Shown: positions 1 through 64,000 of the stretch, in pieces
Numbering within the stretch: position 1 is the stretch's first letter
How the letters are laid out: each line of letters starts with the position of its first letter
Source of the DNA: Streptomyces tanashiensis
GTDB taxonomy: Bacteria > Actinomycetota > Actinomycetes > Streptomycetales > Streptomycetaceae
Assembly: GCF_014648895.1 (NCBI RefSeq)
Contig: NZ_BMRZ01000001.1
Location: 868,001 to 932,000 of the forward strand
DNA: 64,000 nt
Direction: 5' to 3'
Made by a program: the position numbers and the translations under genes
The notes under the pieces: model-generated
Database searches by the model: none
The model's input: only the letters and a program-made list of their open reading frames with translations
Told to the model about the DNA's origin: nothing

Positions 1-551
1 TGGAGATCGTCGAGTTCCCCTCGTACGACGTGGCCATGCGGAATTCGCAGCTCCCCGAGACCGACCGGATCTTCCGGGAGATGGTCGCGCTCTGTGACGA
101 GATGCCGACCTTCACGGACCTGGACGTCGTCCGGGACGAGCAGATGTACAAGGCGGCCTCGCGCCGGTTCTTCGAGCTGATCTCGACCGCCGGGGAGCTT
201 CCGCCGCTCGACGAGGTGTTCGCCGAGGGGTACCACGACCACGATCCGAGCAACCCGAGCGACTCGTACGGCATGGACGCGCTGCGGCGCGAGGCCGAGA
301 TGTGGCGGGCCGCGTTCGACTTCACCTTCACCGTCGAGGACCAGATCGCCGACGGCGACCGGGTCTGCACCCGCTGGACCTGGAACGGAACCCATGTCGG
401 CGACTTCATGGGGATCCAGCCCACCGGGATGGAGGTGACCATGACCGGGATGGTCGTCCACCGCTTCCGGGAGGACGGCAAGGCCGTCGAGGGCTGGTGG
501 CAGTACGACCTGATGGGGCTCATGGGGCAGCTCGGCGTCGAGATGGCGTGA
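1..551 (+). CDS. SnoaL-like / ester cyclase-family protein, 5' truncated by window
   Basis: The frame is open from base 3 to the TGA at 549-551, so the gene starts outside the window. The internal GTG at 30 has no ribosome binding site in view and is probably not the true start. The first ~40 residues look like the end of a dimeric alpha-beta barrel (EthD/ABM-like) domain. The rest, from about AASRRFFELIS, resembles a SnoaL/NTF2-like fold of the ester cyclase family, with the typical GTHVGDFMGIQPTG turn. The substrate is unknown. A strong hairpin follows immediately. Confidence 0.6.
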   Translation, partial: EIVEFPSYDVAMRNSQLPETDRIFREMVALCDEMPTFTDLDVVRDEQMYKAASRRFFELISTAGELPPLDEVFAEGYHDHDPSNPSDSYGMDALRREAEMWRAAFDFTFTVEDQIADGDRVCTRWTWNGTHVGDFMGIQPTGMEVTMTGMVVHRFREDGKAVEGWWQYDLMGLMGQLGVEMA

Positions 552-560
552 GACGGCAGC

Positions 561-597
561 GAGGCCCGGTGCCCCCGCGACGGGGGCACCGGGCCTC
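561..597. terminator. Intrinsic terminator, 17-bp perfect stem
   Basis: A perfect inverted repeat (561-577 with 581-597, 3-nt loop) lies between two convergent genes, the SnoaL-like gene and groEL1. It probably terminates from both sides. Confidence 0.85.
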
Positions 598-643
598 GGC
601 TGTGAGCTACGAGCGGTGAGCTACGCGCCCTGGGCTACGAGCC

Positions 644-2281
<1,638 letters not shown>

Positions 2282-2381
2282 TCAGCCCTCTCGGAATGGG
2301 GTGGAACGAACCGCGCCCCCGGACGCCCTGTGCGGGGTCAAGGGGCGCAGCTCAAGCATCTGCTTCAGATACTTCGGTGAA

Positions 2382-2690
2382 TTACTTCTCGACGATCGCG
2401 AGCACGTCGCGAGCCGAGAGGACGAGGTACTCCTCGCCGTTGTACTTCACCTCGGTGCCGCCGTACTTGCTGTACAGCACGATGTCGCCGGTCTTGACGT
2501 CGAGCGGCAGACGCTCGCCGTTCTCGAAGCGGCCCGGGCCCACGGCCAGGACGACGCCCTCCTGGGGCTTCTCCTTGGCGGTGTCCGGAATGACCAGGCC
2601 AGAGGCGGTGGTCTGCTCGGCGTCGAGCGGCTGGACCACAATGCGGTCCTCGAGCGGCTTGATGGCAACCTTGGAGCTGGTGGTCGTCAC
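2382..2690 (-). CDS. groES: 10 kDa co-chaperonin GroES
   Basis: The protein is 102 aa, a standard GroES. It forms the heptameric lid of the GroEL chamber. The N-terminal [12 protein letters not shown]-type strand (here [14 protein letters not shown]), the mobile loop ([19 protein letters not shown]) and the ending [14 protein letters not shown] are present. It is the first gene of the groES-groEL1 unit and lies behind two CIRCE operators, so it should be repressed by HrcA at normal temperature. Confidence 0.98.
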
Positions 2691-2790
2691 GATCCGACCT
2701 CCCCCTTCGGAGATCTCACGGGGTTAACTGTCTGAGGTGGCGACCAGGTGGATCCGTCGTCGCGGGTGCCGGACCTGCCCGTCGCTGTGT

Positions 2791-2815
2791 TGGCACTCTC
2801 CAGTGGGGAGTGCCA
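2791..2815 (-). promoter_or_regulatory. CIRCE operator 1 (HrcA box)
   Basis: TGGCACTC, a 9-nt spacer, then GAGTGCCA form a perfect inverted repeat matching the CIRCE consensus TTAGCACTC-N9-GAGTGCTAA in its core. It sits just downstream of the proposed groES -10 box. Confidence 0.92.
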
Positions 2816-2821
2816 GAGCCG

Positions 2822-2851
2822 AGACTATGACCGCGATTAGCACTCGGTCAA
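2822..2851 (-). promoter_or_regulatory. groES promoter (-35/-10)
   Basis: On the minus strand, TTGACC (2851-2846) is followed after 18 nt by TAGTCT (2827-2822), or after 16 nt by CATAGT. The -35 lies inside the spacer of CIRCE 2 and CIRCE 1 covers the likely start site, so both operators would block RNA polymerase. Confidence 0.6.
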
Positions 2852-2863
2852 GCGGAGTGCCAA
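2837..2863 (-). promoter_or_regulatory. CIRCE operator 2 (HrcA box)
   Basis: TTAGCACTC-N9-GAGTGCCAA matches the CIRCE consensus at 17 of 18 arm positions. Its first three bases are, on the minus strand, the TAA stop codon of the upstream lipoprotein gene, so the operator is embedded in that gene's last nine codons. Confidence 0.92.
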
Positions 2864-3091
2864 TTCATCGCTCTGTGGCGTGACCGTACGGGGCGCCGGC
2901 GTCTCTTCGCAGCGCTTCGCGTCCACTGCCGCCCGGACGGGTTCGGCGGGTGCGGGCCGGGGGCTCACCCGCTCCGCCGCCTTGCGGCCGAGCCGTTCGA
3001 TCGGGTCGACCGAGGAGGCGCAGGCGGGGAGGGCGAGGAGGGCGCCGGTCACCGCCAGGGAGGCGGTCCACCGCCGCGCCCTCGCGCTCAC
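2837..3091 (-). CDS. Small predicted lipoprotein, 84 aa
   Basis: The GTG start at 3089-3091 overlaps the TGA of the upstream deacetylase gene in a GTGA junction, which argues for translational coupling. A basic N-terminus and hydrophobic stretch end in a lipobox-like LPAC (Cys at residue 24), followed by a hydrophilic Pro/Ala-rich tail with two more cysteines (C61 and the C-terminal residue 84). No family was recognised. The position suggests a partner of the deacetylase at the membrane surface. Its last codons contain a CIRCE operator for the next operon. Confidence 0.65.
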   Translation of the reverse strand: MSARARRWTASLAVTGALLALPACASSVDPIERLGRKAAERVSPRPAPAEPVRAAVDAKRCEETPAPRTVTPQSDELALRLTEC

Positions 3092-4002
3092 ACGTAGTCC
3101 TCGAGCTTCGCGACCGCGTACCCCTTGGACGTGATCACGTTCATCACACGGCGGATCATGTCCGCCATGGAGCCCTTCCAGTCCTCCTTGCCCCGGAAGT
3201 GGGTGAGCACGATGTCGCCGGGGTGCAGGTCCCGGTCCCACTCGCGCCACTCCATGTGGTCGGGGAAGGCCTCGGCGGCCCAGAGCGGGACCGCCTTGAC
3301 GCCGCAGGACTGCGCGGCGCGCAGGGTGTCCTCGTTGTAGTTGCCGTACGGCGGGCGGAAGAGCGGGGGCCGCTTGCCGAAGCGCTTCTCGATGACGTCC
3401 TGCATGCCGCAGATCTCGCGCTTCTGCGTGCTGTACGAGAGTGCGGGCAGGTAGCGGTGGTTGAGGGTGTGGTTGTGCAGGGAGACGCCGGACTTCTGCG
3501 ACTTCTGCATCTTCGCGAAGTAGCCGTAGTCGTCCTTGACGACGTAGTCGCTGAGGAAGGCGCTGTAGGGGATCCGGAGCTCGCTCATCATCCGCAGCAG
3601 CTCGGGGTCCTTCTCCGCGCCGTCGTCGATCGTCAGGAAGACGACCTTCTGCTTGGTCGGCACGGTGGTGAAGACGGGCGGCAGGCCTTCGCCGTCCGTC
3701 TCGAAGCCCTTGCGGGTGGTGATCCGCGGCTTGACGGCGGGCGGGGCGGGCGCTTCGAGCGGGGGTTTGGCGAGGCCCCACTTCTTGGCGGCGAGCACGC
3801 GGGCGGCCCGCTGCGCGCGGACCCTCTCGACGTACGCGTCGAGGGCGCCGGCGGCGCCCTGGGCCTGCTGTCCGGCGGCGGGGGCGGGCGCGGTGCGCTC
3901 GGGTTCGGCGCTGCCCGAGCAGGCCGTGGCGGCGGAGGCGAGGGCCGCTACGGCGAGCGCCGCCCCGAGCGTCCGACGGGAGCGGTGCGCACCGTGTGCC
4001 AT
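3088..4002 (-). CDS. Polysaccharide deacetylase (NodB/CE4) lipoprotein, copy 1
   Basis: The protein is 304 aa from the ATG at 4000-4002, chosen because AAAGGA lies 7 nt upstream; the preceding ATG at 4005 is an alternative. A lipoprotein signal ends at SAATAC (Cys28). NodB motifs are present: the TIDDG metal/catalytic motif, HNHTLNH for metal binding, RPPYGNYN and a late LTHFRG. It should remove acetyl groups from a cell-wall or exopolysaccharide amino sugar outside the membrane. A paralogue lies at 9165-10013. Confidence 0.85.
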   Translation of the reverse strand: MAHGAHRSRRTLGAALAVAALASAATACSGSAEPERTAPAPAAGQQAQGAAGALDAYVERVRAQRAARVLAAKKWGLAKPPLEAPAPPAVKPRITTRKGFETDGEGLPPVFTTVPTKQKVVFLTIDDGAEKDPELLRMMSELRIPYSAFLSDYVVKDDYGYFAKMQKSQKSGVSLHNHTLNHRYLPALSYSTQKREICGMQDVIEKRFGKRPPLFRPPYGNYNEDTLRAAQSCGVKAVPLWAAEAFPDHMEWREWDRDLHPGDIVLTHFRGKEDWKGSMADMIRRVMNVITSKGYAVAKLEDYV

Positions 4003-4132
4003 CATCTGGTCCTTTTGTCGTACGAGCTGCATGGCGCCGCATCCTGTCAGCGCGAGACCCCCTTCCGGGCCGCGACACCGCCGTACCGCCCCCGGCGTCC
4101 CCCGGCCGGCCCACAGCGTTCCAGGGGCCAGA

Positions 4133-5320
4133 ATGGGACGGGTGACCGACCTCGCCTCCTTCGCCGCCCTGCTCACGCCCGAGGGGCAGGCGCTCCTCGC
4201 CGCCCTGCGCGACTACGACCCCGCCCAGGAGCTGGCGGTCGCCTCCCGGCTGCGCCGCGAGCATCCCGCCGAGCTCGTCGGCGCCGCCCTCGGCCAGGCA
4301 CGGCTGCGGCAGCGGGCGGTGGCGAAGTTCGGCGCCGAGGACGCGTACCGGATGTACTTCACGCCCCACGGCGTCGAGCAGTCGACCCGCGCCTCGGTCG
4401 GCACGTACCGCGCGGCCCGGCTGAAGGCACTGGGCGTCCGGAGCGTCGCGGACCTCTGCTCCGGCATCGGCGGCGACGCGATCGCCCTCGCCCGCGCCGG
4501 GATCTCCGTCCTCGCCGTCGACCGGGACCCGCTGACCGCCGAGGCGGTCCGGGCCAACGCGGCGGCGCTCGGCCTCGCCGAGCTGATCGAGGTCCGCTGC
4601 GCGGACGTGACCGAGATCGACACCAGCCCGTACGACGCGGTCTTCGTCGACCCGGCGCGGCGCGGCGGCCGGGGCAGGATCTTCGACCCCGAGGCGTACT
4701 CCCCGCCGCTCTCCTGGGCGATCGACGCGGCCCGCCGGGCGCCGCACGCCGCCCTGAAGGTGGCGCCGGGCATCCCGCACGAGGCGGTGCCCGAGGAGGC
4801 CGAGGCCGAGTGGATCTCGGACGGCGGGGACGTGAAGGAGGCCGTGCTCTGGTTCGGCACGGAGCCGGGCGCCCGCCGGGCGACCCTGCTGCCCTCCGGC
4901 GCCGGGCTCCTCGGCCGGGGGCTGCCCGACCCGGCGGTCCGCCCGGTCGGCCGCTACCTGTACGAGCCGGACGGCGCCGTCATCCGCGCCCACCTCGTCG
5001 CCGAGGTGGCCGAGGAGCTGGACGGCGGACTGATCGACGAGACCATCGCGTACATCACGGCGGACGCGCTCGTCCCCACGCCGTACGCCGCCGCCTACGA
5101 GATCACCGACGAACTCCCCTTCAACCTGAAGAAGCTGAAGGCCCTGCTGCGGGAGCGCGAGGTGGGCACGCTCACCGTGAAGAAGCGCGGCTCGGCCGTC
5201 GAACCCGAGGAGATCCGGCGCAGGGTGAAGCCGAAGGGCCCCCACGCGGCGACGGTGCTGCTGACTCGGGTCGCGGGAGCCCCGACGATGCTGATCGGGC
5301 GTCCGGCGGCCACGTCCTGA
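4133..5320 (+). CDS. Class I SAM-dependent methyltransferase, THUMP-like
   Basis: The protein is 395 aa, starting at the ATG 4133 behind AGGGGC; a GTG nine bases later is an alternative. Residues ~90-200 carry a Rossmann methyltransferase with motif I VADLCSGIGGDAIAL and an acidic VDRDPLTAEAV strand end. The FVDPARRGGRGR motif occupies the position of the motif IV catalytic loop. The C-terminal half, with LREREVGTLTVKKRG, is the THUMP-like domain of this actinobacterial family. An RNA substrate is likely but unproven. It diverges from the deacetylase gene. Confidence 0.82.
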   Translation: MGRVTDLASFAALLTPEGQALLAALRDYDPAQELAVASRLRREHPAELVGAALGQARLRQRAVAKFGAEDAYRMYFTPHGVEQSTRASVGTYRAARLKALGVRSVADLCSGIGGDAIALARAGISVLAVDRDPLTAEAVRANAAALGLAELIEVRCADVTEIDTSPYDAVFVDPARRGGRGRIFDPEAYSPPLSWAIDAARRAPHAALKVAPGIPHEAVPEEAEAEWISDGGDVKEAVLWFGTEPGARRATLLPSGAGLLGRGLPDPAVRPVGRYLYEPDGAVIRAHLVAEVAEELDGGLIDETIAYITADALVPTPYAAAYEITDELPFNLKKLKALLREREVGTLTVKKRGSAVEPEEIRRRVKPKGPHAATVLLTRVAGAPTMLIGRPAATS

Positions 5321-5342
5321 CACACCACGAACAGGGGGGATC

Positions 5343-5993
5343 ATGGCACTGCATCCGGAGGGCATGTTCACCGGCGGACCGCTCGCCCACCTCGTCGGGC
5401 TCGCGGCCGACGGGCCCGACCCGCTGGAGTGGGAGGTCCCGCGCCTCAGGCGGGTCCTGCGGCTGAACCACTGGGACGCGGCCTGGCGGGAGGCGCCGCA
5501 GAGGCTCGCCTCCCAGCTGGACTACCTGTCCACCGCGTTCAGCGAGGAGTTCTTCGCGACCTGCCCCGAACCGGCCCGGCGCACCTGGCGGGCGGCCGCG
5601 GGAGCGAAGAGCCTGCCCGTGTTCATGACCGAGCTGGCGATGCTGCTGCGGCTCGCGGACCGCGAGGGGGACGCCCGCTACGAGGACGTGCCCCTGGCGG
5701 CGTGGGAGGTGCGGGCGCGGTTCCCGCTGCTGATGTCCCTGGACCACTGGGCGTACGACGGCGAGTTCTCCTCGTACGAGGAGAGCCTGAAGGCCTTCGT
5801 CGAGGCCGAGCACCCCTTCTGCTCCTACGAGTTGATCCCGCGCCTCACCCAGGCCCTGGAGGCGCGAACCCTCTGCGCGGACTCGCCGGCCTTCGCCGCG
5901 TCCTTCCGCGTCCTCGCGCCGACGGCGACCCCGGAGACCCTGGACGTCCTCGTCCGCACGACCTTCACCCACCTGACGGAGCACCATGGCTGA
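5343..5993 (+). CDS. Conserved hypothetical protein, 216 aa
   Basis: No family was recognised. The protein is soluble, mostly helical-looking and acidic, with no signal peptide or membrane segment. It starts at ATG 5343 behind an AGGGGGG run, 22 bp after the methyltransferase. Its stop overlaps the start of the beta-propeller gene by 8 bp, so the two are translationally coupled and probably act together. Confidence 0.7.
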   Translation: MALHPEGMFTGGPLAHLVGLAADGPDPLEWEVPRLRRVLRLNHWDAAWREAPQRLASQLDYLSTAFSEEFFATCPEPARRTWRAAAGAKSLPVFMTELAMLLRLADREGDARYEDVPLAAWEVRARFPLLMSLDHWAYDGEFSSYEESLKAFVEAEHPFCSYELIPRLTQALEARTLCADSPAFAASFRVLAPTATPETLDVLVRTTFTHLTEHHG

Positions 5994-7440
5994 GCCCAAG
6001 GCCCCCTTCCACGAGCAGCCGTTCCCCGAGCTGCTCGGCCTCGCCACCGAGGCGGTCGTCAGCGACGACGGGCGATGGGTCGCGGTCAGTTCGGTGCTGT
6101 CGGGCCTGAGCCGGGTGGCGGTCCACCGCATCGCCGACCTCTCCTGCGCACACGTCCTGACCGTCGCGATGGAGACGGAGACGATGGCCTTCCACCCCAC
6201 ACTCCCGCTTCTCGCCATCGGCTTCGACAACGGCGACGCGTACCTGCGCGAGGGCCGCCTCGTCCTCCTCGAACCCGAGAGCGGCCACCGCGTCGACTTC
6301 GCCGATGCCTACTGGGGTGTCGAGCTGGTCCGCTGGACGGACGCCCGCACCCTCGAACTCACCTTCTGTGCCATGCACGACGGGGCCGAGTTCGAGCGGT
6401 CCCGGGCCATCGCGGCCCGGGAGGAGTGGCTCGGCCTCGATCCCGGCGCCCTCGACCTGGCGGCCCTCGACCGCGGCCCGCTCGACCCGGACGGTCCGCT
6501 CCCCTGGCCCGACACGGGCCCCGCGCTGCCGCGCCTGCAGGCGCTCGCCGAGCGCGTCGGCCGGAGCTACGACGGCAGGGGCGGGGTCCGGGCCGTGGCC
6601 GGGCTGAGCGACGGCCGGGTGCTCGCCACCCGCAGCCACACCACGCTGGAGTGCTGGTCCCCCACCGGATCGCTGCTGTGGAGCGTTCCCGCGCCGTCGG
6701 CCGCCGGCGGGACCCGGATCGCGGTCGCCGCCGACGAGCGGACGGCACGGGTCGCCGTCCCCGGCCCCGACTCCCGCACCCGGACCGAGTTCCCGCTGGT
6801 CGACACCTCCGACGGCACGGTCCTCGATCGCCCCTCCGTGCCCTTCTCGGCCGCCCTGACGGCCCGTACGGACGGGGTCTGGGCGATCAGGGACACGTAC
6901 GACCGCGAATACGGGAAGGAGGTCCCCGCGCCCAGCACCCGGATCTTCGCCGCCGACGGCGCCCCGCTGGGCACGGCCGACGAGCCGGACCGGTACGAGC
7001 TCGTCCCGCTCGACGTGGGCCGCTGCCCCGAGCTGCTGTTCACCCGACGGCGGCGCCGGGACGTGCTCGCGCTCGACCCCCGCACCGCTGCCGAGACCCT
7101 GCTCTTCGCCACCGAAGCTCCCCTGGGCAAGGCGGTGTACGTCTCCGATGCCGCCGGCCCCGCCCTCCTGCACGGACAGCAGGGGCTGGTCCGCCGGACC
7201 TTCCCCGGCGGGGACGTCGTCTGGCGCCGTCCCCTGGACGCCGTGGTCGCCGCCCTCGACGCGCACGGCGGTGTCCTGCACGCCGCGTGCGAGGACGGCA
7301 CCCTCGTCTCGGTCGACACGGCCGACGGCACCGTCCTCGACCGGCGCCCCCTGCCCCCGTACGGCACGCTCTCCCTGCACGCGGCCCCCGACGGAACGGT
7401 GCTCGTCGGCACCCAGGCGGGCCGGATCCTGCGCTACTGA
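5986..7440 (+). CDS. WD40/PQQ-like beta-propeller protein
   Basis: The protein is 484 aa. Repeating units of the type D-G-x-V-L-x-(T/R) with aromatic strand ends (DGRVLATRSHTTLECW, DGTVLVGTQAGRIL) across the chain indicate a beta-propeller. No signal peptide is visible, so it is probably cytoplasmic and acts as a scaffold or sensor. It overlaps the preceding hypothetical gene by 8 bp and the convergent sigma gene by 7 bp. Function is unknown. Confidence 0.7.
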   Translation: MAEPKAPFHEQPFPELLGLATEAVVSDDGRWVAVSSVLSGLSRVAVHRIADLSCAHVLTVAMETETMAFHPTLPLLAIGFDNGDAYLREGRLVLLEPESGHRVDFADAYWGVELVRWTDARTLELTFCAMHDGAEFERSRAIAAREEWLGLDPGALDLAALDRGPLDPDGPLPWPDTGPALPRLQALAERVGRSYDGRGGVRAVAGLSDGRVLATRSHTTLECWSPTGSLLWSVPAPSAAGGTRIAVAADERTARVAVPGPDSRTRTEFPLVDTSDGTVLDRPSVPFSAALTARTDGVWAIRDTYDREYGKEVPAPSTRIFAADGAPLGTADEPDRYELVPLDVGRCPELLFTRRRRRDVLALDPRTAAETLLFATEAPLGKAVYVSDAAGPALLHGQQGLVRRTFPGGDVVWRRPLDAVVAALDAHGGVLHAACEDGTLVSVDTADGTVLDRRPLPPYGTLSLHAAPDGTVLVGTQAGRILRY

Positions 7441-8675
7441 GCCTCCCGAGCCCGTGTCAGCAGCAGCGCCCGCTCGCTCTCGTTCCGGGTGAGCCCGGCC
7501 GCCCGCGCGAACTCCGCCCGCGCCTCCGCCGTCCGGCCGAGCCGGGCGAGCAGGTCGCCCCGGACGCTCGGCAGCAGGTGGTAGCGCGCCAGGGCCGGTT
7601 CCGCGGCGAGGGCGTCGACGATCCGGAGGGCGGCCTCGGGGCCCTCGGTCATCGACACGGCGACCGCCCGGTTCAGCTCGACCACCGGGGACGGCGCGAG
7701 GGTGCCGAGCCGTCCGTACAGCGCGGCGATGGTCGCCCAGTCCGTGGCCTCGTACGAGCCGGCCCGCGCGTGGCAGGCGGCGATCGCGGCCTGGAGGGCG
7801 TACGGCCCGTAGGAGCGGCCGTCCCCGGCCCGCTCCAGGGCGGCGAACCCGCGCCGGACGAGCAGCCGGTTCCAGCGGCTCCTGTTCTGGTCGGCGAGGA
7901 GCACCGGCTCCCCGTCGGGGCCGGTCCGGGCCGCCGTCCGGGAGGCCTGGAGCTCCAGCAGGGCGGCGAGCCCGTGCACCTCGCTCTCCCCCGGCATCAG
8001 GGCGGCGAGCCCCCGGGCGAGCCGCAGGGCGTCCTCGCACAGACCGGGCCGCAGCAGGTCGTCGCCCGCGGTGGCCGCGTACCCCTCGTTGAAGATCAGG
8101 TAGACGACCTCCAGGACGGAGCCGAGCCGGGCGGCCCGCTCCTCCCCGTACGGCACCTCGAACTCGACGCCCGCCTTCGCGAGCGTCCGCTTGGCCCGGG
8201 TGATCCGCGCCGCGACCGTCGCCTCCGGCGCGAGGAAGGCGCGGGCGATCTCGTCCGTCCGCAGCCCGCCGACGAGCCGCAGGGTGAGCGCCGCGCGGGC
8301 GTCGGCGGAGAGCACCGGGTGGCAGGTGGTGAAGACGAGCCGGAGGACGTCGTCGTCGATGTCGCCCGGGCCGGACGGCTCGGGGTCGTACGACTCCTCG
8401 CCGAGGTCGAGCGTCCGGCCCACCTCGGCGAGCTTCCGGGCGTACGTCTCGCGCCGCCGCACGAGGTCGACGGCGCGGTGCTTGGCGGCGGCCGTCAGCC
8501 AGGCGCCCGGCTTCTCCGGGATCCCTGACCGCGGCCACTGCTCCAGCGCGGAGACGAGGGCGTCCTGGGCCAGTTCCTCGGCGATGCCGACGTCCCGGAC
8601 GATCCGCGCCACCGTGGCGATGATCCGCGCCGACTCCATCCGGAAGACCGTCTCAAGGGTGCTCTCCACCGTCAC
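7434..8675 (-). CDS. ECF42-type RNA polymerase sigma factor with C-terminal helical extension
   Basis: The protein is 413 aa, about twice a normal ECF sigma. Region 2 lies near residues 12-80 (IVRDVGIAEELAQDALVSAL, then GAWLTAAAKHRAVDLVRR). Region 4 lies near 110-165 (RTDEIARAFLAPEATVAARI). A long C-terminal part with YLIFNEGY and TPR-like repeats follows. This architecture and the adjacent YCII/DGPF gene are the hallmarks of group ECF42. The GTG start at 8675 matches the family N-terminus. No anti-sigma gene is present, as expected for this group. Confidence 0.88.
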   Translation of the reverse strand: MTVESTLETVFRMESARIIATVARIVRDVGIAEELAQDALVSALEQWPRSGIPEKPGAWLTAAAKHRAVDLVRRRETYARKLAEVGRTLDLGEESYDPEPSGPGDIDDDVLRLVFTTCHPVLSADARAALTLRLVGGLRTDEIARAFLAPEATVAARITRAKRTLAKAGVEFEVPYGEERAARLGSVLEVVYLIFNEGYAATAGDDLLRPGLCEDALRLARGLAALMPGESEVHGLAALLELQASRTAARTGPDGEPVLLADQNRSRWNRLLVRRGFAALERAGDGRSYGPYALQAAIAACHARAGSYEATDWATIAALYGRLGTLAPSPVVELNRAVAVSMTEGPEAALRIVDALAAEPALARYHLLPSVRGDLLARLGRTAEARAEFARAAGLTRNESERALLLTRAREAQ

Positions 8676-8700
8676 ATCCCGTATGACAGCACAGGGCGGG

Positions 8701-9066
8701 TCAGCCCTCCGGCATCTCCTCGACCTCGCGGACCTCCAGGCCGACCTTCCAGTGCGGCGGGTGGACGGCCAGGAAGCGCTTCCCCCACTCGACGGCCTCG
8801 GCCATGTCCTTGCACTGGAGCATCGCGTAGCCGCCGACGACCTCCTTGGTCTCGGTGAAGGGGCCGTCGGTGAACGACAGGCTCCCGTCCGACCAGGTGA
8901 TCCGGGTGGCCTCGGCGGTCGGCCTGAGCCCGGCCGTGTCCACCATGGCGCCGGCCTTCGTGATCTCCTCGAAGAGCGCGCCCATGCGCTGCTCGAAGCC
9001 GGGGTCGGCGCTCTCCATGTCGATGGTGTTCTCCTCGATGCGGACGAGGGACAGGAAGCGGGGCAT
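8701..9066 (-). CDS. YCII/DGPF-domain protein
   Basis: The protein is 121 aa. The ATG at 9066 has GAGGAG 6 nt upstream. The TDGPFTETKEVVGGY segment contains the DGPF motif of YCII-related proteins. It lies 25 bp upstream of the ECF42 sigma gene on the same strand. ECF42 sigma factors generally control DGPF genes beside them, so this is a probable target or partner. Biochemical activity of the family is unknown. Confidence 0.88.
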   Translation of the reverse strand: MPRFLSLVRIEENTIDMESADPGFEQRMGALFEEITKAGAMVDTAGLRPTAEATRITWSDGSLSFTDGPFTETKEVVGGYAMLQCKDMAEAVEWGKRFLAVHPPHWKVGLEVREVEEMPEG

Positions 9067-9164
9067 GACGACTCCTCGGTGGTGCGGTGGCGGGGCCGTT
9101 CCCCGCCGTCCACACATACGTCGAACGGGGTCCCTCCGCATCGACACCGCGCCCGGAGAATTCC

Positions 9165-10013
9165 TCAGACGTAGTCCTCCAGGCGGGCCACCGTGAAGCC
9201 CTGCTCCTGGATCTTCCGCAGCATCGTCGCCGTCATCTCGGTCATCGTCCGGCCCTTGAGCTCGGACGGGCCGCGGAAGTGGGCGAGGATGATGTCGCCG
9301 GGGTGCAGCTTCCGGTCGCCGCGCTGGTACTGCATGTTCTTGATCTGCATGGACTCGCGCCACAGCACGATCGCGTCGACCCCGCACTCCCCCGCCGCCG
9401 CGCGCGTGGCCTCGTTCCAGTTGCCGTACGGCGGGCGGAAGAGCCGCGGGGTGGTGCCGTACCGCTGCTTCAGCTTCGTCTGCTGGCCGCAGATCTCCCG
9501 GCGCTGGGCCTCCGGGCCGAGGGTGCGCAGGTTCGGGTGGGTGAGGGTGTGGTTGGCGAGGCCGTGTCCCTGGGCGACGAGTGGCGCGAAGTACGGGTAG
9601 TCGGCGCGGATGGCCGCGTCCGTGAGGAACATCGTGACCGGGATCTTGAGGTCCTTCATCATGCGGACGAACTCGGGGTCCTTCTCGGCCCCGTCGTCGA
9701 TGGTGATGAAGACGATCTTCTCGCGGGTGGGGATCTCGCTGATGACGGGCACCGGTCCGCCGGCCGGACGGATCACCGGCTTGACCGCGGGCGGGGCCGG
9801 CGGCGCGGCGAAGGGCTTCAGGCCCCATCTCCGGTACGCGGCGGCCGCGGCGGCTCCGGGGGCCTCGGGCGCCTTGTGTCCGGCCTCGGGTGCGGTCGTC
9901 CTCGCCGGAGCGGACGCGGCGGCGCCGCGTTCCTCGGCCGCCGAGGCCGTGCAGCCGGTCACCAGGAGGGCGACAGAGGTCAGGGCCGCCCACAGCGCGA
10001 TGGTCTTCTTCAC
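9165..10013 (-). CDS. Polysaccharide deacetylase (NodB/CE4) lipoprotein, copy 2
   Basis: The protein is 282 aa with a lipoprotein signal MKKTIALWAA...LLVTGC (Cys21), then a Pro/Ala-rich linker and a NodB domain. Motifs seen are FITIDDGAEKD, ANHTLTHPN, RPPYGNWNEATR and ILAHFRG. It aligns along its length with copy 1 at 3088-4002, including the order of motifs and the LEDYV C-terminus. It is expected to de-N-acetylate wall glycan outside the membrane. It is monocistronic by position. Confidence 0.86.
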   Translation of the reverse strand: MKKTIALWAALTSVALLVTGCTASAAEERGAAASAPARTTAPEAGHKAPEAPGAAAAAAYRRWGLKPFAAPPAPPAVKPVIRPAGGPVPVISEIPTREKIVFITIDDGAEKDPEFVRMMKDLKIPVTMFLTDAAIRADYPYFAPLVAQGHGLANHTLTHPNLRTLGPEAQRREICGQQTKLKQRYGTTPRLFRPPYGNWNEATRAAAGECGVDAIVLWRESMQIKNMQYQRGDRKLHPGDIILAHFRGPSELKGRTMTEMTATMLRKIQEQGFTVARLEDYV

Positions 10014-10059
10014 GCGCTGTGGGATGCCCGACAGAGTCGAAAGGTTGCTCGGTTTTCGT

Positions 10060-10314
10060 TTATTCGACCGATTCGAAGCGCCAGCGGTGGACCGGACGGG
10101 TGATCAGCTCCGCGTCCGGCTCCGGCAGCTCGGGCAGTTCGGCGTCGAAGGTCTCCGCCTCCCACCAGGTGAGGACGAGGACCCGGTCCTGCGGGGCCCG
10201 GAAGATCTCCCGGCGGACCGGCTCACGGGCGAGGACCCGCGCCCGCGCCCACTCCAGGAGCTCGGCTCCCCGGCCCTGGGCGGCCCTGGCCTCCCACATG
10301 AGCGTGAGCCTCAC
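10060..10314 (-). CDS. Small conserved protein, possibly ABM-like, 84 aa
   Basis: The GTG start at 10312-10314 overlaps the tsaD stop as GTGA, so translation is coupled to tsaD. The pattern [20 protein letters not shown] followed by [18 protein letters not shown] resembles a short antibiotic-biosynthesis-monooxygenase-type ferredoxin fold, but this is a guess from shape alone. There is no signal peptide. It is the last gene of the tsaB-rimI-tsaD cluster. Confidence 0.6.
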
Positions 10315-11411
10315 GAGTACAGGTTCTCCTTGCTGACCTCGTGCACGTGGTCGTGGTCGTGGGAGTGACCCGGGACGTGCGGGTCGGTCACCGGCAGCGA
10401 GGAGTCCGCCGACAGCTCCAGGTCCGAGGCCGGCCGGTTGCGGGCGACCATCTCCGAGCCGAGGGCCGCGACCATCGCGCCGTTGTCCGTGCACAGGCCC
10501 GGCCGGGGCACCCGGAGGCGGATCCCGGCGCGGTCGCAGCGCTCCTGGGCGAGGGCCCGCAGCCGCGAGTTGGCGGCGACGCCGCCGCCGATCATCAGGT
10601 GGTCGACGCCCTCGTCCTTGCAGGCCCGGACGGCCTTGCGGGTGAGCACGTCGACGACCGCCTCCTGGAAGGACGCGGCGACGTCCCGGACGGGCACGTC
10701 CTCGCCGGCCGCCCGCTTGGCCTCGATCCAGCGGGCCACGGCGGTCTTGAGGCCGGAGAAGGAGAAGTCGTAGGCGGGATCCCGGGAGCCGCTGAGGCCG
10801 CGCGGGAAGGCGATCGCCGCCGGGTCGCCCTCCTTGGCGAGCCGGTCGATGACCGGTCCGCCGGGGAAGCCGAGGTCGAGCACGCGGGCGATCTTGTCGA
10901 ACGCCTCGCCGGCCGCGTCGTCGATGGTGGCGCCCATCGGCCGCACGTCGGAGGTGATGTCGGAGGAGAGCAGCAGCGAGGAGTGCCCGCCGGAGACCAG
11001 CAGGGCCATCGTCGGCTCGGGCAGCTTGCCGTGCTCCAGCTGGTCGACGCAGATGTGCGAGGCGAGGTGGTTGACGCCGTAGAGCGGCTTGCCGAGGGCG
11101 TAGGCGTACGCCTTGGCGGCGGAGACGCCGACGAGCAGGGCGCCCGCGAGGCCGGGTCCGGCGGTGACGGCGATGCCGTCGAGGTCCTTCGCGGAGATCC
11201 CGGCCGTCTTCAGGGCGCGCTCGATCGTCGGGACCATGGCCTCCAGGTGGGCGCGGGAGGCGATCTCGGGCACGACGCCGCCGAAGCGGGCGTGGGTGTC
11301 GACGCTGGAGGCGACGGCGTCGGCGAGGAGGGTGGTCCCGTGGACGATGCCGACGCCGGTCTCGTCGCAGGAGGTCTCGATGCCGAGTACCAGCGGTTCG
11401 TCAGCAGCCAT
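10311..11411 (-). CDS. tsaD: tRNA N6-adenosine threonylcarbamoyltransferase TsaD
   Basis: The protein is 366 aa, a Kae1/TsaD ASKHA-fold enzyme. It transfers threonylcarbamoyl from TC-AMP to A37 of ANN-decoding tRNAs together with TsaB and TsaE, both encoded nearby. [10 protein letters not shown], the metal-binding [13 protein letters not shown] region, NHLASH and VSGGHSSL are present. The C-terminal ~25 residues form a His/Asp-rich tail ([10 protein letters not shown]) outside the fold. Start ATG 11411 overlaps the rimI stop by one base. Confidence 0.97.
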
Positions 11412-11911
11412 CAGATCTCAGTCCCAGTTCCTTGAACGATCAGTCGCATCACGAGCGCGTCGACATTGCCCGGCTGGTAGTAACCGCGCCGGAAACCGAT
11501 GGGCTCGAAGCCGAAGCGCTCGTAGAGCTTCTGGGCCCGGGTGTTGTCCACGCGCACTTCGAGGAGGACCTCCTCGCACTCGAAGGCGGTGGCTTCCTTC
11601 AGCAGGTCGGTGAGGAGCCGGGCGCCGAGGCCGGTGCCCCACTGGTCGGGGGAGACGGCGATCGTCTGCACGTCGCCGAGTCCGCCGGCGGCGGCGAGCC
11701 CGGCGTACCCGACGAGACGGCCGTCGGCCGGGTCCTCCGCGACGACGTAGTGACGGGTGGCCCGGGGACCCCTGGCGTGCGCGAGCTCCGACCAGAACAT
11801 CCCCTCCGACCAGGCGTCCTCGGGGAACAGCTCGGCCTCGAGCGCGAGCACCGGCTCGATGTCCCACCAGCGCATCTCGCGCAGCACGGCCCCGGTCACG
11901 GTGGCGCTCAC
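11411..11911 (-). CDS. rimI: Ribosomal protein S18-alanine N-acetyltransferase RimI
   Basis: The protein is 166 aa, a GNAT fold with the acetyl-CoA motif [14 protein letters not shown] followed by [13 protein letters not shown]-type strand-helix ([19 protein letters not shown]) and the family ending [12 protein letters not shown]. It acetylates an N-terminal alanine. The GTG start overlaps the tsaB stop (GTGA) and the stop overlaps tsaD, in the conserved order tsaB-rimI-tsaD. Confidence 0.94.
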
Positions 11912-12564
11912 TTGGGGGTGACCACCTTGTAGTTCTTCGGCACCTGCGCGTCGGGGCGGCGCAGGTACATCGGCAGCGGGTCGAGGAAGCCGTCCCCGCC
12001 GGCCGCGAGCCGCTCGGCGGCGAGCCCGGCGAGCGCGGCGGCCGACTGGTGCTCGGGGTCACGGGCGTCCGGGAAGGCCTCGGGGTAGAGGCGGGCGCCG
12101 GCGCCGACGACGGGGAGTCCGGCGAGCGAGCCGGCGATGTCGGCGGGCCGGTCGACGGCCGCGTCGCCCACGCGGGTGCGGGAGTCCGCGTACCGCGCCC
12201 AGTAGACCTCCTTGCGGCGCGCGTCCGTCGCGACGGCGAAGGGCTCGTCGATCCCGGAGGCGTACGCGAGGCCGTCGAGGGTGCACAGGCCGTGCACCGG
12301 CACGCCCAGCGCGGACGAGAAGGCCGCGGCCGTGACGAGACCGACGCGGAGCCCGGTGTACGGGCCGGGGCCGACGCCGACGACGATCCCGGTGACCGCG
12401 TCGAGCTTCAGCCCGGCCTCCGAGAGGACCCGGTCGACGGCGGGCAGCAGCAGCTCCCCGTGGCGGCGGGCGTCGACCTGACTCGACGAGGCGACGACGG
12501 CCTCGCCGTCGTGGAGGGCGACGGTGACGGCGGGGGTGGCGGTATCCATGGCGAGCAACAGCAC
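11908..12564 (-). CDS. tsaB: tRNA t6A biosynthesis protein TsaB
   Basis: The protein is 218 aa. The N-terminus LLLAMDTATPAVTVALHDG and the GVGPGPYTGLRVGLVTA segment are diagnostic of TsaB, the non-catalytic ASKHA partner that dimerises with TsaD. Start is GTG 12564. It is the first gene of tsaB-rimI-tsaD and diverges from the LDT-like gene at 12660. Confidence 0.95.
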   Translation of the reverse strand: MLLLAMDTATPAVTVALHDGEAVVASSSQVDARRHGELLLPAVDRVLSEAGLKLDAVTGIVVGVGPGPYTGLRVGLVTAAAFSSALGVPVHGLCTLDGLAYASGIDEPFAVATDARRKEVYWARYADSRTRVGDAAVDRPADIAGSLAGLPVVGAGARLYPEAFPDARDPEHQSAAALAGLAAERLAAGGDGFLDPLPMYLRRPDAQVPKNYKVVTPK

Positions 12565-12659
12565 GCGAACAGCCTACGGCTCCCGGGCCCGGTGCCCCGA
12601 ACCTCGGGGCGGCGGCTGCTACCGTCACCCTCGATACGTTCGTACGAGAGGTGGGCACG

Positions 12660-13226
12660 GTGGCAAGGAGCAGCTCGGGATTCGTGGCCGGGCTCACCGC
12701 GGCGGCCGTCGTGGCGGTCGGCGTCCTCGCCTACCAGGCCTCGGCGAACGCGCCCGCCGATCTGTCGGTGAAGCCGCAGAGGCCGGGCAAGGTCACCCCC
12801 TCGGTCTCGCCGAGCGGCGGCCCGAAGCAGCCGGTCAAGGATCCCCTCGCCGTCCCCGCGAGCTCGGGCACCGGCGAGCGGGTCGTGTACTCCCTCGCCG
12901 ACCGCCGGGTGTGGCTGGTGAACGGGAAGGGCAAGGCGACCCGGACGTTCGCGGTGTGGCCGAGCACGGTCGACCCGGTGCCGGGGCCGTACAAGGTGAC
13001 CTCGCGCTCGGGCTCCGTGCAGGGTTCGGACGGCGTGCAGATCGAGCACGTGGTGCGGTTCGCGACGGCCGAGGACGTGGCGATCGGCTTCAGCGCGGCG
13101 GTCGACGGCTCGACGCCGTCCCCGGATCCGGCGCGGAAGACCGGCGGCATCCGGATGAAGCGGGCCGACGGCGACGCGATGTGGACGTTCGCGGTGATCG
13201 GCGCGAAGGTCGTCGTCGTCGGCTGA
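12660..13226 (+). CDS. Membrane-anchored L,D-transpeptidase-like protein lacking the catalytic Cys
   Basis: The protein is 188 aa from GTG 12660, which has GAGAGG 8 nt upstream; GTG 12651 is an alternative but lies on top of that site. An N-terminal membrane segment (GFVAGLTAAAVVAVGVLAY) is followed by a Pro-rich linker and a YkuD-like domain (YSLADRRVWLVNGKGKATRT, then STVDPVPGPYKVTSRSG). Where active enzymes have S-H-G-C-(I/V)-R, this protein has K-T-G-G-I-R-M. If the alignment is right, the nucleophile is Gly and the protein is a pseudoenzyme or binding protein. Confidence 0.6.
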   Translation: MARSSSGFVAGLTAAAVVAVGVLAYQASANAPADLSVKPQRPGKVTPSVSPSGGPKQPVKDPLAVPASSGTGERVVYSLADRRVWLVNGKGKATRTFAVWPSTVDPVPGPYKVTSRSGSVQGSDGVQIEHVVRFATAEDVAIGFSAAVDGSTPSPDPARKTGGIRMKRADGDAMWTFAVIGAKVVVVG

Positions 13227-13269
13227 GCCGTCGCGGTCCGAGCCGTCGCGGTCCGAGCCGTCGTGGCCC
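13225..13269. repeat. Three tandem 15-bp repeats after the LDT-like gene
   Basis: The unit GAGCCGTCGCGGTCC occurs twice exactly and a third time with two changes. The first unit overlaps the TGA of the preceding gene. No function is visible. Confidence 0.8.
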
Positions 13270-13291
13270 GAGTCCGGGCCGTACGGAAGGG

Positions 13292-13444
13292 CTAGGCGGC
13301 CTCGTCCCGTACGGTCTCGTCCTCCTCGCCCTGCTCGGACGGCTCCGGCGGGGTCGAGAGGGCCCGGGCGGCCGCGCAGGACGCGAGCAGCTCACTCATC
13401 GAGACGTGGTCCCGGCTGGGTTCCGCGCGTTCCGGCGTCGCCAT
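13292..13444 (-). CDS. 50-aa protein behind an iron box
   Basis: ATG at 13444 has GGGAGG 5 nt upstream, a strong ribosome binding site. The protein is soluble and acidic at the C-terminus (EQGEEDETVRDEAA) with a central MSELLASCAAARAL segment containing one Cys. No family was recognised. A DmdR/IdeR-type iron box lies directly upstream of the ribosome binding site and nothing else separates it from the gene, so expression is probably induced by iron limitation. Confidence 0.6.
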   Translation of the reverse strand: MATPERAEPSRDHVSMSELLASCAAARALSTPPEPSEQGEEDETVRDEAA

Positions 13445-13455
13445 GCATGCCTCCC

Positions 13456-13474
13456 GTAGGTTAGGTACACCTAA
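13456..13474. promoter_or_regulatory. Iron box (DmdR/IdeR-type operator)
   Basis: The 19 bases match TTAGGTTAGGCTCACCTAA at 16 positions, and the core GGTTAGGTACACCTAACC (13459-13476) is a near-perfect inverted repeat. It lies 12-30 bp ahead of the start of the 50-aa ORF on the minus strand. The next gene on the other side is the 3' end of tsaE, so only the small ORF fits as target. Confidence 0.7.
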
Positions 13475-13559
13475 CCAGCTCGTGCATCCATGTGACCACG
13501 GCTCGTGCGACCCACGCAACACCTTCCCGACACGTTGTCGGAACCTACGTACGCCCGCC

Positions 13560-14081
13560 TCAGAACAGCGCGAGGTCCTCCTCGGCCCAGCGCGCGCCGA
13601 TCCCGCGCAGCACGACCGTGCGCCGGTCGTCGTCGGTGTCCCCGGTCACCCGGTGGATGAGCAGGTGCAGCCGGTCGTCGGTCAGCTCCTCCACCTTGCC
13701 GTCGCCCCACTCGACGACGACCACGGACTCGGGCAGCGAGACGTCCAGGTCGAGGTCCTCCATCTCGTCGAGACCGCCGCCGAGGCGGTACGCGTCGACG
13801 TGGACCAGGGCCGGGCCGCCGACCAGGGACGGGTGGACACGGGCGATGACGAAGGTCGGGGAGGTGACGGCACCCCGCACACCGAGGCCCTCGCCGAGGC
13901 CGCGGGTCAGGGTGGTCTTCCCGGCGCCGAGCTCACCGGTGAGCATCACGAGATCGCCGGGGCGGAGGATCTTCGCGAGCCGGCGGCCGAGCTCCTGCAT
14001 CTGCTGCGGGGAGTCGACGGAGAGAGTGGCGCCGGAGACGGAGGGGGTGGCGCCGGAGAGGTGCGGGTGCGCTGCTTCCAT
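13560..14081 (-). CDS. tsaE: tRNA t6A biosynthesis ATPase TsaE
   Basis: The protein is 173 aa from ATG 14081; an upstream start at 14129 would overlap the hydrolase gene by 38 bp. P-loop GELGAGKTTLTRGL, switch-like TSPTFVIARVHP and VVVVEWGD are standard TsaE. It hydrolyses ATP to recycle the TsaBD complex. It follows alr and the hydrolase in one direction, and is separated from tsaB by two unrelated genes. Confidence 0.95.
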   Translation of the reverse strand: MEAAHPHLSGATPSVSGATLSVDSPQQMQELGRRLAKILRPGDLVMLTGELGAGKTTLTRGLGEGLGVRGAVTSPTFVIARVHPSLVGGPALVHVDAYRLGGGLDEMEDLDLDVSLPESVVVVEWGDGKVEELTDDRLHLLIHRVTGDTDDDRRTVVLRGIGARWAEEDLALF

Positions 14082-14091
14082 ACCCGCAAAC

Positions 14092-15249
14092 CTAGCGCGT
14101 GCGGAAGGTCTCCCCGGCCGGGACGACACCGGCCCGGACCAGCAGGTCGGCCAGCCGGTCGGTCACCGCCTCCGGGTGCTCCAGCATCACCAGATGGCCC
14201 GCGTCCGGGACGATGACCAGCTCCGCGTCCGGCAGGAGGTCCGCGATGGCCTCGGTGTGCGAGCTGGGGGTGACCAGGTCGTTGTCCCCGGCGAGCGCGA
14301 GCACCGGCAGCTCGCCGAAGGCGGCCAGGGCGGCGGCCTTGTCGTGCTCGGCGAAGGCCGGGTAGAAGGCGGCGACCACGTCGATCGGGGTCGACTCGAT
14401 CATCCGCTCCGCGAAGCGGGCGACCGCCGGGTCGACGTCCTTCGAGGCGAACGAGTACTTCTTGATCAGCCCGGCGAAGAGGTCCGCGGTCGCCCGGCGC
14501 CCGCGCTCGACCAGCTCCGCCTGGGAGCCCAGCGCCCGCAGGACGCCCGGCAGGACCCGCCGGACGGCGTTGACGCCGGCGAGCGGCAGCCCGTAGGTCA
14601 CCTCGCCCAGCTTCCCCGCCGAGGTGCCGACGAGCGCGACGCCGACGACCCGGTCGCGGATCAGCTCCGGGTACTGCTCGGCGAGCGCCATCACCGTCAT
14701 GCCGCCCATCGAGTGCCCCACGAGGACGAGCGGCCCCTCGGGCGCGGCCGCGTCGATGACGGTCCTGAGGTCGCGGCCCAGCCGGTCGATGGAGACCGGC
14801 ACCGCGTCGGGCCCGGTCTGCGAGCTCCCGTGCCCGGAGCGGCCGTGGCTGCGCTGGTCCCAGTGGACGGTGCGGACGAGACCGCGCAGGGCGGCCCGCT
14901 GGAAGTGCCAGGAGTCCTGGTTGAGACAGTAGCCGTGGCTGAAGACGACGGTGACGGGAGCGGGTTCGCGACGCCCGAAGAGCCGCCGCCGGCGGGCGAC
15001 CGGGGTGTCCGCCTCGACCTCGTCCACCTCGTAGTACAGGACGGTCCCGTCGTCGGCGAGGGCCCGGCCGGGGGTGCCGCGCAGCCCGCCGTACGGACCG
15101 GTGGCGTCCAGGGCGAGCCGCGCCTTCTGCCGTACGGAACGGCCGACGGTGAGCCGCTCGACGGCGACTCCGGCCGCCGCGCCCGCGGCGAGGACGCCTA
15201 TCGCGGCACCGGCGAACCCCGCACGCCGCCAGCTGCTCGACTCGCCCAC
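14092..15249 (-). CDS. Alpha/beta hydrolase with N-terminal membrane anchor
   Basis: The protein is 385 aa from GTG 15249, 11 bp after alr. An Ala/Gly-rich hydrophobic N-terminus (residues ~10-30) precedes an alpha/beta hydrolase domain. VFSHGYCLNQDSW forms the oxyanion region, GHSMGGMT carries the nucleophile Ser, AGDNDLVTP the acid and DAGHLVMLEHP the His. The conserved placement alr-hydrolase-tsaE suggests one transcript. Substrate is unknown. Confidence 0.85.
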   Translation of the reverse strand: MGESSSWRRAGFAGAAIGVLAAGAAAGVAVERLTVGRSVRQKARLALDATGPYGGLRGTPGRALADDGTVLYYEVDEVEADTPVARRRRLFGRREPAPVTVVFSHGYCLNQDSWHFQRAALRGLVRTVHWDQRSHGRSGHGSSQTGPDAVPVSIDRLGRDLRTVIDAAAPEGPLVLVGHSMGGMTVMALAEQYPELIRDRVVGVALVGTSAGKLGEVTYGLPLAGVNAVRRVLPGVLRALGSQAELVERGRRATADLFAGLIKKYSFASKDVDPAVARFAERMIESTPIDVVAAFYPAFAEHDKAAALAAFGELPVLALAGDNDLVTPSSHTEAIADLLPDAELVIVPDAGHLVMLEHPEAVTDRLADLLVRAGVVPAGETFRTR

Positions 15250-15260
15250 GCCGCCGCCCC

Positions 15261-16409
15261 CTACTCGCCCAGGTAGACGCGCGGGACGCGCGCCCCGATC
15301 CGGGTGACGATCTCGTACGCGATGGTGTCGGCCGCCACCGCCCAGTCCTCGGCGGTCGGCTCGCCCCGGTCGCCGGGACCGAAGAGCACGGCCTCGGTGC
15401 CGGGTTCGGGGGTGTCCCCTTCGAGGTCGACCACGAACTGGTCCATGGCGACGCGGCCGGCGACGGTGCGGACGCGGTCGCCGACGAGGACGGGCCCGCG
15501 CCCCGAGGCGTGCCGGGGAACCCCGTCGGCGTACCCCAGCGGAACGAGCCCCAGGGTGGTCTCGCCCGCCGTGACGTAGTGATGCCCGTAGCTCACCCCG
15601 TGCCCGGCGGGAACGTGCTTGACCAGCGCGACGCTCGCCTTGAGCGACATGACGGGCCGCAGGCCCAGCTCGGCGGAGGTGCCGAGCTCGGGGCTCGGCG
15701 AGACGCCGTACATCGCGATGCCGGGCCGGACCAGGTCGAAGTGGGCCTCGGGCAGGGTCAGGGTGGCCGGCGAGTTCGCGATGTGCCGGACCTCCGGACG
15801 GATCCCCGCCTTCTCCGCGTGGTCGAGCATCGAGCGGAAGACGTCCAGCTGGGCGGCGATGGACGGGTGGTGCGGCTCGTCGGCGCACGCGAAGTGCGAC
15901 CAGAGGCCGGTGACCTTGACGTGCCCGTCGACCTCCGCCTTCAGGGCGGCGCCGACCAGCTCGGGCCAGTCGGCGGGCTGGCAGCCGTTGCGCCCGAGCC
16001 CCGTGTCGGCCTTGAGCTGGATCCGCGCGGTCCTCCCGACCGCCCTCGCGGCCTCGACGACCTCGTCCAGGGCCCACATCCCGCTCACGGACATGTCGAG
16101 ACCGGCCTCGATGCCCTGGTCCCAGGGGTCGCCGGGAGTCCACAGCCAGCACATGACGGGAACGTCCGTGATCCCGGCGGCGCGCAGGGCCAGCGCCTCG
16201 TGCGGGGTGGCCGTGCCGAGCCAGTCCGCGCCCGCGTCCAGGGCGGCGCGGGCGCAGCGCAGGGCGCCGTGTCCGTATGCGTCGGCCTTGACCACGGCCA
16301 TGATCCGGACGTGGGGGGCGACACGGGCGCGCAGCGTGCGGACGTTCGCACGCAGCGCGCCGAGGTCGATCTCGGCGCGGGCCCTGCGGGGCGGAGGTGT
16401 CTCAGTCAT
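15261..16409 (-). CDS. alr: Alanine racemase
   Basis: The protein is 382 aa. It interconverts L- and D-alanine for peptidoglycan, with PLP on the Lys of VVKADAYGHG and the Tyr base in the GVSYGHHYVT region. It is the first gene of a probable alr-hydrolase-tsaE unit. The neighbouring LDT gene, transcribed in the same direction, also acts on peptidoglycan, though only the wall theme links them. Confidence 0.96.
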   Translation of the reverse strand: MTETPPPRRARAEIDLGALRANVRTLRARVAPHVRIMAVVKADAYGHGALRCARAALDAGADWLGTATPHEALALRAAGITDVPVMCWLWTPGDPWDQGIEAGLDMSVSGMWALDEVVEAARAVGRTARIQLKADTGLGRNGCQPADWPELVGAALKAEVDGHVKVTGLWSHFACADEPHHPSIAAQLDVFRSMLDHAEKAGIRPEVRHIANSPATLTLPEAHFDLVRPGIAMYGVSPSPELGTSAELGLRPVMSLKASVALVKHVPAGHGVSYGHHYVTAGETTLGLVPLGYADGVPRHASGRGPVLVGDRVRTVAGRVAMDQFVVDLEGDTPEPGTEAVLFGPGDRGEPTAEDWAVAADTIAYEIVTRIGARVPRVYLGE

Positions 16410-16429
16410 CGCGCCCAGTCTCTCAGGTG

Positions 16430-17332
16430 TCAGCTCCCGGGCCGCTTTCCCCAGATGTAGACCCGGTCACCCTTACGGAGGACGTCCCAGAGTTTCCGTG
16501 CGTCGCGGTGGCTGAGATTGACGCAGCCACGGCTTCCGCCGGGCGTGGCGAGCTGCCCGTAGACGGCGTGGAACGCCTGGCCGCCGCTGAAGAACTGGGC
16601 GTACGGCATGGGCGTGCTGTAGATCGACGACCAGTGGTCCTTGTGGCGCCAGTAGACGGTGTGCCAGCCGGTCCGCGTGGCATACCCCGGCCGTCCGCTC
16701 CGCATGTTGACGACGGGATAGGTCACCTTCTTCCCCTTCTTCACCCACATGAGCTGGCGGTCGAGGTCGACGCAGGCGACGGCGTACTTCCTCTCGGGAC
16801 AGCGGCGGCCCGGGTCGAGCTTCTTCCGGGCGGCGAGCAGCTCGGCGCGGGCCCAGGTGACGGGTCCGGCGTAGCCGACGGCCGGCTTGATCCCCTCCCG
16901 CACCTGGAAGGCGCGGACGGCCCGGCAGTCGGCGACCGACTGCCTCCCGTCGACCGGCAGCCCGAGCAGCCGCTCGACCCGCCGCTGATGGGGGCCCGTG
17001 CGCGCGGTGCAGGCGGCCGCGACGGCGCTGCGGGGCAGGTACTCGACGAGCTCGTCGACCTCCTTCTCCGGCTCGGGCACGGCGACGCCCTCCTCGTCCT
17101 CCTGCAACGGCGGAAGCACCTGGTCGGGCGTGTCCATCGGATACTCGGCCCGCCCGCCCCCGACGACCCCGGGCACGAGCGGATCCTCGGCGGGCACGGG
17201 ATCGGGCGGTGCGGCGAGGGCCACGGGCGCCGGATCGGGCGGGGCGGCGAGGGCCACGGGCCCGGGCGCGAGCGCGAGCGAGGCGGCGAGGGCGAACAAC
17301 AACGGCGCGGTACGGCTTCTCCGACTGATCAC
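16430..17332 (-). CDS. Secreted L,D-transpeptidase with peptidoglycan-binding domain
   Basis: The protein is 300 aa from GTG 17332, which places an Arg-rich then hydrophobic signal peptide (residues ~1-30) at the N-terminus. A Pro/acidic linker and a PG_binding-like segment (VERLLGLPVDGRQ...FQ) precede the YkuD domain. The catalytic region HAVYGQ...SRGCVNLSHRDA is intact, including the His and Cys. It should form 3-3 cross-links or attach proteins to the wall outside the cell. Confidence 0.86.
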   Translation of the reverse strand: MISRRSRTAPLLFALAASLALAPGPVALAAPPDPAPVALAAPPDPVPAEDPLVPGVVGGGRAEYPMDTPDQVLPPLQEDEEGVAVPEPEKEVDELVEYLPRSAVAAACTARTGPHQRRVERLLGLPVDGRQSVADCRAVRAFQVREGIKPAVGYAGPVTWARAELLAARKKLDPGRRCPERKYAVACVDLDRQLMWVKKGKKVTYPVVNMRSGRPGYATRTGWHTVYWRHKDHWSSIYSTPMPYAQFFSGGQAFHAVYGQLATPGGSRGCVNLSHRDARKLWDVLRKGDRVYIWGKRPGS

Positions 17333-17448
17333 CCCACCCACCCAATCCGCCCCCCGCGCCACCAGCGCGCCGGAACCCACGGCTGGGCCAACGGGTTCGC
17401 CCGAGTGGGGGGCGGGGCGGGGCGGACCGCCCCGGCCCTCCTCCGCCA

Positions 17449-17483
17449 CCCGACCCGTACGAGCCGCCCCGCGGACCTACGCG
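17449..17483. repeat. Direct repeat copy 1 (35 bp, period 79)
   Basis: The 35 bases are identical to 17528-17562. The similarity continues imperfectly to the left, so about 79 bp appear to have been tandemly duplicated in the gap between the LDT and nnr genes. Confidence 0.85.
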
Positions 17484-17527
17484 GCGCGTGGGGGCGGGAC
17501 GGACCGGTCCCGGCCCTGCTTCCGCCG

Positions 17528-17562
17528 CCCGACCCGTACGAGCCGCCCCGCGGACCTACGCG
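17528..17562. repeat. Direct repeat copy 2, spanning the nnr stop codon
   Basis: It is identical to 17449-17483. This copy contains the TAG of nnr at 17556-17558, so the other copy is probably the duplicated 3' flank. Confidence 0.85.
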
Positions 17563-19013
17563 CCGCCCGCCGTCACGTCACGCCACGCCCCCCGCAGGGA
17601 GTCCGCCACCTCCGTCGCCGTCACCGGCGCACCGCCCTCCGACGCCCGGCGCGCGGCGAGCCCGTGGAGGTAGGCCGCGCACGAGGCCGCGTCGAGGGCC
17701 GGGAGGCCGGCCGCGAGGAGGGAGCCCGCGAGGCCGGAGAGGACGTCGCCGCTGCCGGCCGTGGCCAGCCACGAGGTCCCGGTCGGGTTGACCCGCACCG
17801 GACCGGTCCCGTCGGCCCCGCACACCACCGTCGTCGAGCCCTTCAGGAGGACCGTCGCGCCGAAGCGGCCCGCCAGTTCACGGACCGCCGCGAGCCGCCC
17901 CGCCTCGACCTCCTCCCGCGCGACGCCGAGCAGCGCCGCCGCCTCGCCGGCGTGCGGGGTGAGGACGGTCGGTGCGCCGCGCCCCCGGACGGCCGCAGGG
18001 TCGAGGCCCCGCAGCCCGTCGGCGTCGACGAGGACCGGGACGTCGGAGGAGAGGACCTCCGCGACCGCTACCCCGGCCCCGGGCCCTTCGCCGAGGCCGG
18101 GCCCCACGACCCAGGCCTGGACCCGCCCGGCCTTCTCCGGCCGCCCCGAGTGGACCAGGGTCTCGGGGTGCGCGGCGAGCACCGCGTCCCCGGCGGGCCC
18201 GACGTACCGCACGGCCCCCGCGCCGCCGCGCAGCGCGCCCGCCACGGCGAGGACGGCGGCGCCCGGGTAGCGGGAGGACCCGGCGACGATGCCGACGACC
18301 CCGCGCCGGTACTTGTCGCTCTCGGCGCCCGGCACGGGCAGCAGCCAGGCGAGGTCCTCGTGCTGGAGGGCCTCCAGATCGGGCACGCCGGGCAGGAGGT
18401 CGCCGAGGCCGATGTCGACGAGGCGCAGGGCACCCGCGTACTCCCGCGCGGGGTCGACGAGCAGCCCCGGCTTGTACGCGCCGAAGGTGATCGTCGCGTC
18501 GGCGGGCAGCGCCTCCCCGTGGACCTCCCCGGTGTCGGCGTCGACGCCGCTCGGCAGGTCCACGGCCACGACGACGGCGTCGGAGCCGCGCGCGGCCCGG
18601 GCGACGGGCACCGCGTCGGGCCGGAGCCCGCCGCGCCCGCCGATGCCGGTGATGCCGTCGAGGACGAGGTCGGCGCCGGCGAGGGGGTCGAACGGGTCGT
18701 CGGCGACCCGGCCTCCGGCGGCCCGGAGCGCCGCGAGCCCGCCCTCGTGGGCGCGGTCGCCGAGCAGCACCGCCGTGACGCCGGCGCCCCGCCGGGCGAG
18801 CCGGGCCCCGGCGTACAGGGCGTCGCCGCCGTTGTCGCCGCTGCCGACGAGCAGGACGACCCTGGCCCCGTACACCCGCCCCTTCCCGAGCAGGGAGCAG
18901 CAGGCGGCGGCGAGGCCGGCGGCGGCCCGCTGCATGAGAGCGCCGTCGGGAAGGCGGGCCATGAGGGCGGCTTCGGCGGCCCGGACGGTCTCGACGCGAT
19001 AAGCGGTACGCAT
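17556..19013 (-). CDS. nnr: Bifunctional NAD(P)H-hydrate epimerase / ADP-dependent dehydratase
   Basis: The protein is 485 aa from ATG 19013. The N-terminal half (~1-215) is the YjeF_N epimerase (GSGDNGGDALYAGARL, AVDLPSGVDADTG). The C-terminal half is the ribokinase-like dehydratase (LTPHAGEAAALLG, LLKGSTTVV, TAGSGDVLSGLAGSLLA). It repairs hydrated NADH and NADPH. It follows glmS and acpS on the same strand after a 154-bp gap. Confidence 0.95.
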   Translation of the reverse strand: MRTAYRVETVRAAEAALMARLPDGALMQRAAAGLAAACCSLLGKGRVYGARVVLLVGSGDNGGDALYAGARLARRGAGVTAVLLGDRAHEGGLAALRAAGGRVADDPFDPLAGADLVLDGITGIGGRGGLRPDAVPVARAARGSDAVVVAVDLPSGVDADTGEVHGEALPADATITFGAYKPGLLVDPAREYAGALRLVDIGLGDLLPGVPDLEALQHEDLAWLLPVPGAESDKYRRGVVGIVAGSSRYPGAAVLAVAGALRGGAGAVRYVGPAGDAVLAAHPETLVHSGRPEKAGRVQAWVVGPGLGEGPGAGVAVAEVLSSDVPVLVDADGLRGLDPAAVRGRGAPTVLTPHAGEAAALLGVAREEVEAGRLAAVRELAGRFGATVLLKGSTTVVCGADGTGPVRVNPTGTSWLATAGSGDVLSGLAGSLLAAGLPALDAASCAAYLHGLAARRASEGGAPVTATEVADSLRGAWRDVTAGGA

Positions 19014-19167
19014 GCCAGCAGTCTGCCCCGCGCCCGGGCCCCGCGCCCGTGTGAGCGGCGCCCCCGCCCTTGTGGGCAATCGTTCCGCAGGGCGGAACGG
19101 GTGGGCACAACGGCGGGGCGCCGCCCACGGCAGACGGGCACCCCGCGCGGGCGCGGCGCCCGGCGCT

Positions 19168-19536
19168 CTAGCCCTCCGCGATCACCACCGCCGACGCCAC
19201 CCCCGCGTCATGGCTCAGCGACACGTGCCAGTGCTTCACGCCCAGTTCCGCCGCCCGCGCCGCCACCGTCCCCTGGACCCGCAGCCGGGGCTGTCCGGTG
19301 TCCTCGACGTACACCTCGGCGTCCGTCCAGTGCAGTCCGCCCGGCGCGCCGAGCGCCTTCGCGAGCGCCTCCTTCGCGGCGAAGCGGACCGCGAGCGAGG
19401 CGGGCCCGCGCCGTTCGCCGCTCGGGAGCGTCACCTCGCGCTCGACGAAGAGGCGCTGCAGCAGCCCCGGTGTGCGCTCGATGGACGCGGCGAAGCGGTC
19501 GATCTCCGCCACGTCGATCCCCACCCCAATGATCAT
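19168..19536 (-). CDS. acpS: Holo-[acyl-carrier-protein] synthase
   Basis: The protein is 122 aa. It transfers 4'-phosphopantetheine from CoA to a Ser of acyl carrier proteins. GIGVDVxEIDRF is present as [12 protein letters not shown] with the Mg-binding Asp, and [13 protein letters not shown] is the second signature. It lies 7 bp after glmS, so the two are cotranscribed. Confidence 0.96.
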
Positions 19537-19543
19537 TTCCCAC

Positions 19544-21391
19544 TCACTCCACGGTCACGGATTTGGCCAGGTTGCGCGGCTGGTCGACCTCGTTGCCCCG
19601 CGCGGTGGCGAGCTCGCAGGCGAAGACCTGGAGCGGCACCGTGGCGACCAGCGGCTGGAGCAGCGTAGGCGTGGCGGGGATGCGGACGAGGTGGTCGGCG
19701 TAGGGGACGACGGCCTCGTCGCCCTCCTCCGCGATGACGATGGTCCGGGCTCCGCGGGCCCGGATCTCCTGGATGTTGGAGACGATCTTGTCGTGAAGGA
19801 CGGAGCGCCCGCGCGGCGAGGGGACGACCACGACGACCGGCAGGTCCTGCTCGATGAGCGCGATCGGCCCGTGCTTGAGCTCGCCGGCCGCGAAGCCCTC
19901 GGCGTGCATGTACGCGAGTTCCTTGAGCTTGAGCGCGCCCTCCAGGGCCACGGGGTAGCCGACGTGCCGGCCGAGGAACAGGACGGTGTCCTTGTCGGCG
20001 AGGGACCTGGCGAGGGCCCGTACCGGCTCCATGGTCTCCAGGACCCGCTCGACCTCGTCGCCGATCCGGGCGAGCTCGCGGACGACGGCGTGGATCTCGT
20101 CGCCCCACTTGGTGCCGCGCACCTGGCCGAGGTAGAGGGCGAGGAGGTAGCAGGCGACGAGCTGCGTGAGGAAGGCCTTGGTGGAGGCGACGGCGACCTC
20201 GGGCCCGGCGTGGGTGTAGAGGACGGCGTCCGACTCCCTCGGGATCGTCGAGCCGTTCGTGTTGCACACGGCGAGCACCTTCGCGCCCTGTTCCCGGGCG
20301 TGCCGGAGCGCCATGAGGGTGTCCATGGTCTCGCCGGACTGGGAGATCGCGATGACCAGGGTGCGCCGGCCGAGGATCGGGTCGCGGTAGCGGAACTCGC
20401 TGGCGAGCTCGACCTCGCAGGGGATCCGGGTCCAGTGCTCGATGGCGTACTTGGCGATGAGCCCGGCGTGGAAGGCGGTGCCGCACGCGATGATGACGAC
20501 CTTGTCGGCCTCGCGGAGCACGGTGTCGGGGATGCGCACCTCGTCGAGGGTGAGCCGGCCGGCCCCGTCGATCCGCCCGAGGAGGGTGTCGGCGACGGCC
20601 TTGGGCTGCTCGGCGATCTCCTTGAGCATGAAGTAGTCGTAGCCGCCCTTCTCGGCGGCGGAGGCGTCCCAGTCGACGTGGTAGGCCCGGACGTCGGCGG
20701 GCACCCCGTCGAAGTCGGTGACGGTGACGCCGTCCCTGGTCAGCTCGACGACCTGGTCCTGGCCGAGTTCGATCGCGGAGCGGGTGTGGGCGATGAAGGC
20801 GGACACGTCGGAGGCGAGGAAGTTCTCGCCCTCGCCCACGCCGACGACGAGCGGTGAGTTCCGGCGGGCGCCGACGACGACGTCCGGCTGGTCGGCGTGC
20901 ACGGCGACCAGGGTGAACGCCCCGTCGAGCCGGCGGCAGACGAGCCGCATGGCCTCCGCGAGGTCGCCGGCGGAGGAGAACTCCTCGGCGAGGAGGTGGG
21001 CCACGACCTCGGTGTCGGTGTCGGAGAGCAGCACGTGGCCGCGGTCGGCGAGCTCCTCCCGCAGGGCGGCGAAGTTCTCGATGATGCCGTTGTGGACGAC
21101 GGCGACGCGCCCGGCGTTGTCCAGGTGCGGGTGCGCGTTGGCGTCGGTCGGGCCGCCGTGGGTGGCCCAGCGGGTGTGCCCGATGCCGACGGAGCCGCCG
21201 GCCAGCGGCCGGTCGACGAGCTCCTTCTCCAGATTGACGAGCTTGCCCGCCTTCTTGGCCGCGGCGAGCCCCCCGTCGGCGAGCACCGCGACACCGGCCG
21301 AGTCGTAGCCCCGGTATTCGAGCCGCTTGAGGCCCGCGACCACCACATCAAGCGCCGACTGCCCGCCGACGTATCCCACGATTCCGCACAT
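19544..21391 (-). CDS. glmS: Glutamine-fructose-6-phosphate aminotransferase
   Basis: The protein is 615 aa. ATG 21391 puts the catalytic Cys directly after the initiator Met (MCGIVGYVG). The N-terminal glutaminase is followed by two SIS domains ([11 protein letters not shown], then the [17 protein letters not shown] segment) and the family ending NLAKSVTVE. It makes glucosamine-6-phosphate, the entry to UDP-GlcNAc; glmM, the next step, is 2.2 kb away. No glmS ribozyme is expected in this phylum and none was seen. Confidence 0.97.
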
Positions 21392-21522
21392 GACGGCAGA
21401 GTACGGCGGAACCCGCCCCACCGGCCGGACCCGGACCGGAGTCGGCGCGGAACGCGTCAACCGCCGGGCCGCGTGACCGACCCCACGGCCCACGGAGTCC
21501 GTCGACCCCCGACAATGGCGGG

Positions 21523-22596
21523 GTGATCACTTCGCCGCCACGAAGCCCCGACGGAGACCCCGGCAACGCCGCCGGCCCCGGAGGGAGCCCCGGACACGGG
21601 AGTCCGAGGAACGCGTCCGGGAGCTCCCGGAACGGAACCGGACACCGCCGGCCGTCCGAGGCGACCCCGTACGTCGACCTCACCCGGGCCGAGTGGAGCG
21701 CCCTGCGCGACAAGACGCCGCTCCCGCTGACCGCCGACGAGGTCGAGCGGCTCCGCGGCCTCGGGGACGTCATCGACCTCGACGAGGTCCGGGACATCTA
21801 CCTCCCGCTCTCCCGGCTGCTCAACCTGTACGTGCAGGCCACCAGCGGCCTGCGGGGCGCGCTGAACACCTTCCTCGGCGAGAGCGCGGAGCAGCGCGGC
21901 ACCCCCTTCGTCATAGGGGTCGCCGGTTCGGTGGCCGTCGGCAAGTCGACGGTCTCCCGGCTCCTGCAGGCGCTGCTCGCCCGCTGGCCGGAGCACCCGC
22001 GCGTGGAGCTGGTGACCACGGACGCCTTCCTCTACCCGATGGAGGAGCTGAAGGCGCGCGGCCTGATGTCCCGCAAGGGTTTCCCCGAGTCGTACGACCG
22101 CCGGGCCCTGACCCGCTTCGTCGCGGACGTGAAGGCGGGCAAGGAGGAGGTCACGGCCCCGGTCTACTCGCACCTGATCTACGACCGCGTGCCCGGCGAG
22201 CGGCTCGTCGTCCGCCGCCCGGACATCCTCATCGTGGAGGGGCTGAACGTCCTCCAGCCGGCCCTGCCCGGGAAGGACGGCCGCACCCGGGTGGGTCTCG
22301 CCGACTACTTCGACTTCTCGGTGTACGTGGACGCGCGGCCGGAGGACATCGAGCGCTGGTACCTGAACCGCTTCCGGAAGCTGCGCGACACCGCGTTCCA
22401 GGACCCGTCCTCGTACTTCCGGCGCTGGACGCAGGTCTCCGAGGAGGAGGCCTTCGACTACGCGCGCACGATGTGGCGGACCATCAACAAGGTGAACCTG
22501 CTGGAGAACGTGGCCCCGACCCGCGGCCGGGCGACCCTCGTCGTCCGCAAGGGCCCCGACCACAAGGTGCAGCGCCTGAGCCTCCGGAAGCTCTGA
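21523..22596 (+). CDS. coaA: Type I pantothenate kinase
   Basis: The protein is 357 aa. It phosphorylates pantothenate, the first step of CoA synthesis. P-loop [26 protein letters not shown] and the late [16 protein letters not shown] segment are diagnostic. The first ~45 residues are Gly/Pro/Ser-rich and extend past the usual start. The GTG at 21523 keeps the frame open, but a shorter start is possible. It diverges from glmS across a 131-bp promoter gap. Confidence 0.95.
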
Positions 22597-22615
22597 GGCT
22601 CCGTACCCTCTCCCC

Positions 22616-23563
22616 ATGCTGCATCTGAGGATGATCGTCCCTCCCGACCGCACATCCGAAGCGGTCCGGCTGATCGAGTCGACGGTGGGCACCACCCATC
22701 TGGTGGTGCTGCCCGGCGCGGCCAGGGACCCCTCCGGCGACCTCGTGATGTGCGACGTGGCCCGCGAGGCCGGGGACGAACTCCTCAACGGACTGCGCGG
22801 GCTGAGGATCGATCAGGACGGTTCGATCGCCGTCGACTCCATCGACCTCTCCCTGTCGGCGCGGGCCGACGCGGCCGAGGAGGAGGCCCCGGGCGAGCCC
22901 GCGGACGCGGTGATCTGGGAGCAGCTGGCGGGGGCGACGCACGAGGAGTCGACGCTCTCCATCACGTACAGCGCGTTCATGATCCTGGCGACGATGATCG
23001 CGGCCTGTGGTGTCGTCCTGGACAACGCGATCCTGATCGTGGGCGCGATGGCGGTCGGGCCGGAGTTCGGACCGCTGGCCGGGATCTGTACGGCGGTCGT
23101 GCAGCGCGCTCCGAAGCTGGCGGCCCGCTCGCTGCTCGCGCTGGTCGTCGGCTTCGCTGCCGCGATCGCGGCGACGACGGTGTTCAGCCTGGGGATGGAC
23201 GCGCTCGACCTGTTCAGCAGGTCCCAGCTGGAGGCGGACCGGCCCAACACCAAGTTCATCTGGCAGCCGGACCCGTTCTCGTTCGTCGTGGCGCTGCTCG
23301 CGGGCGCGGCCGGCACCCTCTCGCTGACCTCCGCCAAGTCGGGGGCCCTGGTCGGTGTGGCCATCTCGGTGACGACGGTCCCGGCGGGTGCGAACGCGGC
23401 GGTGGCGCTCAGCTACGGCGATCTGAGCCAGACGTGGGGATCGATCGAGCAGCTGGGGCTCAACCTCTTCGGCATCATGCTGGCCGGGACGCTCACCCTG
23501 TACGGGCAGAAGCTGCTGTGGCGCACCCAGCGCGGCCGGTGGCGGCGGACGCCGAAGGTCTGA
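22616..23563 (+). CDS. DUF389 (TIGR00341-type) membrane protein
   Basis: The protein is 315 aa. A soluble N-terminal part (~1-100, LRMIVPPDRTSEAVRLIEST) precedes a bundle of five or so hydrophobic segments. DUF389 features are visible: TYSAFMILATMIAACGVVLDNAILIVGAMAVGP-type helices (read in two halves at ~116-150) and SGALVGVAISVTTVPAGANA. Transported substrate is unknown. It starts 19 bp after coaA and ends at a hairpin. Confidence 0.85.
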   Translation: MLHLRMIVPPDRTSEAVRLIESTVGTTHLVVLPGAARDPSGDLVMCDVAREAGDELLNGLRGLRIDQDGSIAVDSIDLSLSARADAAEEEAPGEPADAVIWEQLAGATHEESTLSITYSAFMILATMIAACGVVLDNAILIVGAMAVGPEFGPLAGICTAVVQRAPKLAARSLLALVVGFAAAIAATTVFSLGMDALDLFSRSQLEADRPNTKFIWQPDPFSFVVALLAGAAGTLSLTSAKSGALVGVAISVTTVPAGANAAVALSYGDLSQTWGSIEQLGLNLFGIMLAGTLTLYGQKLLWRTQRGRWRRTPKV

Positions 23564-23572
23564 CGTACGGAG

Positions 23573-23607
23573 GAGGGCCCCCGACCGAAGATCCGGCGGG
23601 GGCCCTC
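23573..23607. terminator. Hairpin terminator between DUF389 and glmM genes
   Basis: An 11-bp perfect GC stem (23573-23583 with 23597-23607) lies between convergent genes. Confidence 0.75.
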
Positions 23608-23635
23608 GCCCTTGCATGACGGTGCCTCAGAAAGG

Positions 23636-24994
23636 CTAGCCCAGCGCGGACTTCACGACATCCGCGAGGCGCTGCGCGACCGCGCGGGCCTGCTCGATGT
23701 CGGCGGCCTCGACCATGACGCGGACCAGCGGCTCGGTGCCGGAGGAGCGCAGCAGGACACGGCCGGTGGAGCCCAGCTCGCGCTCGGCGTCGGTGACGGC
23801 CGCGGCGAGCTCGCCCGAGGTGTTCACCCGGGACTTGTCGACGTCCTTGACGTTGATGAGGATCTGCGGCAGCCGCTCCATGACGCCGGCGAGGTCCGCG
23901 AGCGACTTGCCGGTGGCGGCGACGCGGGCGGCCAGCATCAGGCCGGTGAGGGTGCCGTCGCCGGTGGTGGCGTGGTCGAGCACGATGACGTGACCCGACT
24001 GCTCGCCGCCGAGCGCGTAGCCGTTCTCCTTCATGGACTCCAGGACGTAGCGGTCGCCGACCGCGGTCTGGACGAGGTTCAGGCCCTCGCGCTCCATGGC
24101 GAGCTTGAAGCCCAGGTTGGACATCACGGTCGCGACGACGGTGTCGCCGCGCAGGGTGCCGGCCTCGCGCATGGCGAGGGAGAGCACGGCGAGGATCTGG
24201 TCGCCGTCGACCTCGTTGCCGGAGGCGTCGACCGCGAGGCAGCGGTCGGCGTCGCCGTCGTGGGCGATGCCCAGGTCGGCGCCGTGCTCGACGACGGCGG
24301 CGCGGAGCAGCCCGAGGTGGGTGGAGCCGCAGCCGTCGTTGATGTTGAGGCCGTCCGGCTCGGCGCCGATGGTGACGACCTGGGCGCCGGCGCGGGTGAA
24401 GGCCTCGGGCGAGACGCGGGCGGCGGCGCCGTGGGCCTCGTCGAGGACGATCTTCAGGCCGTCGAGGCGGTTGGGGAGGACGGAGATGAGGTGGGAGACG
24501 TACGTCTCGAAGCCCTCGTCGTAGTCGCGGACGCGGCCGACGCCGGCACCGGTCGGGCGCTCCCAGGGGGCGCCGGTGCGGTGCTCCTCGTACACGGCCT
24601 CGATCTTGTCCTCGAGGTCGTCGGCGAGCTTGTGGCCGCCGCGCGCGAAGAACTTGATGCCGTTGTCGGGCATGGCGTTGTGGCTGGCGGAGAGCATGAC
24701 GCCGAGGTCGGCGCCGAGGACGCCGGTGAGGTGCGCCACGGCCGGGGTGGGCAGGACGCCGACGCGCAGCACGTCGACACCGGCGCTGGCGAGGCCCGCC
24801 ACGACGGCCGCTTCGAGGAACTCTCCGGAAGCGCGCGGGTCCCGCCCGACCACGGCGGTCGGCCGGTGGCCCTCGAAGGTGCCCGCCTCGGCGAGCACGT
24901 GCGCGGCCGCGACCGACAGGCCGAGCGCCAGCTCCGCCGTCAGGTCCGCGTTGGCGACGCCGCGTACGCCGTCCGTGCCGAAGAGTCGTCCCAC
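23636..24994 (-). CDS. glmM: Phosphoglucosamine mutase
   Basis: The protein is 452 aa from GTG 24994, with GGAGGA 6 nt upstream. It converts GlcN-6-P to GlcN-1-P through the phosphoserine of [17 protein letters not shown]. The metal-binding loop [12 protein letters not shown] and the phosphate-binding [16 protein letters not shown] are present. It follows rplM-rpsI, an order common in Streptomyces, after a strong terminator. Confidence 0.97.
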
Positions 24995-25063
24995 AGCTGT
25001 CCTCCGAAAATACGTGCCCAAGCTGATGAAAGATGAAGGGTGATGAAAGAGGTTATGAAAAAA

Positions 25064-25104
25064 CGTACGCCCCGACGGCACGGGCAGTGCCGCCGGGGCG
25101 TACG
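25064..25104 (-). terminator. Intrinsic terminator of rplM-rpsI
   Basis: A 17-bp stem with one mismatch and a 7-nt loop is followed on the minus strand by six T residues, a textbook intrinsic terminator between rpsI and glmM. Confidence 0.9.
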
Positions 25105-25124
25105 AAAGCAGACCGAGCAGGCGA

Positions 25125-25637
25125 TTAACGCTTGCTGTACTGCGGAGCCTTACGGGCCTTCTTGAGACCGGCCTTCTTCCGCTCGACCGCACGGTCGTCA
25201 CGGGAGAGGAAGCCGGCCTTCTTCAGCGCCGGGCGGTTGTTCTCGACGTCCGCCTCGTTCAGCGCACGGGCCACGCCGAGGCGCAGGGCACCGGCCTGAC
25301 CGGAGACACCGCCACCCGCGATGCGGGCGATGACGTCGTAGCGGTTGTCGAGCTCGAGCACCTTGAAGGGCTCGTTGACTTCCTGCTGGTGCACCTTGTT
25401 GGGGAAGTAGTCCTCAAGGGTGCGACCGTTGATCTTCCACTTGCCGGTGCCCGGAACGATCCGGACGCGGGCGATGGCGTTCTTGCGACGGCCCAGGCCG
25501 GCGGCCGGCTGCGGGTCGCCGAAGCGGGACGCGAGCGACTCGGAGGTGTACTCACCCTCGACGAGCTCGGTCTCGGTGGTGTACTCCTCAACGCCCTCGA
25601 ACTCGTCGACGGGGGTCTCGGGGGTGGTCTCGGCCAC
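25125..25637 (-). CDS. rpsI: 30S ribosomal protein S9
   Basis: The protein is 170 aa. The conserved core [19 protein letters not shown] to the C-terminal QYSKR tail, which reaches the P-site tRNA, is present. The first ~35 acidic residues are the actinobacterial N-terminal extension. It lies 44 bp downstream of rplM. Confidence 0.98.
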
Positions 25638-25681
25638 GATTCTCCTCAGATTTCTTTCGTTCTTAGGGGGTGTGGCCGGAA

Positions 25682-26125
25682 CTACTGCGCGACCTGGGTG
25701 ATCTCGAACGGGACCGGCTGCTGGGCAGCGTGCGGGTGGTTCTCGCCCGCGTAGACCTTCAGCTTCGAGAGCATCTGACGGCCCAGGGAGTTCTTGGGGA
25801 TCATGCCCTTGATGGCCTTCTCGACGGCCTTCTCGGGGTTCTTGTCGAGCAGCTCGTCGTAGCGGACGGAGCGCAGACCACCCGGGAAGCCAGAGTGGCG
25901 GTAGGCCATCTTCTGGGTCTTCTTGTTGCCGGACAGGTGAACCTTGTCGGCGTTGATGATGATGACGAAGTCGCCCATGTCCATGTGGGGGGCGTAGACG
26001 GGCTTGTGCTTGCCTCGCAGGAGGTTCGCAGCCGTCGTCGCCAGACGGCCCAGGACGATGTCCTGCGCGTCAATGATGTGCCACTGGCGAGTGACATCGC
26101 CGGGCTTGGGGCTGTACGTACGCAC
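25682..26125 (-). CDS. rplM: 50S ribosomal protein L13
   Basis: The protein is 147 aa. [19 protein letters not shown] and [16 protein letters not shown] are the family signatures. It is an early-assembly 23S rRNA binder and the first gene of rplM-rpsI, with a promoter at 26304-26333. Confidence 0.98.
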
Positions 26126-26303
26126 TTCGTAGCCTTCGCTTCTTCAGTGGATGGAGTCCAGACACACCTGAAGCGATCATGCAGCTGGGGCCTGCACTGC
26201 CGGGAACGACGCCCGTATGCGAGCCACTGGTAACTGCTCCAGGGAACCTGCGTAAGGGCCTCTCGCGTGAGAACGGCGAAGCCAATACGCATAACAAACC
26301 GCA

Positions 26304-26333
26304 ACAGTACCCGCGGCACCCCCGACGGGTCAA
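26304..26333 (-). promoter_or_regulatory. rplM promoter
   Basis: TTGACC (26333-26328), 18 nt, TACTGT (26309-26304) on the minus strand. This is a good housekeeping sigma match and resembles the rpsL promoter in this window. Confidence 0.7.
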
Positions 26334-26372
26334 AATGCCGCGAGACCACTCCCCCACGCCGCCCACCTGAGC

Positions 26373-26421
26373 CCGACCGCCGACCGCCGACCGCCGCCCG
26401 CCGCCCGCCGCCCGCCGACCG
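26373..26421. repeat. Seven tandem heptamers
   Basis: Four CCGACCG and three CCGCCCG units run head to tail (order A A A C C C A, 7 bp each), ending 6 bp from the ABC-F stop codon. This is a potential variable-number locus. Confidence 0.9.
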
Positions 26422-26427
26422 CACAGG

Positions 26428-28065
26428 TCAGCGCGCCCGCTCCACCCGCCGCTCGTCCCACACCGGCTCGGACGTCTCCCGTACGACGCCGTCCGACCCG
26501 AAGACCAGGAACCGGTCGAAGCTCTTCGCGAACCACCGGTCGTGCGTGACGGCCATCACCGTCCCGTCGTACGACTCGAGGCCCTCCTGGAGCGCCTCGG
26601 CGGACTCCAGGTCCAGGTTGTCCGTGGGCTCGTCGAGCAGCAGCGCCGTCGTCCCCGCCAGCTCCAGGAGCAGGATCTGGAACCGCGCCTGCTGCCCGCC
26701 CGACAGCTTGTCGAACGGCTGGTCGCCCTGCCGCTCCAGCTCGTACCGCCGCAGCACCGACATCGCCCCGCCCCGGTCCTTGGCGTGCTCCGTCCACAGG
26801 ATGTCGACGAGCGGCCGCCCGGCCAGCTCCGGGTGCGCGTGGGTCTGCGCGAAGTGCCCCGGCACCACCCGGGCGCCGAGCTTCCACGAACCGGTATGGG
26901 CGACGGACGGGTCCCCCGCGAGCAGCCGCAGGAAGTGCGACTTGCCGGAGCCGTTCGACCCGAGGACGGCGACCCGCTCCCCGTAGAAGATCTCCAGGGA
27001 GAACGGCTTCATCAGACCGGTCAGCTCAAGGTTCTCGCAGGTCACGGCCCGCACCCCGGTCCGCCCGCCGCGCAGCCGCATCCGGATGTCCTGCTCGCGC
27101 GGCGGCTCCGGCGGCGGACCCGCCTCCTCGAACTTCCTCAGCCGGGTCTGCGCCGCCGCGTACCGGGAGGCCATCTCGTGGCTGACCGCGGCCGCCTGCC
27201 GCAGGTTGATCACCAGCTTCTTCAGCTGCGCGTGCTTCTCGTCCCAGCGGCGCTTCAGCTCCTCGAAGCGGGCGAACCGCTCCCGCCGTGCCTCGTGGAA
27301 GGTGTCGAAGCCACCGCCGTGCACCCAGACGTCCGAGCCGGCCGGGCCGGGCTCGACCGCGATGATCTTCTGGGCGCCCCGGGAGAGCAGCTCCCGGTCG
27401 TGGGAGATGAAGAGCACGGTCTTACGGGTCTCCCGCAGCCGCTCCTCCAGCCACCGCTTGCCGGGCACGTCGAGGTAGTTGTCCGGCTCGTCGAGGAGCA
27501 GCACCTCGTCGGGGCCGCGCAGCAGCGACTCCAGGACCAGCCGCTTCTGCTCGCCGCCGGAGAGCGTCCGGACCTCGCGGAACTGCGCCTTCTCGTACGG
27601 GACGCCCAGCGCGGCCATCGTGCAGATGTCCCAGAGGGTCTCCGCCTCGTACCCCTGCACCTCGGCCCAGTCGCTGAGGGCCTGCGCGTACTTCATCTGC
27701 GCGGCCTCGTCGTCGACCGTCATGATCAGGTGCTCGGCCTCGTCGACCGCCTTCGCGGCCTCCCGGATCCGGGGCTGGGCGACCGAGACCAGCAGGTCAC
27801 GGACGGTGGACCCGTCCCGTACGGAGCCGACGAACTGCGGCATCACACCGAGGCCGCCGCTGACCGTGACGGTGCCGCCGTGCGGCTGGAGCTCCCCGGC
27901 GATCATCCGGAGCAGTGTGGTCTTGCCGGCGCCGTTGGCCCCGACGAGGGCGACGACGGCGCCCTCTCCGACCCGGAAGGAGGCATCCCCGAGCAGGACC
28001 CTCCCGTCGGGAAGGTAGTACTCCAGATGCGCGGCCTCGACATGTCCCATGGGATGCATTGTCAC
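26428..28065 (-). CDS. ABC-F family ATPase
   Basis: The protein is up to 545 aa. Two ABC modules lack membrane segments. The first has GANGAGKTTLL, LSGGEQKRLV and LLLDEPDNYLD. The second has GSNGSGKS, LSGGQQARF and LLLDEPTDNLD. ABC-F proteins act on the ribosome (translation factors or antibiotic protection). Position next to r-protein genes suggests a housekeeping role, but drug protection is not excluded. Start choice is open: GTG 28065, or ATG 28059 or 28050; 28050 matches the usual MGHVEAAHLEYYLPDG N-terminus. Confidence 0.9.
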   Translation of the reverse strand: MTMHPMGHVEAAHLEYYLPDGRVLLGDASFRVGEGAVVALVGANGAGKTTLLRMIAGELQPHGGTVTVSGGLGVMPQFVGSVRDGSTVRDLLVSVAQPRIREAAKAVDEAEHLIMTVDDEAAQMKYAQALSDWAEVQGYEAETLWDICTMAALGVPYEKAQFREVRTLSGGEQKRLVLESLLRGPDEVLLLDEPDNYLDVPGKRWLEERLRETRKTVLFISHDRELLSRGAQKIIAVEPGPAGSDVWVHGGGFDTFHEARRERFARFEELKRRWDEKHAQLKKLVINLRQAAAVSHEMASRYAAAQTRLRKFEEAGPPPEPPREQDIRMRLRGGRTGVRAVTCENLELTGLMKPFSLEIFYGERVAVLGSNGSGKSHFLRLLAGDPSVAHTGSWKLGARVVPGHFAQTHAHPELAGRPLVDILWTEHAKDRGGAMSVLRRYELERQGDQPFDKLSGGQQARFQILLLELAGTTALLLDEPTDNLDLESAEALQEGLESYDGTVMAVTHDRWFAKSFDRFLVFGSDGVVRETSEPVWDERRVERAR

Positions 28066-28106
28066 CGCCCGCGTGGGCCCGGCCCAACCGGTTTAGGATG
28101 CGCGGC

Positions 28107-29075
28107 ATGAGCTTTGGGGGACCGCAGTGGCCGCAGGAGCCGCAGCAGCAGGGGCAGCAGGGGTACGGACAGCAGCCCGGGTACGGACAGCAGGGACAGG
28201 GACAGCAGCACGGCTACGGGTACCCGCCGCCTCAGCAGCCGGCGCAGCCGAACCCCTTCCCGGGCGCGCAGGGCAGCGGTGACACACCCGACTGGGGCGC
28301 CCTGGCCGCCGCCTCGGAATCGCGCGGCCGCCGCAAGCGCCTCCTGCTGATCGCCGGTGGCGTGCTGGCCACGGTGGCCGTGGGCGCGGTCGTCGCGACC
28401 GCCGTCGTGAGCACGAACAAGAAGAACGAAGAGGCCAAGAACGGCCCGGTCCCCACCGGCACCGTCTCCCCCACCGGCACGCCGAGCCCCGAGCCGACCT
28501 TCTCGTCGGTGGCGCCGCCGCCCCCGCCGAACCCGAAGGACTACATCTCGGACCCGAAGAAGGACAAGGCCCCGCTGAGCGCGGAGGGCCTCTTCCCGGG
28601 CAAGAAGCTCACCATGAGCGGCCGCCCGTACAAGAAGGGCGCGACCTCCTCGACGACGAACTGCGCGGCCGTCACCCAGGGCGGCCTCGGCGCGGTCCTG
28701 AAGCGGAACGGCTGCCAGCGGGTGCTCCGCGCCACCTATGTGAAGGACGGCGTGGCGGTCACCGTCGGCGTCGCCGTCTTCCCCTCCGAGGCGGCGGCCC
28801 AGAAGGCGAAGGAGCAGGCCACCGGCGGCATCGCCCCCCTGGTGGGCGCGGGTGTGGGTGATTTCTGCCACGCCACGGTCTGCCTGCGCCGCTCGAACGC
28901 GATCGGCCGGTACGCGTACTTCACCCAGGCCGGCTTCGCCAACGGCAAGAAGGTCACCAAGGCCGACAAGCCCGTCTTCCAGGCCAGCGACGACCTCGGC
29001 ACCTTCGCCTTCAACCAGATCTACGCCCGGGGCCGCGCCCAGGCCTCAGCAGCAGCCGGCGCTCCCGGGGAGTGA
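28107..29075 (+). CDS. Membrane-anchored protein with Gln/Gly/Tyr-rich N-terminus
   Basis: The protein is 322 aa from ATG 28107 (AGGA 8 nt upstream); ATG 28098 is an alternative. Residues 1-70 are a low-complexity Q/G/P/Y cytoplasmic segment. Residues ~78-101 are one membrane helix. A Pro/Thr linker and an extracytoplasmic domain with four cysteines (two visible pairs: CAAV...C and CHATVC) follow. The layout is common in Streptomyces surface proteins of unknown function. Its 3' end overlaps truA by 30 bp tail to tail. Confidence 0.75.
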
Positions 29076-29903
29076 CCGCTTGTTGCGGGCCTCCCTGCTG
29101 CGGGCGGCGAGCAGCTCGTCCGCCGGGTAGCCGACCTCTTCGAGGGTGAGGCCGTGCGGCCGCACGACGTGGACGGCCGAGTCACGGACCCCGGCGGCGA
29201 GCACCTTGCCGGGCCAGTCGACCGGCCGGTGGCCGTCGCCGACGAAGAGCAGGGCGCCGACGAGCGAGCGGACCATGTTGTGGCAGAAGGCGTCCGCCTT
29301 CACGGTCGCCTCCAGGATGCCGTCCTCGCGCCGCTCCCAGCGCAGCACCTGGAGGGTGCGGATGGTGGTGGCGCCCTCGCGCTTCTTGCAGTACGCGGCG
29401 AAGTCGTGCTCGCCGACGAGCGCGGTGGCGGCCTCGTTCATGGCGTCCATGTCGAGGGCCCAGTCGTGCCACAGCACGTGCCCGCGGAGCAGCGGGTCGA
29501 CACCGCCGGGGTTGTCGGTGACGCGGTAGGCGTAGCGGCGCCAGACGGCCGAGAAGCGGGCGTTGAAGCCGGCGGGGGCCTCGGTGACGGACCACACCCG
29601 GACATCGTGAGAGAGCCGCCCTGCGAGCCGCCGCAGCAGCTTGTCCCGGTGCTCCTCCCACACCTCCGCGGGCAGGTCGACATGGGCGACCTGGCCGCGC
29701 GCGTGCACACCGGCGTCGGTGCGGCCGGCGACGGTCAGCTCGTACGTCTCCTTGGACCGGGTCACGGTCCGCAGGGCGTCCTCGATCTCTCCCTGTACGG
29801 TCCGCTGCCCCTGGGCCTGCTTGGCCCACCCGGAGAAGTCCTTGCCGTCGTACGACAGGTCCAGCCGAACCCGTACGAACCCGTCCTGCACGTCATCACT
29901 CAC
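29046..29903 (-). CDS. truA: tRNA pseudouridine(38-40) synthase
   Basis: The protein is 285 aa. The nucleophilic Asp is in [16 protein letters not shown], and [12 protein letters not shown] and [13 protein letters not shown] are family motifs. It isomerises U38-U40 in the anticodon stem-loop. It ends the alpha-operon series after rplQ, as in other actinobacteria. Confidence 0.97.
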
Positions 29904-29930
29904 GCGGAGATCCTCTCAGACACACGGGAA

Positions 29931-29960
29931 CGGGCCCGCACCCCAGGGGGTACGGGCCCG
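29931..29960 (-). terminator. Hairpin between rplQ and truA
   Basis: A 14-bp stem with one mismatch and a 2-nt loop lies in the 79-bp gap. There is no T-run on the minus strand, so partial termination is likely. Confidence 0.6.
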
Positions 29961-29982
29961 CTCACGAGAAACGGAAGAGCGC

Positions 29983-30447
29983 TTACGCGTCCTTCGACTC
30001 CTCGGCCGGAGCCTCGGCGGCCGCGTCGGCCTCCTTGACGGCGCGCACGGTGGCGGCCTCGGCCTCGGCGACGGTCGCCTTCTTGGCGATCTCGCCCTCG
30101 ACCAGCTCGATCACGGCCATCGGGGCGTTGTCGCCACGACGGTTGCCGATCTTGGTGATGCGGGTGTAGCCACCCGGACGCTCCGAGTAACGCGGGGCGA
30201 TCTCGGTGAAGAGGGTGTGGACGACGCCCTTGTCGGTGATCGTCTGCAGCACCAGGCGACGGTTGTGGATGTCGCCCTTCTTCGCCTTGGTGATCAGGCG
30301 CTCGGCGACCGGACGCAGGCGACGGGCCTTGGCCTCGGTCGTGGTGATGCGGCCGTGCTCGAAGAGCGACTTCGCCAGGTTGGCGAGGAGCAGCTTCTCG
30401 TGCGCGGCGGAACCGCCGAGGCGGGCACCCTTCGCGGGACGCGGCAT
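29983..30447 (-). CDS. rplQ: 50S ribosomal protein L17
   Basis: The protein is 154 aa from ATG 30447 ([20 protein letters not shown]). The [20 protein letters not shown] segment is the family signature. The C-terminal ~40 residues are an Ala/Glu-rich extension seen in streptomycetes. Last r-protein gene of the alpha operon. Confidence 0.97.
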
Positions 30448-30525
30448 GGTGTTTCTCCTTGTGATCTGCACCGGCCGTATGAGGTACCGATGTCAGTGTC
30501 CGAGCGGGCGGTCACCCGTCGGAGA

Positions 30526-30566
30526 CCCCGCGCCCCATAGGGGCGCGGGGAACTGCGCGACCAGCC
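30526..30566. repeat. Palindromic interspersed-repeat-like element
   Basis: A perfect 11-bp stem (30526-30536 with 30540-30550, loop ATA) is followed by GAACTGCGCGACCAGCC-type sequence. I recognise this combination as a very common intergenic repeat of Streptomyces chromosomes. It sits between rpoA and rplQ and may also attenuate transcription. Confidence 0.65.
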
Positions 30567-30592
30567 GGAACCGGTCCGCAGCAAGACTGCGA

Positions 30593-31615
30593 CTAGTACT
30601 GCTCGGTCTCGACGAAACCGGCATCCGCGTCGTCGTCGGCGCCGAAGGCGTCCGCCGCGGCGGTCGGGTCGAATCCGGGCGGGCTGTCCTTCAGGGCCAG
30701 GCCCATGCCGGCCAGCTTCGCCTTGACCTCGTCGATCGACTTCGCACCGAAGTTGCGGATGTCGAGCAGGTCGGCCTCGGAGCGGGCGACGAGCTCACCC
30801 ACGGAGTGGATGCCCTCACGCTTGAGGCAGTTGTACGAGCGAACGGTGAGCTCGAGCTCCTCGATCGGCAGCGCCAGGTCGGCGGCGAGGGCGGCGTCCG
30901 TCGGGGACGGGCCCATGTCGATGCCCTCGGCGTCGATGTTGAGCTCGCGGGCCAGACCGAACAGCTCGACCAGGGTCTTGCCGGCGGACGCCATGGCGTC
31001 ACGCGGGCGCATGGCCTGCTTGGTCTCGACGTCGACGATGAGCTTGTCGAAGTCGGTGCGCTGCTCGACTCGGGTCGCCTCGACCTTGTAGGTGACCTTC
31101 AGCACGGGGCTGTAGATGGAGTCGACCGGGATGCGGCCGATCTCCTGGCCGACCTGCTTGTTCTGGACGGCGGAGACGTAGCCGCGACCGCGCTCGACGG
31201 TCAGCTCCATCTCCAGCTTGCCCTTGCCGTTGAGCGTGGCGAGAACGAGGTCGGGGTTGTGGACCTCGACACCGGCCGGGGGCGCGATGTCGGCGGCGGT
31301 GACCAGACCCGGGCCCTGCTTGCGCAGGTACATCACGACCGGCTCGTCGTGCTCCGAGGAGACGACCAGCTGCTTGATGTTGAGGATGAGGTCGGTGACG
31401 TCCTCCTTGACGCCCGGCACGGTGGTGAACTCGTGCAGGACACCGTCGATGCGGATGCTGGTGACAGCGGCACCCGGGATCGAGGAGAGGAGGGTACGGC
31501 GGAGGGAGTTGCCGAGGGTGTAGCCGAAGCCCGGCTCCAGCGGCTCGATGACGAACCGGGAGCGGAACTCGTCGACGACCTCTTCGGTCAGCGACGGACG
31601 CTGAGCGATAAGCAT
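30593..31615 (-). CDS. rpoA: DNA-directed RNA polymerase alpha subunit
   Basis: The protein is 340 aa. The N-terminal dimerisation domain ([23 protein letters not shown]) and the C-terminal domain that contacts activators and UP elements ([20 protein letters not shown]) are complete. The acidic tail is typical of actinobacteria. It lies between rpsK and rplQ. Confidence 0.99.
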
Positions 31616-31684
31616 GTCTGTGTTTCCTTCAGTCGTGGACGCCCACCATTTGACGTCCTCGGGGTACTACGTACTGCAAGGGTA

Positions 31685-31720
31685 CGGGCGGTACACCCCC
31701 AGAAGGGGGCGCACCGCCCG
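31685..31720 (-). other. Hairpin in the rpsK-rpoA gap
   Basis: An imperfect inverted repeat (CGGGCGGT... with ...ACCGCCCG and an inner C5/G5) lies 69 bp ahead of rpoA. It is a possible attenuator or RNA processing site. Confidence 0.45.
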
Positions 31721-31746
31721 AAAGCCCTGGTCAAGCAGGCCGTGCG

Positions 31747-32151
31747 TCAGACGCGGCGGCGCTTGGGGGGACGGCAGCCGTTGTGCGGCGTGGGGGTGAC
31801 GTCCTGGATCGAACCGACCTCGAGGCCCGTGGCCTGGAGGGAGCGGATCGCGGTCTCGCGGCCGGAGCCCGGACCCTTGACGAAGACGTCGACCTTGCGC
31901 ATGCCGTGCTCCTGCGCGCGGCGAGCGGCCGACTCGGCGGCCATCTGCGCGGCGAACGGGGTGGACTTGCGCGAGCCCTTGAAGCCGACGTGGCCGGCGG
32001 AGGCCCAGGAGATCACGTTGCCCGAGGGGTCCGTGATCGAGACGATCGTGTTGTTGAACGTGCTCTTGATGTGCGCGTGGCCGTGAGCGACGTTCTTCTT
32101 TTCCTTGCGGCGCACCTTCTTGGCAGCGCCCTGACGACCCTTGGGGGGCAT
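31747..32151 (-). CDS. rpsK: 30S ribosomal protein S11
   Basis: The protein is 134 aa. [14 protein letters not shown] and the ending [18 protein letters not shown] are conserved. It forms part of the platform and lies 66 bp after rpsM. Confidence 0.98.
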
Positions 32152-32217
32152 CTATAACTCCTACGGGAGGTGGTCGGTCCTACAGCGAAGACCGCTTGGT
32201 CAAGCGTCCGCTGAGGA

Positions 32218-32598
32218 CTACTTCTTGCCCGGCTTCTTCTTGCCGGCGATGGCGCGACGCGGGCCCTTGCGGGTACGAGCGTTCGTGCTGGTGCGCTGGC
32301 CGCGGACGGGCAGGCCACGACGGTGGCGGAGGCCCTGGTAGCAGCCGATCTCGACCTTGCGGCGGATGTCGGCGGCGATCTCGCGGCGGAGGTCACCCTC
32401 GGTCTGGAGGTTGGCGTCCACGTACTCGCGGATCTTGACGAGGTCTTCCTCGGCAAGGTCGCGGACACGGGTGGACGGGTTCACGCCGGTCGCGGCGAGG
32501 ATCTCCTCGGACCGGGTACGCCCGATGCCGAAGACGTAGGTGAGTGCGACCACCACACGCTTTTCGCGCGGGATGTCAACACCGGAAACGCGTGCCAT
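32218..32598 (-). CDS. rpsM: 30S ribosomal protein S13
   Basis: The protein is 126 aa. [39 protein letters not shown] and the Lys-rich tail are standard. It contacts L5 and P-site tRNA. It is preceded by a 189-bp gap after rpmJ. Confidence 0.98.
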
Positions 32599-32787
32599 TC
32601 AATGGCTCCTGTGTTCTCGGGGGTCTGCTGCAGAACCGTTCCCGGCTGCCGTATGAGGTACAGGTCGGGTCCCCGGCCCCCGCCGGAGGTGCCGTCAACC
32701 GTGGGACACGGTCGGACGGGCTCTGCGTATGTACGTATTGCTATGCGTCGCGCGAAGAACTGCGAAATGCAGGTCGGTCGGCGTGCG

Positions 32788-32901
32788 TCAGCCCTGGCGC
32801 TGCTTGTGGCGCAGGTTGTCGCAGATGACCATGACCCGGCCGTGACGGCGGATCACCTTGCACTTGTCGCAGATCTTCTTGACGCTCGGCTTGACCTTCA
32901 T
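32788..32901 (-). CDS. rpmJ: 50S ribosomal protein L36 (zinc-binding form)
   Basis: The protein is 37 aa. The zinc ligands are C11, C14, C27 and H32 (ICDKC ... VICDNLRH). This is the housekeeping zinc form rather than the zinc-independent paralogue. It lies between infA and rpsM in the conserved order. Confidence 0.97.
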
Positions 32902-32962
32902 GGGATGTGAGGTTCTCCGGGTCAGTGCCACCACCCGCGCGGAAGGCGGGTGCGGGCAAGAT

Positions 32963-33184
32963 CTACTTGTACCGGTAGACGATCCGGCCACGCGTCAGGT
33001 CGTACGGAGAGAGCTCCACGACGACCCGGTCGTCCGGGAGGATTCGGATGTAGTGCATCCGCATCTTGCCGGAGATGTGCGCGAGGACCTTGTGACCGTT
33101 CTGGAGCTCCACCTTGAACATGGCGTTCGGGAGGGACTCGATCACGGTGCCCTCGATTTCGATGGCACCTTGCTTCTTGGCCAC
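32963..33184 (-). CDS. infA: Translation initiation factor IF-1
   Basis: The protein is 73 aa from GTG 33184, which reads [20 protein letters not shown]. The OB-fold [17 protein letters not shown]-type core is present (here ILPDD). It blocks the A site during initiation. A 409-bp gap separates it from map, so it may have its own promoter. Confidence 0.98.
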
Positions 33185-33593
33185 GCTTCGCCTTTCGAAT
33201 CGGCTACCTTGATCGACTCTCGACGCCGAGTGCGGACACACGGGTACACGAGAGCCGACGCATCAGTCTACGTCAGGCCCCTGGAAAAGACGAATCGGGA
33301 AGTCTGCCCACCGTAGAAGATCATTACGCGGGACACGAATCCGCACCCCGCCGACGATCGCGCCCTACGCCAGCGGGTCCGGCGCCGCCGTGACGCCCAG
33401 CTCCGCCAGCTTCGCCTTGCCCCCGACCCGATCCCCGACGCACCCCTCGCGGGCTCGGCGCCCGGGGGCGCCTCACAAGCTTCGGCCTGCTGCGCCGGAC
33501 TCCGTCCGCCGACCCAGGGCCCGCGGCGCCGCTGCCCCACGCGGGGCCGGCGCCCAGACACGGACGGCAGGTCCGGGCCGCAGGCGCCGCGCC
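33185..33593. other. map-infA intergenic region containing a duplicated map 3' end
   Basis: No intact gene was found in 409 bp. The distal half carries a perfect 67-bp copy of the map 3' end (33359-33425). About 160 bp of unrelated GC-rich sequence separates it from the genuine map terminus. The ~170 bp next to infA should hold its promoter, not confidently located. Confidence 0.75.
33359..33425 (-). repeat. Copy of the last 19 map codons (67-bp perfect repeat)
   Basis: It is identical to 33588-33654. It encodes the same C-terminal residues (AELGVTAAPDPLA and stop) plus 6 bp of 3' flank, but is not attached to any gene. Confidence 0.95.
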
Positions 33594-33654
33594 CTACGCC
33601 AGCGGGTCCGGCGCCGCCGTGACGCCCAGCTCCGCCAGCTTCGCCTTGCCCCCG
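33588..33654 (-). repeat. Genuine map 3' end (partner of the 67-bp repeat)
   Basis: This copy contains the map stop codon at 33594-33596 and the last ~19 sense codons. The offset to the other copy is 229 bp. Confidence 0.95.
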
Positions 33655-34445
33655 TCGACCGCGGTGAGGACCAGCGGGCCCTCCTCGGTCAGGGCGATGG
33701 AGTGCTCCCAGTGGGAGGACCAGGTGTTGTCCGTCGTGATGACGGTCCAGTCGTCCTTCAGGACCTCGGTGTGCGGGGTTCCGAGGGAGACCATCGGCTC
33801 GATCGCCAGGCAGAGGCCGGGGACCAGCTTCGGGCCCTTGCCGCGCTTGCGGGAGACGTAGTTCAGCAGGTGCGGGTCCATGTGCATCTCGGTGCCGATG
33901 CCGTGGCCGCCGTAGTCCTCGATGATCCCGTACCGGCCGAGGCTGTGGTCGCCGACGGCCGGACGCGGCTGGCGCTTGATGTACGTCTCGATCGCCTTCG
34001 AGATGTCCACCAGACGGTTGCCGAGCTTCATGGCCGCGATGCCGGCCCACATCGACTCCTCCGTCACCCGCGAGAGCTCGACGAGCTCGGGCGCGTGCCC
34101 GGTGCCCACGAAGGCCGTGTAGGCGGCGTCACCGTGCCAGCCGTCCACGATCGCGCCCGCGTCGATGGAGATGATGTCGCCGTCCTTCAGGACGGTCTTG
34201 TCGTCGGGGATGCCGTGGACGACGACCTCGTTCACCGAGGTGCAGATCGTCGCGGGGAAGCCGCCGTACCCGAGGAAGTTCGACTTCGCCCCGTGGTCGG
34301 CGATGACCTTGCGCGCGACCTCGTCCAGGTCCTTCGTCGTGGCGCCCGGCACGGCCGCCTCGCGGGTCGCCGCGTGGATGGCGGCGACGACCAGCCCCGC
34401 CTCGCGCATCTTCGCGATCTGCTCGGGGGTCTTGATCTGCACCAT
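33594..34445 (-). CDS. map: Type I methionine aminopeptidase
   Basis: The protein is 283 aa from ATG 34445. It removes the initiator Met from nascent chains. Dimetal ligands are visible in DAGAIVDGWHGDAAYT, GHGIGTEMHMDP, CLAIEPMVSLG and WSSHWEHSIALT. It lies after secY-adk in the spc region. The 3' end is partly duplicated downstream. Confidence 0.97.
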   Translation of the reverse strand: MVQIKTPEQIAKMREAGLVVAAIHAATREAAVPGATTKDLDEVARKVIADHGAKSNFLGYGGFPATICTSVNEVVVHGIPDDKTVLKDGDIISIDAGAIVDGWHGDAAYTAFVGTGHAPELVELSRVTEESMWAGIAAMKLGNRLVDISKAIETYIKRQPRPAVGDHSLGRYGIIEDYGGHGIGTEMHMDPHLLNYVSRKRGKGPKLVPGLCLAIEPMVSLGTPHTEVLKDDWTVITTDNTWSSHWEHSIALTEEGPLVLTAVDGGKAKLAELGVTAAPDPLA

Positions 34446-34542
34446 CGTGGCCGCGGCCTTTCCATCGAGTACGGGGAACAGAACAACGATACGGCCGCGA
34501 CGCCCCCGAGGGGCACCGCGGCCGTATCGAACGAACCAGGGG

Positions 34543-35190
34543 TTACTTCTTGAGCGCGGCCATCGCCTTGGCGGTGACCTCGTCCACCTTGCCGAGCGCC
34601 GAGATCGTCGCCACCAGGTTCTGCGCCCGGTAGTAGTCGATGATCGGCTCGGTCTCCGTGTGGTAGACCGCCAGACGCTTGCGGACGGTCTCCTCCGTGT
34701 CGTCGTCGCGCTGGTACAGCTCGCCGCCGCAGGCGTCACAGACGCCCTCGGTCTTCGGAGCGTTGTACGTCACGTGGAAGACGTGCGCGGAGTCCTTGCG
34801 GCAGATGCGGCGACCCGCGATCCGCTTCACGACCTCGTCCTCGGGGACCTCGAGGTCCAGGACCGCGTCCAGCTCGATGCCGTTGGCCTTGAGGAACACG
34901 TCCAGAGCCTCGGCCTGGGCCACGTTCCGCGGGAACCCGTCGAGCAGGAAGCCGCCCTCGGCGTCCGCCTGGCGCATGCGGTCCTCGGCCATCCCGATCG
35001 TCACGGAGTCCGGCACGAGCTGGCCGGCCTTCATGTACGACTGCGCCTCTACGCCCAGCGGCGTGCCCTGCGAGATGTTGGCACGGAACAGGTCGCCCGT
35101 AGAGATGTGCGGGATGCCCAGGTTCTTGGCGAGGTACGCGGCCTGCGTGCCCTTGCCCGCACCGGGCGGTCCGACGAGGACGATTCGCAT
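34543..35190 (-). CDS. adk: Adenylate kinase
   Basis: The protein is 215 aa. P-loop VGPPGAGKGTQA and GFPRNVAQAEAL are present. The long-form LID contains C-x5-H ... C-x2-C (CRKDSAH, CDAC), which could bind zinc with His replacing one of the usual four Cys. It balances ATP, AMP and ADP. ATG overlaps the secY stop by one base. Confidence 0.98.
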   Translation of the reverse strand: MRIVLVGPPGAGKGTQAAYLAKNLGIPHISTGDLFRANISQGTPLGVEAQSYMKAGQLVPDSVTIGMAEDRMRQADAEGGFLLDGFPRNVAQAEALDVFLKANGIELDAVLDLEVPEDEVVKRIAGRRICRKDSAHVFHVTYNAPKTEGVCDACGGELYQRDDDTEETVRKRLAVYHTETEPIIDYYRAQNLVATISALGKVDEVTAKAMAALKK

Positions 35191-36509
35191 CAGCGGAGGA
35201 ACCCTTCGTAATTGCGCTGCTGGAGCTGGCTCTCGATCTGCTTCACGGTCTCCAGCCCCACACCCACGATGATGAGGATGCTCGTCCCACCGAAGGGGAA
35301 GTTGGCATTGGCGCCACCGAAGCCTGCCAACGCCATCGTCGGCACAAGAGCGATCAGACCCAAGTACAGCGAGCCCGGCCAAGTGATCCGGTTGAGCACG
35401 TAGCTCAGATACTCGGCAGTAGGTCGACCAGCCCGGATACCCGGGATGAAGCCACCATACTTCTTCATGTTGTCCGCGACTTCCTCGGGGTTGAACGAGA
35501 TCGCCACGTAGAAGAAGGCGAAGAACACGATCAGAAGGAAGTACGCGGCGATGTAGTAGGGGTGGTCACCCTTGACGAAGTGGGCTTCGATCCAGGTCTT
35601 CCACCCTGCGGTGGAGTTCGAGAACTGGGCGATCAAGGCCGGGATGTAGAGCAGCGACGACGCGAAGATGACAGGAATCACACCCGCCTGGTTCACCTTC
35701 AACGGGATGTAAGTGGACGTTCCGCCGTAGGAACGCCGGCCGATCATGCGCTTCGCGTACTGGACCGGGATGCGCCGCTGGGCCTGCTCGACGAAGACCA
35801 CGAGGGCCACCATCACGAAGCCGATGAGGATGACGGTGCCGAACTCGATCCAGCCCTTGGCGAGCTTGCCGCTCTCCTTGATGGCCCACAGGGCGCCGGG
35901 GAAGCCCGCGGCGATCGAGATGAACATCAGGATCGACATGCCGTTGCCGATGCCGCGGTCCGTGATGAGCTCGCCGAGCCACATGACGATGCAGGTACCG
36001 GCGGTCATCGTGATGACCATGGTGGCGATGGTGAAGATCGACTGGTCGGGCACGACCTGGTCGGCGACGATGCAGCCGCTGAAGAGCGCACCGCTCTTGG
36101 CGGTCGCGACGAGACCGGTGCCCTGGAGGATGGCGAGAGCCACGGTCAGGTACCGGGTGTACTGCGTGATCTTGGCAGTACCGGCCTGACCCTCCTTCTT
36201 GAGGGCTTCGAGACGCGGGATCACGACGGTCAGCAGCTGCAGGATGATGCTGGCCGTGATGTACGGCATGATGCCGAGCGCGAAGATGGTGATCTGCAGC
36301 AGCGCTCCGCCACTGAACATGTTGACCAGGCCGAAGAGGCTGTTGTTGCCCTCGCTGGCCTGCTTGACACACTGCTGGACGGCCTCGTAGCTGACGCCGG
36401 GGACCGGGATGTGGGCCCCGAGGCGGTACAGCACGATGATGGCGAGCGTGAAGAGCAGCTTCTTGCGCAGGTCGGGCGTCTTGAACGCCCGGGCGAACGC
36501 GGTGAGCAC
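35190..36509 (-). CDS. secY: Protein translocase subunit SecY
   Basis: The protein is 439 aa from GTG 36509, with AGGAGG 4 nt upstream. Ten hydrophobic segments and the plug/lateral-gate features of SecY are present (GGALLQITIFALGIMPYITASI spans TM2, stated here as positions ~65-86). It forms the SecYEG channel. A hairpin and 213-bp gap separate it from rplO. Confidence 0.98.
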   Translation of the reverse strand: MLTAFARAFKTPDLRKKLLFTLAIIVLYRLGAHIPVPGVSYEAVQQCVKQASEGNNSLFGLVNMFSGGALLQITIFALGIMPYITASIILQLLTVVIPRLEALKKEGQAGTAKITQYTRYLTVALAILQGTGLVATAKSGALFSGCIVADQVVPDQSIFTIATMVITMTAGTCIVMWLGELITDRGIGNGMSILMFISIAAGFPGALWAIKESGKLAKGWIEFGTVILIGFVMVALVVFVEQAQRRIPVQYAKRMIGRRSYGGTSTYIPLKVNQAGVIPVIFASSLLYIPALIAQFSNSTAGWKTWIEAHFVKGDHPYYIAAYFLLIVFFAFFYVAISFNPEEVADNMKKYGGFIPGIRAGRPTAEYLSYVLNRITWPGSLYLGLIALVPTMALAGFGGANANFPFGGTSILIIVGVGLETVKQIESQLQQRNYEGFLR

Positions 36510-36663
36510 GGTGCCTCCTGCGACCCCCGCGCTATGCGTCAAGGGTGACGGTCTTGAGGTTCGACGAATAGGTATCGGTCATCAATCCCGTGCGGGCATA
36601 CCGCACGGAGCCTAGACAGTGCACGCCACCTTACCGGCGACCATGCCCCCCTAGGAACGACCA

Positions 36664-36697
36664 ATCGGGGATGCCCCTTTTGGGAGGCATCCCCGAT
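36664..36697 (-). terminator. Hairpin between rplO and secY
   Basis: A 12-bp perfect stem (36664/65-36675 with 36686-36697) with extra inner pairs lies 25 bp past the rplO stop. It is a likely partial terminator that lowers secY relative to the r-proteins. Confidence 0.7.
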
Positions 36698-36722
36698 CGG
36701 ATGTTCAAGCCATCGAGTCGTC

Positions 36723-37178
36723 TCAGACGAGCTCGGTGACGGTGCCGCCGGCGGCGACGATCTTGTCCTTGGCGGAGCCGGAGACGGCGTCAACCGAAAC
36801 CTGCAGCGCCACGGTGATCTCACCGGTGCCGAGCACCTTGACGAGCTGGTTCTTGCGAACCGCGCCCTTGGCGACCAGGTCGGCCACCGTGACCTCTCCA
36901 CCCTCGGGGTAGAGAGCGCCGAGCTTGTCCAGGTTCACGACCTGGAACTCGGTGCGGAACGGGTTCTTGAAGCCCTTGAGCTTCGGCAGACGCATGTGGA
37001 GGGGCATCTGCCCACCCTCGAAGCGCTGCGGAACCTGGTAACGGGCCTTCGTGCCCTTGGTACCACGACCGGCCGTCTTACCCTTCGACGCCTCACCGCG
37101 ACCCACACGGGTCTTCGCGGTCTTGGCGCCGGGGGCCGGACGGAGGTTGTGGGCCTTCAGCGGGTTGGTCTCCGCCAT
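36723..37178 (-). CDS. rplO: 50S ribosomal protein L15
   Basis: The protein is 151 aa from ATG 37178, with GGAGG 9 nt upstream. The Gly/Lys/Arg-rich N-terminus ([20 protein letters not shown]) threads into 23S rRNA. It starts 1 bp after rpmD. Confidence 0.98.
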
Positions 37179-37179
37179 G

Positions 37180-37362
37180 TCAGTCAACCTCCTCGACCGT
37201 CACGAGGTGGCGGACGGTGTGCACCATGCCGCGGAACTCGGGGCGGTCCTCCTTGACAACCACGTCGTTGACCTTCTTGAGGCCGAGCGAGCGCAGGGTG
37301 TCGCGGTGGTTCTGCTTGCTGCCGATGTACGACTTCGTCTGCGTGACCTTGAGGCGAGCCAT
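37180..37362 (-). CDS. rpmD: 50S ribosomal protein L30
   Basis: The protein is 60 aa, starting [20 protein letters not shown]. It is the short bacterial form. Its ATG overlaps the rpsE stop by one base. Confidence 0.98.
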
Positions 37363-37964
37363 TACGCACCCGCCCCAGCACGCGCACGGAGCAGAGCCGC
37401 GGGAGCGACGTCCTCGAGGGGCAGACCACGGCGAGCCGCGATCTCCTCGGGACGCTGCAGGCCCTTGAGGGCCTCCACGGTCGCGTGCACGATGTTGATC
37501 GCGTTGTCGGAGCCGAGCGACTTCGACAGGATGTCGTGAACGCCGGCGCACTCGAGCACGGCGCGCACCGGGCCACCGGCGATAACACCGGTACCGGGGG
37601 AAGCCGGCTTGAGCAGGACGACGCCCGCGGCCTTCTCGCCCTGGATCGGGTGAGGGATGGTGCCCTGGATGCGGGGAACCTTGAAGAAGTTCTTCTTGGC
37701 TTCCTCGACGCCCTTGGCGATGGCCGCGGGAACTTCCTTGGCCTTGCCGTAACCGACACCTACGGTGCCGTCACCGTCACCCACCACGACGAGCGCGGTG
37801 AAGCTGAAGCGACGACCACCCTTGACAACCTTGGCGACGCGGTTGATCGCGACAACGCGCTCAACGTACGCGGTCTTCTCGGCGGCAGCGCCACCGTCGC
37901 GGCCCTTCCGGTCCCGCCGCTCGCCGCCACCGGCACCGCTTCCGCGGCGCTGGGGTCCAGCCAT
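37362..37964 (-). CDS. rpsE: 30S ribosomal protein S5
   Basis: The protein is 200 aa. The double-stranded RNA-binding-like N-terminal domain ([20 protein letters not shown]) and [15 protein letters not shown] are conserved. The first ~30 residues are a Gly/Arg-rich actinobacterial extension. It lies between rplR and rpmD. Confidence 0.98.
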
Positions 37965-38009
37965 TGGATTACCTCTCTCTGTTACGTCCGTTAGTCCCGG
38001 AACCGGGGC

Positions 38010-38393
38010 TTAGAACTTCAGCCCGGCTTCGCGGGCGGCGTCAGCCAGAGCGGCAATGCGCCCGGCGTACCTGTTGCCACCACGGTCGAACACGACGGCC
38101 TCGACACCGGCGGCCTTGGCGCGCTCAGCGACAAGGGCACCGACCTGCTTGGCCTGCGCGGACTTGTCACCCTCGCCACCGCGGATCGACGCGTCCAGGT
38201 TCGACGCCGACGCAAGGGTGTGACCCTTGAGGTCGTCGATGACCTGAGCGGTGATGCCGCGGTTCGAACGCGTCACGACGAGGCGCGGACGCTCCGCCGT
38301 ACCCGACACGTTCTTGCGGATGCGGATGTGGCGGCGAGCCTTGGCCGCACGCTTGTAAGCGTCGCCCTTGGCGATCTTCACACCGTATGCCAT
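38010..38393 (-). CDS. rplR: 50S ribosomal protein L18
   Basis: The protein is 127 aa. [20 protein letters not shown] and [20 protein letters not shown] are the 5S rRNA-binding family signatures. It starts 3 bp after rplF. Confidence 0.98.
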
Positions 38394-38396
38394 GGC

Positions 38397-38936
38397 TTAC
38401 TTACCAGCCTTTCCGACCTTGCGGCGGATGACCTCGCCGGCGTACTTGACGCCCTTGGCCTTGTACGGGTCGGGCTTCCGCAGCTTGCGGATGTTCGCCG
38501 CGACCTCGCCGACCTTCTGCTTGTCGATGCCCTCGACCGAGAACTTGGTCGGCGACTCGACCTTGAACGAGATGCCCTCGGGCGCCTCGATCAGGATCGG
38601 GTGGCTGTAGCCGAGCTGGAACTCCAGAGCGGAGCCCTTCGCGGCCACGCGGTAACCGACACCGCTGATCTCGAGCGCCTTCACGTAACCCTGGGTCACA
38701 CCGGTGATCATGTTGGCCACCAGCGTGCGGGACAGGCCGTGCAGGGCCTTGTTCTGACGCTCGTCGTTCGGACGGTTGACGTTGAGCACGCCATCCTCGC
38801 CCTTAACGATCTCGATCGGCGCGGCGACGGTGTGGCTCAGGGTGCCCTTGGAACCCTTGACCGTGACCGTGCGGCCATCGATGGTGACGTCCACGCCGGC
38901 GGGAACCTGGATAGGCAGCTTGCCAATACGCGACAT
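38397..38936 (-). CDS. rplF: 50S ribosomal protein L6
   Basis: The protein is 179 aa with two L6 domains and the closing motif [20 protein letters not shown]. It lies near the sarcin-ricin loop. It follows rpsH by 21 bp. Confidence 0.98.
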
Positions 38937-38957
38937 TAGCTATTCCTCCGTTCCCGA

Positions 38958-39356
38958 CTACCAGACGTAGGCGAGGACTTCCCCACCTACGCCCTTCTTG
39001 CCTGCCTGCTGGCCGGTCAGGAGACCGTGGGACGTGGAGATGATCGCCACGCCCAGGCCGCCGAGAACCTTCGGCAGGTTGGTGGACTTCGCGTAAACCC
39101 GGAGACCGGGCTTCGAGATCCGCTTGATGCCCGCGATGGAGCGCTCACGGTTCGGACCGAACTTGAGCTCGAGGACGAGGTTCTTGCCGACCTCGGCGTC
39201 CTCGACCTTCCAGCCCGTGATGAAGCCCTCCTGCTGGAGGATTTCCGCGATGTGAGACTTGATCTTGCTGTGCGGCATCGTCACGGAGTCGTGGTATGCC
39301 GAGTTCGCGTTACGCAGACGAGTCAGCATGTCCGCGATCGGATCAGTCATGGTCAT
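38958..39356 (-). CDS. rpsH: 30S ribosomal protein S8
   Basis: The protein is 132 aa from ATG 39356 ([18 protein letters not shown]); ATG 39350 is an alternative. The ending GGEVLAYVW is conserved. A 208-bp gap separates it from rpsZ, unusually long for this operon. In other bacteria S8 autoregulates the spc operon, but no such structure was identified here. Confidence 0.97.
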
Positions 39357-39564
39357 GAATTGGCCTTCGGCCTCTCTCGCCGGGGTTTCCTGTATGCGCC
39401 ATCCCTCTCCCCACACAGGGGCGGGACGGGTGCGGCGCGGGGACCTACGGCGTAGTAAGTCGTACGGGCGGCGGACGCCCAACCCTCCTAGCCTAAGCCA
39501 TGGAGGCCTGGGCATCCGCCAACCCAGTGCTTACCGAGAGACTCCGGTCATCCCAAGTAAGGGA

Positions 39565-39750
39565 TTACCAGGAGCTCTTGGTCACGCCCGGCAGCTCGCC
39601 ACGGTGAGCCATCTCACGGAGGCACACGCGGCACAGGCCGAACTTGCGGTACACGGAGTGGGGACGACCACAACGCTGGCAACGCGTGTAGCCACGCACG
39701 CCGAACTTGGGCTTGCGGGCAGCCTTCGCGATGAGAGCCTTCTTCGCCAT
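39565..39750 (-). CDS. rpsZ: 30S ribosomal protein S14 type Z
   Basis: The protein is 61 aa. Four zinc-binding Cys occur as CQRC and CRVC (C24, C27, C40, C43), so this is the zinc form that is replaced by a zinc-free paralogue under Zur control in many actinobacteria. It lies 5 bp after rplE. Confidence 0.97.
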
Positions 39751-39755
39751 CTCGC

Positions 39756-40310
39756 TTACGCCTCCTTGAACGGGAAGCCGAGGTGACGCAGAAGGGCACG
39801 GCCCTCGTCGTCGTTGGTCGCCGTGGTCACCACGGTGATGTCCATACCCCGGACACGGTCGATCTTGTCCTGGTCGATCTCGTGGAACATGACCTGCTCC
39901 GTGAGACCGAAGGTGTAGTTGCCACGCCCGTCGAACTGCTTGGGGGACAGACCACGGAAGTCGCGGATGCGCGGAAGCGCGAGCGACAGGGTGCGGTCCA
40001 GGAACTCCCACATGCGGTCGCCACGGAGGGTGACGTGCGCACCGATCGGCTGGCCCTCACGCAGCTTGAACTGCGCGATGGACTTGCGAGCCTTGGTGAC
40101 GGCCGGCTTCTGACCGGTGATCGTGGTGAGGTCACGGACGGCACCGTCCATGAGCTTCGAGTCACGGGCGGCGTCGCCGACACCCATGTTGACCACGATC
40201 TTCACGAGGCCGGGAACCTGCATGACGTTCTCGTAGGAGAACTCCTCACGCAGCTTGCCCGCGATCTCCTCGCGGTACTTCGTCTTGAGACGCGGAGTGG
40301 TGGTAGCCAT
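39756..40310 (-). CDS. rplE: 50S ribosomal protein L5
   Basis: The protein is 184 aa. [20 protein letters not shown] and [20 protein letters not shown] are conserved. It binds 5S rRNA. ATG overlaps the rplX stop by one base. Confidence 0.98.
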
Positions 40311-40621
40311 CAGATGTCCTCACCCGTCCGCTTGGCAACGCGGATCTTGTTGCCCTCGTCGTCGAAGCGGTAACCGACACGCGTGACGACCTTCTTGCCG
40401 TCCTTCTCCACGACCAGCTGGACGTTGGAGACGTGGACCGGAGCCTCGGTCGTGACGATGCCACCGGCCTGCGACGGGCCGGCCTTGGTGTGCTTCTTGA
40501 CCCGGTTGACACCCTCGACGAGGACACGGTTCTCGCGGGGGAAGGCCGTGATGACCTTGCCCTGCTTGCCCTTGTCCTTACCGGTGATGACCTGGACCAG
40601 GTCGCCCTTCTTGATCTTCAT
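40310..40621 (-). CDS. rplX: 50S ribosomal protein L24
   Basis: The protein is 103 aa. The KOW motif [20 protein letters not shown] is at the N-terminus. It initiates 50S assembly. It lies 2 bp after rplN. Confidence 0.98.
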
Positions 40622-40623
40622 GC

Positions 40624-40992
40624 TTACAGCACCTCCGGCGCGAGCGAGATGATCTTCATGAACTTCTTCTCGCGCAGCTCACGGCCGACCGGGCCGAAGA
40701 TACGGGTGCCACGAGGGTCGCCGTCGTTCTTGAGAATGACAGCGGCGTTCTCGTCGAAGCGGATGTACGAGCCGTCCTGGCGGCGGCGCTCCTTGACGGT
40801 GCGAACGATGACCGCCTTGACGACGTCACCCTTCTTCACGTTGCCACCGGGGATCGCGTCCTTGACGGTGGCGACGATGACGTCACCGATGCCCGCGTAG
40901 CGGCGACCCGAGCCACCGAGAACACGGATGCAAAGGATCTCCTTGGCACCAGTGTTGTCGGCGACACGCAGTCGCGACTCCTGCTGGATCAC
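40624..40992 (-). CDS. rplN: 50S ribosomal protein L14
   Basis: The protein is 122 aa, starting [20 protein letters not shown]. It contacts the 30S subunit at a bridge. A 129-bp gap with a hairpin precedes it, so it may head a separate spc transcript. Confidence 0.98.
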
Positions 40993-41021
40993 GTCTATCT
41001 CCTGATTTGTCTGCCGGTTCC

Positions 41022-41052
41022 CGGCCGGGGCTTCGCGAGGAAGCCCCGGCCG
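41022..41052 (-). terminator. Hairpin between rpsQ and rplN (S10/spc boundary)
   Basis: A 12-bp perfect stem (41022-41033 with 41041-41052, 7-nt loop) marks the boundary between the S10 and spc groups. Probably partial termination. Confidence 0.65.
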
Positions 41053-41121
41053 AGCCTGGCGGAACTGACCTGAGGGATACCCCTCAGGCTGAACAGTTGG
41101 ATTTCCCTTGCGGGAAAGTCC

Positions 41122-41403
41122 TTACTTGGCCTTCTCGAGGATCTCGACGACGCGCCAGTGCTTCGTGGCGGACAGCTTCCGGGTCTCCATCAGGAGGACG
41201 CGGTCGCCGATGCCGGCAGCGTTCTGCTCGTCGTGAGCCTTGAGCTTGTTCGTACGGCGGATGACCTTGCCGTACAGCGCGTGCTTGACGCGGTCCTCGA
41301 CAGCGACGACGACGGTCTTGTCCATCTTGTCGCTGACGACCAGGCCCTCGCGGACCTTGCGAGCGTTGCGCTCGGTCTTCTCAGTCACGTTGCTCTCGCT
41401 CAT
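41122..41403 (-). CDS. rpsQ: 30S ribosomal protein S17
   Basis: The protein is 93 aa. [20 protein letters not shown] and [20 protein letters not shown] are signatures of this OB-fold 16S binder. ATG overlaps the rpmC stop by one base. Confidence 0.98.
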
Positions 41404-41627
41404 CAGGCGTTCTCCACCGTCTCGATGCCCAGCTCACGCTCACGCATCAGGGTGTAGATCCGGGCGATGTCCTTACGGACGGACTTGAGCCGACCGTGGT
41501 TCTCGAGCTGGCCCGTCGCCGCCTGGAAGCGGAGGTTGAACAGCTCTTCCTTGGCCTCGCGGAGCTTGTTGAGAAGCTCCTCGTTGCCCAGCTCGCGCAG
41601 CTCGGACGCCTTGGTACCGGCCGACAT
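41403..41627 (-). CDS. rpmC: 50S ribosomal protein L29
   Basis: The protein is 74 aa from ATG 41627, which overlaps the rplP TGA as TGATG; a GTG one codon earlier is possible. [20 protein letters not shown] is the helical family core at the exit tunnel. Confidence 0.97.
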
Positions 41628-42046
41628 CACAGCTCACCTGCTTCGCGCTTCACGATCTTGCACTTCATCGGCAGCTTGTGGGCCGCACGGGTCAGGGCCT
41701 CGCGCGCGATCTTCTCGTTCGGGTAGGACAGTTCGAACATCACCCGACCCGGCTTGACGTTCGCGATCCACCACTCCGGAGAACCCTTACCGGAACCCAT
41801 GCGGGTCTCGGCGGGCTTCTTCGTCAGCGGGCGGTCCGGGTAGATGTTGATCCAGACCTTGCCGCCACGCTTGATGTGGCGGGTCATCGCGATACGAGCC
41901 GCCTCGATCTGGCGGTTGGTCACGTACGCCGGCGTGAGGGCCTGAATGCCGTACTCGCCGAACGCAACCTGCGTACCACCCTTGCTGGCGCCGGAGCGCT
42001 TCGGGTGGTGCTGCTTGCGGTGCTTGACCCTACGGGGGATCAGCAT
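41627..42046 (-). CDS. rplP: 50S ribosomal protein L16
   Basis: The protein is 139 aa, starting [39 protein letters not shown] is conserved. It shapes the A-site tRNA elbow region. It starts 5 bp after rpsC. Confidence 0.98.
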
Positions 42047-42051
42047 TTCGG

Positions 42052-42900
42052 TCAGGCCTCCGTTCCGGTGCTCTCAGCCGGAGCGGCAGCGGCGGCGGGA
42101 GCGTCGGCCTTGGGGGCCTCGGCAGCCGGCGCGGACTGCTGCTGCGGCTTGCGGCCGCGGCCGCCACGCTCGCCACCGCGGCCACCACGGCCGGCCGGGC
42201 GGTCGCCAGCGCCGGCACCACGGGCCGGGCGGTTGCCCGCACGGGCCGCAGCGTTCTCGGCGCGGACCTCGGCGATGTTCTTGACGTCGCCCTTGTAGAT
42301 CCAGACCTTGACGCCAATGCGACCGAAGGTCGTCTTGGCCTCGAAGAAGCCGTAGTCCACGTTCGCGCGGAGCGTGTGCAGCGGCACACGGCCCTCGCGG
42401 TAGAACTCCGAGCGGGACATCTCGGCGCCGCCGAGACGACCGCCGCACTGGATCTTGATGCCCTTGGCGCCGGCCTTCATCGTGCCCTGCATGCTCTTAC
42501 GCATGGCGCGACGGAAGGAGACGCGGGAGGAGAGCTGCTCGGCAACGGCCTGAGCAACCAGCTGAGCGTCCATCTCGGGGTTCTTGACCTCGAGGATGTT
42601 CAGCTGGACCTGCTTGCCCGTGAGCTTCTCGAGGTCGCCGCGGATGCGGTCGGCCTCGGCGCCACGGCGGCCGATGACGATGCCGGGACGCGCGGTGTGG
42701 ATGTCCACCCGCACGCGGTCACGGGTGCGCTCGATCTCAACCTTCGAGATACCGGCGCGCTCCATGCCGGACGTCATCATCCGACGGATGGCGACGTCTT
42801 CCTTGACGTAGTCCTTGTACAGCTTGTCGGCGTACCAGCGGGACTTGAAGTCCGTGGTGATGCCGAGCCGGAACCCATGCGGGTTAACCTTCTGGCCCAT
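42052..42900 (-). CDS. rpsC: 30S ribosomal protein S3
   Basis: The protein is 282 aa. The KH domain ([20 protein letters not shown]) and C-terminal S3 domain are complete. The last ~65 residues are a Gly/Arg then Ala/Pro-rich tail typical of actinobacteria. It is part of the mRNA entry helicase. ATG overlaps the rplV stop. Confidence 0.98.
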
Positions 42901-43247
42901 TACCGGGTTCCTTCCTTGCTGCTGACGACCACGGTGATGTGGCTGGTCCGCTTACGGATCCGGTAGGCACGGCCCTGAGCACGCGGACGGAACCGCTTCA
43001 GGGTCGGGCCCTCATCCACGTACGCCTCGCTGATGACCAGCGAAGAGGCGTCGGTGTGGTCGTAGTTGTGCGCGGCGTTGGCGATGGCGCTGTCAAGCAC
43101 CTTGCCAACCGGCACGCTCGCGGCCTGCGGGGCGAAACGCAGGACCGCCTGAGCCTCCGTGGCGTCCATGCCACGGATAAGGTCCACCACGCGGCGGGCC
43201 TTCATGGGCGTGACGCGGATGTACCGCGCCTGGGCCCTGGCTTCCAT
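42900..43247 (-). CDS. rplV: 50S ribosomal protein L22
   Basis: The protein is 115 aa from ATG 43247 (GAAGGA upstream). [20 protein letters not shown] and the tunnel-lining hairpin near [20 protein letters not shown] are present. Confidence 0.97.
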
Positions 43248-43289
43248 GGTTGTCCTTCCAGTGTCTGTCATGGTCATTCCACCCCGCTA

Positions 43290-43571
43290 CTAGCGGCGCT
43301 TCGACTTCCGGTCGTCCTTCACGTGACCCCGGAAGGTGCGCGTCGGCGAGAACTCGCCGAGCTTGTGGCCGACCATCGACTCGGTGACAAACACCGGAAT
43401 GTGGGTCTTGCCGTTGTGCACCGCGATCGTGTGGCCGAGCATGGCCGGGATGATCATCGAGCGACGGGACCAGGTCTTGATGACGTTCTTGGTACCGGCT
43501 TCGTTCTGGGCGTCCACCTTCTTGACGAGGTGGCCGTCGACGAAGGGTCCCTTCTTGAGACTGCGCGGCAT
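43290..43571 (-). CDS. rpsS: 30S ribosomal protein S19
   Basis: The protein is 93 aa, starting [40 protein letters not shown] is conserved. It pairs with S13 in the head. It lies 12 bp after rplB. Confidence 0.98.
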
Positions 43572-43583
43572 CTAAACCCGCTC

Positions 43584-44420
43584 CTAGCGCTTCTTGTTCG
43601 TCTTGCGGCGGCGGACGATGTACTTGTTCGAAGCCTTCTTCGGCGAACGAGTACGACCCTCCTTCTGACCCCACGGGGAGACCGGGTGGCGACCACCGGA
43701 GGTCTTGCCCTCACCACCACCGTGCGGGTGGTCGACCGGGTTCATCGCCACACCGCGGACGGTCGGGCGAACGCCAAGCCAGCGCTTGCGGCCGGCCTTG
43801 CCCCAGTTGATGTTCGACTGCTCGGCGTTGCCGACCTCGCCGATGGTGGCGCGGCAGCGGGCGTCGACGAGACGGATCTCACCGGACGGCATACGAAGGT
43901 GGGCCATCGTGCCCTCCTTCGCCAGCAGCTGCACGGAGGCACCGGCCGAGCGGGCGAACTTGGCACCGCCACCGGGACGGAGCTCGATCGCGTGGATCGT
44001 GGTACCGACCGGGATGTTGCGGAGCGCCAGGTTGTTGCCGGGCTTGATGTCCGCGCCCGGGCCGTTCTCGACGCGGTCGCCCTGGGTCAGACCCTTGGGG
44101 GCGATGATGTAGCGCTTCTCGCCGTCCACGTAGTGGAGGAGCGCGATGCGCGCGGTGCGGTTGGGGTCGTACTCGATGTGAGCGACCTTGGCCGGCACGC
44201 CGTCCTTGTCGTGACGACGGAAGTCGATCACACGGTAGGCGCGCTTGTGGCCACCGCCCTGGTGACGGACGGTCACACGACCGGTGTTGTTACGGCCGCC
44301 CTTGCTGTGCAGGGGGCGGACCAGCGACTTCTCCGGCGTGGACCGCGTGATCTCGACGAAGTCGGCTACGGAGGAGCCACGACGGCCCGGCGTAGTCGGC
44401 TTGTACTTGCGGATTCCCAT
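43584..44420 (-). CDS. rplB: 50S ribosomal protein L2
   Basis: The protein is 278 aa. [20 protein letters not shown] and the C-terminal [19 protein letters not shown], near the peptidyl transferase centre, are conserved. It follows rplW by 40 bp. Confidence 0.98.
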
Positions 44421-44460
44421 TTCTCAGTCCTCGTCCGATTCCGGACGATCCAGACCGCCG

Positions 44461-44784
44461 TTAGGCGGTCGGACCGCCGAAGATGTCGATACGGTTGCCC
44501 TCGGCAAGGGTCACGATGGCGCGCTTGGTGTCCTTGCGCTTACCGAAACCGGCCTTGGTGCGCTTGCGCTTGCCCTGGCGGTTGATCGTGTTGACCCCGG
44601 TGACCTTGACCGAGAAGACCGCCTCGACGGCCTGCTTGATCTGGGTCTTGTTGGAGCCAGGCGCGACGATGAACGTGTACTTGTTCTCGTCCAGCAGTGC
44701 GTAGCTCTTCTCCGAGACAACCGGCTTGACGAGAATGTCGCGCGGGTCCGAGAAGGTCTTGCTGGTGACGACGGCCTCAGTCAT
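44461..44784 (-). CDS. rplW: 50S ribosomal protein L23
   Basis: The protein is 107 aa. [20 protein letters not shown] and the extended loop [19 protein letters not shown] are standard. It forms the SRP/trigger factor docking site at the exit tunnel. ATG overlaps the rplD stop. Confidence 0.98.
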
Positions 44785-45434
44785 CAGGCGTCGCTCCCTT
44801 CGGTCTCAGCGGTCTGGGGGCCAGACACGAAGGACTCGAGGGCGGCCTGGGTGAAGACCACGTCGTCGGAGACGATCACGTCGTACGTGTTGAGCTGGCC
44901 CGGCTCCAGGATGTGCACCTGGGGCAGGTTACGAGCGGACAGCCACGCGGCCTCGTCGGAGCGCTCGACGACCAGGAGCAGGTTCTTGCGCTCCGAGATC
45001 TTGCCGAACAGCGTCTTGGCGGCCTTGGTGGAGATGCCACCCTCGACCACGCCGGTGACGACGTGGATGCGGGAGTGGTTCGCCCGGTCCGACAGGGCAC
45101 CGCGGAGGGCGGCGGCCTTCATCTTCTTCGGGGTCCGCTGCGAGTAGTCACGCGGCACGGGACCGTGCACGACGCCACCACCGGCGAACTGCGGGGCGCG
45201 GGTCGAACCCTGACGGGCGCGGCCGGTGCCCTTCTGGCGGTAAGGCTTCTTGCCACCACCGCGGACTTCGCCACGGGTCTTGGTCTTGTGCGTGCCCTGA
45301 CGGGCCGCGGCCAGCTGCGCGACGACGACCTGGTGGATCAGCGGGACGCTGACCTTGGCGCCGAAGATCTCCTCGGGGAGCTCGACGGTCCCGGCCTTGT
45401 CGCCAGACGGCGAAAGGATGTCAATGGTGCTCAT
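44784..45434 (-). CDS. rplD: 50S ribosomal protein L4
   Basis: The protein is 216 aa from ATG 45434. [19 protein letters not shown] is the tunnel loop. In other bacteria L4 autoregulates the S10 operon; whether it does here is unknown. Confidence 0.98.
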
Positions 45435-45441
45435 CGGTTCC

Positions 45442-46086
45442 TCAAACCCCCTTGGCCGCAGTGCGGACCAGGACGAGGCCACCGTTGGGGCCGGGGACGG
45501 CGCCCTTGATGAGCAGCAGACCCTTCTCGGCGTCAACGGCGTGGACGGTCAGGTTCTGGGTGGTCACACGCTCGTTGCCCATGCGACCGGCCATGCGCAT
45601 GCCCTTGAAGACACGGCCCGGGGTGGCGCAGCCACCGATCGAACCGGGCTTGCGGTGCACGCGGTGGGCACCGTGCGAGGCCTTGCCACCACGGAAGTTG
45701 TGGCGCTTCATCGCACCGGCGAAGCCCTTGCCCTTGCTCTTACCGGTGACGTCGACCTTCACGCCGGCCTCGAAGACCTCGGCGGTGATCTCCTGGCCGA
45801 GCGTGTACTCGGAGGCGTCAGCGGTGCGGAGCTCCACCAGGTGGCGGCGCGGGGTGACGTCGGCCTTGGCGAAGTGGCCCTTGAGGGGCTTGTTCACCTT
45901 GCGCGGGTCGATCTCGCCGAAGGCGATCTGGACCGACTCGTAGCCGTCGACGTCGTTCGTACGGACCTGGGTCACGACATTCGGGCCGGCCTTGACGACG
46001 GTCACCGGGACGACCCGGTTGTTCTCGTCCCAGACCTGCGTCATGCCGAGCTTCTCGCCCAGGATGCCCTTGATGTTCTTAGCCAT
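45442..46086 (-). CDS. rplC: 50S ribosomal protein L3
   Basis: The protein is 214 aa from ATG 46086. [20 protein letters not shown] and [13 protein letters not shown] are conserved. It lies 13 bp after rpsJ. Confidence 0.98.
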
Positions 46087-46099
46087 CTCGCGCGTCACC

Positions 46100-46408
46100 T
46101 CAGAGCTTGATCTCGATGTCGACGCCCGCCGGCAGGTCGAGGCGCATGAGCGAGTCAACCGTCTTCGGCGTGGGGTCGAGGATGTCGATGAGGCGCTTGT
46201 GCGTGCGCATCTCGAAGTGCTCGCGCGAGTCCTTGTACTTGTGCGGCGACTTGATGACGCAGTACACGTTCTTCTCAGTGGGCAGCGGCACCGGGCCTGC
46301 GACCGACGCACCAGTGCGAGTCACCGTCTCGACGATCTTCTTCGCCGAGGAGTCGATGACCTCGTGGTCGTAGGCCTTGAGCCGGATGCGGATCTTCTGT
46401 CCCGCCAT
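46100..46408 (-). CDS. rpsJ: 30S ribosomal protein S10
   Basis: The protein is 102 aa. [20 protein letters not shown] and [20 protein letters not shown] are signatures. It binds NusB in antitermination. It is the first gene of the S10 operon, preceded by a 431-bp leader/promoter region. Confidence 0.98.
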
Positions 46409-46839
46409 GGCTACTAGTAGTCCTTTGTCTCGTAACGCTCTGGAACCCGGTGCGTTTCCGTTTTCCTCCGACCCACGCGGTCGGGCGTGTCGCACTCCCT
46501 CTACGCAGAGATCCCTAGGGATCTCCCAACCAAGGGGGCACGGTCGCCATGACCGCAGGCCGGGGGGAAAACACCCACCGGGTGCCTGGTCGGCACCCCG
46601 CTGACGCTTCCCAGAAGATTCCCGTACGTCCGCTCCTGAGAAGGAGCGACGAGTACTGTGGGACTCGCTTCCGGTCCTCCCGACGGGAGGCGCGCAGCAT
46701 CGGCACTCAACCGAGCAACTTGGACAGTCTGCCATACGGGGCCTTGCGGCCGCCAATCGGGGGCGAAGACTGTACCCCACGTCACGTACGGCCATGCGCC
46801 GGGGCGCATGCGCCTGCCGCGCGCGCCCCTTCTCCCCCG
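46409..46839. other. S10 operon leader and promoter region
   Basis: No credible gene was found in 431 bp between rpsJ and the sigma gene. It contains the hairpin element shared with the rpsL leader (46468-46492), a palindrome GAGATCCCTAGGGATCTC (46508-46525) and another at 46793-46810. No confident -35/-10 pair was identified. Confidence 0.65.
46468..46492 (-). promoter_or_regulatory. Leader hairpin shared by rpsJ and rpsL
   Basis: The 25 bases match 55172-55196 at 24 positions. CCGACC-CACGC-GGTCGG forms a stem-loop, followed by a conserved GTGTCG. It lies ~60 nt upstream of rpsJ, as the partner lies ~51 nt upstream of rpsL. Confidence 0.6.
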
Positions 46840-48081
46840 TCACCCCAGACGCCGGGCCCGCTCCGTCAGATGACGCCGCTCGGGGGCGCTGGTCGTGTGC
46901 CGGGCCGCCTCCCGGTAGGCGGAGGCCGCCCCCTCCCCGTCGCCGAGAAGTTCGAGCAGGTGCGCGCGGGTCGCGAGGAGGCGGTGGTTCCGGGCGAGCA
47001 GCCGGTCCGCCGCGAGACCGTCCAGGAGCTCCAGACCGGCCCGTGGGCCATGGACCATGGCGACGGCGACGGCACGGTTGAGCGTGACCATCGGGTTCGG
47101 CCCGGTGCCCTCCAGCAGCTCGTACAGGGCGAGGATCTGCGGCCAGTCCGTGGCCTCGGCGGACCCCGCCTCGTCGTGCACGGCCGCGATCGCCGCCTGG
47201 ATCTGGTACGGGCCGACCCGGCCCTGCGGCAGGGTGCGGCTGATCAGCTCCACGCCCTCGGCGATCAGCCCGCCGTCCCAGCTCCCCCGGTCCTGCTCCG
47301 CCAGGGGTACGAGTTCCCCGCGCGGGCCCGTGCGGGCCGGACGGCGGGCGTCCGTGAGCAGCATCAGCGCGAGCAGGCCCGCCGTCTCGGTGTCGTCGGG
47401 GACGAACCGGTGCAGCATCCTGGCGAGCCGGATCGCCTCCGTGGACAGCTCGGGCGCGGTGAGCGCGTCCCCTGCGCTGGCCGTGTAGCCCTCGTTGAAG
47501 ACGAGGTAGAGCACGTGCCGCACCTCGGCGAGGCGGGCGGTGCGGTCCTCGCCCTCGGGCTGCGCGAGGGACAGCCCGCCGGCCTTGATCACCTGCTTGG
47601 CCCGGCTGATCCGCTGCGCCATGGTCGGCTCGGGCACGAGGAAGGCGGCGGCGATCTGCGCGGTGGTGAGGCCGCCGACGGCGCGCAGGGTGAGCGCGAT
47701 CCTGCTGGGCGGCGACAGGTCCGGGTGGCAGCAGAGGAAGAGCAGGGACAGGGAGTCGTCCCGGTCGGTGCCGGACTCGTCGTCGGCGGCGTGCGCGAGG
47801 AGCTCGGAGTCCGGGGTGGCGAGGGCGACGGCGTCCTCGCGGCGCCGGCGCGCGGCCTCGCTGCGCACGTGGTCGACGTACCTGCGCTGGGCCACGGTCA
47901 CCAGCCACGCGCGCGCGTGGTCGGGGACCCCCTGCCCGGGCCACTGCTGCGCCGCCGCGATCAGGGCCTCCTGGACGGCGTCCTCGCAGAGGTCGAAGTC
48001 GCCGTATCGGCGGACGAGCGCGCCGAGGACCTGCGGCGCGTACGCGCGCAGCAGGTCCTCGACCTCGTGCGGGCCGGTCAC
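46840..48081 (-). CDS. ECF42-type RNA polymerase sigma factor, second copy
   Basis: The protein is 413 aa, the same length as the copy at 7434-8675. Region 2 ([20 protein letters not shown]), region 4 ([20 protein letters not shown]) and the long C-terminal extension ([14 protein letters not shown], then [13 protein letters not shown]) are in the same order. The GTG start overlaps the YCII stop as GTGA, so the pair is translationally coupled. Confidence 0.9.
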
Positions 48082-48440
48082 ACGTCCGCCGCGGACTCGT
48101 GCAGGACCGGCCACAGCTCGACGGGGTCGACGTCCGCGAAGGGCATGTCCGCGGCGATCTCCTGGGCCCGCTCCAGGCTCTCGCAGTCGAGCAGGTAGAA
48201 GCTGGCGAGGTACTCCTTGGTCTCCAGGTACGGGCCGTCGGTGACCGCGGGGGCCCCGCCCTCGCGCCGCACGAGCTGGGCGGCGGCCGCGTCCGCGAGG
48301 CCGTACGCGCCGATCAGCTCGCCGCTCTCCCGGTACTTCCGGTTGAAGGCCTCCTGCCGGGCGATCGCCTCGGGCCAGGCCTCGGCCGGGAAGGAGTCCC
48401 ACTTGGCCTGGTTGCCGTAGATCATCGCGACGTACTTCAT
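48078..48440 (-). CDS. YCII-family protein, second copy
   Basis: The protein is 120 aa, starting [20 protein letters not shown]. The DGPF motif position reads [20 protein letters not shown]. It is coupled to the ECF42 sigma gene and diverges from the PIG-L gene. Activity is unknown. Confidence 0.88.
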
Positions 48441-48640
48441 CTCGGGTGTCCTCCCCGTCCCGCCCGCCCCTGTGGCGCGCTGTCACCCTTCGGTCGGAAC
48501 CAGGATCGCTCTCTCGACATCCGCCCGCACGAATGTCGGAGATCTTTTCCGGGGATCCTCCCCGGCCGCCCCGCCCGGCGCACAACCGCCCCTCTCGCAA
48601 ATCCGTCTTCCAGTCGACCGATTGAGCGAAGGGCCCTGCC

Positions 48641-50614
48641 GTGCACACTCCTCCCCGTCGGCGGACGGTTCTCGCCGCCGCCCTCGCGGTCACCTCGGCC
48701 GCCGCCGGGTGCTCCGTCCCGGAGCCGCGCCGGACCGCGCCGACCGCCGATCCCGCGCCCGGCAGGCCGATCGCCTCCGCGCGGGCCCGGCGGACGCTGC
48801 TCATGCAGTTCTCCGCCCATCCGGACGACGACCTGTACTTCATGAACCCCGACACGCAGCGGCTGCTCGACGCGGGCGTCCCGCTCGTCTCCGTGTACGT
48901 GACGGCGGGCGAGCACACCGGCCGGAACCGGATCGCGGGGATGCCCGAGACTCCCCCGGACCGGGCCGCCTACTCCGCCGCCCGCCACCAGGGCCTGCGC
49001 CAGTCGTACGCGGTGGCCCTCGGCCTGCCCGCTTTCACGCCGTGGCGGCGGGAGGTCCTCACGCTCCCCGGCGGGCGGCGGGCCGAGGTCGACACGCTCA
49101 CGCGCGGCGCCCACAGGATCGAGCTGGTCTTCCTCAACCTGCCGATGCACACCAGCCGCCGCTACATGGCCGTGCCCGCGCTCTGGCACGACCGGGCCCT
49201 GGAACTGCGCACCCATCTGTCGGCCGGCTCCCCCGTCACCCGCTCCGACACCTACGACTACGACCGGCTGGTCGCCGTCCTCGCCGGACTGCTGCGCCGC
49301 TACCGGCCCACGGTCGTGCACACCCTGGACCCGGACCCCGACATCCAGCTCGGCGACGAGGCCACCCGCAGGCGGGACTCCGAGCAGCCGGGCTACGCGG
49401 ACCACGGGGACCACACGGCGGTCGCCTCGTTCACCTGGGCCGCGCTGTGCCGCTGGGTCAGCGACGCGGTCCGGGACGGCGAGCCGATACCGGCGTTCAC
49501 GACCACCGCCTTCCGCGGCTACTACAACCGGCACTGGCCCAAGAACCTCCCGCCGGAGGTCCTGGCGGGGAAGGCGGCCCGGCTCGTCCCGTACGGCGGC
49601 AGCCCCTCCTGGCAGTGCGGCAACCCCTCGGGCTGCGGCGACTACGGCGTCGGCGGCGACCGGCCGCTCACCAACCGCAAGGGCTGGGTGCGCTCCACGC
49701 ACCACCGCTGGCCGGGCGCGGGCCCGGCGCTCGCCGAGGAGCCCGGCGGCCGCCTCGCCGCGTACGGGGTGCTCGGGCTGCGCGCGGTCCGCTGGCGGGA
49801 GTCCGCGCCCGGCGTCTGGGGCGAGCCGGTGGACCTGGGCGGCGGCCCGCTCGCGCCTGCGCTCGGTTCGGCGGTGCTCGGCGACGGCCGGGTGCTGCTC
49901 CTCGGGGTGCGGTTCGCCGCCCTCGACGGACACGGCGGGGCCGACCGGCGCGAGGTGGTGCTCCTGGAGCAGCGCTCCCCCGGCGGCGGCTTCCTGGCTT
50001 GGCGGGGCCTGGGGAACCCGGAGCGCGGGGACGACCGGGGGCGCCGGATCGGTGCCCCGGTGGCGGTGGCCGCTCCCGACGGCCGGGTCCACCTCTTCGT
50101 ACGGAACGCGGACAAGGGCGTCTCGACGCGGGTGCGGGCGGCGGACGGCTCCTGGTCCCCCTGGCGGAGGCTGCCCGGCGACGCGGAGGTCCAGGACGGT
50201 CTGGCGGTGTCCGTGGACGCGGCCGGCCGGGTGCACGTGTACGCGGCGGGGCGGGAGTCCGTACGGCACTGGGTGGACGGGGTCCCGCGGCCGGCTCCGC
50301 TGCCGCTCTCCGGTTCCACGGTGGCGAGCGCGGGCGGTGAGCTCCTCTACCGGGCGCCGGCGGTGGCACGGCTGACCGGCCCGGACGGCGACGCGGGTCT
50401 CGACGGGTACGGGGGCGTCGTCGCCGCGCGGTCCCCGGCGCTCGGTACCGTCCTGCTCGGCACGGACGAGCAGGGCCGGGTGGCGCTCAGGGCCGGTGGC
50501 CGGCTCCGTACGCTGCGACGGCCCGCGGTGGCGGCGGCGCTCCACCTGGGCGCGCGCGGAGCGACCGTGGTCGGGCTGGGCGCGGACAGCCACCCCTGGT
50601 CCTGGCGCCCGTAG
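48641..50614 (+). CDS. Secreted PIG-L-family deacetylase with C-terminal beta-propeller-like domain
   Basis: The protein is 657 aa from GTG 48641. The N-terminus combines RRRTVLAAAL (Tat-like) with a lipobox-like AAAGC (Cys24), so it is exported and possibly lipidated. Residues ~45-300 are a PIG-L/LmbE domain with the zinc motif FSAHPDDDLYF and a late ADHGDHTAVASF. The C-terminal ~300 residues carry repeats such as DGRVHLFVRNADKGVSTRVR and AGRVHVYAAG, like PLL/tectonin propellers. It probably deacetylates an N-acetyl sugar or small glycoside at the surface. Confidence 0.85.
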   Translation: MHTPPRRRTVLAAALAVTSAAAGCSVPEPRRTAPTADPAPGRPIASARARRTLLMQFSAHPDDDLYFMNPDTQRLLDAGVPLVSVYVTAGEHTGRNRIAGMPETPPDRAAYSAARHQGLRQSYAVALGLPAFTPWRREVLTLPGGRRAEVDTLTRGAHRIELVFLNLPMHTSRRYMAVPALWHDRALELRTHLSAGSPVTRSDTYDYDRLVAVLAGLLRRYRPTVVHTLDPDPDIQLGDEATRRRDSEQPGYADHGDHTAVASFTWAALCRWVSDAVRDGEPIPAFTTTAFRGYYNRHWPKNLPPEVLAGKAARLVPYGGSPSWQCGNPSGCGDYGVGGDRPLTNRKGWVRSTHHRWPGAGPALAEEPGGRLAAYGVLGLRAVRWRESAPGVWGEPVDLGGGPLAPALGSAVLGDGRVLLLGVRFAALDGHGGADRREVVLLEQRSPGGGFLAWRGLGNPERGDDRGRRIGAPVAVAAPDGRVHLFVRNADKGVSTRVRAADGSWSPWRRLPGDAEVQDGLAVSVDAAGRVHVYAAGRESVRHWVDGVPRPAPLPLSGSTVASAGGELLYRAPAVARLTGPDGDAGLDGYGGVVAARSPALGTVLLGTDEQGRVALRAGGRLRTLRRPAVAAALHLGARGATVVGLGADSHPWSWRP

Positions 50615-50684
50615 GACCCCGCGGGTTCCTGACGCCCGTAGCACCCCGCGGACGACGGCCGGAGGAAACAGCCCGGGAACGCGA

Positions 50685-50716
50685 GAAGGCCCCGCACCTT
50701 TCGGTGCGGGGCCTTC
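50685..50716. terminator. Bidirectional terminator between PIG-L gene and tuf
   Basis: A 14-bp perfect stem (50685-50698 with 50703-50716) with a 4-nt loop lies between convergent genes. T/A enrichment flanks it weakly. Confidence 0.85.
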
Positions 50717-50761
50717 CCTCACTGCTCAGCGGCTCCTGCGAGCCACCAGGTCAGTTCAAGA

Positions 50762-51955
<1,194 letters not shown>

Positions 51956-52107
51956 TGGGGTCCTCCTGGAGTGGTTCTGAACGCCTTGCTTCATCGGCGC
52001 CAGGTGATCTTTGCTGGGATGCCAGTAAACCGGGGCCCGATCCCTCGGGTTTCGGGGGGCTGAGCCCCGGCGACTGGTGTCAAGCCTAAAGCGTGAACTC
52101 GGAAGAG

Positions 52108-54237
<2,130 letters not shown>

Positions 54238-54276
54238 ATCGGCTCAGTCTTCTCTCGGTCTCGATGTGGGTTGCGA

Positions 54277-54747
54277 CTACCAGCGGTAGTGCGCGAAGGC
54301 CTTGTTGGACTCGGCCATCTTGTGCGTGTCCTCACGCTTCTTGACGGCAGCACCGAGGCCGTTGGAGGCGTCGAGGAGCTCGTTCATGAGGCGCTCGGTC
54401 ATGGTCTTCTCGCGACGGGCGCGGGAGTAACCGACGAGCCAGCGGAGGGCCAGCGTGGACGCGCGGCCCGGCTTGACCTCGATCGGCACCTGGTAGGTGG
54501 CGCCACCGACACGGCGGGACTTGACCTCGAGGGCCGGCTTGACGTTCTCGAGAGCGCGCTTCAGCGTGATGACCGGGTCCTGGCCGGTCTTCTCACGAAG
54601 ACCCTCCATGGCGCCGTACACGATGCGCTCGGCGGTGGAACGCTTGCCGTCCAGCAGGATCTTGTTGATCAGCGAGGTGACAAGAGGAGAGCTGTAGACC
54701 GGGTCGATGATGACCGGGCGCTTCGGGGCGGGGCCCTTACGAGGCAT
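54277..54747 (-). CDS. rpsG: 30S ribosomal protein S7
   Basis: The protein is 156 aa. [20 protein letters not shown] and the C-terminal [20 protein letters not shown] are conserved. It nucleates the 30S head. It lies 2 bp after rpsL. Confidence 0.98.
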
Positions 54748-54749
54748 TC

Positions 54750-55121
54750 TTACTTCTCCTTCTTGGCGCCGTAGCGGCTGCGAGCCTGCTTACGGTTCTT
54801 GACGCCCTGCGTGTCGAGGGAACCGCGGATGATCTTGTAACGAACACCCGGCAGGTCCTTCACACGGCCACCACGCACGAGCACGATGGAGTGCTCCTGC
54901 AGGTTGTGACCCTCACCCGGGATGTAGGCCGTGACCTCGATGCCCGAGGTCAGACGCACACGCGCGACCTTACGGAGGGCCGAGTTCGGCTTCTTCGGGG
55001 TGGTCGTGAACACACGCGTGCAGACGCCGCGACGCTGAGGGGAACCCTCGAGTGCGGGCGTCTTGTTCTTCTCGACCTTGTCCTGCCGGCCCTTACGGAC
55101 CAGCTGCTGGATCGTAGGCAC
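54750..55121 (-). CDS. rpsL: 30S ribosomal protein S12
   Basis: The protein is 123 aa. The decoding-centre loops [13 protein letters not shown] (Lys43) and [12 protein letters not shown] (Lys88 loop) are wild type, so no streptomycin-resistance substitution is visible. It is the first gene of the str operon with a promoter at 55315-55343. Confidence 0.98.
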
Positions 55122-55171
55122 TACTTCTCCGGTTTCTGTGTGCCGTCGGTAAAACTAACCTGGAACATTCA

Positions 55172-55196
55172 CCGACCCACGCGGTCGGGTGTGTCG
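55172..55196 (-). promoter_or_regulatory. Leader hairpin shared by rpsL and rpsJ
   Basis: Partner of 46468-46492 with one difference in 25. It lies inside the predicted rpsL transcript leader, so it acts as RNA if it has a function. Confidence 0.6.
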
Positions 55197-55314
55197 AATC
55201 TCGCGGACCTCCGCCAGGGGCGGAAAAAGCGCGGATCACGGTGGCCGATATATGACTCGCCGTGCGGTTGAGGACACGCACGGGAGCCCAGGCACACCCC
55301 AGGCACAAGGCATG

Positions 55315-55343
55315 AGCGTACCTATCGCATGGACTCCGGTCAA
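55315..55343 (-). promoter_or_regulatory. rpsL promoter
   Basis: TTGACC (55343-55338), 17 nt, TACGCT (55320-55315) on the minus strand, a good housekeeping match. Confidence 0.7.
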
Positions 55344-55454
55344 AACAAATGCCCACGCGCACGTGGTCCCGGCCGGAGCGGGCCGGGACCAGGGCGGATC
55401 GTTCCGGCACCCCGGGGAGGGCCGCCGGTCGCGGGCGGTGGCGGCCGGTCGCGG

Positions 55455-55904
55455 TCAGTCGCGGGCGGTACGCCTCGACTCGGCGGCGGCGGGGGCGTCG
55501 GCACCCTCGGCGTCGGGCTCCAGGAACTGGTTCACGACCTTGACGAAGACGCCCAGGCGCTCGTCGGGGACGCCGAGCCAGCGGGCGAAGTCCTCCATGG
55601 TCGGCTGCCAGTCGTTGGGCGGCAGCAGGTCCGCCGCCAGCGGAAGCTCCTCGGGGGTCACCCGGCCGGACCGGATCAGCATGTCGCGCACGGACACCCC
55701 GAGGAGGGGCGCGATCCGGCGCATGGTCTCCAGGTCCGGCATGCTCTGCCGCTGCAGCAGCCGCGTGACGGCGGCGCGGTGCACTCCGGCCTCGTCCGCG
55801 ATGCGGGACTTCCCGCCGCCGCGGGGGCTGTCGATGTCGTATCCGCGCGCCCGCATCAGGCCCTCGACCCAGCCTGCGAACTCGTCGAGCCCTTGAGTGC
55901 TCAT
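55455..55904 (-). CDS. XRE-family helix-turn-helix regulator
   Basis: The protein is 149 aa from ATG 55904, with GAGGAG 9 nt upstream. The HTH lies near residues 32-75 (SRIADEAGVHRAAVTRLLQR, then DLETMRRIAPLLGVSVRDML). The C-terminal part is a possible dimerisation segment. It diverges from the WhiB-like gene, and three copies of an 18-bp near-palindrome lie between them, with a fourth ahead of the tail genes. It is the probable repressor or master regulator of the tail locus. Confidence 0.82.
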   Translation of the reverse strand: MSTQGLDEFAGWVEGLMRARGYDIDSPRGGGKSRIADEAGVHRAAVTRLLQRQSMPDLETMRRIAPLLGVSVRDMLIRSGRVTPEELPLAADLLPPNDWQPTMEDFARWLGVPDERLGVFVKVVNQFLEPDAEGADAPAAAESRRTARD

Positions 55905-55946
55905 GTTGTACCGCTCCTCGCTCCCCACCCTTCGGATCCCATACCT

Positions 55947-55964
55947 TAGCGTGCTTGCGCGCAC
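55947..55964. promoter_or_regulatory. Operator-like palindrome, copy a
   Basis: TAGCGTGC-TT-GCGCGCAC fits the consensus TTGCGTGC-N2-GCACGCAA at 13 of 16 arm positions. A minus-strand -10-like TAAGGT overlaps its left edge, consistent with autoregulation of the XRE gene. Confidence 0.55.
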
Positions 55965-55972
55965 AGAATTAC

Positions 55973-55990
55973 GTGCTTTCGGGCACGCAA
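55973..55990. promoter_or_regulatory. Operator-like palindrome, copy b
   Basis: The right arm GCACGCAA matches the consensus exactly; the left arm is weaker. A CGTGC-N6-GCACG inverted repeat overlaps it. Confidence 0.5.
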
Positions 55991-56036
55991 CCGTGTCGAA
56001 TCGGTGAAGACCAGTTCACGGGGGTGTCGAATTTTG

Positions 56037-56054
56037 TTGCGCGCTCGCACGCAA
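56037..56054. promoter_or_regulatory. Operator-like palindrome, copy c, over the WhiB promoter
   Basis: TTGCGCGC-TC-GCACGCAA is a palindrome with one mismatched pair. Its first six bases can serve as a -35 (TTGCGC), with TAAGTC 16 nt downstream as -10 for the WhiB-like gene. Confidence 0.65.
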
Positions 56055-56155
56055 CGTGTAAGTCTGGCTCGCCGCCGCACTCGTCGGCCCCCCGAGCCAC
56101 AGGAGCCCCATCGGCCCCATGGGCCCGGGCGGGCCCCGGACCGTGGAGAACTCCC

Positions 56156-56431
56156 TTGTTCCATCCCGACCCGTCCCCCTGGCAGGCCTCCGCCGCGTGC
56201 GCCGGCCTCTCCCCGTCCGTCGTCTTCGCCCGCCGCGCCAAGGAGGCGGCCCCGGCTCTGCGGGCCTGCGCCGACTGCCCCGTGCGCCGCGAGTGCGAGT
56301 CCGCCGTGGCCCCGGCCGAGAGCTACTTCGACGGCGTCTGCGCGGGCCGCCTCTGGCGCAACGGCCGCCCGGCGGACGCCCAGCGCGTCGCGAAGGCGGT
56401 CGCGGCGGCGGGGAGCGGCCGCCGTGGCTGA
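56156..56431 (+). CDS. WhiB-like iron-sulfur protein
   Basis: The protein is 91 aa from TTG 56156, the only start near GGAG (8 nt upstream) in the open frame. Four Cys follow the WhiB pattern: C15, then C38-x2-C41-x5-C47 (RACADCPVRREC), expected to hold a [4Fe-4S] cluster. The usual GVWGG turn reads GVCAG (FDGVCAGRLW), adding a fifth Cys. It stands first in a coupled three-gene unit next to the XRE gene. Confidence 0.78.
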   Translation: MFHPDPSPWQASAACAGLSPSVVFARRAKEAAPALRACADCPVRRECESAVAPAESYFDGVCAGRLWRNGRPADAQRVAKAVAAAGSGRRG

Positions 56432-57218
56432 CCGCACCGAGGACACCACCGGCGCCCACCGCACCGCCGTCGCCCCGGCGGCAGCGTCCGCCGCCACCCG
56501 TACCGTCGAGCTCGTCCTGCGGGACATCGCGCTCTGGACGGCCTCTCTCGTACGGCAGTTCCCCGAGCTGTCGGAGGAGCTGGCGCCCGGCCGCCGCTCC
56601 CCCGCCGGCACCGCGCCCACCGCCCCGCACCCGGGCCGCGACGAGCTCATCCGCGAGGAGCGGCGCGAGGCGCTGCTCCTCGAACAGCGCCACGGCCTGT
56701 CCGTCCCCGGGCACGGCGCCGCCCCGATCCGGCTGCACATCTCCGACGCCATCCGGGACATCACCGACGGCGTGGTGGAGCTGGAGGAGGCGGTCTGCGC
56801 CCGTCTCGCGCTGCCGCGGCCGCGCCGGGCCGGGGTGATCGAGCGGCTGCGCCGGATCGTCGGGCTGCTCGACACCGTCGCCGGGCACCCGGACCTCGCC
56901 CGGCACGTCCGGGACGAGATCCGGCGGATGGCCCGCCGGTGCGCCCGGACGCTCGGCGACGCGGAGACGGTCGTGCGGGTGACGGGCCGCTGCCCCTGGT
57001 GCGACTCGGTGTCGCTGCGGGCGTTCCCGGACCGGCGGGCGGTGCTGTGCGTGAACCCGGCGTGCGTCTGCACGGACGCGGCGTGCGGCTGCCAGGACGA
57101 CCCCGCGTACCGGCACCTGTGGCCGGAGGGCCAGTGGGAGGAGCTGTCGGAGGCCTCGGGGACCGGTACCGAGGAGATCCGGGCGGCGATGGACGACACG
57201 AAGGAGACCTCATGCTGA
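56424..57218 (+). CDS. Hypothetical protein with zinc-ribbon-like Cys cluster
   Basis: The protein is 264 aa from GTG 56424, overlapping the WhiB stop by 8 bp. The first two thirds are helical and Arg/Ala-rich. Near the C-terminus CPWC and a series of further Cys (NPACVCTDAACGCQDD) suggest zinc binding. No family was recognised. Genes of this type occur beside regulators in actinophages, which fits the tail locus. Confidence 0.65.
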   Translation: MADRTEDTTGAHRTAVAPAAASAATRTVELVLRDIALWTASLVRQFPELSEELAPGRRSPAGTAPTAPHPGRDELIREERREALLLEQRHGLSVPGHGAAPIRLHISDAIRDITDGVVELEEAVCARLALPRPRRAGVIERLRRIVGLLDTVAGHPDLARHVRDEIRRMARRCARTLGDAETVVRVTGRCPWCDSVSLRAFPDRRAVLCVNPACVCTDAACGCQDDPAYRHLWPEGQWEELSEASGTGTEEIRAAMDDTKETSC

Positions 57219-57424
57219 GCTCGCCCGCACTGCCCGCCCTTCCGGCGCTGATCCCGGGGCCGCTGGCCGCCGTGGAGGCGGGCGTCGCGCCCGCGACGAT
57301 CCGCAAGTGGGTCCAGCTGGGCCATCTGCGGGCGGCGGGCCGGGCCGGCCGGGCCCAGCTCTTCCGCCTGGAGGACGTCTTCGCGGCGGAGCGGCTGGCC
57401 CGCCGCCGCCCCCGTACGGCCTGA
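57212..57424 (+). CDS. Small MerR/excisionase-like DNA-binding protein
   Basis: The protein is 70 aa. ATG 57212 has AAGGAG 6 nt upstream and overlaps the preceding stop. The segment AAVEAGVAPATIRKWVQLGH followed by FRLEDVFAAER is a winged helix of the MerR/HTH_17 type. It is too small for an effector domain. A terminator follows at 57441. Confidence 0.7.
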   Translation: MLSSPALPALPALIPGPLAAVEAGVAPATIRKWVQLGHLRAAGRAGRAQLFRLEDVFAAERLARRRPRTA

Positions 57425-57440
57425 TCCCGCCGCCTCTCCT

Positions 57441-57476
57441 GAAGCGCCCCGCGTCCCTCCGGACGCGGGGCGCTTC
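57441..57476. terminator. Bidirectional terminator, 16-bp perfect stem
   Basis: Arms 57441-57456 and 57461-57476 with a 4-nt loop lie between the convergent HTH and ATP-grasp genes. Confidence 0.9.
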
Positions 57477-57485
57477 GCCGTTCCG

Positions 57486-58313
57486 TCAGGAGGCCTTCAG
57501 GAAGGCCCGGAGGGAGCGGACGAGTGCGTCGGCGAAACGTTCGCGCACCGGCTCGGGGACGCGGTCCAGGGAGAGGTACGGGTTGAGGTCCTCCAGCTCG
57601 ACGAGGAGCAGCTCGCCTCCGGGGGCGCGGCAGGCGTCGACGCGCTGGATGCCGTGGTCGAGGGTGTTCCAGTCGATGAAGCGACGCGCGAAGTCGAGGT
57701 CGTCGGCGGTCGGTTCGTACGGCTCCAGGACCCAGCGGCGCTCGGGGTCGGGGGCGTACAGGGCGTACTGGAAGCGGTCGTCGACGAAGTAGAAGGAGAC
57801 CTCGTACCGGAAGTCGACGCGCGGCTGGACGAGGAGCTCGCCGTACGAAAGGCCGGCGAGCTCCTCGTACGCCAGGAAGCGCAGGCCTATGGAGTCGGCA
57901 CCCGCCTTGGGCTTGACCGCGTACGCGGCCGCTTCGGGCAGGCGGTGCAGGTCCTCGGCCCGGTCGACGGTGGGGATGACGGGGTACCCGGCGGCCGTCA
58001 GGTCAAGGAGGTACTGCTTGCCGGCCATGTCGCCGCGGCCGTGCAGGGGGTTGTAGACGAGGGTGCCGAGCGCCGTCGCCCGCTCGCGGAAGGCGTCGTA
58101 CGCCTCCTGGTGGCCGAGGACCGGGCCGCTGTTGCGGACGACGACGGCGTCGAAGGCGTCCATGAGGGCGGCGGCGTCGAGCGGGTGACAGAGCGCCAGG
58201 TCGAAGTCGGCGCGCAGCCGGGCGGTGAGGTGGATGTCCTCGTCGCAGTAGCGCCGGCCCCGGGCCGGGTAGGCGAGGTCGGTCACGTAGAGCAGTCGGG
58301 GGCGGGCGGACAC
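57486..58313 (-). CDS. ATP-grasp-fold protein
   Basis: The protein is 275 aa from GTG 58313. An N-terminal pre-ATP-grasp region (LLYVTDLAYPARGRRYCDED) precedes the ATP-grasp core: AAAYAVKPKAGADSIGLRF for nucleotide binding and LLVELEDLNPYLSLD for Mg-binding Glu/Asn. Such enzymes ligate a carboxylate to an amine or thiol. Substrate is unknown. It sits between the regulators and the tail structural genes in opposite orientation. Confidence 0.72.
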   Translation of the reverse strand: MSARPRLLYVTDLAYPARGRRYCDEDIHLTARLRADFDLALCHPLDAAALMDAFDAVVVRNSGPVLGHQEAYDAFRERATALGTLVYNPLHGRGDMAGKQYLLDLTAAGYPVIPTVDRAEDLHRLPEAAAYAVKPKAGADSIGLRFLAYEELAGLSYGELLVQPRVDFRYEVSFYFVDDRFQYALYAPDPERRWVLEPYEPTADDLDFARRFIDWNTLDHGIQRVDACRAPGGELLLVELEDLNPYLSLDRVPEPVRERFADALVRSLRAFLKAS

Positions 58314-58404
58314 GGGGCGGCTCCTGGGTCGGGTGCCGCCAACCTATCGAGGGGTGCCCGGGGGGCCGCTCGCCGGGCCGTACGGAAGACCGCCTCCGAA
58401 TTAG

Positions 58405-58422
58405 TTGCGTGCGCGCACGCTC
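58405..58422. promoter_or_regulatory. Operator-like palindrome, copy d, ahead of tail genes
   Basis: TTGCGTGC-GC-GCACGCTC matches the consensus at 14 of 16 arm positions. It lies 167 bp before the first tail gene and 92 bp before the ATP-grasp start, with TTGCGT usable as a -35 on the plus strand. Confidence 0.6.
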
Positions 58423-58588
58423 CCTGTCACAGTTGGTGCAGCGGCGGAGCTGTGCCCGCGAGACGGGCCGCAGTCTCCGCCGTCCGCCGTCCGGGAGCGC
58501 TCCGCGCCCCCGCCCCTCCCCCGCGTCGAGCGCCCCGGACGGCACCCCGCACCACCCGTCCCGCTCCCCCCTTCCGAGGAGAACCGTC

Positions 58589-58996
58589 ATGACCACTCCC
58601 CCGAGTGCGTTCCCGGACGTCGAGAAGCTGGTCGTCGACGTCCTCAAGGCCGACCCGGCCCTGGCCGGGATCACGGTCGCCGTCCAGGCGCCGGCCGGCT
58701 TCGACGGCACGCAGAACGCCGTCCTGGTGAACCGCCGCGGCGGCGCCTGGATCGGCGACCTGCACGTCGACAAGCCGCTGGTCGAGTTCGAGGTGTACGG
58801 GCCGACCAAGAACGCGGCCCACGTCCTCGCCAACGCCGCCCGGCGGGCGCTGCTCGCCACCATCGGCAAGCAGCTCGGCGCCACCTTCGTCAGCGACGTC
58901 GAGGAGCAGGACGGGCCGCGCTGGATGCCCGACTACCTCTACCGGGGCGCCAACCGCTACCTCTGCGTCATCCAGCTCTCGCTGAACGTCTTCTGA
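58589..58996 (+). CDS. Phage tail terminator / tail completion-like protein
   Basis: The protein is 135 aa from ATG 58589 (GAGGAG upstream). Features such as FPDVEKLVVDVLKADPALAG at the start and YLCVIQLSLNVF at the end, the size and the position directly before the tail tube gene resemble siphophage tail terminator or head-tail joining proteins. Assignment rests mainly on gene order. Confidence 0.6.
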   Translation: MTTPPSAFPDVEKLVVDVLKADPALAGITVAVQAPAGFDGTQNAVLVNRRGGAWIGDLHVDKPLVEFEVYGPTKNAAHVLANAARRALLATIGKQLGATFVSDVEEQDGPRWMPDYLYRGANRYLCVIQLSLNVF

Positions 58997-59076
58997 GCCC
59001 GCTCCCCCGGGCGCCTCTCCGCCCCTGAGCGCCCCCGAGCCCGCACGGCTCCCTGACGGGCGCTCACCCACAGACC

Positions 59077-59100
59077 AGGCCTCGCCGTCCGGCGGGGCCT
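59077..59100 (+). terminator. Hairpin between tail terminator-like and tail tube genes
   Basis: An 11-bp stem with one G-U pair is followed by TTT. It may reduce or reset transcription before the tube gene. Confidence 0.5.
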
Positions 59101-59164
59101 TTGCCGTACCCGGACCCGATGTCCAGGGCGGTCATCCCACCCCACCCCAAGGAGAAACCCCACC

Positions 59165-59776
59165 ATGGCTGGAAACAACTCTGCCGAGATCCGCGTCGCA
59201 GGCACCGGCAAGCTCTACGTCGCCGACGCCGGCACCTCCGCCCCGGCCACCTTCGGCACGGACTCCGCCGCCGACTGGTCCGGCGCGGGCTGGAAGGACC
59301 TCGGCTTCACCTCCGGCGACGGCGTCACCTTCTCGAAGAAGGACAAGCTGGAGGCCATCGACTCGTGGCAGTCGGTCTCCCCGATCCACTACATCTACTC
59401 GAGCCGTGACCTCTCGCTGAAGTTCTCGCTGCTCCAGTTCAACGAGGACACGCTGCCCTTCTTCATGGGCGGCGACGCCGTCAAGGCGGAGCCGACGCCG
59501 GCCGTCGACACCTACCGCTACGAGATCGCCGAGCGTCCGTTCGCCGACGTCCGCGCCCTCGGCCTGGAGTTCACCGACGTCAAGGCCGGCGGCACGACCG
59601 CGGTGCGCTACCGCTTCATCATCCCGCGCGGTCAGGTCACCGCCACCGACGACATCAAGCTGGCCCGCAAGGCGGCGTCCCAGCTGGGCATCACCTTCAG
59701 CGCGATGTCGAAGGGTGACGGCAAGCCGCTGGCGACCTTCCTCATGAAGGACAGCCAGTACTCCGCGACCGTCTGA
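59165..59776 (+). CDS. Phage major tail tube protein
   Basis: The protein is 203 aa. The start SAEIRVAGTGKLYVADAGTS and a mid-segment in which the GDGVTFSKKDKLEAIDSWQS residues are followed by alternating beta strands match actinophage tail tube proteins. It would polymerise to form the tail shaft. No sheath gene precedes it, which argues for a non-contractile tail. Confidence 0.82.
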   Translation: MAGNNSAEIRVAGTGKLYVADAGTSAPATFGTDSAADWSGAGWKDLGFTSGDGVTFSKKDKLEAIDSWQSVSPIHYIYSSRDLSLKFSLLQFNEDTLPFFMGGDAVKAEPTPAVDTYRYEIAERPFADVRALGLEFTDVKAGGTTAVRYRFIIPRGQVTATDDIKLARKAASQLGITFSAMSKGDGKPLATFLMKDSQYSATV

Positions 59777-59864
59777 TCCCTCTCCCCCCGGGGCGGGACG
59801 GCGCACCGCCGTCCCGCCCCACCCCTCTCCTCTTCACGCATCCGAACAAGGAGTACGCATCACC

Positions 59865-60155
59865 ATGGCCCGTTTCGACGTCAACGCCGCCCGCGCCCAG
59901 CGACAGGAGGCCCACGGCCGCAAGTGGTCCTTCGAGCTGGACGGCGAGACCTACACCCTTCCGACCGAGCTGAGCCGCGGCACCGCCAAGGCGCTGCGCA
60001 AGCTCGACGACAACGACGTGGACGGCCTGCTCGCACTCCTGATGGGTGAGGAGCAGTTCTCCCGCTTCGAGCAGCACGACATCACCATGCAGGACATCGC
60101 CGCCATCCTGGAGGCCTACGGCAAGGAGACCGGGCTCGGCCTGGGGGAAGACTGA
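59865..60155 (+). CDS. Tail assembly chaperone, short form (gpG-like)
   Basis: The protein is 96 aa. In siphophages a short chaperone gene always lies between the tube and the tape measure, and the small size and acidic helical C-terminus fit. It ends GLGLGED at TGA 60153. A G-run just before the stop would allow -1 frameshifting into the next frame to make the long form. Confidence 0.75.
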   Translation: MARFDVNAARAQRQEAHGRKWSFELDGETYTLPTELSRGTAKALRKLDDNDVDGLLALLMGEEQFSRFEQHDITMQDIAAILEAYGKETGLGLGED

Positions 60156-60583
60156 GCCTCGTCGAGTTCGTCGACGAACACGCCGAGGCCCTTGAGGCGG
60201 ACTTCCTCCGCTACTACTCCACCGATCTGCTCGACTGGCACCGCGGCGAGCTCTCCAGCCGTCGCGTCGTGCTGCTGATCAAGCATCTGCCGCGGGACAG
60301 CGCCGTACAGCGCGAGATCCACGGCGAGACCGCCGAATGGTCGATCACCGACCATCTCCTCGCGGCCACGGTGGACCATCTGGCCGTGGCGAACTGGATG
60401 TTCGCCTGCGTCAACACCGGCGAGGACTCCGACCCGCCGGAGGCTCCGACGCCCGTCCCCCGCCCGGGAGGACGGGACGACGAGGACGAGGACGGAGAGC
60501 GAGCGGACCAGGACGGGCAGAGGCCGTCCGCCGGGGAGGGCAAGGTCGTCTCCCCCCAGGCCATCGCCCGCTTCTTCGGGTGA
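59865..60583 (+). CDS. Tail assembly chaperone, frameshifted long form (gpGT-like)
   Basis: The -1 frame is open from the slip site to TGA 60583 and codes for a convincing protein (SLVEFVDEHAEALEADFLRY, then LLIKHLPRDSAVQREIHGE). It has no ATG, GTG or TTG before 60269, 114 bp after the short form's stop. Expression therefore needs a -1 shift near 60143-60149, giving about 239 aa. The C-terminal half is acidic. The long form would recruit tube subunits onto the tape measure, as lambda gpGT does. Confidence 0.72.
60143..60149 (+). other. Predicted -1 ribosomal frameshift site
   Basis: G-GGG-GAA in the zero frame, 4 bases before the TGA. The P-site GGG codon can re-pair perfectly one base back, while the A-site pairing is imperfect, so it is not a canonical X-XXY-YYZ site. 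Confidence 0.6.
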
Positions 60584-60590
60584 TCCCGCG

Positions 60591-60632
60591 GCCCCCGGAG
60601 CCCCTTCCCGTCAGGGAGTGGGCTCCGGGGGC
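60591..60632. terminator. Bidirectional terminator after the chaperone gene
   Basis: A 13-bp perfect outer stem (60591-60603 with 60620-60632) encloses a second small hairpin. It overlaps the last codons of the minus-strand gene at 60611. Confidence 0.8.
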
Positions 60633-61420
60633 GCTTCTTCCCGTCCTCGCTCGGCGCTCATGTCCTTCTCCAGGGCCCTGGCCCGGTCGGACAGCCTCCG
60701 CCCCCTGCTCGCGCGCGCGTCCGGTTCGCCCGGGTCGGCGTCGCGCCGGTCGGCGGACGGTCCGACCTGGACCGGCACCCCGGCCAGCGGCGGCACGATC
60801 GGCCGGCCGCCCTTGCCGCGCACGACCTTCCGTACCGGCTGGACGTTCCGGCGGGTCCGGCTCTCCTGGGCGGTCACGAGGACGTCCGGCTCCGTGTCGG
60901 CCTCGGACTCCTTCTGGTGCTCGGGCTCCGGCTCGGGCTCGGCCCGCTGGCCCGTCGCGGGGTCGGCCCGATGTCCGGGCTCGGCCCGCTGTTCGAACAG
61001 CTCGCGTTCCCTGCGGACGCGCTCCTCGGCCTCGACGACGGCCGCGGGCGGTTCGAGGAGCCGGGCGAAGGGCAGCGCGATGACCCGCGCGCCCTCCTGG
61101 CCGGCGTCGGTACGGCGCTGGGGCCGGCGGATTCCACGCGCGTCACCCTGCCCCTGCGCGTAGGCGTCGGCGACGCGCTTCTCGTACTCCCTGCGGATGC
61201 GCGGCAGTTCGTCCGAGACGGCCTCGGCCCATCCGGACGTGAAGGCGGACGTCTCCCGTCGGTCGACCTCGGCCCTGGGGATCACGACGAGTTCCTCGGG
61301 GGCGTACCCGGAGACGTGGACGAGCTCCGAGAGATAGGCGAAGAGGTGGGGCAGATCGGGGTGGGACGCAAGCCAGTCGACGACCCGCTCCCGGCGACCA
61401 GCGCCCGGCTCCGTATCCAT
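60611..61420 (-). CDS. Hypothetical protein with an RRET-GW motif, 269 aa
   Basis: No family was recognised. Residues 54-68 (RRETSAFTSGWAEAV) match a motif in the plus-strand gene at 61725, which supports both as real genes. Residues ~100-230 are charged and Glu/Pro/Arg-rich, probably disordered or coiled-coil. It lies inside the tail operon but on the opposite strand, so it may be regulatory or an accessory insertion. Confidence 0.6.
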   Translation of the reverse strand: MDTEPGAGRRERVVDWLASHPDLPHLFAYLSELVHVSGYAPEELVVIPRAEVDRRETSAFTSGWAEAVSDELPRIRREYEKRVADAYAQGQGDARGIRRPQRRTDAGQEGARVIALPFARLLEPPAAVVEAEERVRRERELFEQRAEPGHRADPATGQRAEPEPEPEHQKESEADTEPDVLVTAQESRTRRNVQPVRKVVRGKGGRPIVPPLAGVPVQVGPSADRRDADPGEPDARASRGRRLSDRARALEKDMSAERGREEAPPEPTP

Positions 61421-61724
61421 GCGTCAGTGCTGCCTTCCAGCCCCCTGGGGTCCCCGCGCGCCCCTCGCGCCCCTCGCCCCCCAAAGTGGTCCGGTCCGGG
61501 GAACGCGGCTTCCAGGTTACCCGGTCGAACTCACGGCCGTTTCTGGCGCCAACACGTTCGGATATCGCACAAGAAGACACGCCGTCAGACGTTTCCCGCT
61601 CGACAAACATCGAACAGATGTTCCACACTCTGTTCGCACAGCAGTTCGAACACGTGGTGCCCCCGCTCCTCACTCCGCGGCGCCGCCACACCCGCACGGG
61701 CAAGCAACCGGAAGGCAGGCGTCC
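61421..61724. other. Divergent promoter region with LexA-like box
   Basis: This 304-bp gap between the two RRET-GW genes is noticeably richer in A/T in its middle. It contains the LexA-like box and an additional GTTCGAAC palindrome. No gene was found. Confidence 0.65.
61610..61625. promoter_or_regulatory. LexA-like SOS box
   Basis: TCGAAC-AGAT-GTTCCA differs from the actinobacterial/Gram-positive consensus TCGAAC-N4-GTTCGA at one position. It lies 100 bp before the gene at 61725. Confidence 0.55.
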
Positions 61725-61937
61725 ATGACTCAGCAGGCCGAGGCATCCCGACCGCACATCCCGCTCCAGGACCGCCTCCGCCAGCTCCTCGACGGACCCG
61801 TCGCCCTCGACAAGAGAGCGTTGCTCGGCACGCTGTACGCCGAGGTCTCCCGCCGCGAGACCCTCGCGTACGCCGCCGGCTGGAACGACGCCCTCGCGAC
61901 GACGCGCCGCGGCCCCCGCCGATCCGAGGACGCCTAG
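61725..61937 (+). CDS. Small RRET-GW motif protein, 70 aa
   Basis: ATG 61725 has GGAAGG 9 nt upstream. Residues 43-57 (RRETLAYAAGWNDAL) match the motif of the divergent 269-aa protein. The rest is a short helical segment and basic C-terminus. Function is unknown. A terminator follows. Confidence 0.65.
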   Translation: MTQQAEASRPHIPLQDRLRQLLDGPVALDKRALLGTLYAEVSRRETLAYAAGWNDALATTRRGPRRSEDA

Positions 61938-61962
61938 CGCCCCGGCTGCCCCCGCACGAACG

Positions 61963-61991
61963 AGCCCTTGCCGCTACCGGCAGGGGCTTTT
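61963..61991 (+). terminator. Intrinsic terminator before the 316-aa tail-locus gene
   Basis: An 11-bp stem with one G-U pair (61963-61973 with 61978-61988) is followed by four T residues. Confidence 0.75.
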
Positions 61992-62029
61992 CGGCGCTTG
62001 GCCGTCACCGGCCGGAAGCGGAGCAATCC

Positions 62030-62980
62030 ATGGCAGAAACGATCGCGGATCTCTCGAAGGAGATCACCTCCCTCAGGGACGCCCTCCTCAAGGACCGGGT
62101 CGACAACAGCGACCCCAAGAACCCGAAGACGCAGGTCTCCGAACTCAAGGAACACCTCGTCCAGCAGGCCCCGAAGCTCATGACCGAGGACTTCTTCAAG
62201 GCGCAGTTCGCCCCTTACTTCAAGAAGTTCGACGACATGCACCAGGAGCTCGTCAAGGCGAAGAAGACGGAGTGGATGGAGGCCGCCGGTCTCGGCAGCT
62301 TCGCGGCCGCCGTCGAGAAGTTCCACGAGGACAGCGTCTGGTGGCCCGTGTACCTCGTGTCGGGCTTCCTCAGCCTCGCCGTCCCGGCGTTCCTCATCGC
62401 CGTGGCGTTGAACCTCAAGGACCTGCAGCGGAAGATCCAGGGCGGGATCTTCAACTGGCTCGGCCGCAAGTGGCCCAGCCTGCGAGGTCAGATCCTGGCC
62501 AGCGTGGAGGGTGGCCTCATCCCCCGCCGTCAGAACGCCCAGACGGTCAGGGATCGCGAGGCGGGCAACCTCGCCGGCGTGACCCTCACCAACCCGCCGG
62601 ACCCGGCGACCTTCGACGCGCTCAAGCGGGCCCTCGGCGACATCAACCGCCGGATCATCAACTTCAACAAGGCCGTCGCCAAGATGAAGAGCAAGGCCCA
62701 GCTCGACAAGCTGGCCACCGGCGTCGAGGCGATCACCAGGGCCACGGACGCCGCGAAACCCACGGACATCGAGACGCTGGCCAAGGCCATCGACAAGCTC
62801 GGTGACGCCCAGACCAAGTTCAACCCGCGCGACGTCCCCAAGCCCCGCCCGCTTCTTGCGACGGCCGACGCCGCCAGGACCCTCGCCGAGGCCGGCGAGA
62901 CCGTCACGCAGAGGTTCCAGAAGCTCAAGGACGACGCCGCCGAGCTGGCCCGCCTCATGGCCGGCGGCGCCTCGTCCTGA
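62030..62980 (+). CDS. Hypothetical tail-locus protein with one membrane-like helix
   Basis: The protein is 316 aa from ATG 62030 (GGAGC upstream). The N-terminal ~90 residues are helical and charged, probably coiled-coil. A strongly hydrophobic helix lies near residues 104-128 (WWPVYLVSGFLSLAVPAFLI). The C-terminal half is Lys/Ala-rich helical. It sits directly before the tape-measure gene (30 bp). A membrane helix is unusual for a tail structural protein; it may aid assembly or release. Confidence 0.65.
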   Translation: MAETIADLSKEITSLRDALLKDRVDNSDPKNPKTQVSELKEHLVQQAPKLMTEDFFKAQFAPYFKKFDDMHQELVKAKKTEWMEAAGLGSFAAAVEKFHEDSVWWPVYLVSGFLSLAVPAFLIAVALNLKDLQRKIQGGIFNWLGRKWPSLRGQILASVEGGLIPRRQNAQTVRDREAGNLAGVTLTNPPDPATFDALKRALGDINRRIINFNKAVAKMKSKAQLDKLATGVEAITRATDAAKPTDIETLAKAIDKLGDAQTKFNPRDVPKPRPLLATADAARTLAEAGETVTQRFQKLKDDAAELARLMAGGASS

Positions 62981-63010
62981 CCCCCACCCACCTGGAAAGG
63001 AGGTACTCCC

Positions 63011-64000
63011 ATGTCTCTCGTCAGTGCCCTCAAGAAGTCGTCCGACGGCCTGCGCAACATCAAGACCCAGGCGTCCGGCGCCGGCACCTCGATCAAGAAG
63101 GTCGGCGACGCCGGCAAGTCGGCGTCCAGTCAGCTCAAGACGCTCCGTACCAACGCTCAAGGCTCCAACACCCAGCTCAAGAACCTCAAGACGGCCTCGG
63201 AGCAGGCCGAGCGCGCCATGAAGAAGGCCGGCGACACCGCTCAGTCGGCCGGCGGCAAGCTCGGCAAGTACGAGTCCGGCGCCGGCAAGGCCGCAAAGGG
63301 CCAGGACAAGCTCAACAAGTCCATGAAGGGCAACTTCCTGGTCCGGCTGCTCGAACTCTTCATGCCGCTCATCGAGACGATCGTCGAGATGGCGATGCGC
63401 TCGAAGACGATGCAGACGGTCATGAAGAAGGCGTTCAGCGCCATCAAGACCGTGATCAGCTCGGTCATGAAGGCCATCGGCCCGATCATGAAGCAGGCCG
63501 GCGCCCTCATCAAGACGGTCTGGAACGGCATCAAGAAGGCCATCTCCACCGTCGTGAAGGCCGTCGCCACGGTCATCAAGACGTACGTGAAGATCTGGAA
63601 GACGGTCATCACCACGGTGATGAACGCGATCAAGAGCGTCATCAGCGCCGTCTGGAACGGCATCAAGGCCGTCATCACCCCGGTGGTGAACTGGATCAAG
63701 TCCGCGATCCCGAGCGCGTTCACCGCCGTCAAGGACAAGATGTCGTCCATCTGGAACGGCCTCAAGGACATCGCGTCCCGGGCGTTCGACGGCATCAAGA
63801 GCGGTGTGAAGGGCCCGATCAACGCCGTCATCGGCCTCATCAACTCGATGATCGGCAGCCTCAACCGCGTCAAGGTCAGCGTCCCCGGCTGGGTCCCCGT
63901 CGTCGGCGGCAAGACCTTCGGCGTCAACCTGCCGACCATCCCGATGCTCGCCACCGGTGGTGTCGTCATGCCCCGCCACGGCGGTGTCCCGGCGATCCTC
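63011..64000 (+). CDS. Phage tail tape-measure protein, 3' truncated by window
   Basis: ATG 63011 has a near-perfect AAGGAGGT 7 nt upstream. The 330 visible codons have no stop. The N-terminus is helical with Ser/Lys/Ala repeats (SLVSALKKSSDGLRNIKTQA). The middle carries many I-K-T-V-x-x-A/V amphipathic heptads and W-N-G-I-K repeats, as in tape measures. LATGGVVMPRHGG near the window end is a common tape-measure motif. It would set tail length and enter the target cell membrane. Confidence 0.85.
   Translation, partial: MSLVSALKKSSDGLRNIKTQASGAGTSIKKVGDAGKSASSQLKTLRTNAQGSNTQLKNLKTASEQAERAMKKAGDTAQSAGGKLGKYESGAGKAAKGQDKLNKSMKGNFLVRLLELFMPLIETIVEMAMRSKTMQTVMKKAFSAIKTVISSVMKAIGPIMKQAGALIKTVWNGIKKAISTVVKAVATVIKTYVKIWKTVITTVMNAIKSVISAVWNGIKAVITPVVNWIKSAIPSAFTAVKDKMSSIWNGLKDIASRAFDGIKSGVKGPINAVIGLINSMIGSLNRVKVSVPGWVPVVGGKTFGVNLPTIPMLATGGVVMPRHGGVPAIL

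Follow-up and report, generated by a model that had tools for sequence, protein, structure and literature searches.

A conserved GGGGGAA slip site and downstream hairpin in the tail assembly chaperone gene of a Streptomyces tail cluster: a probable programmed -1 frameshift

Known chaperone frameshifts and the Streptomyces locus

The slip motif of the phage lambda tail chaperone gene G/GT is GGGAAAG. The -1 frameshift of this gene is covered in part of a review (PMC5009743), and a section of another report gives measured efficiencies of 6 and 7% for two genes of an HK97-like chaperone cluster (PMC3711429). Actinobacteriophages provide closer parallels. According to portions of the PRFect paper (PMC10885494), GGGGGAA is the sole sequence among about 1000 'fivetwo' motifs in the SEA-PHAGES data, and the same portions discuss G:U pairing for this heptamer. 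Part of a report on corynephage phi16 describes GGGGGAA in gp14A, among tail assembly genes, together with an internal Shine-Dalgarno (SD) sequence and a proposed H-type pseudoknot (PMC5506516). We found no published account of the Streptomyces cluster or frameshift described below in open-licence PMC text, which is weak evidence of absence.

We analysed a stretch of 64,000 nucleotides (the window) from the 9.0-Mb genome of Streptomyces tanashiensis. Judging from its sequence, we consider it very probable that the tail assembly chaperone gene in this window is subject to programmed -1 ribosomal frameshifting of the lambda G/GT kind. Both the mechanism and the GGGGGAA motif were already known; what is new is the conserved hairpin with its compensatory changes, and the setting in a tail cluster with no head genes that we could recognise. 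As in lambda G/GT, a two-part chaperone gene lies ahead of a tape measure gene, with a second, overlapping -1 frame that lacks a usual nearby start and encodes a T-like extension. The gene sits between those for the major tail protein and the tape-measure-like protein, with open frames at 60611-61420 (minus strand), 61725 and 62030 intervening on the latter side. The locus differs from lambda in its slippery heptamer, which is GGGGGAA and lies close to where gene 1 ends, in a conserved hairpin 6 nt 3' of this heptamer, and in its surroundings, a bacterial tail cluster where we recognised no head genes. A sequence-only reading of the window had called the slip sequence non-canonical, which is formally correct in that GGGGGAA does not follow X XXY YYZ (a strict form is found only in some relatives), but the heptamer is a published actinophage motif in the relevant part of PMC10885494.

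Four phage genomes were inspected, and in each (Rowa, Turbido, Ponzi and HunterDalle) the chaperone gene is annotated as joined from two pieces. In Turbido and HunterDalle, which belong to the 'fivetwo' type, the heptamer, gene and frame are all as here and a hairpin is likewise predicted behind the slip site; the differences are that these are phage genomes and that their gene 1 extends further beyond the slip site before its stop. The Streptomyces phages Rowa and Ponzi share the joined gene and the same junction but differ by a classical GGGAAAC. The phi16 gp14A case resembles the present one in its heptamer, internal SD, downstream RNA structure and tail assembly genes, and differs in that a pseudoknot was proposed there, whereas our search, which covered pseudoknot-free structures, gives a simple hairpin. 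More broadly, matches in a phage collection comprised 7 records for gene 1 and 875 for the -1 part.

The two frames in the window have the arrangement that the sequence-only reading proposed (Table 1). Family matches identify gene 1 and the -1 frame as the first and second half of a siphophage tail assembly chaperone, and the modelled fusion also matches known chaperones, so that the proposed identity of the pair is supported. The second frame, which is indeed at -1 relative to gene 1, stays open between 60050 and a stop at 60581-60583. At the junction, third-position GC passes from frame 0 to frame -1. Past the gene-1 stop, the first ATG, GTG or TTG in the -1 frame is a GTG at 60269, 114 bases beyond the end of the stop; the claimed lack of a start over this distance thus holds for the three usual codons, and a CTG is present at 60152, where it overlaps the gene-1 stop. 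The run of five G was also correctly noticed, although it lies 6-10 bases before the stop (60143-60147) and not 4-8, a small miscount. Annotation that relies on start codons would miss the second protein or begin it wrongly.

Table 1. Features of the chaperone locus and adjacent tail genes (window coordinates)
Feature	Position	Strand	Basis or remarks
Tail terminator	58589-58996	+	phrog_123, E 2e-20
Major tail (tube) protein	59165-59776	+	PF25681, E 3e-58; phrog_117, E 6e-36
Tail assembly chaperone, zero-frame product (G-like), 96 aa	59865-60155	+	phrog_10551 tail assembly chaperone, E 6e-28
Whole fusion, modelled, 239 aa	59865-60583	+	phrog_5813, E 6e-30, residues 22-214, one co-linear stretch across the junction
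AAGGAG, possible internal Shine-Dalgarno-like stimulator, 14 nt 5' of slip site	60123-60128	+	Sequence; putative role
Slippery heptamer G GGG GAA	60143-60149	+	Kept with gene 2 at -1 in 122/129; actinophage motif
-1 frame part (T-like) of the frameshift product	60149-60583	+	phrog_5813, E 1e-26
6-nt spacer, including gene-1 stop TGA (60153-60155)	60150-60155	+	Sequence
Hairpin	60156-60189	+	Outer stem 60156-60161/60184-60189; middle 60163-60164/60181-60182; inner 60166-60169/60176-60179
Protein in cluster	62030-62980	+	No Pfam family over cut-off; no PHROG below E 0.05
Tape-measure-like protein, runs past the window (403 aa in locus L002)	63011-64000	+	phrog_1535, E 7e-28, whole protein

Under the proposed mechanism, the majority of ribosomes would read gene 1 to its stop and yield the 96-aa chaperone, while a minority would pause at the hairpin 6 nt ahead and slip on G GGG GAA. 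The tRNA-Gly would re-pair from GGG to GGG and the tRNA-Glu from GAA to GGA by way of a G:U pair, or the P-site tRNA might slip alone. Slipped ribosomes would then read AGA CTG AGC CTC and produce the 239-aa fusion with its T-like domain. By analogy, the slip efficiency is probably a few per cent. The hairpin may serve to stimulate slippage, and both products presumably act in loading tail-tube subunits onto the tape measure.

Conservation of the slip site, codons and hairpin

The heptamer GGGGGAA occurs five times in the window when both strands are counted, but only the copy at 60143-60149 has a perfectly matched 6-bp stem 4-9 nt behind it. This copy is also the only G GGG GAA in frame among the 2272 codons of eight open frames of the window taken as genes. 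Given its stem, its frame and its conservation, we reject a chance occurrence.

Among 129 distinct bacterial matches to gene 1, gene 2 lies at -1 in 124. Alongside those with GGGGGAA in this layout (Table 1), two have GGGAAAC and five have other arrangements; leaving out sequences found solely by slip-pattern search, the corresponding numbers are 109, 2 and 5 of 116. The five exceptions consist of two decayed copies (L141 and L142, in which the gene-1 stop is lost, gene 1 is degenerate and gene 2 is truncated while the GGGGGAA letters remain), one with an apparent 1-nt deletion upstream and GGGGGAA still in place (L157), one with a deletion spanning the junction (L163), and one copy without gene 2 (L150, on G504:C21). 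This last is an additional zero-frame chaperone copy with no slip site and no gene 2 found alongside, in a genome that also carries the full chaperone pair; it apparently occupies the same place as L208 of Streptomyces sp. R302.

Searches by other routes gave similar results. Gene 1 found 27 carriers among 150 genomes of the genus, and GGGGGAAGRCTGAGCCTCG is present in 26 of these; the 27th holds a distant homologue, also with GGGGGAA. A profile of gene-1 residues 1-90, which leaves the slip site out of the query, matched in two overlapping samples, 82 of 384 genomes at the level of the genus and 57 of 293 at that of the order. As a pattern control, 392 genomes of the genus were searched for CTGGGGGAAGRCTGAGCCTCG with at most two mismatches; 91 contain it, and the reversed pattern turned up in a handful. 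Among the best 80 of 168 named gene-1 carriers, a sample that overlaps the others, 78 bear the name Streptomyces, and the slip site, gene 2 at -1 and the stem occur together in 78. The remaining two are a copy without gene 2 and Streptomyces sp. P3 (L209), which has four G instead of five and gene 2 out of the -1 register. All 10 relatives on viral contigs combine GGGGGAA with a gene 2 at -1, and the nine distant ones retain R-L-x-L at -1 just past the slip, ahead of a displaced stop. The sequence-only reading had named loss of the G run in homologues that keep both frames as evidence against frameshifting. Wherever gene 2 is at -1, we find either the run or the classical GGGAAAC; the one apparent loss is that of Streptomyces sp. 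P3, which could be a homopolymer sequencing error or a real loss.

Codon-level constraint was examined in 119 intact, distinct bacterial homologues, with base changes counted on a tree built without the junction region. This set omits L141, L142, L157, L163, L150, the partial L058, the distant L029, L143, L164 and L165, and phage L030. The omission list was compiled after the junctions were inspected, and the motif TGGGGGAA was demanded of each row; no row outside the list failed. Among the omitted, L143 and L165 have GGGAAAC, and L029, L058 and L164 have GGGGGAA. Gly94 is GGG and Glu95 is GAA in all 119 rows, which had to contain the motif; in these genes as a whole, GGG makes up 30% of Gly codons and GAA 25% of Glu codons. 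The five largest excesses of codon conservation among 95 amino-acid-conserved columns fall at residues 98, 94, 99, 107 and 97, which correspond to the slip site, the spacer and the two arms of the stem. The gene-1 stop overlaps residue 97 and reaches the first base of 98, which explains part of the excess at these two; residues 94, 99 and 107 are free of this overlap.

Of the 119 homologues, 58 have A and 61 have G directly after GGGGGAAG, and the tree requires at least 14 switches between the two. In frame 0 the codon before the stop is accordingly GAC or GGC (Asp or Gly), whereas in the -1 frame AGA and AGG both encode Arg, without exception. Because these switches always preserve the -1 Arg, the shift should lie upstream of the Arg codon, although part of the pattern reflects mutational bias, since A/G switches are transitions. 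Over residues 109-135 in the -1 frame, the differences divide among codon positions 1, 2 and 3 as 0.23, 0.12 and 0.65 (from sequence pairs that are non-independent). This stretch precedes every usual start after the junction in the window, but not in all homologues; an in-frame ATG, GTG or TTG occurs at -1 before residue 105 in 15 of 119. The AAGGAG upstream of the slip site is not universal, as Lys87 is found in 80% and Glu88 in 86% of the 119 homologues, and where present these residues are always encoded by AAG and GAG.

The sequence-only reading had the slip site alone as the frameshift signal, and to this we add the conserved hairpin that begins 6 bases 3' of the heptamer. Its outer 6-bp stem, GCCTCG/CGAGGC, can pair in all 119 homologues, being identical in 118 and containing one G-U pair in the other. 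When outer, middle and inner pairs are taken together, 98.8% of 1200 cells (100 distinct rows) pair, compared with 29-50% when the structure is slid along the alignment. In the chromosomal rows, six of the 12 pairs never vary and one inner pair changes on both sides (U-A in 72 and C-G in 24 of 100 rows). This represents at least three changes on the tree, too few to support a test of independent pairs. The case for the hairpin therefore relies on codon-level constraint and on compensations in viral relatives. With the latter included (11 rows), three pairs change on both sides, for example U-A for G-C in the outer stem, though the outermost pair is unpaired in six of 11 rows and another pair in five. 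The covariation score of these rows exceeds all 500 shuffles and all slides, while the number of pairs changed on both sides is unremarkable, being reached in 152 of 500 shuffles.

Among 45-nt segments at 90 offsets from the slip site, the one at +6 has the lowest mean folding energy over the 119 homologues (-23.0 kcal/mol), although other segments come close (-22.3 kcal/mol at +90). The window's own hairpin is not exceptionally stable for its composition (z -0.89, with 34 of 200 shuffles as good), whereas the hairpins of six homologues give z scores of -1.8 to -4.5 against shuffles. Most of eight distant relatives that were folded have a hairpin shortly 3' of the slip site, with -12 to -30 kcal/mol over 60 nt. 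RNAalifold also predicts structure on the 5' side. An Rfam scan of 59800-60700 returned a single sub-threshold match (E 0.84), located elsewhere.

Alternative explanations of the frame break

The main and only serious rival is translational coupling, in which the second protein would start at the CTG at 60152, overlapping the stop as CTGA, with the G run acting as a ribosome-binding site. CTGA-like overlaps are a common coupling layout, the CTG is present in 118 of the 119 homologues, and the overlap recurs in Turbido, Ponzi, L029 and L164 and at the displaced stop of viral relatives. Such an overlap is expected in any case, since any gene ending in C plus TGA creates one. The exception among the homologues is L040 (G276, a draft of about 1770 contigs), where TCG replaces the gene-1 TGA and gene 1 is seven codons longer; its junction lacks a CTG and the displaced stop, a TAG, creates none, yet it retains the slip site, the hairpin and the -1 frame. 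A CTG is likewise absent from the junctions of Rowa, HunterDalle and L143, whose stops are TAA or TAG. We had considered the viral relatives as an exclusion of this start, given that they have no CTG at the homologous codon, but set this aside because the displaced stop restores the CTGA overlap. Layout alone cannot settle the matter, as other relatives, viral ones included, have CTGA, and the A/G pattern weighs more. Coupling leaves unexplained why GGG GAA is fixed at the codon level, why only A/G changes that preserve the -1 Arg are seen 5' of the CTG, and why R-L-x-L is retained at -1 upstream of the viral CTG; moreover, the chaperone profiles span the junction. On this evidence we regard a CTG start as improbable.

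Slippage of RNA polymerase on the G run, which would add or drop a G and place the fused frame in some of the mRNA, has in its favour the presence of a homopolymer and the four-G run of Streptomyces sp. P3. A run of five is short for such slippage, relatives with GGGAAAC at the same junction lack a run of this kind, and a hairpin at 6 nt with a fixed GAA is what ribosomal slippage would lead one to expect, so we give this explanation very little credence. A sequencing error or pseudogene could be suspected from the decayed or indel-bearing copies seen elsewhere (L141, L142, L157 and L163), but the same break in 122 of 129 distinct sequences and the codon-level constraint on both halves run against it; a pseudogene is excluded by this conservation, and the idea as a whole retains next to no probability. 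Within programmed ribosomal frameshifting, our preferred explanation, one variant deserves mention. Instead of both tRNAs slipping in tandem, only the P-site tRNA might move, from GGG to GGG, after which GGA would be read as Gly in the A site. GGG-to-GGG re-pairing is perfect and GAA-to-GGA requires G:U, which favours this variant, while GAA in 119 of 119 homologues suggests that the A-site tRNA matters. We think it rather unlikely but well worth keeping in mind, and its share is counted within our confidence in frameshifting because it is a form of the same feature.

The tail cluster and its biological meaning

The tail and lysis cluster covers 55122-64000 of the window and 9011-19334 of locus L002, and lies between rpsL-rpsG-fusA and rpoB. 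The genes fusA, rpsG and rpsL (Pfam) are on the minus strand, as is rpoB downstream of the cluster (L003). The plus strand carries a series of siphophage-type tail genes. They encode the tail terminator and the major tail protein, both chaperone parts and two tape-measure-like proteins, then a minor/distal tail protein and three fibre-like proteins that belong to a single family; a further minor tail protein and an endolysin complete the series. In stretches from other genomes, many of which are too short to tell, rpsL is near the cluster in 12 of 49. The cluster proteins that were scanned, a subset of the open frames, are tail or lysis proteins or have no family, and no head gene was recognised among them; PHROGs does class the fibre-like proteins under head and packaging, as 'virion structural protein'. 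Phage_portal has no match in the genome, and Phage_capsid has one, on another contig far from the tail cluster (G000:C3:562373-563179, L256).

Several other features of the cluster deserve description. The tape-measure-like proteins are two short ones in tandem (403 and 420 aa, L002 9011-10222 and 10219-11481), whereas a viral relative (L248 5672-10078) has one 1468-aa open frame at the corresponding position; the comparison suggests a short tail or a split tape measure. The three tandem fibre-like proteins (L002 12609-16226), whose best match in every case is phrog_3398, look like a receptor-binding repertoire. The minus-strand frame at 60611-61420, inside the cluster, encodes 269 aa and has no family match; it has matches in 13 of 49 stretches from other genomes, some at another place. 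Beside the cluster lie a WhiB-like protein (PF02467, 56135-56428) and an HTH phage-repressor-like protein (55455-55964), which are candidate regulators of it, and a WhiB-like protein is near the cluster in 19 of the 49 stretches.

The locus offers a clean and testable frameshift cassette (G GGG GAA, 6 nt, hairpin) that is native to a GC-rich, antibiotic-producing genus. Natural variants, including a changed stop, a missing gene 2, GGGAAAC and altered hairpins, could be used to dissect the signal. One would not expect synonymous sites in the slip site and stem to stay fixed in a cluster that had fallen out of use, and we therefore argue that the tail cluster is in use and not decaying. It is possibly an F-tailocin-like particle kept by the host. 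Our broader proposal, which we advance tentatively and with somewhat less than even confidence, is that about one-fifth of sampled Streptomyces species may carry a domesticated, headless, non-contractile F-tailocin-like tail, in some cases beside the rpsL-rpsG-fusA operon. Selection at the RNA level on the slip-plus-hairpin cassette would then fix the ratio of the two chaperones, making the frameshift signal the best conserved part of the gene.
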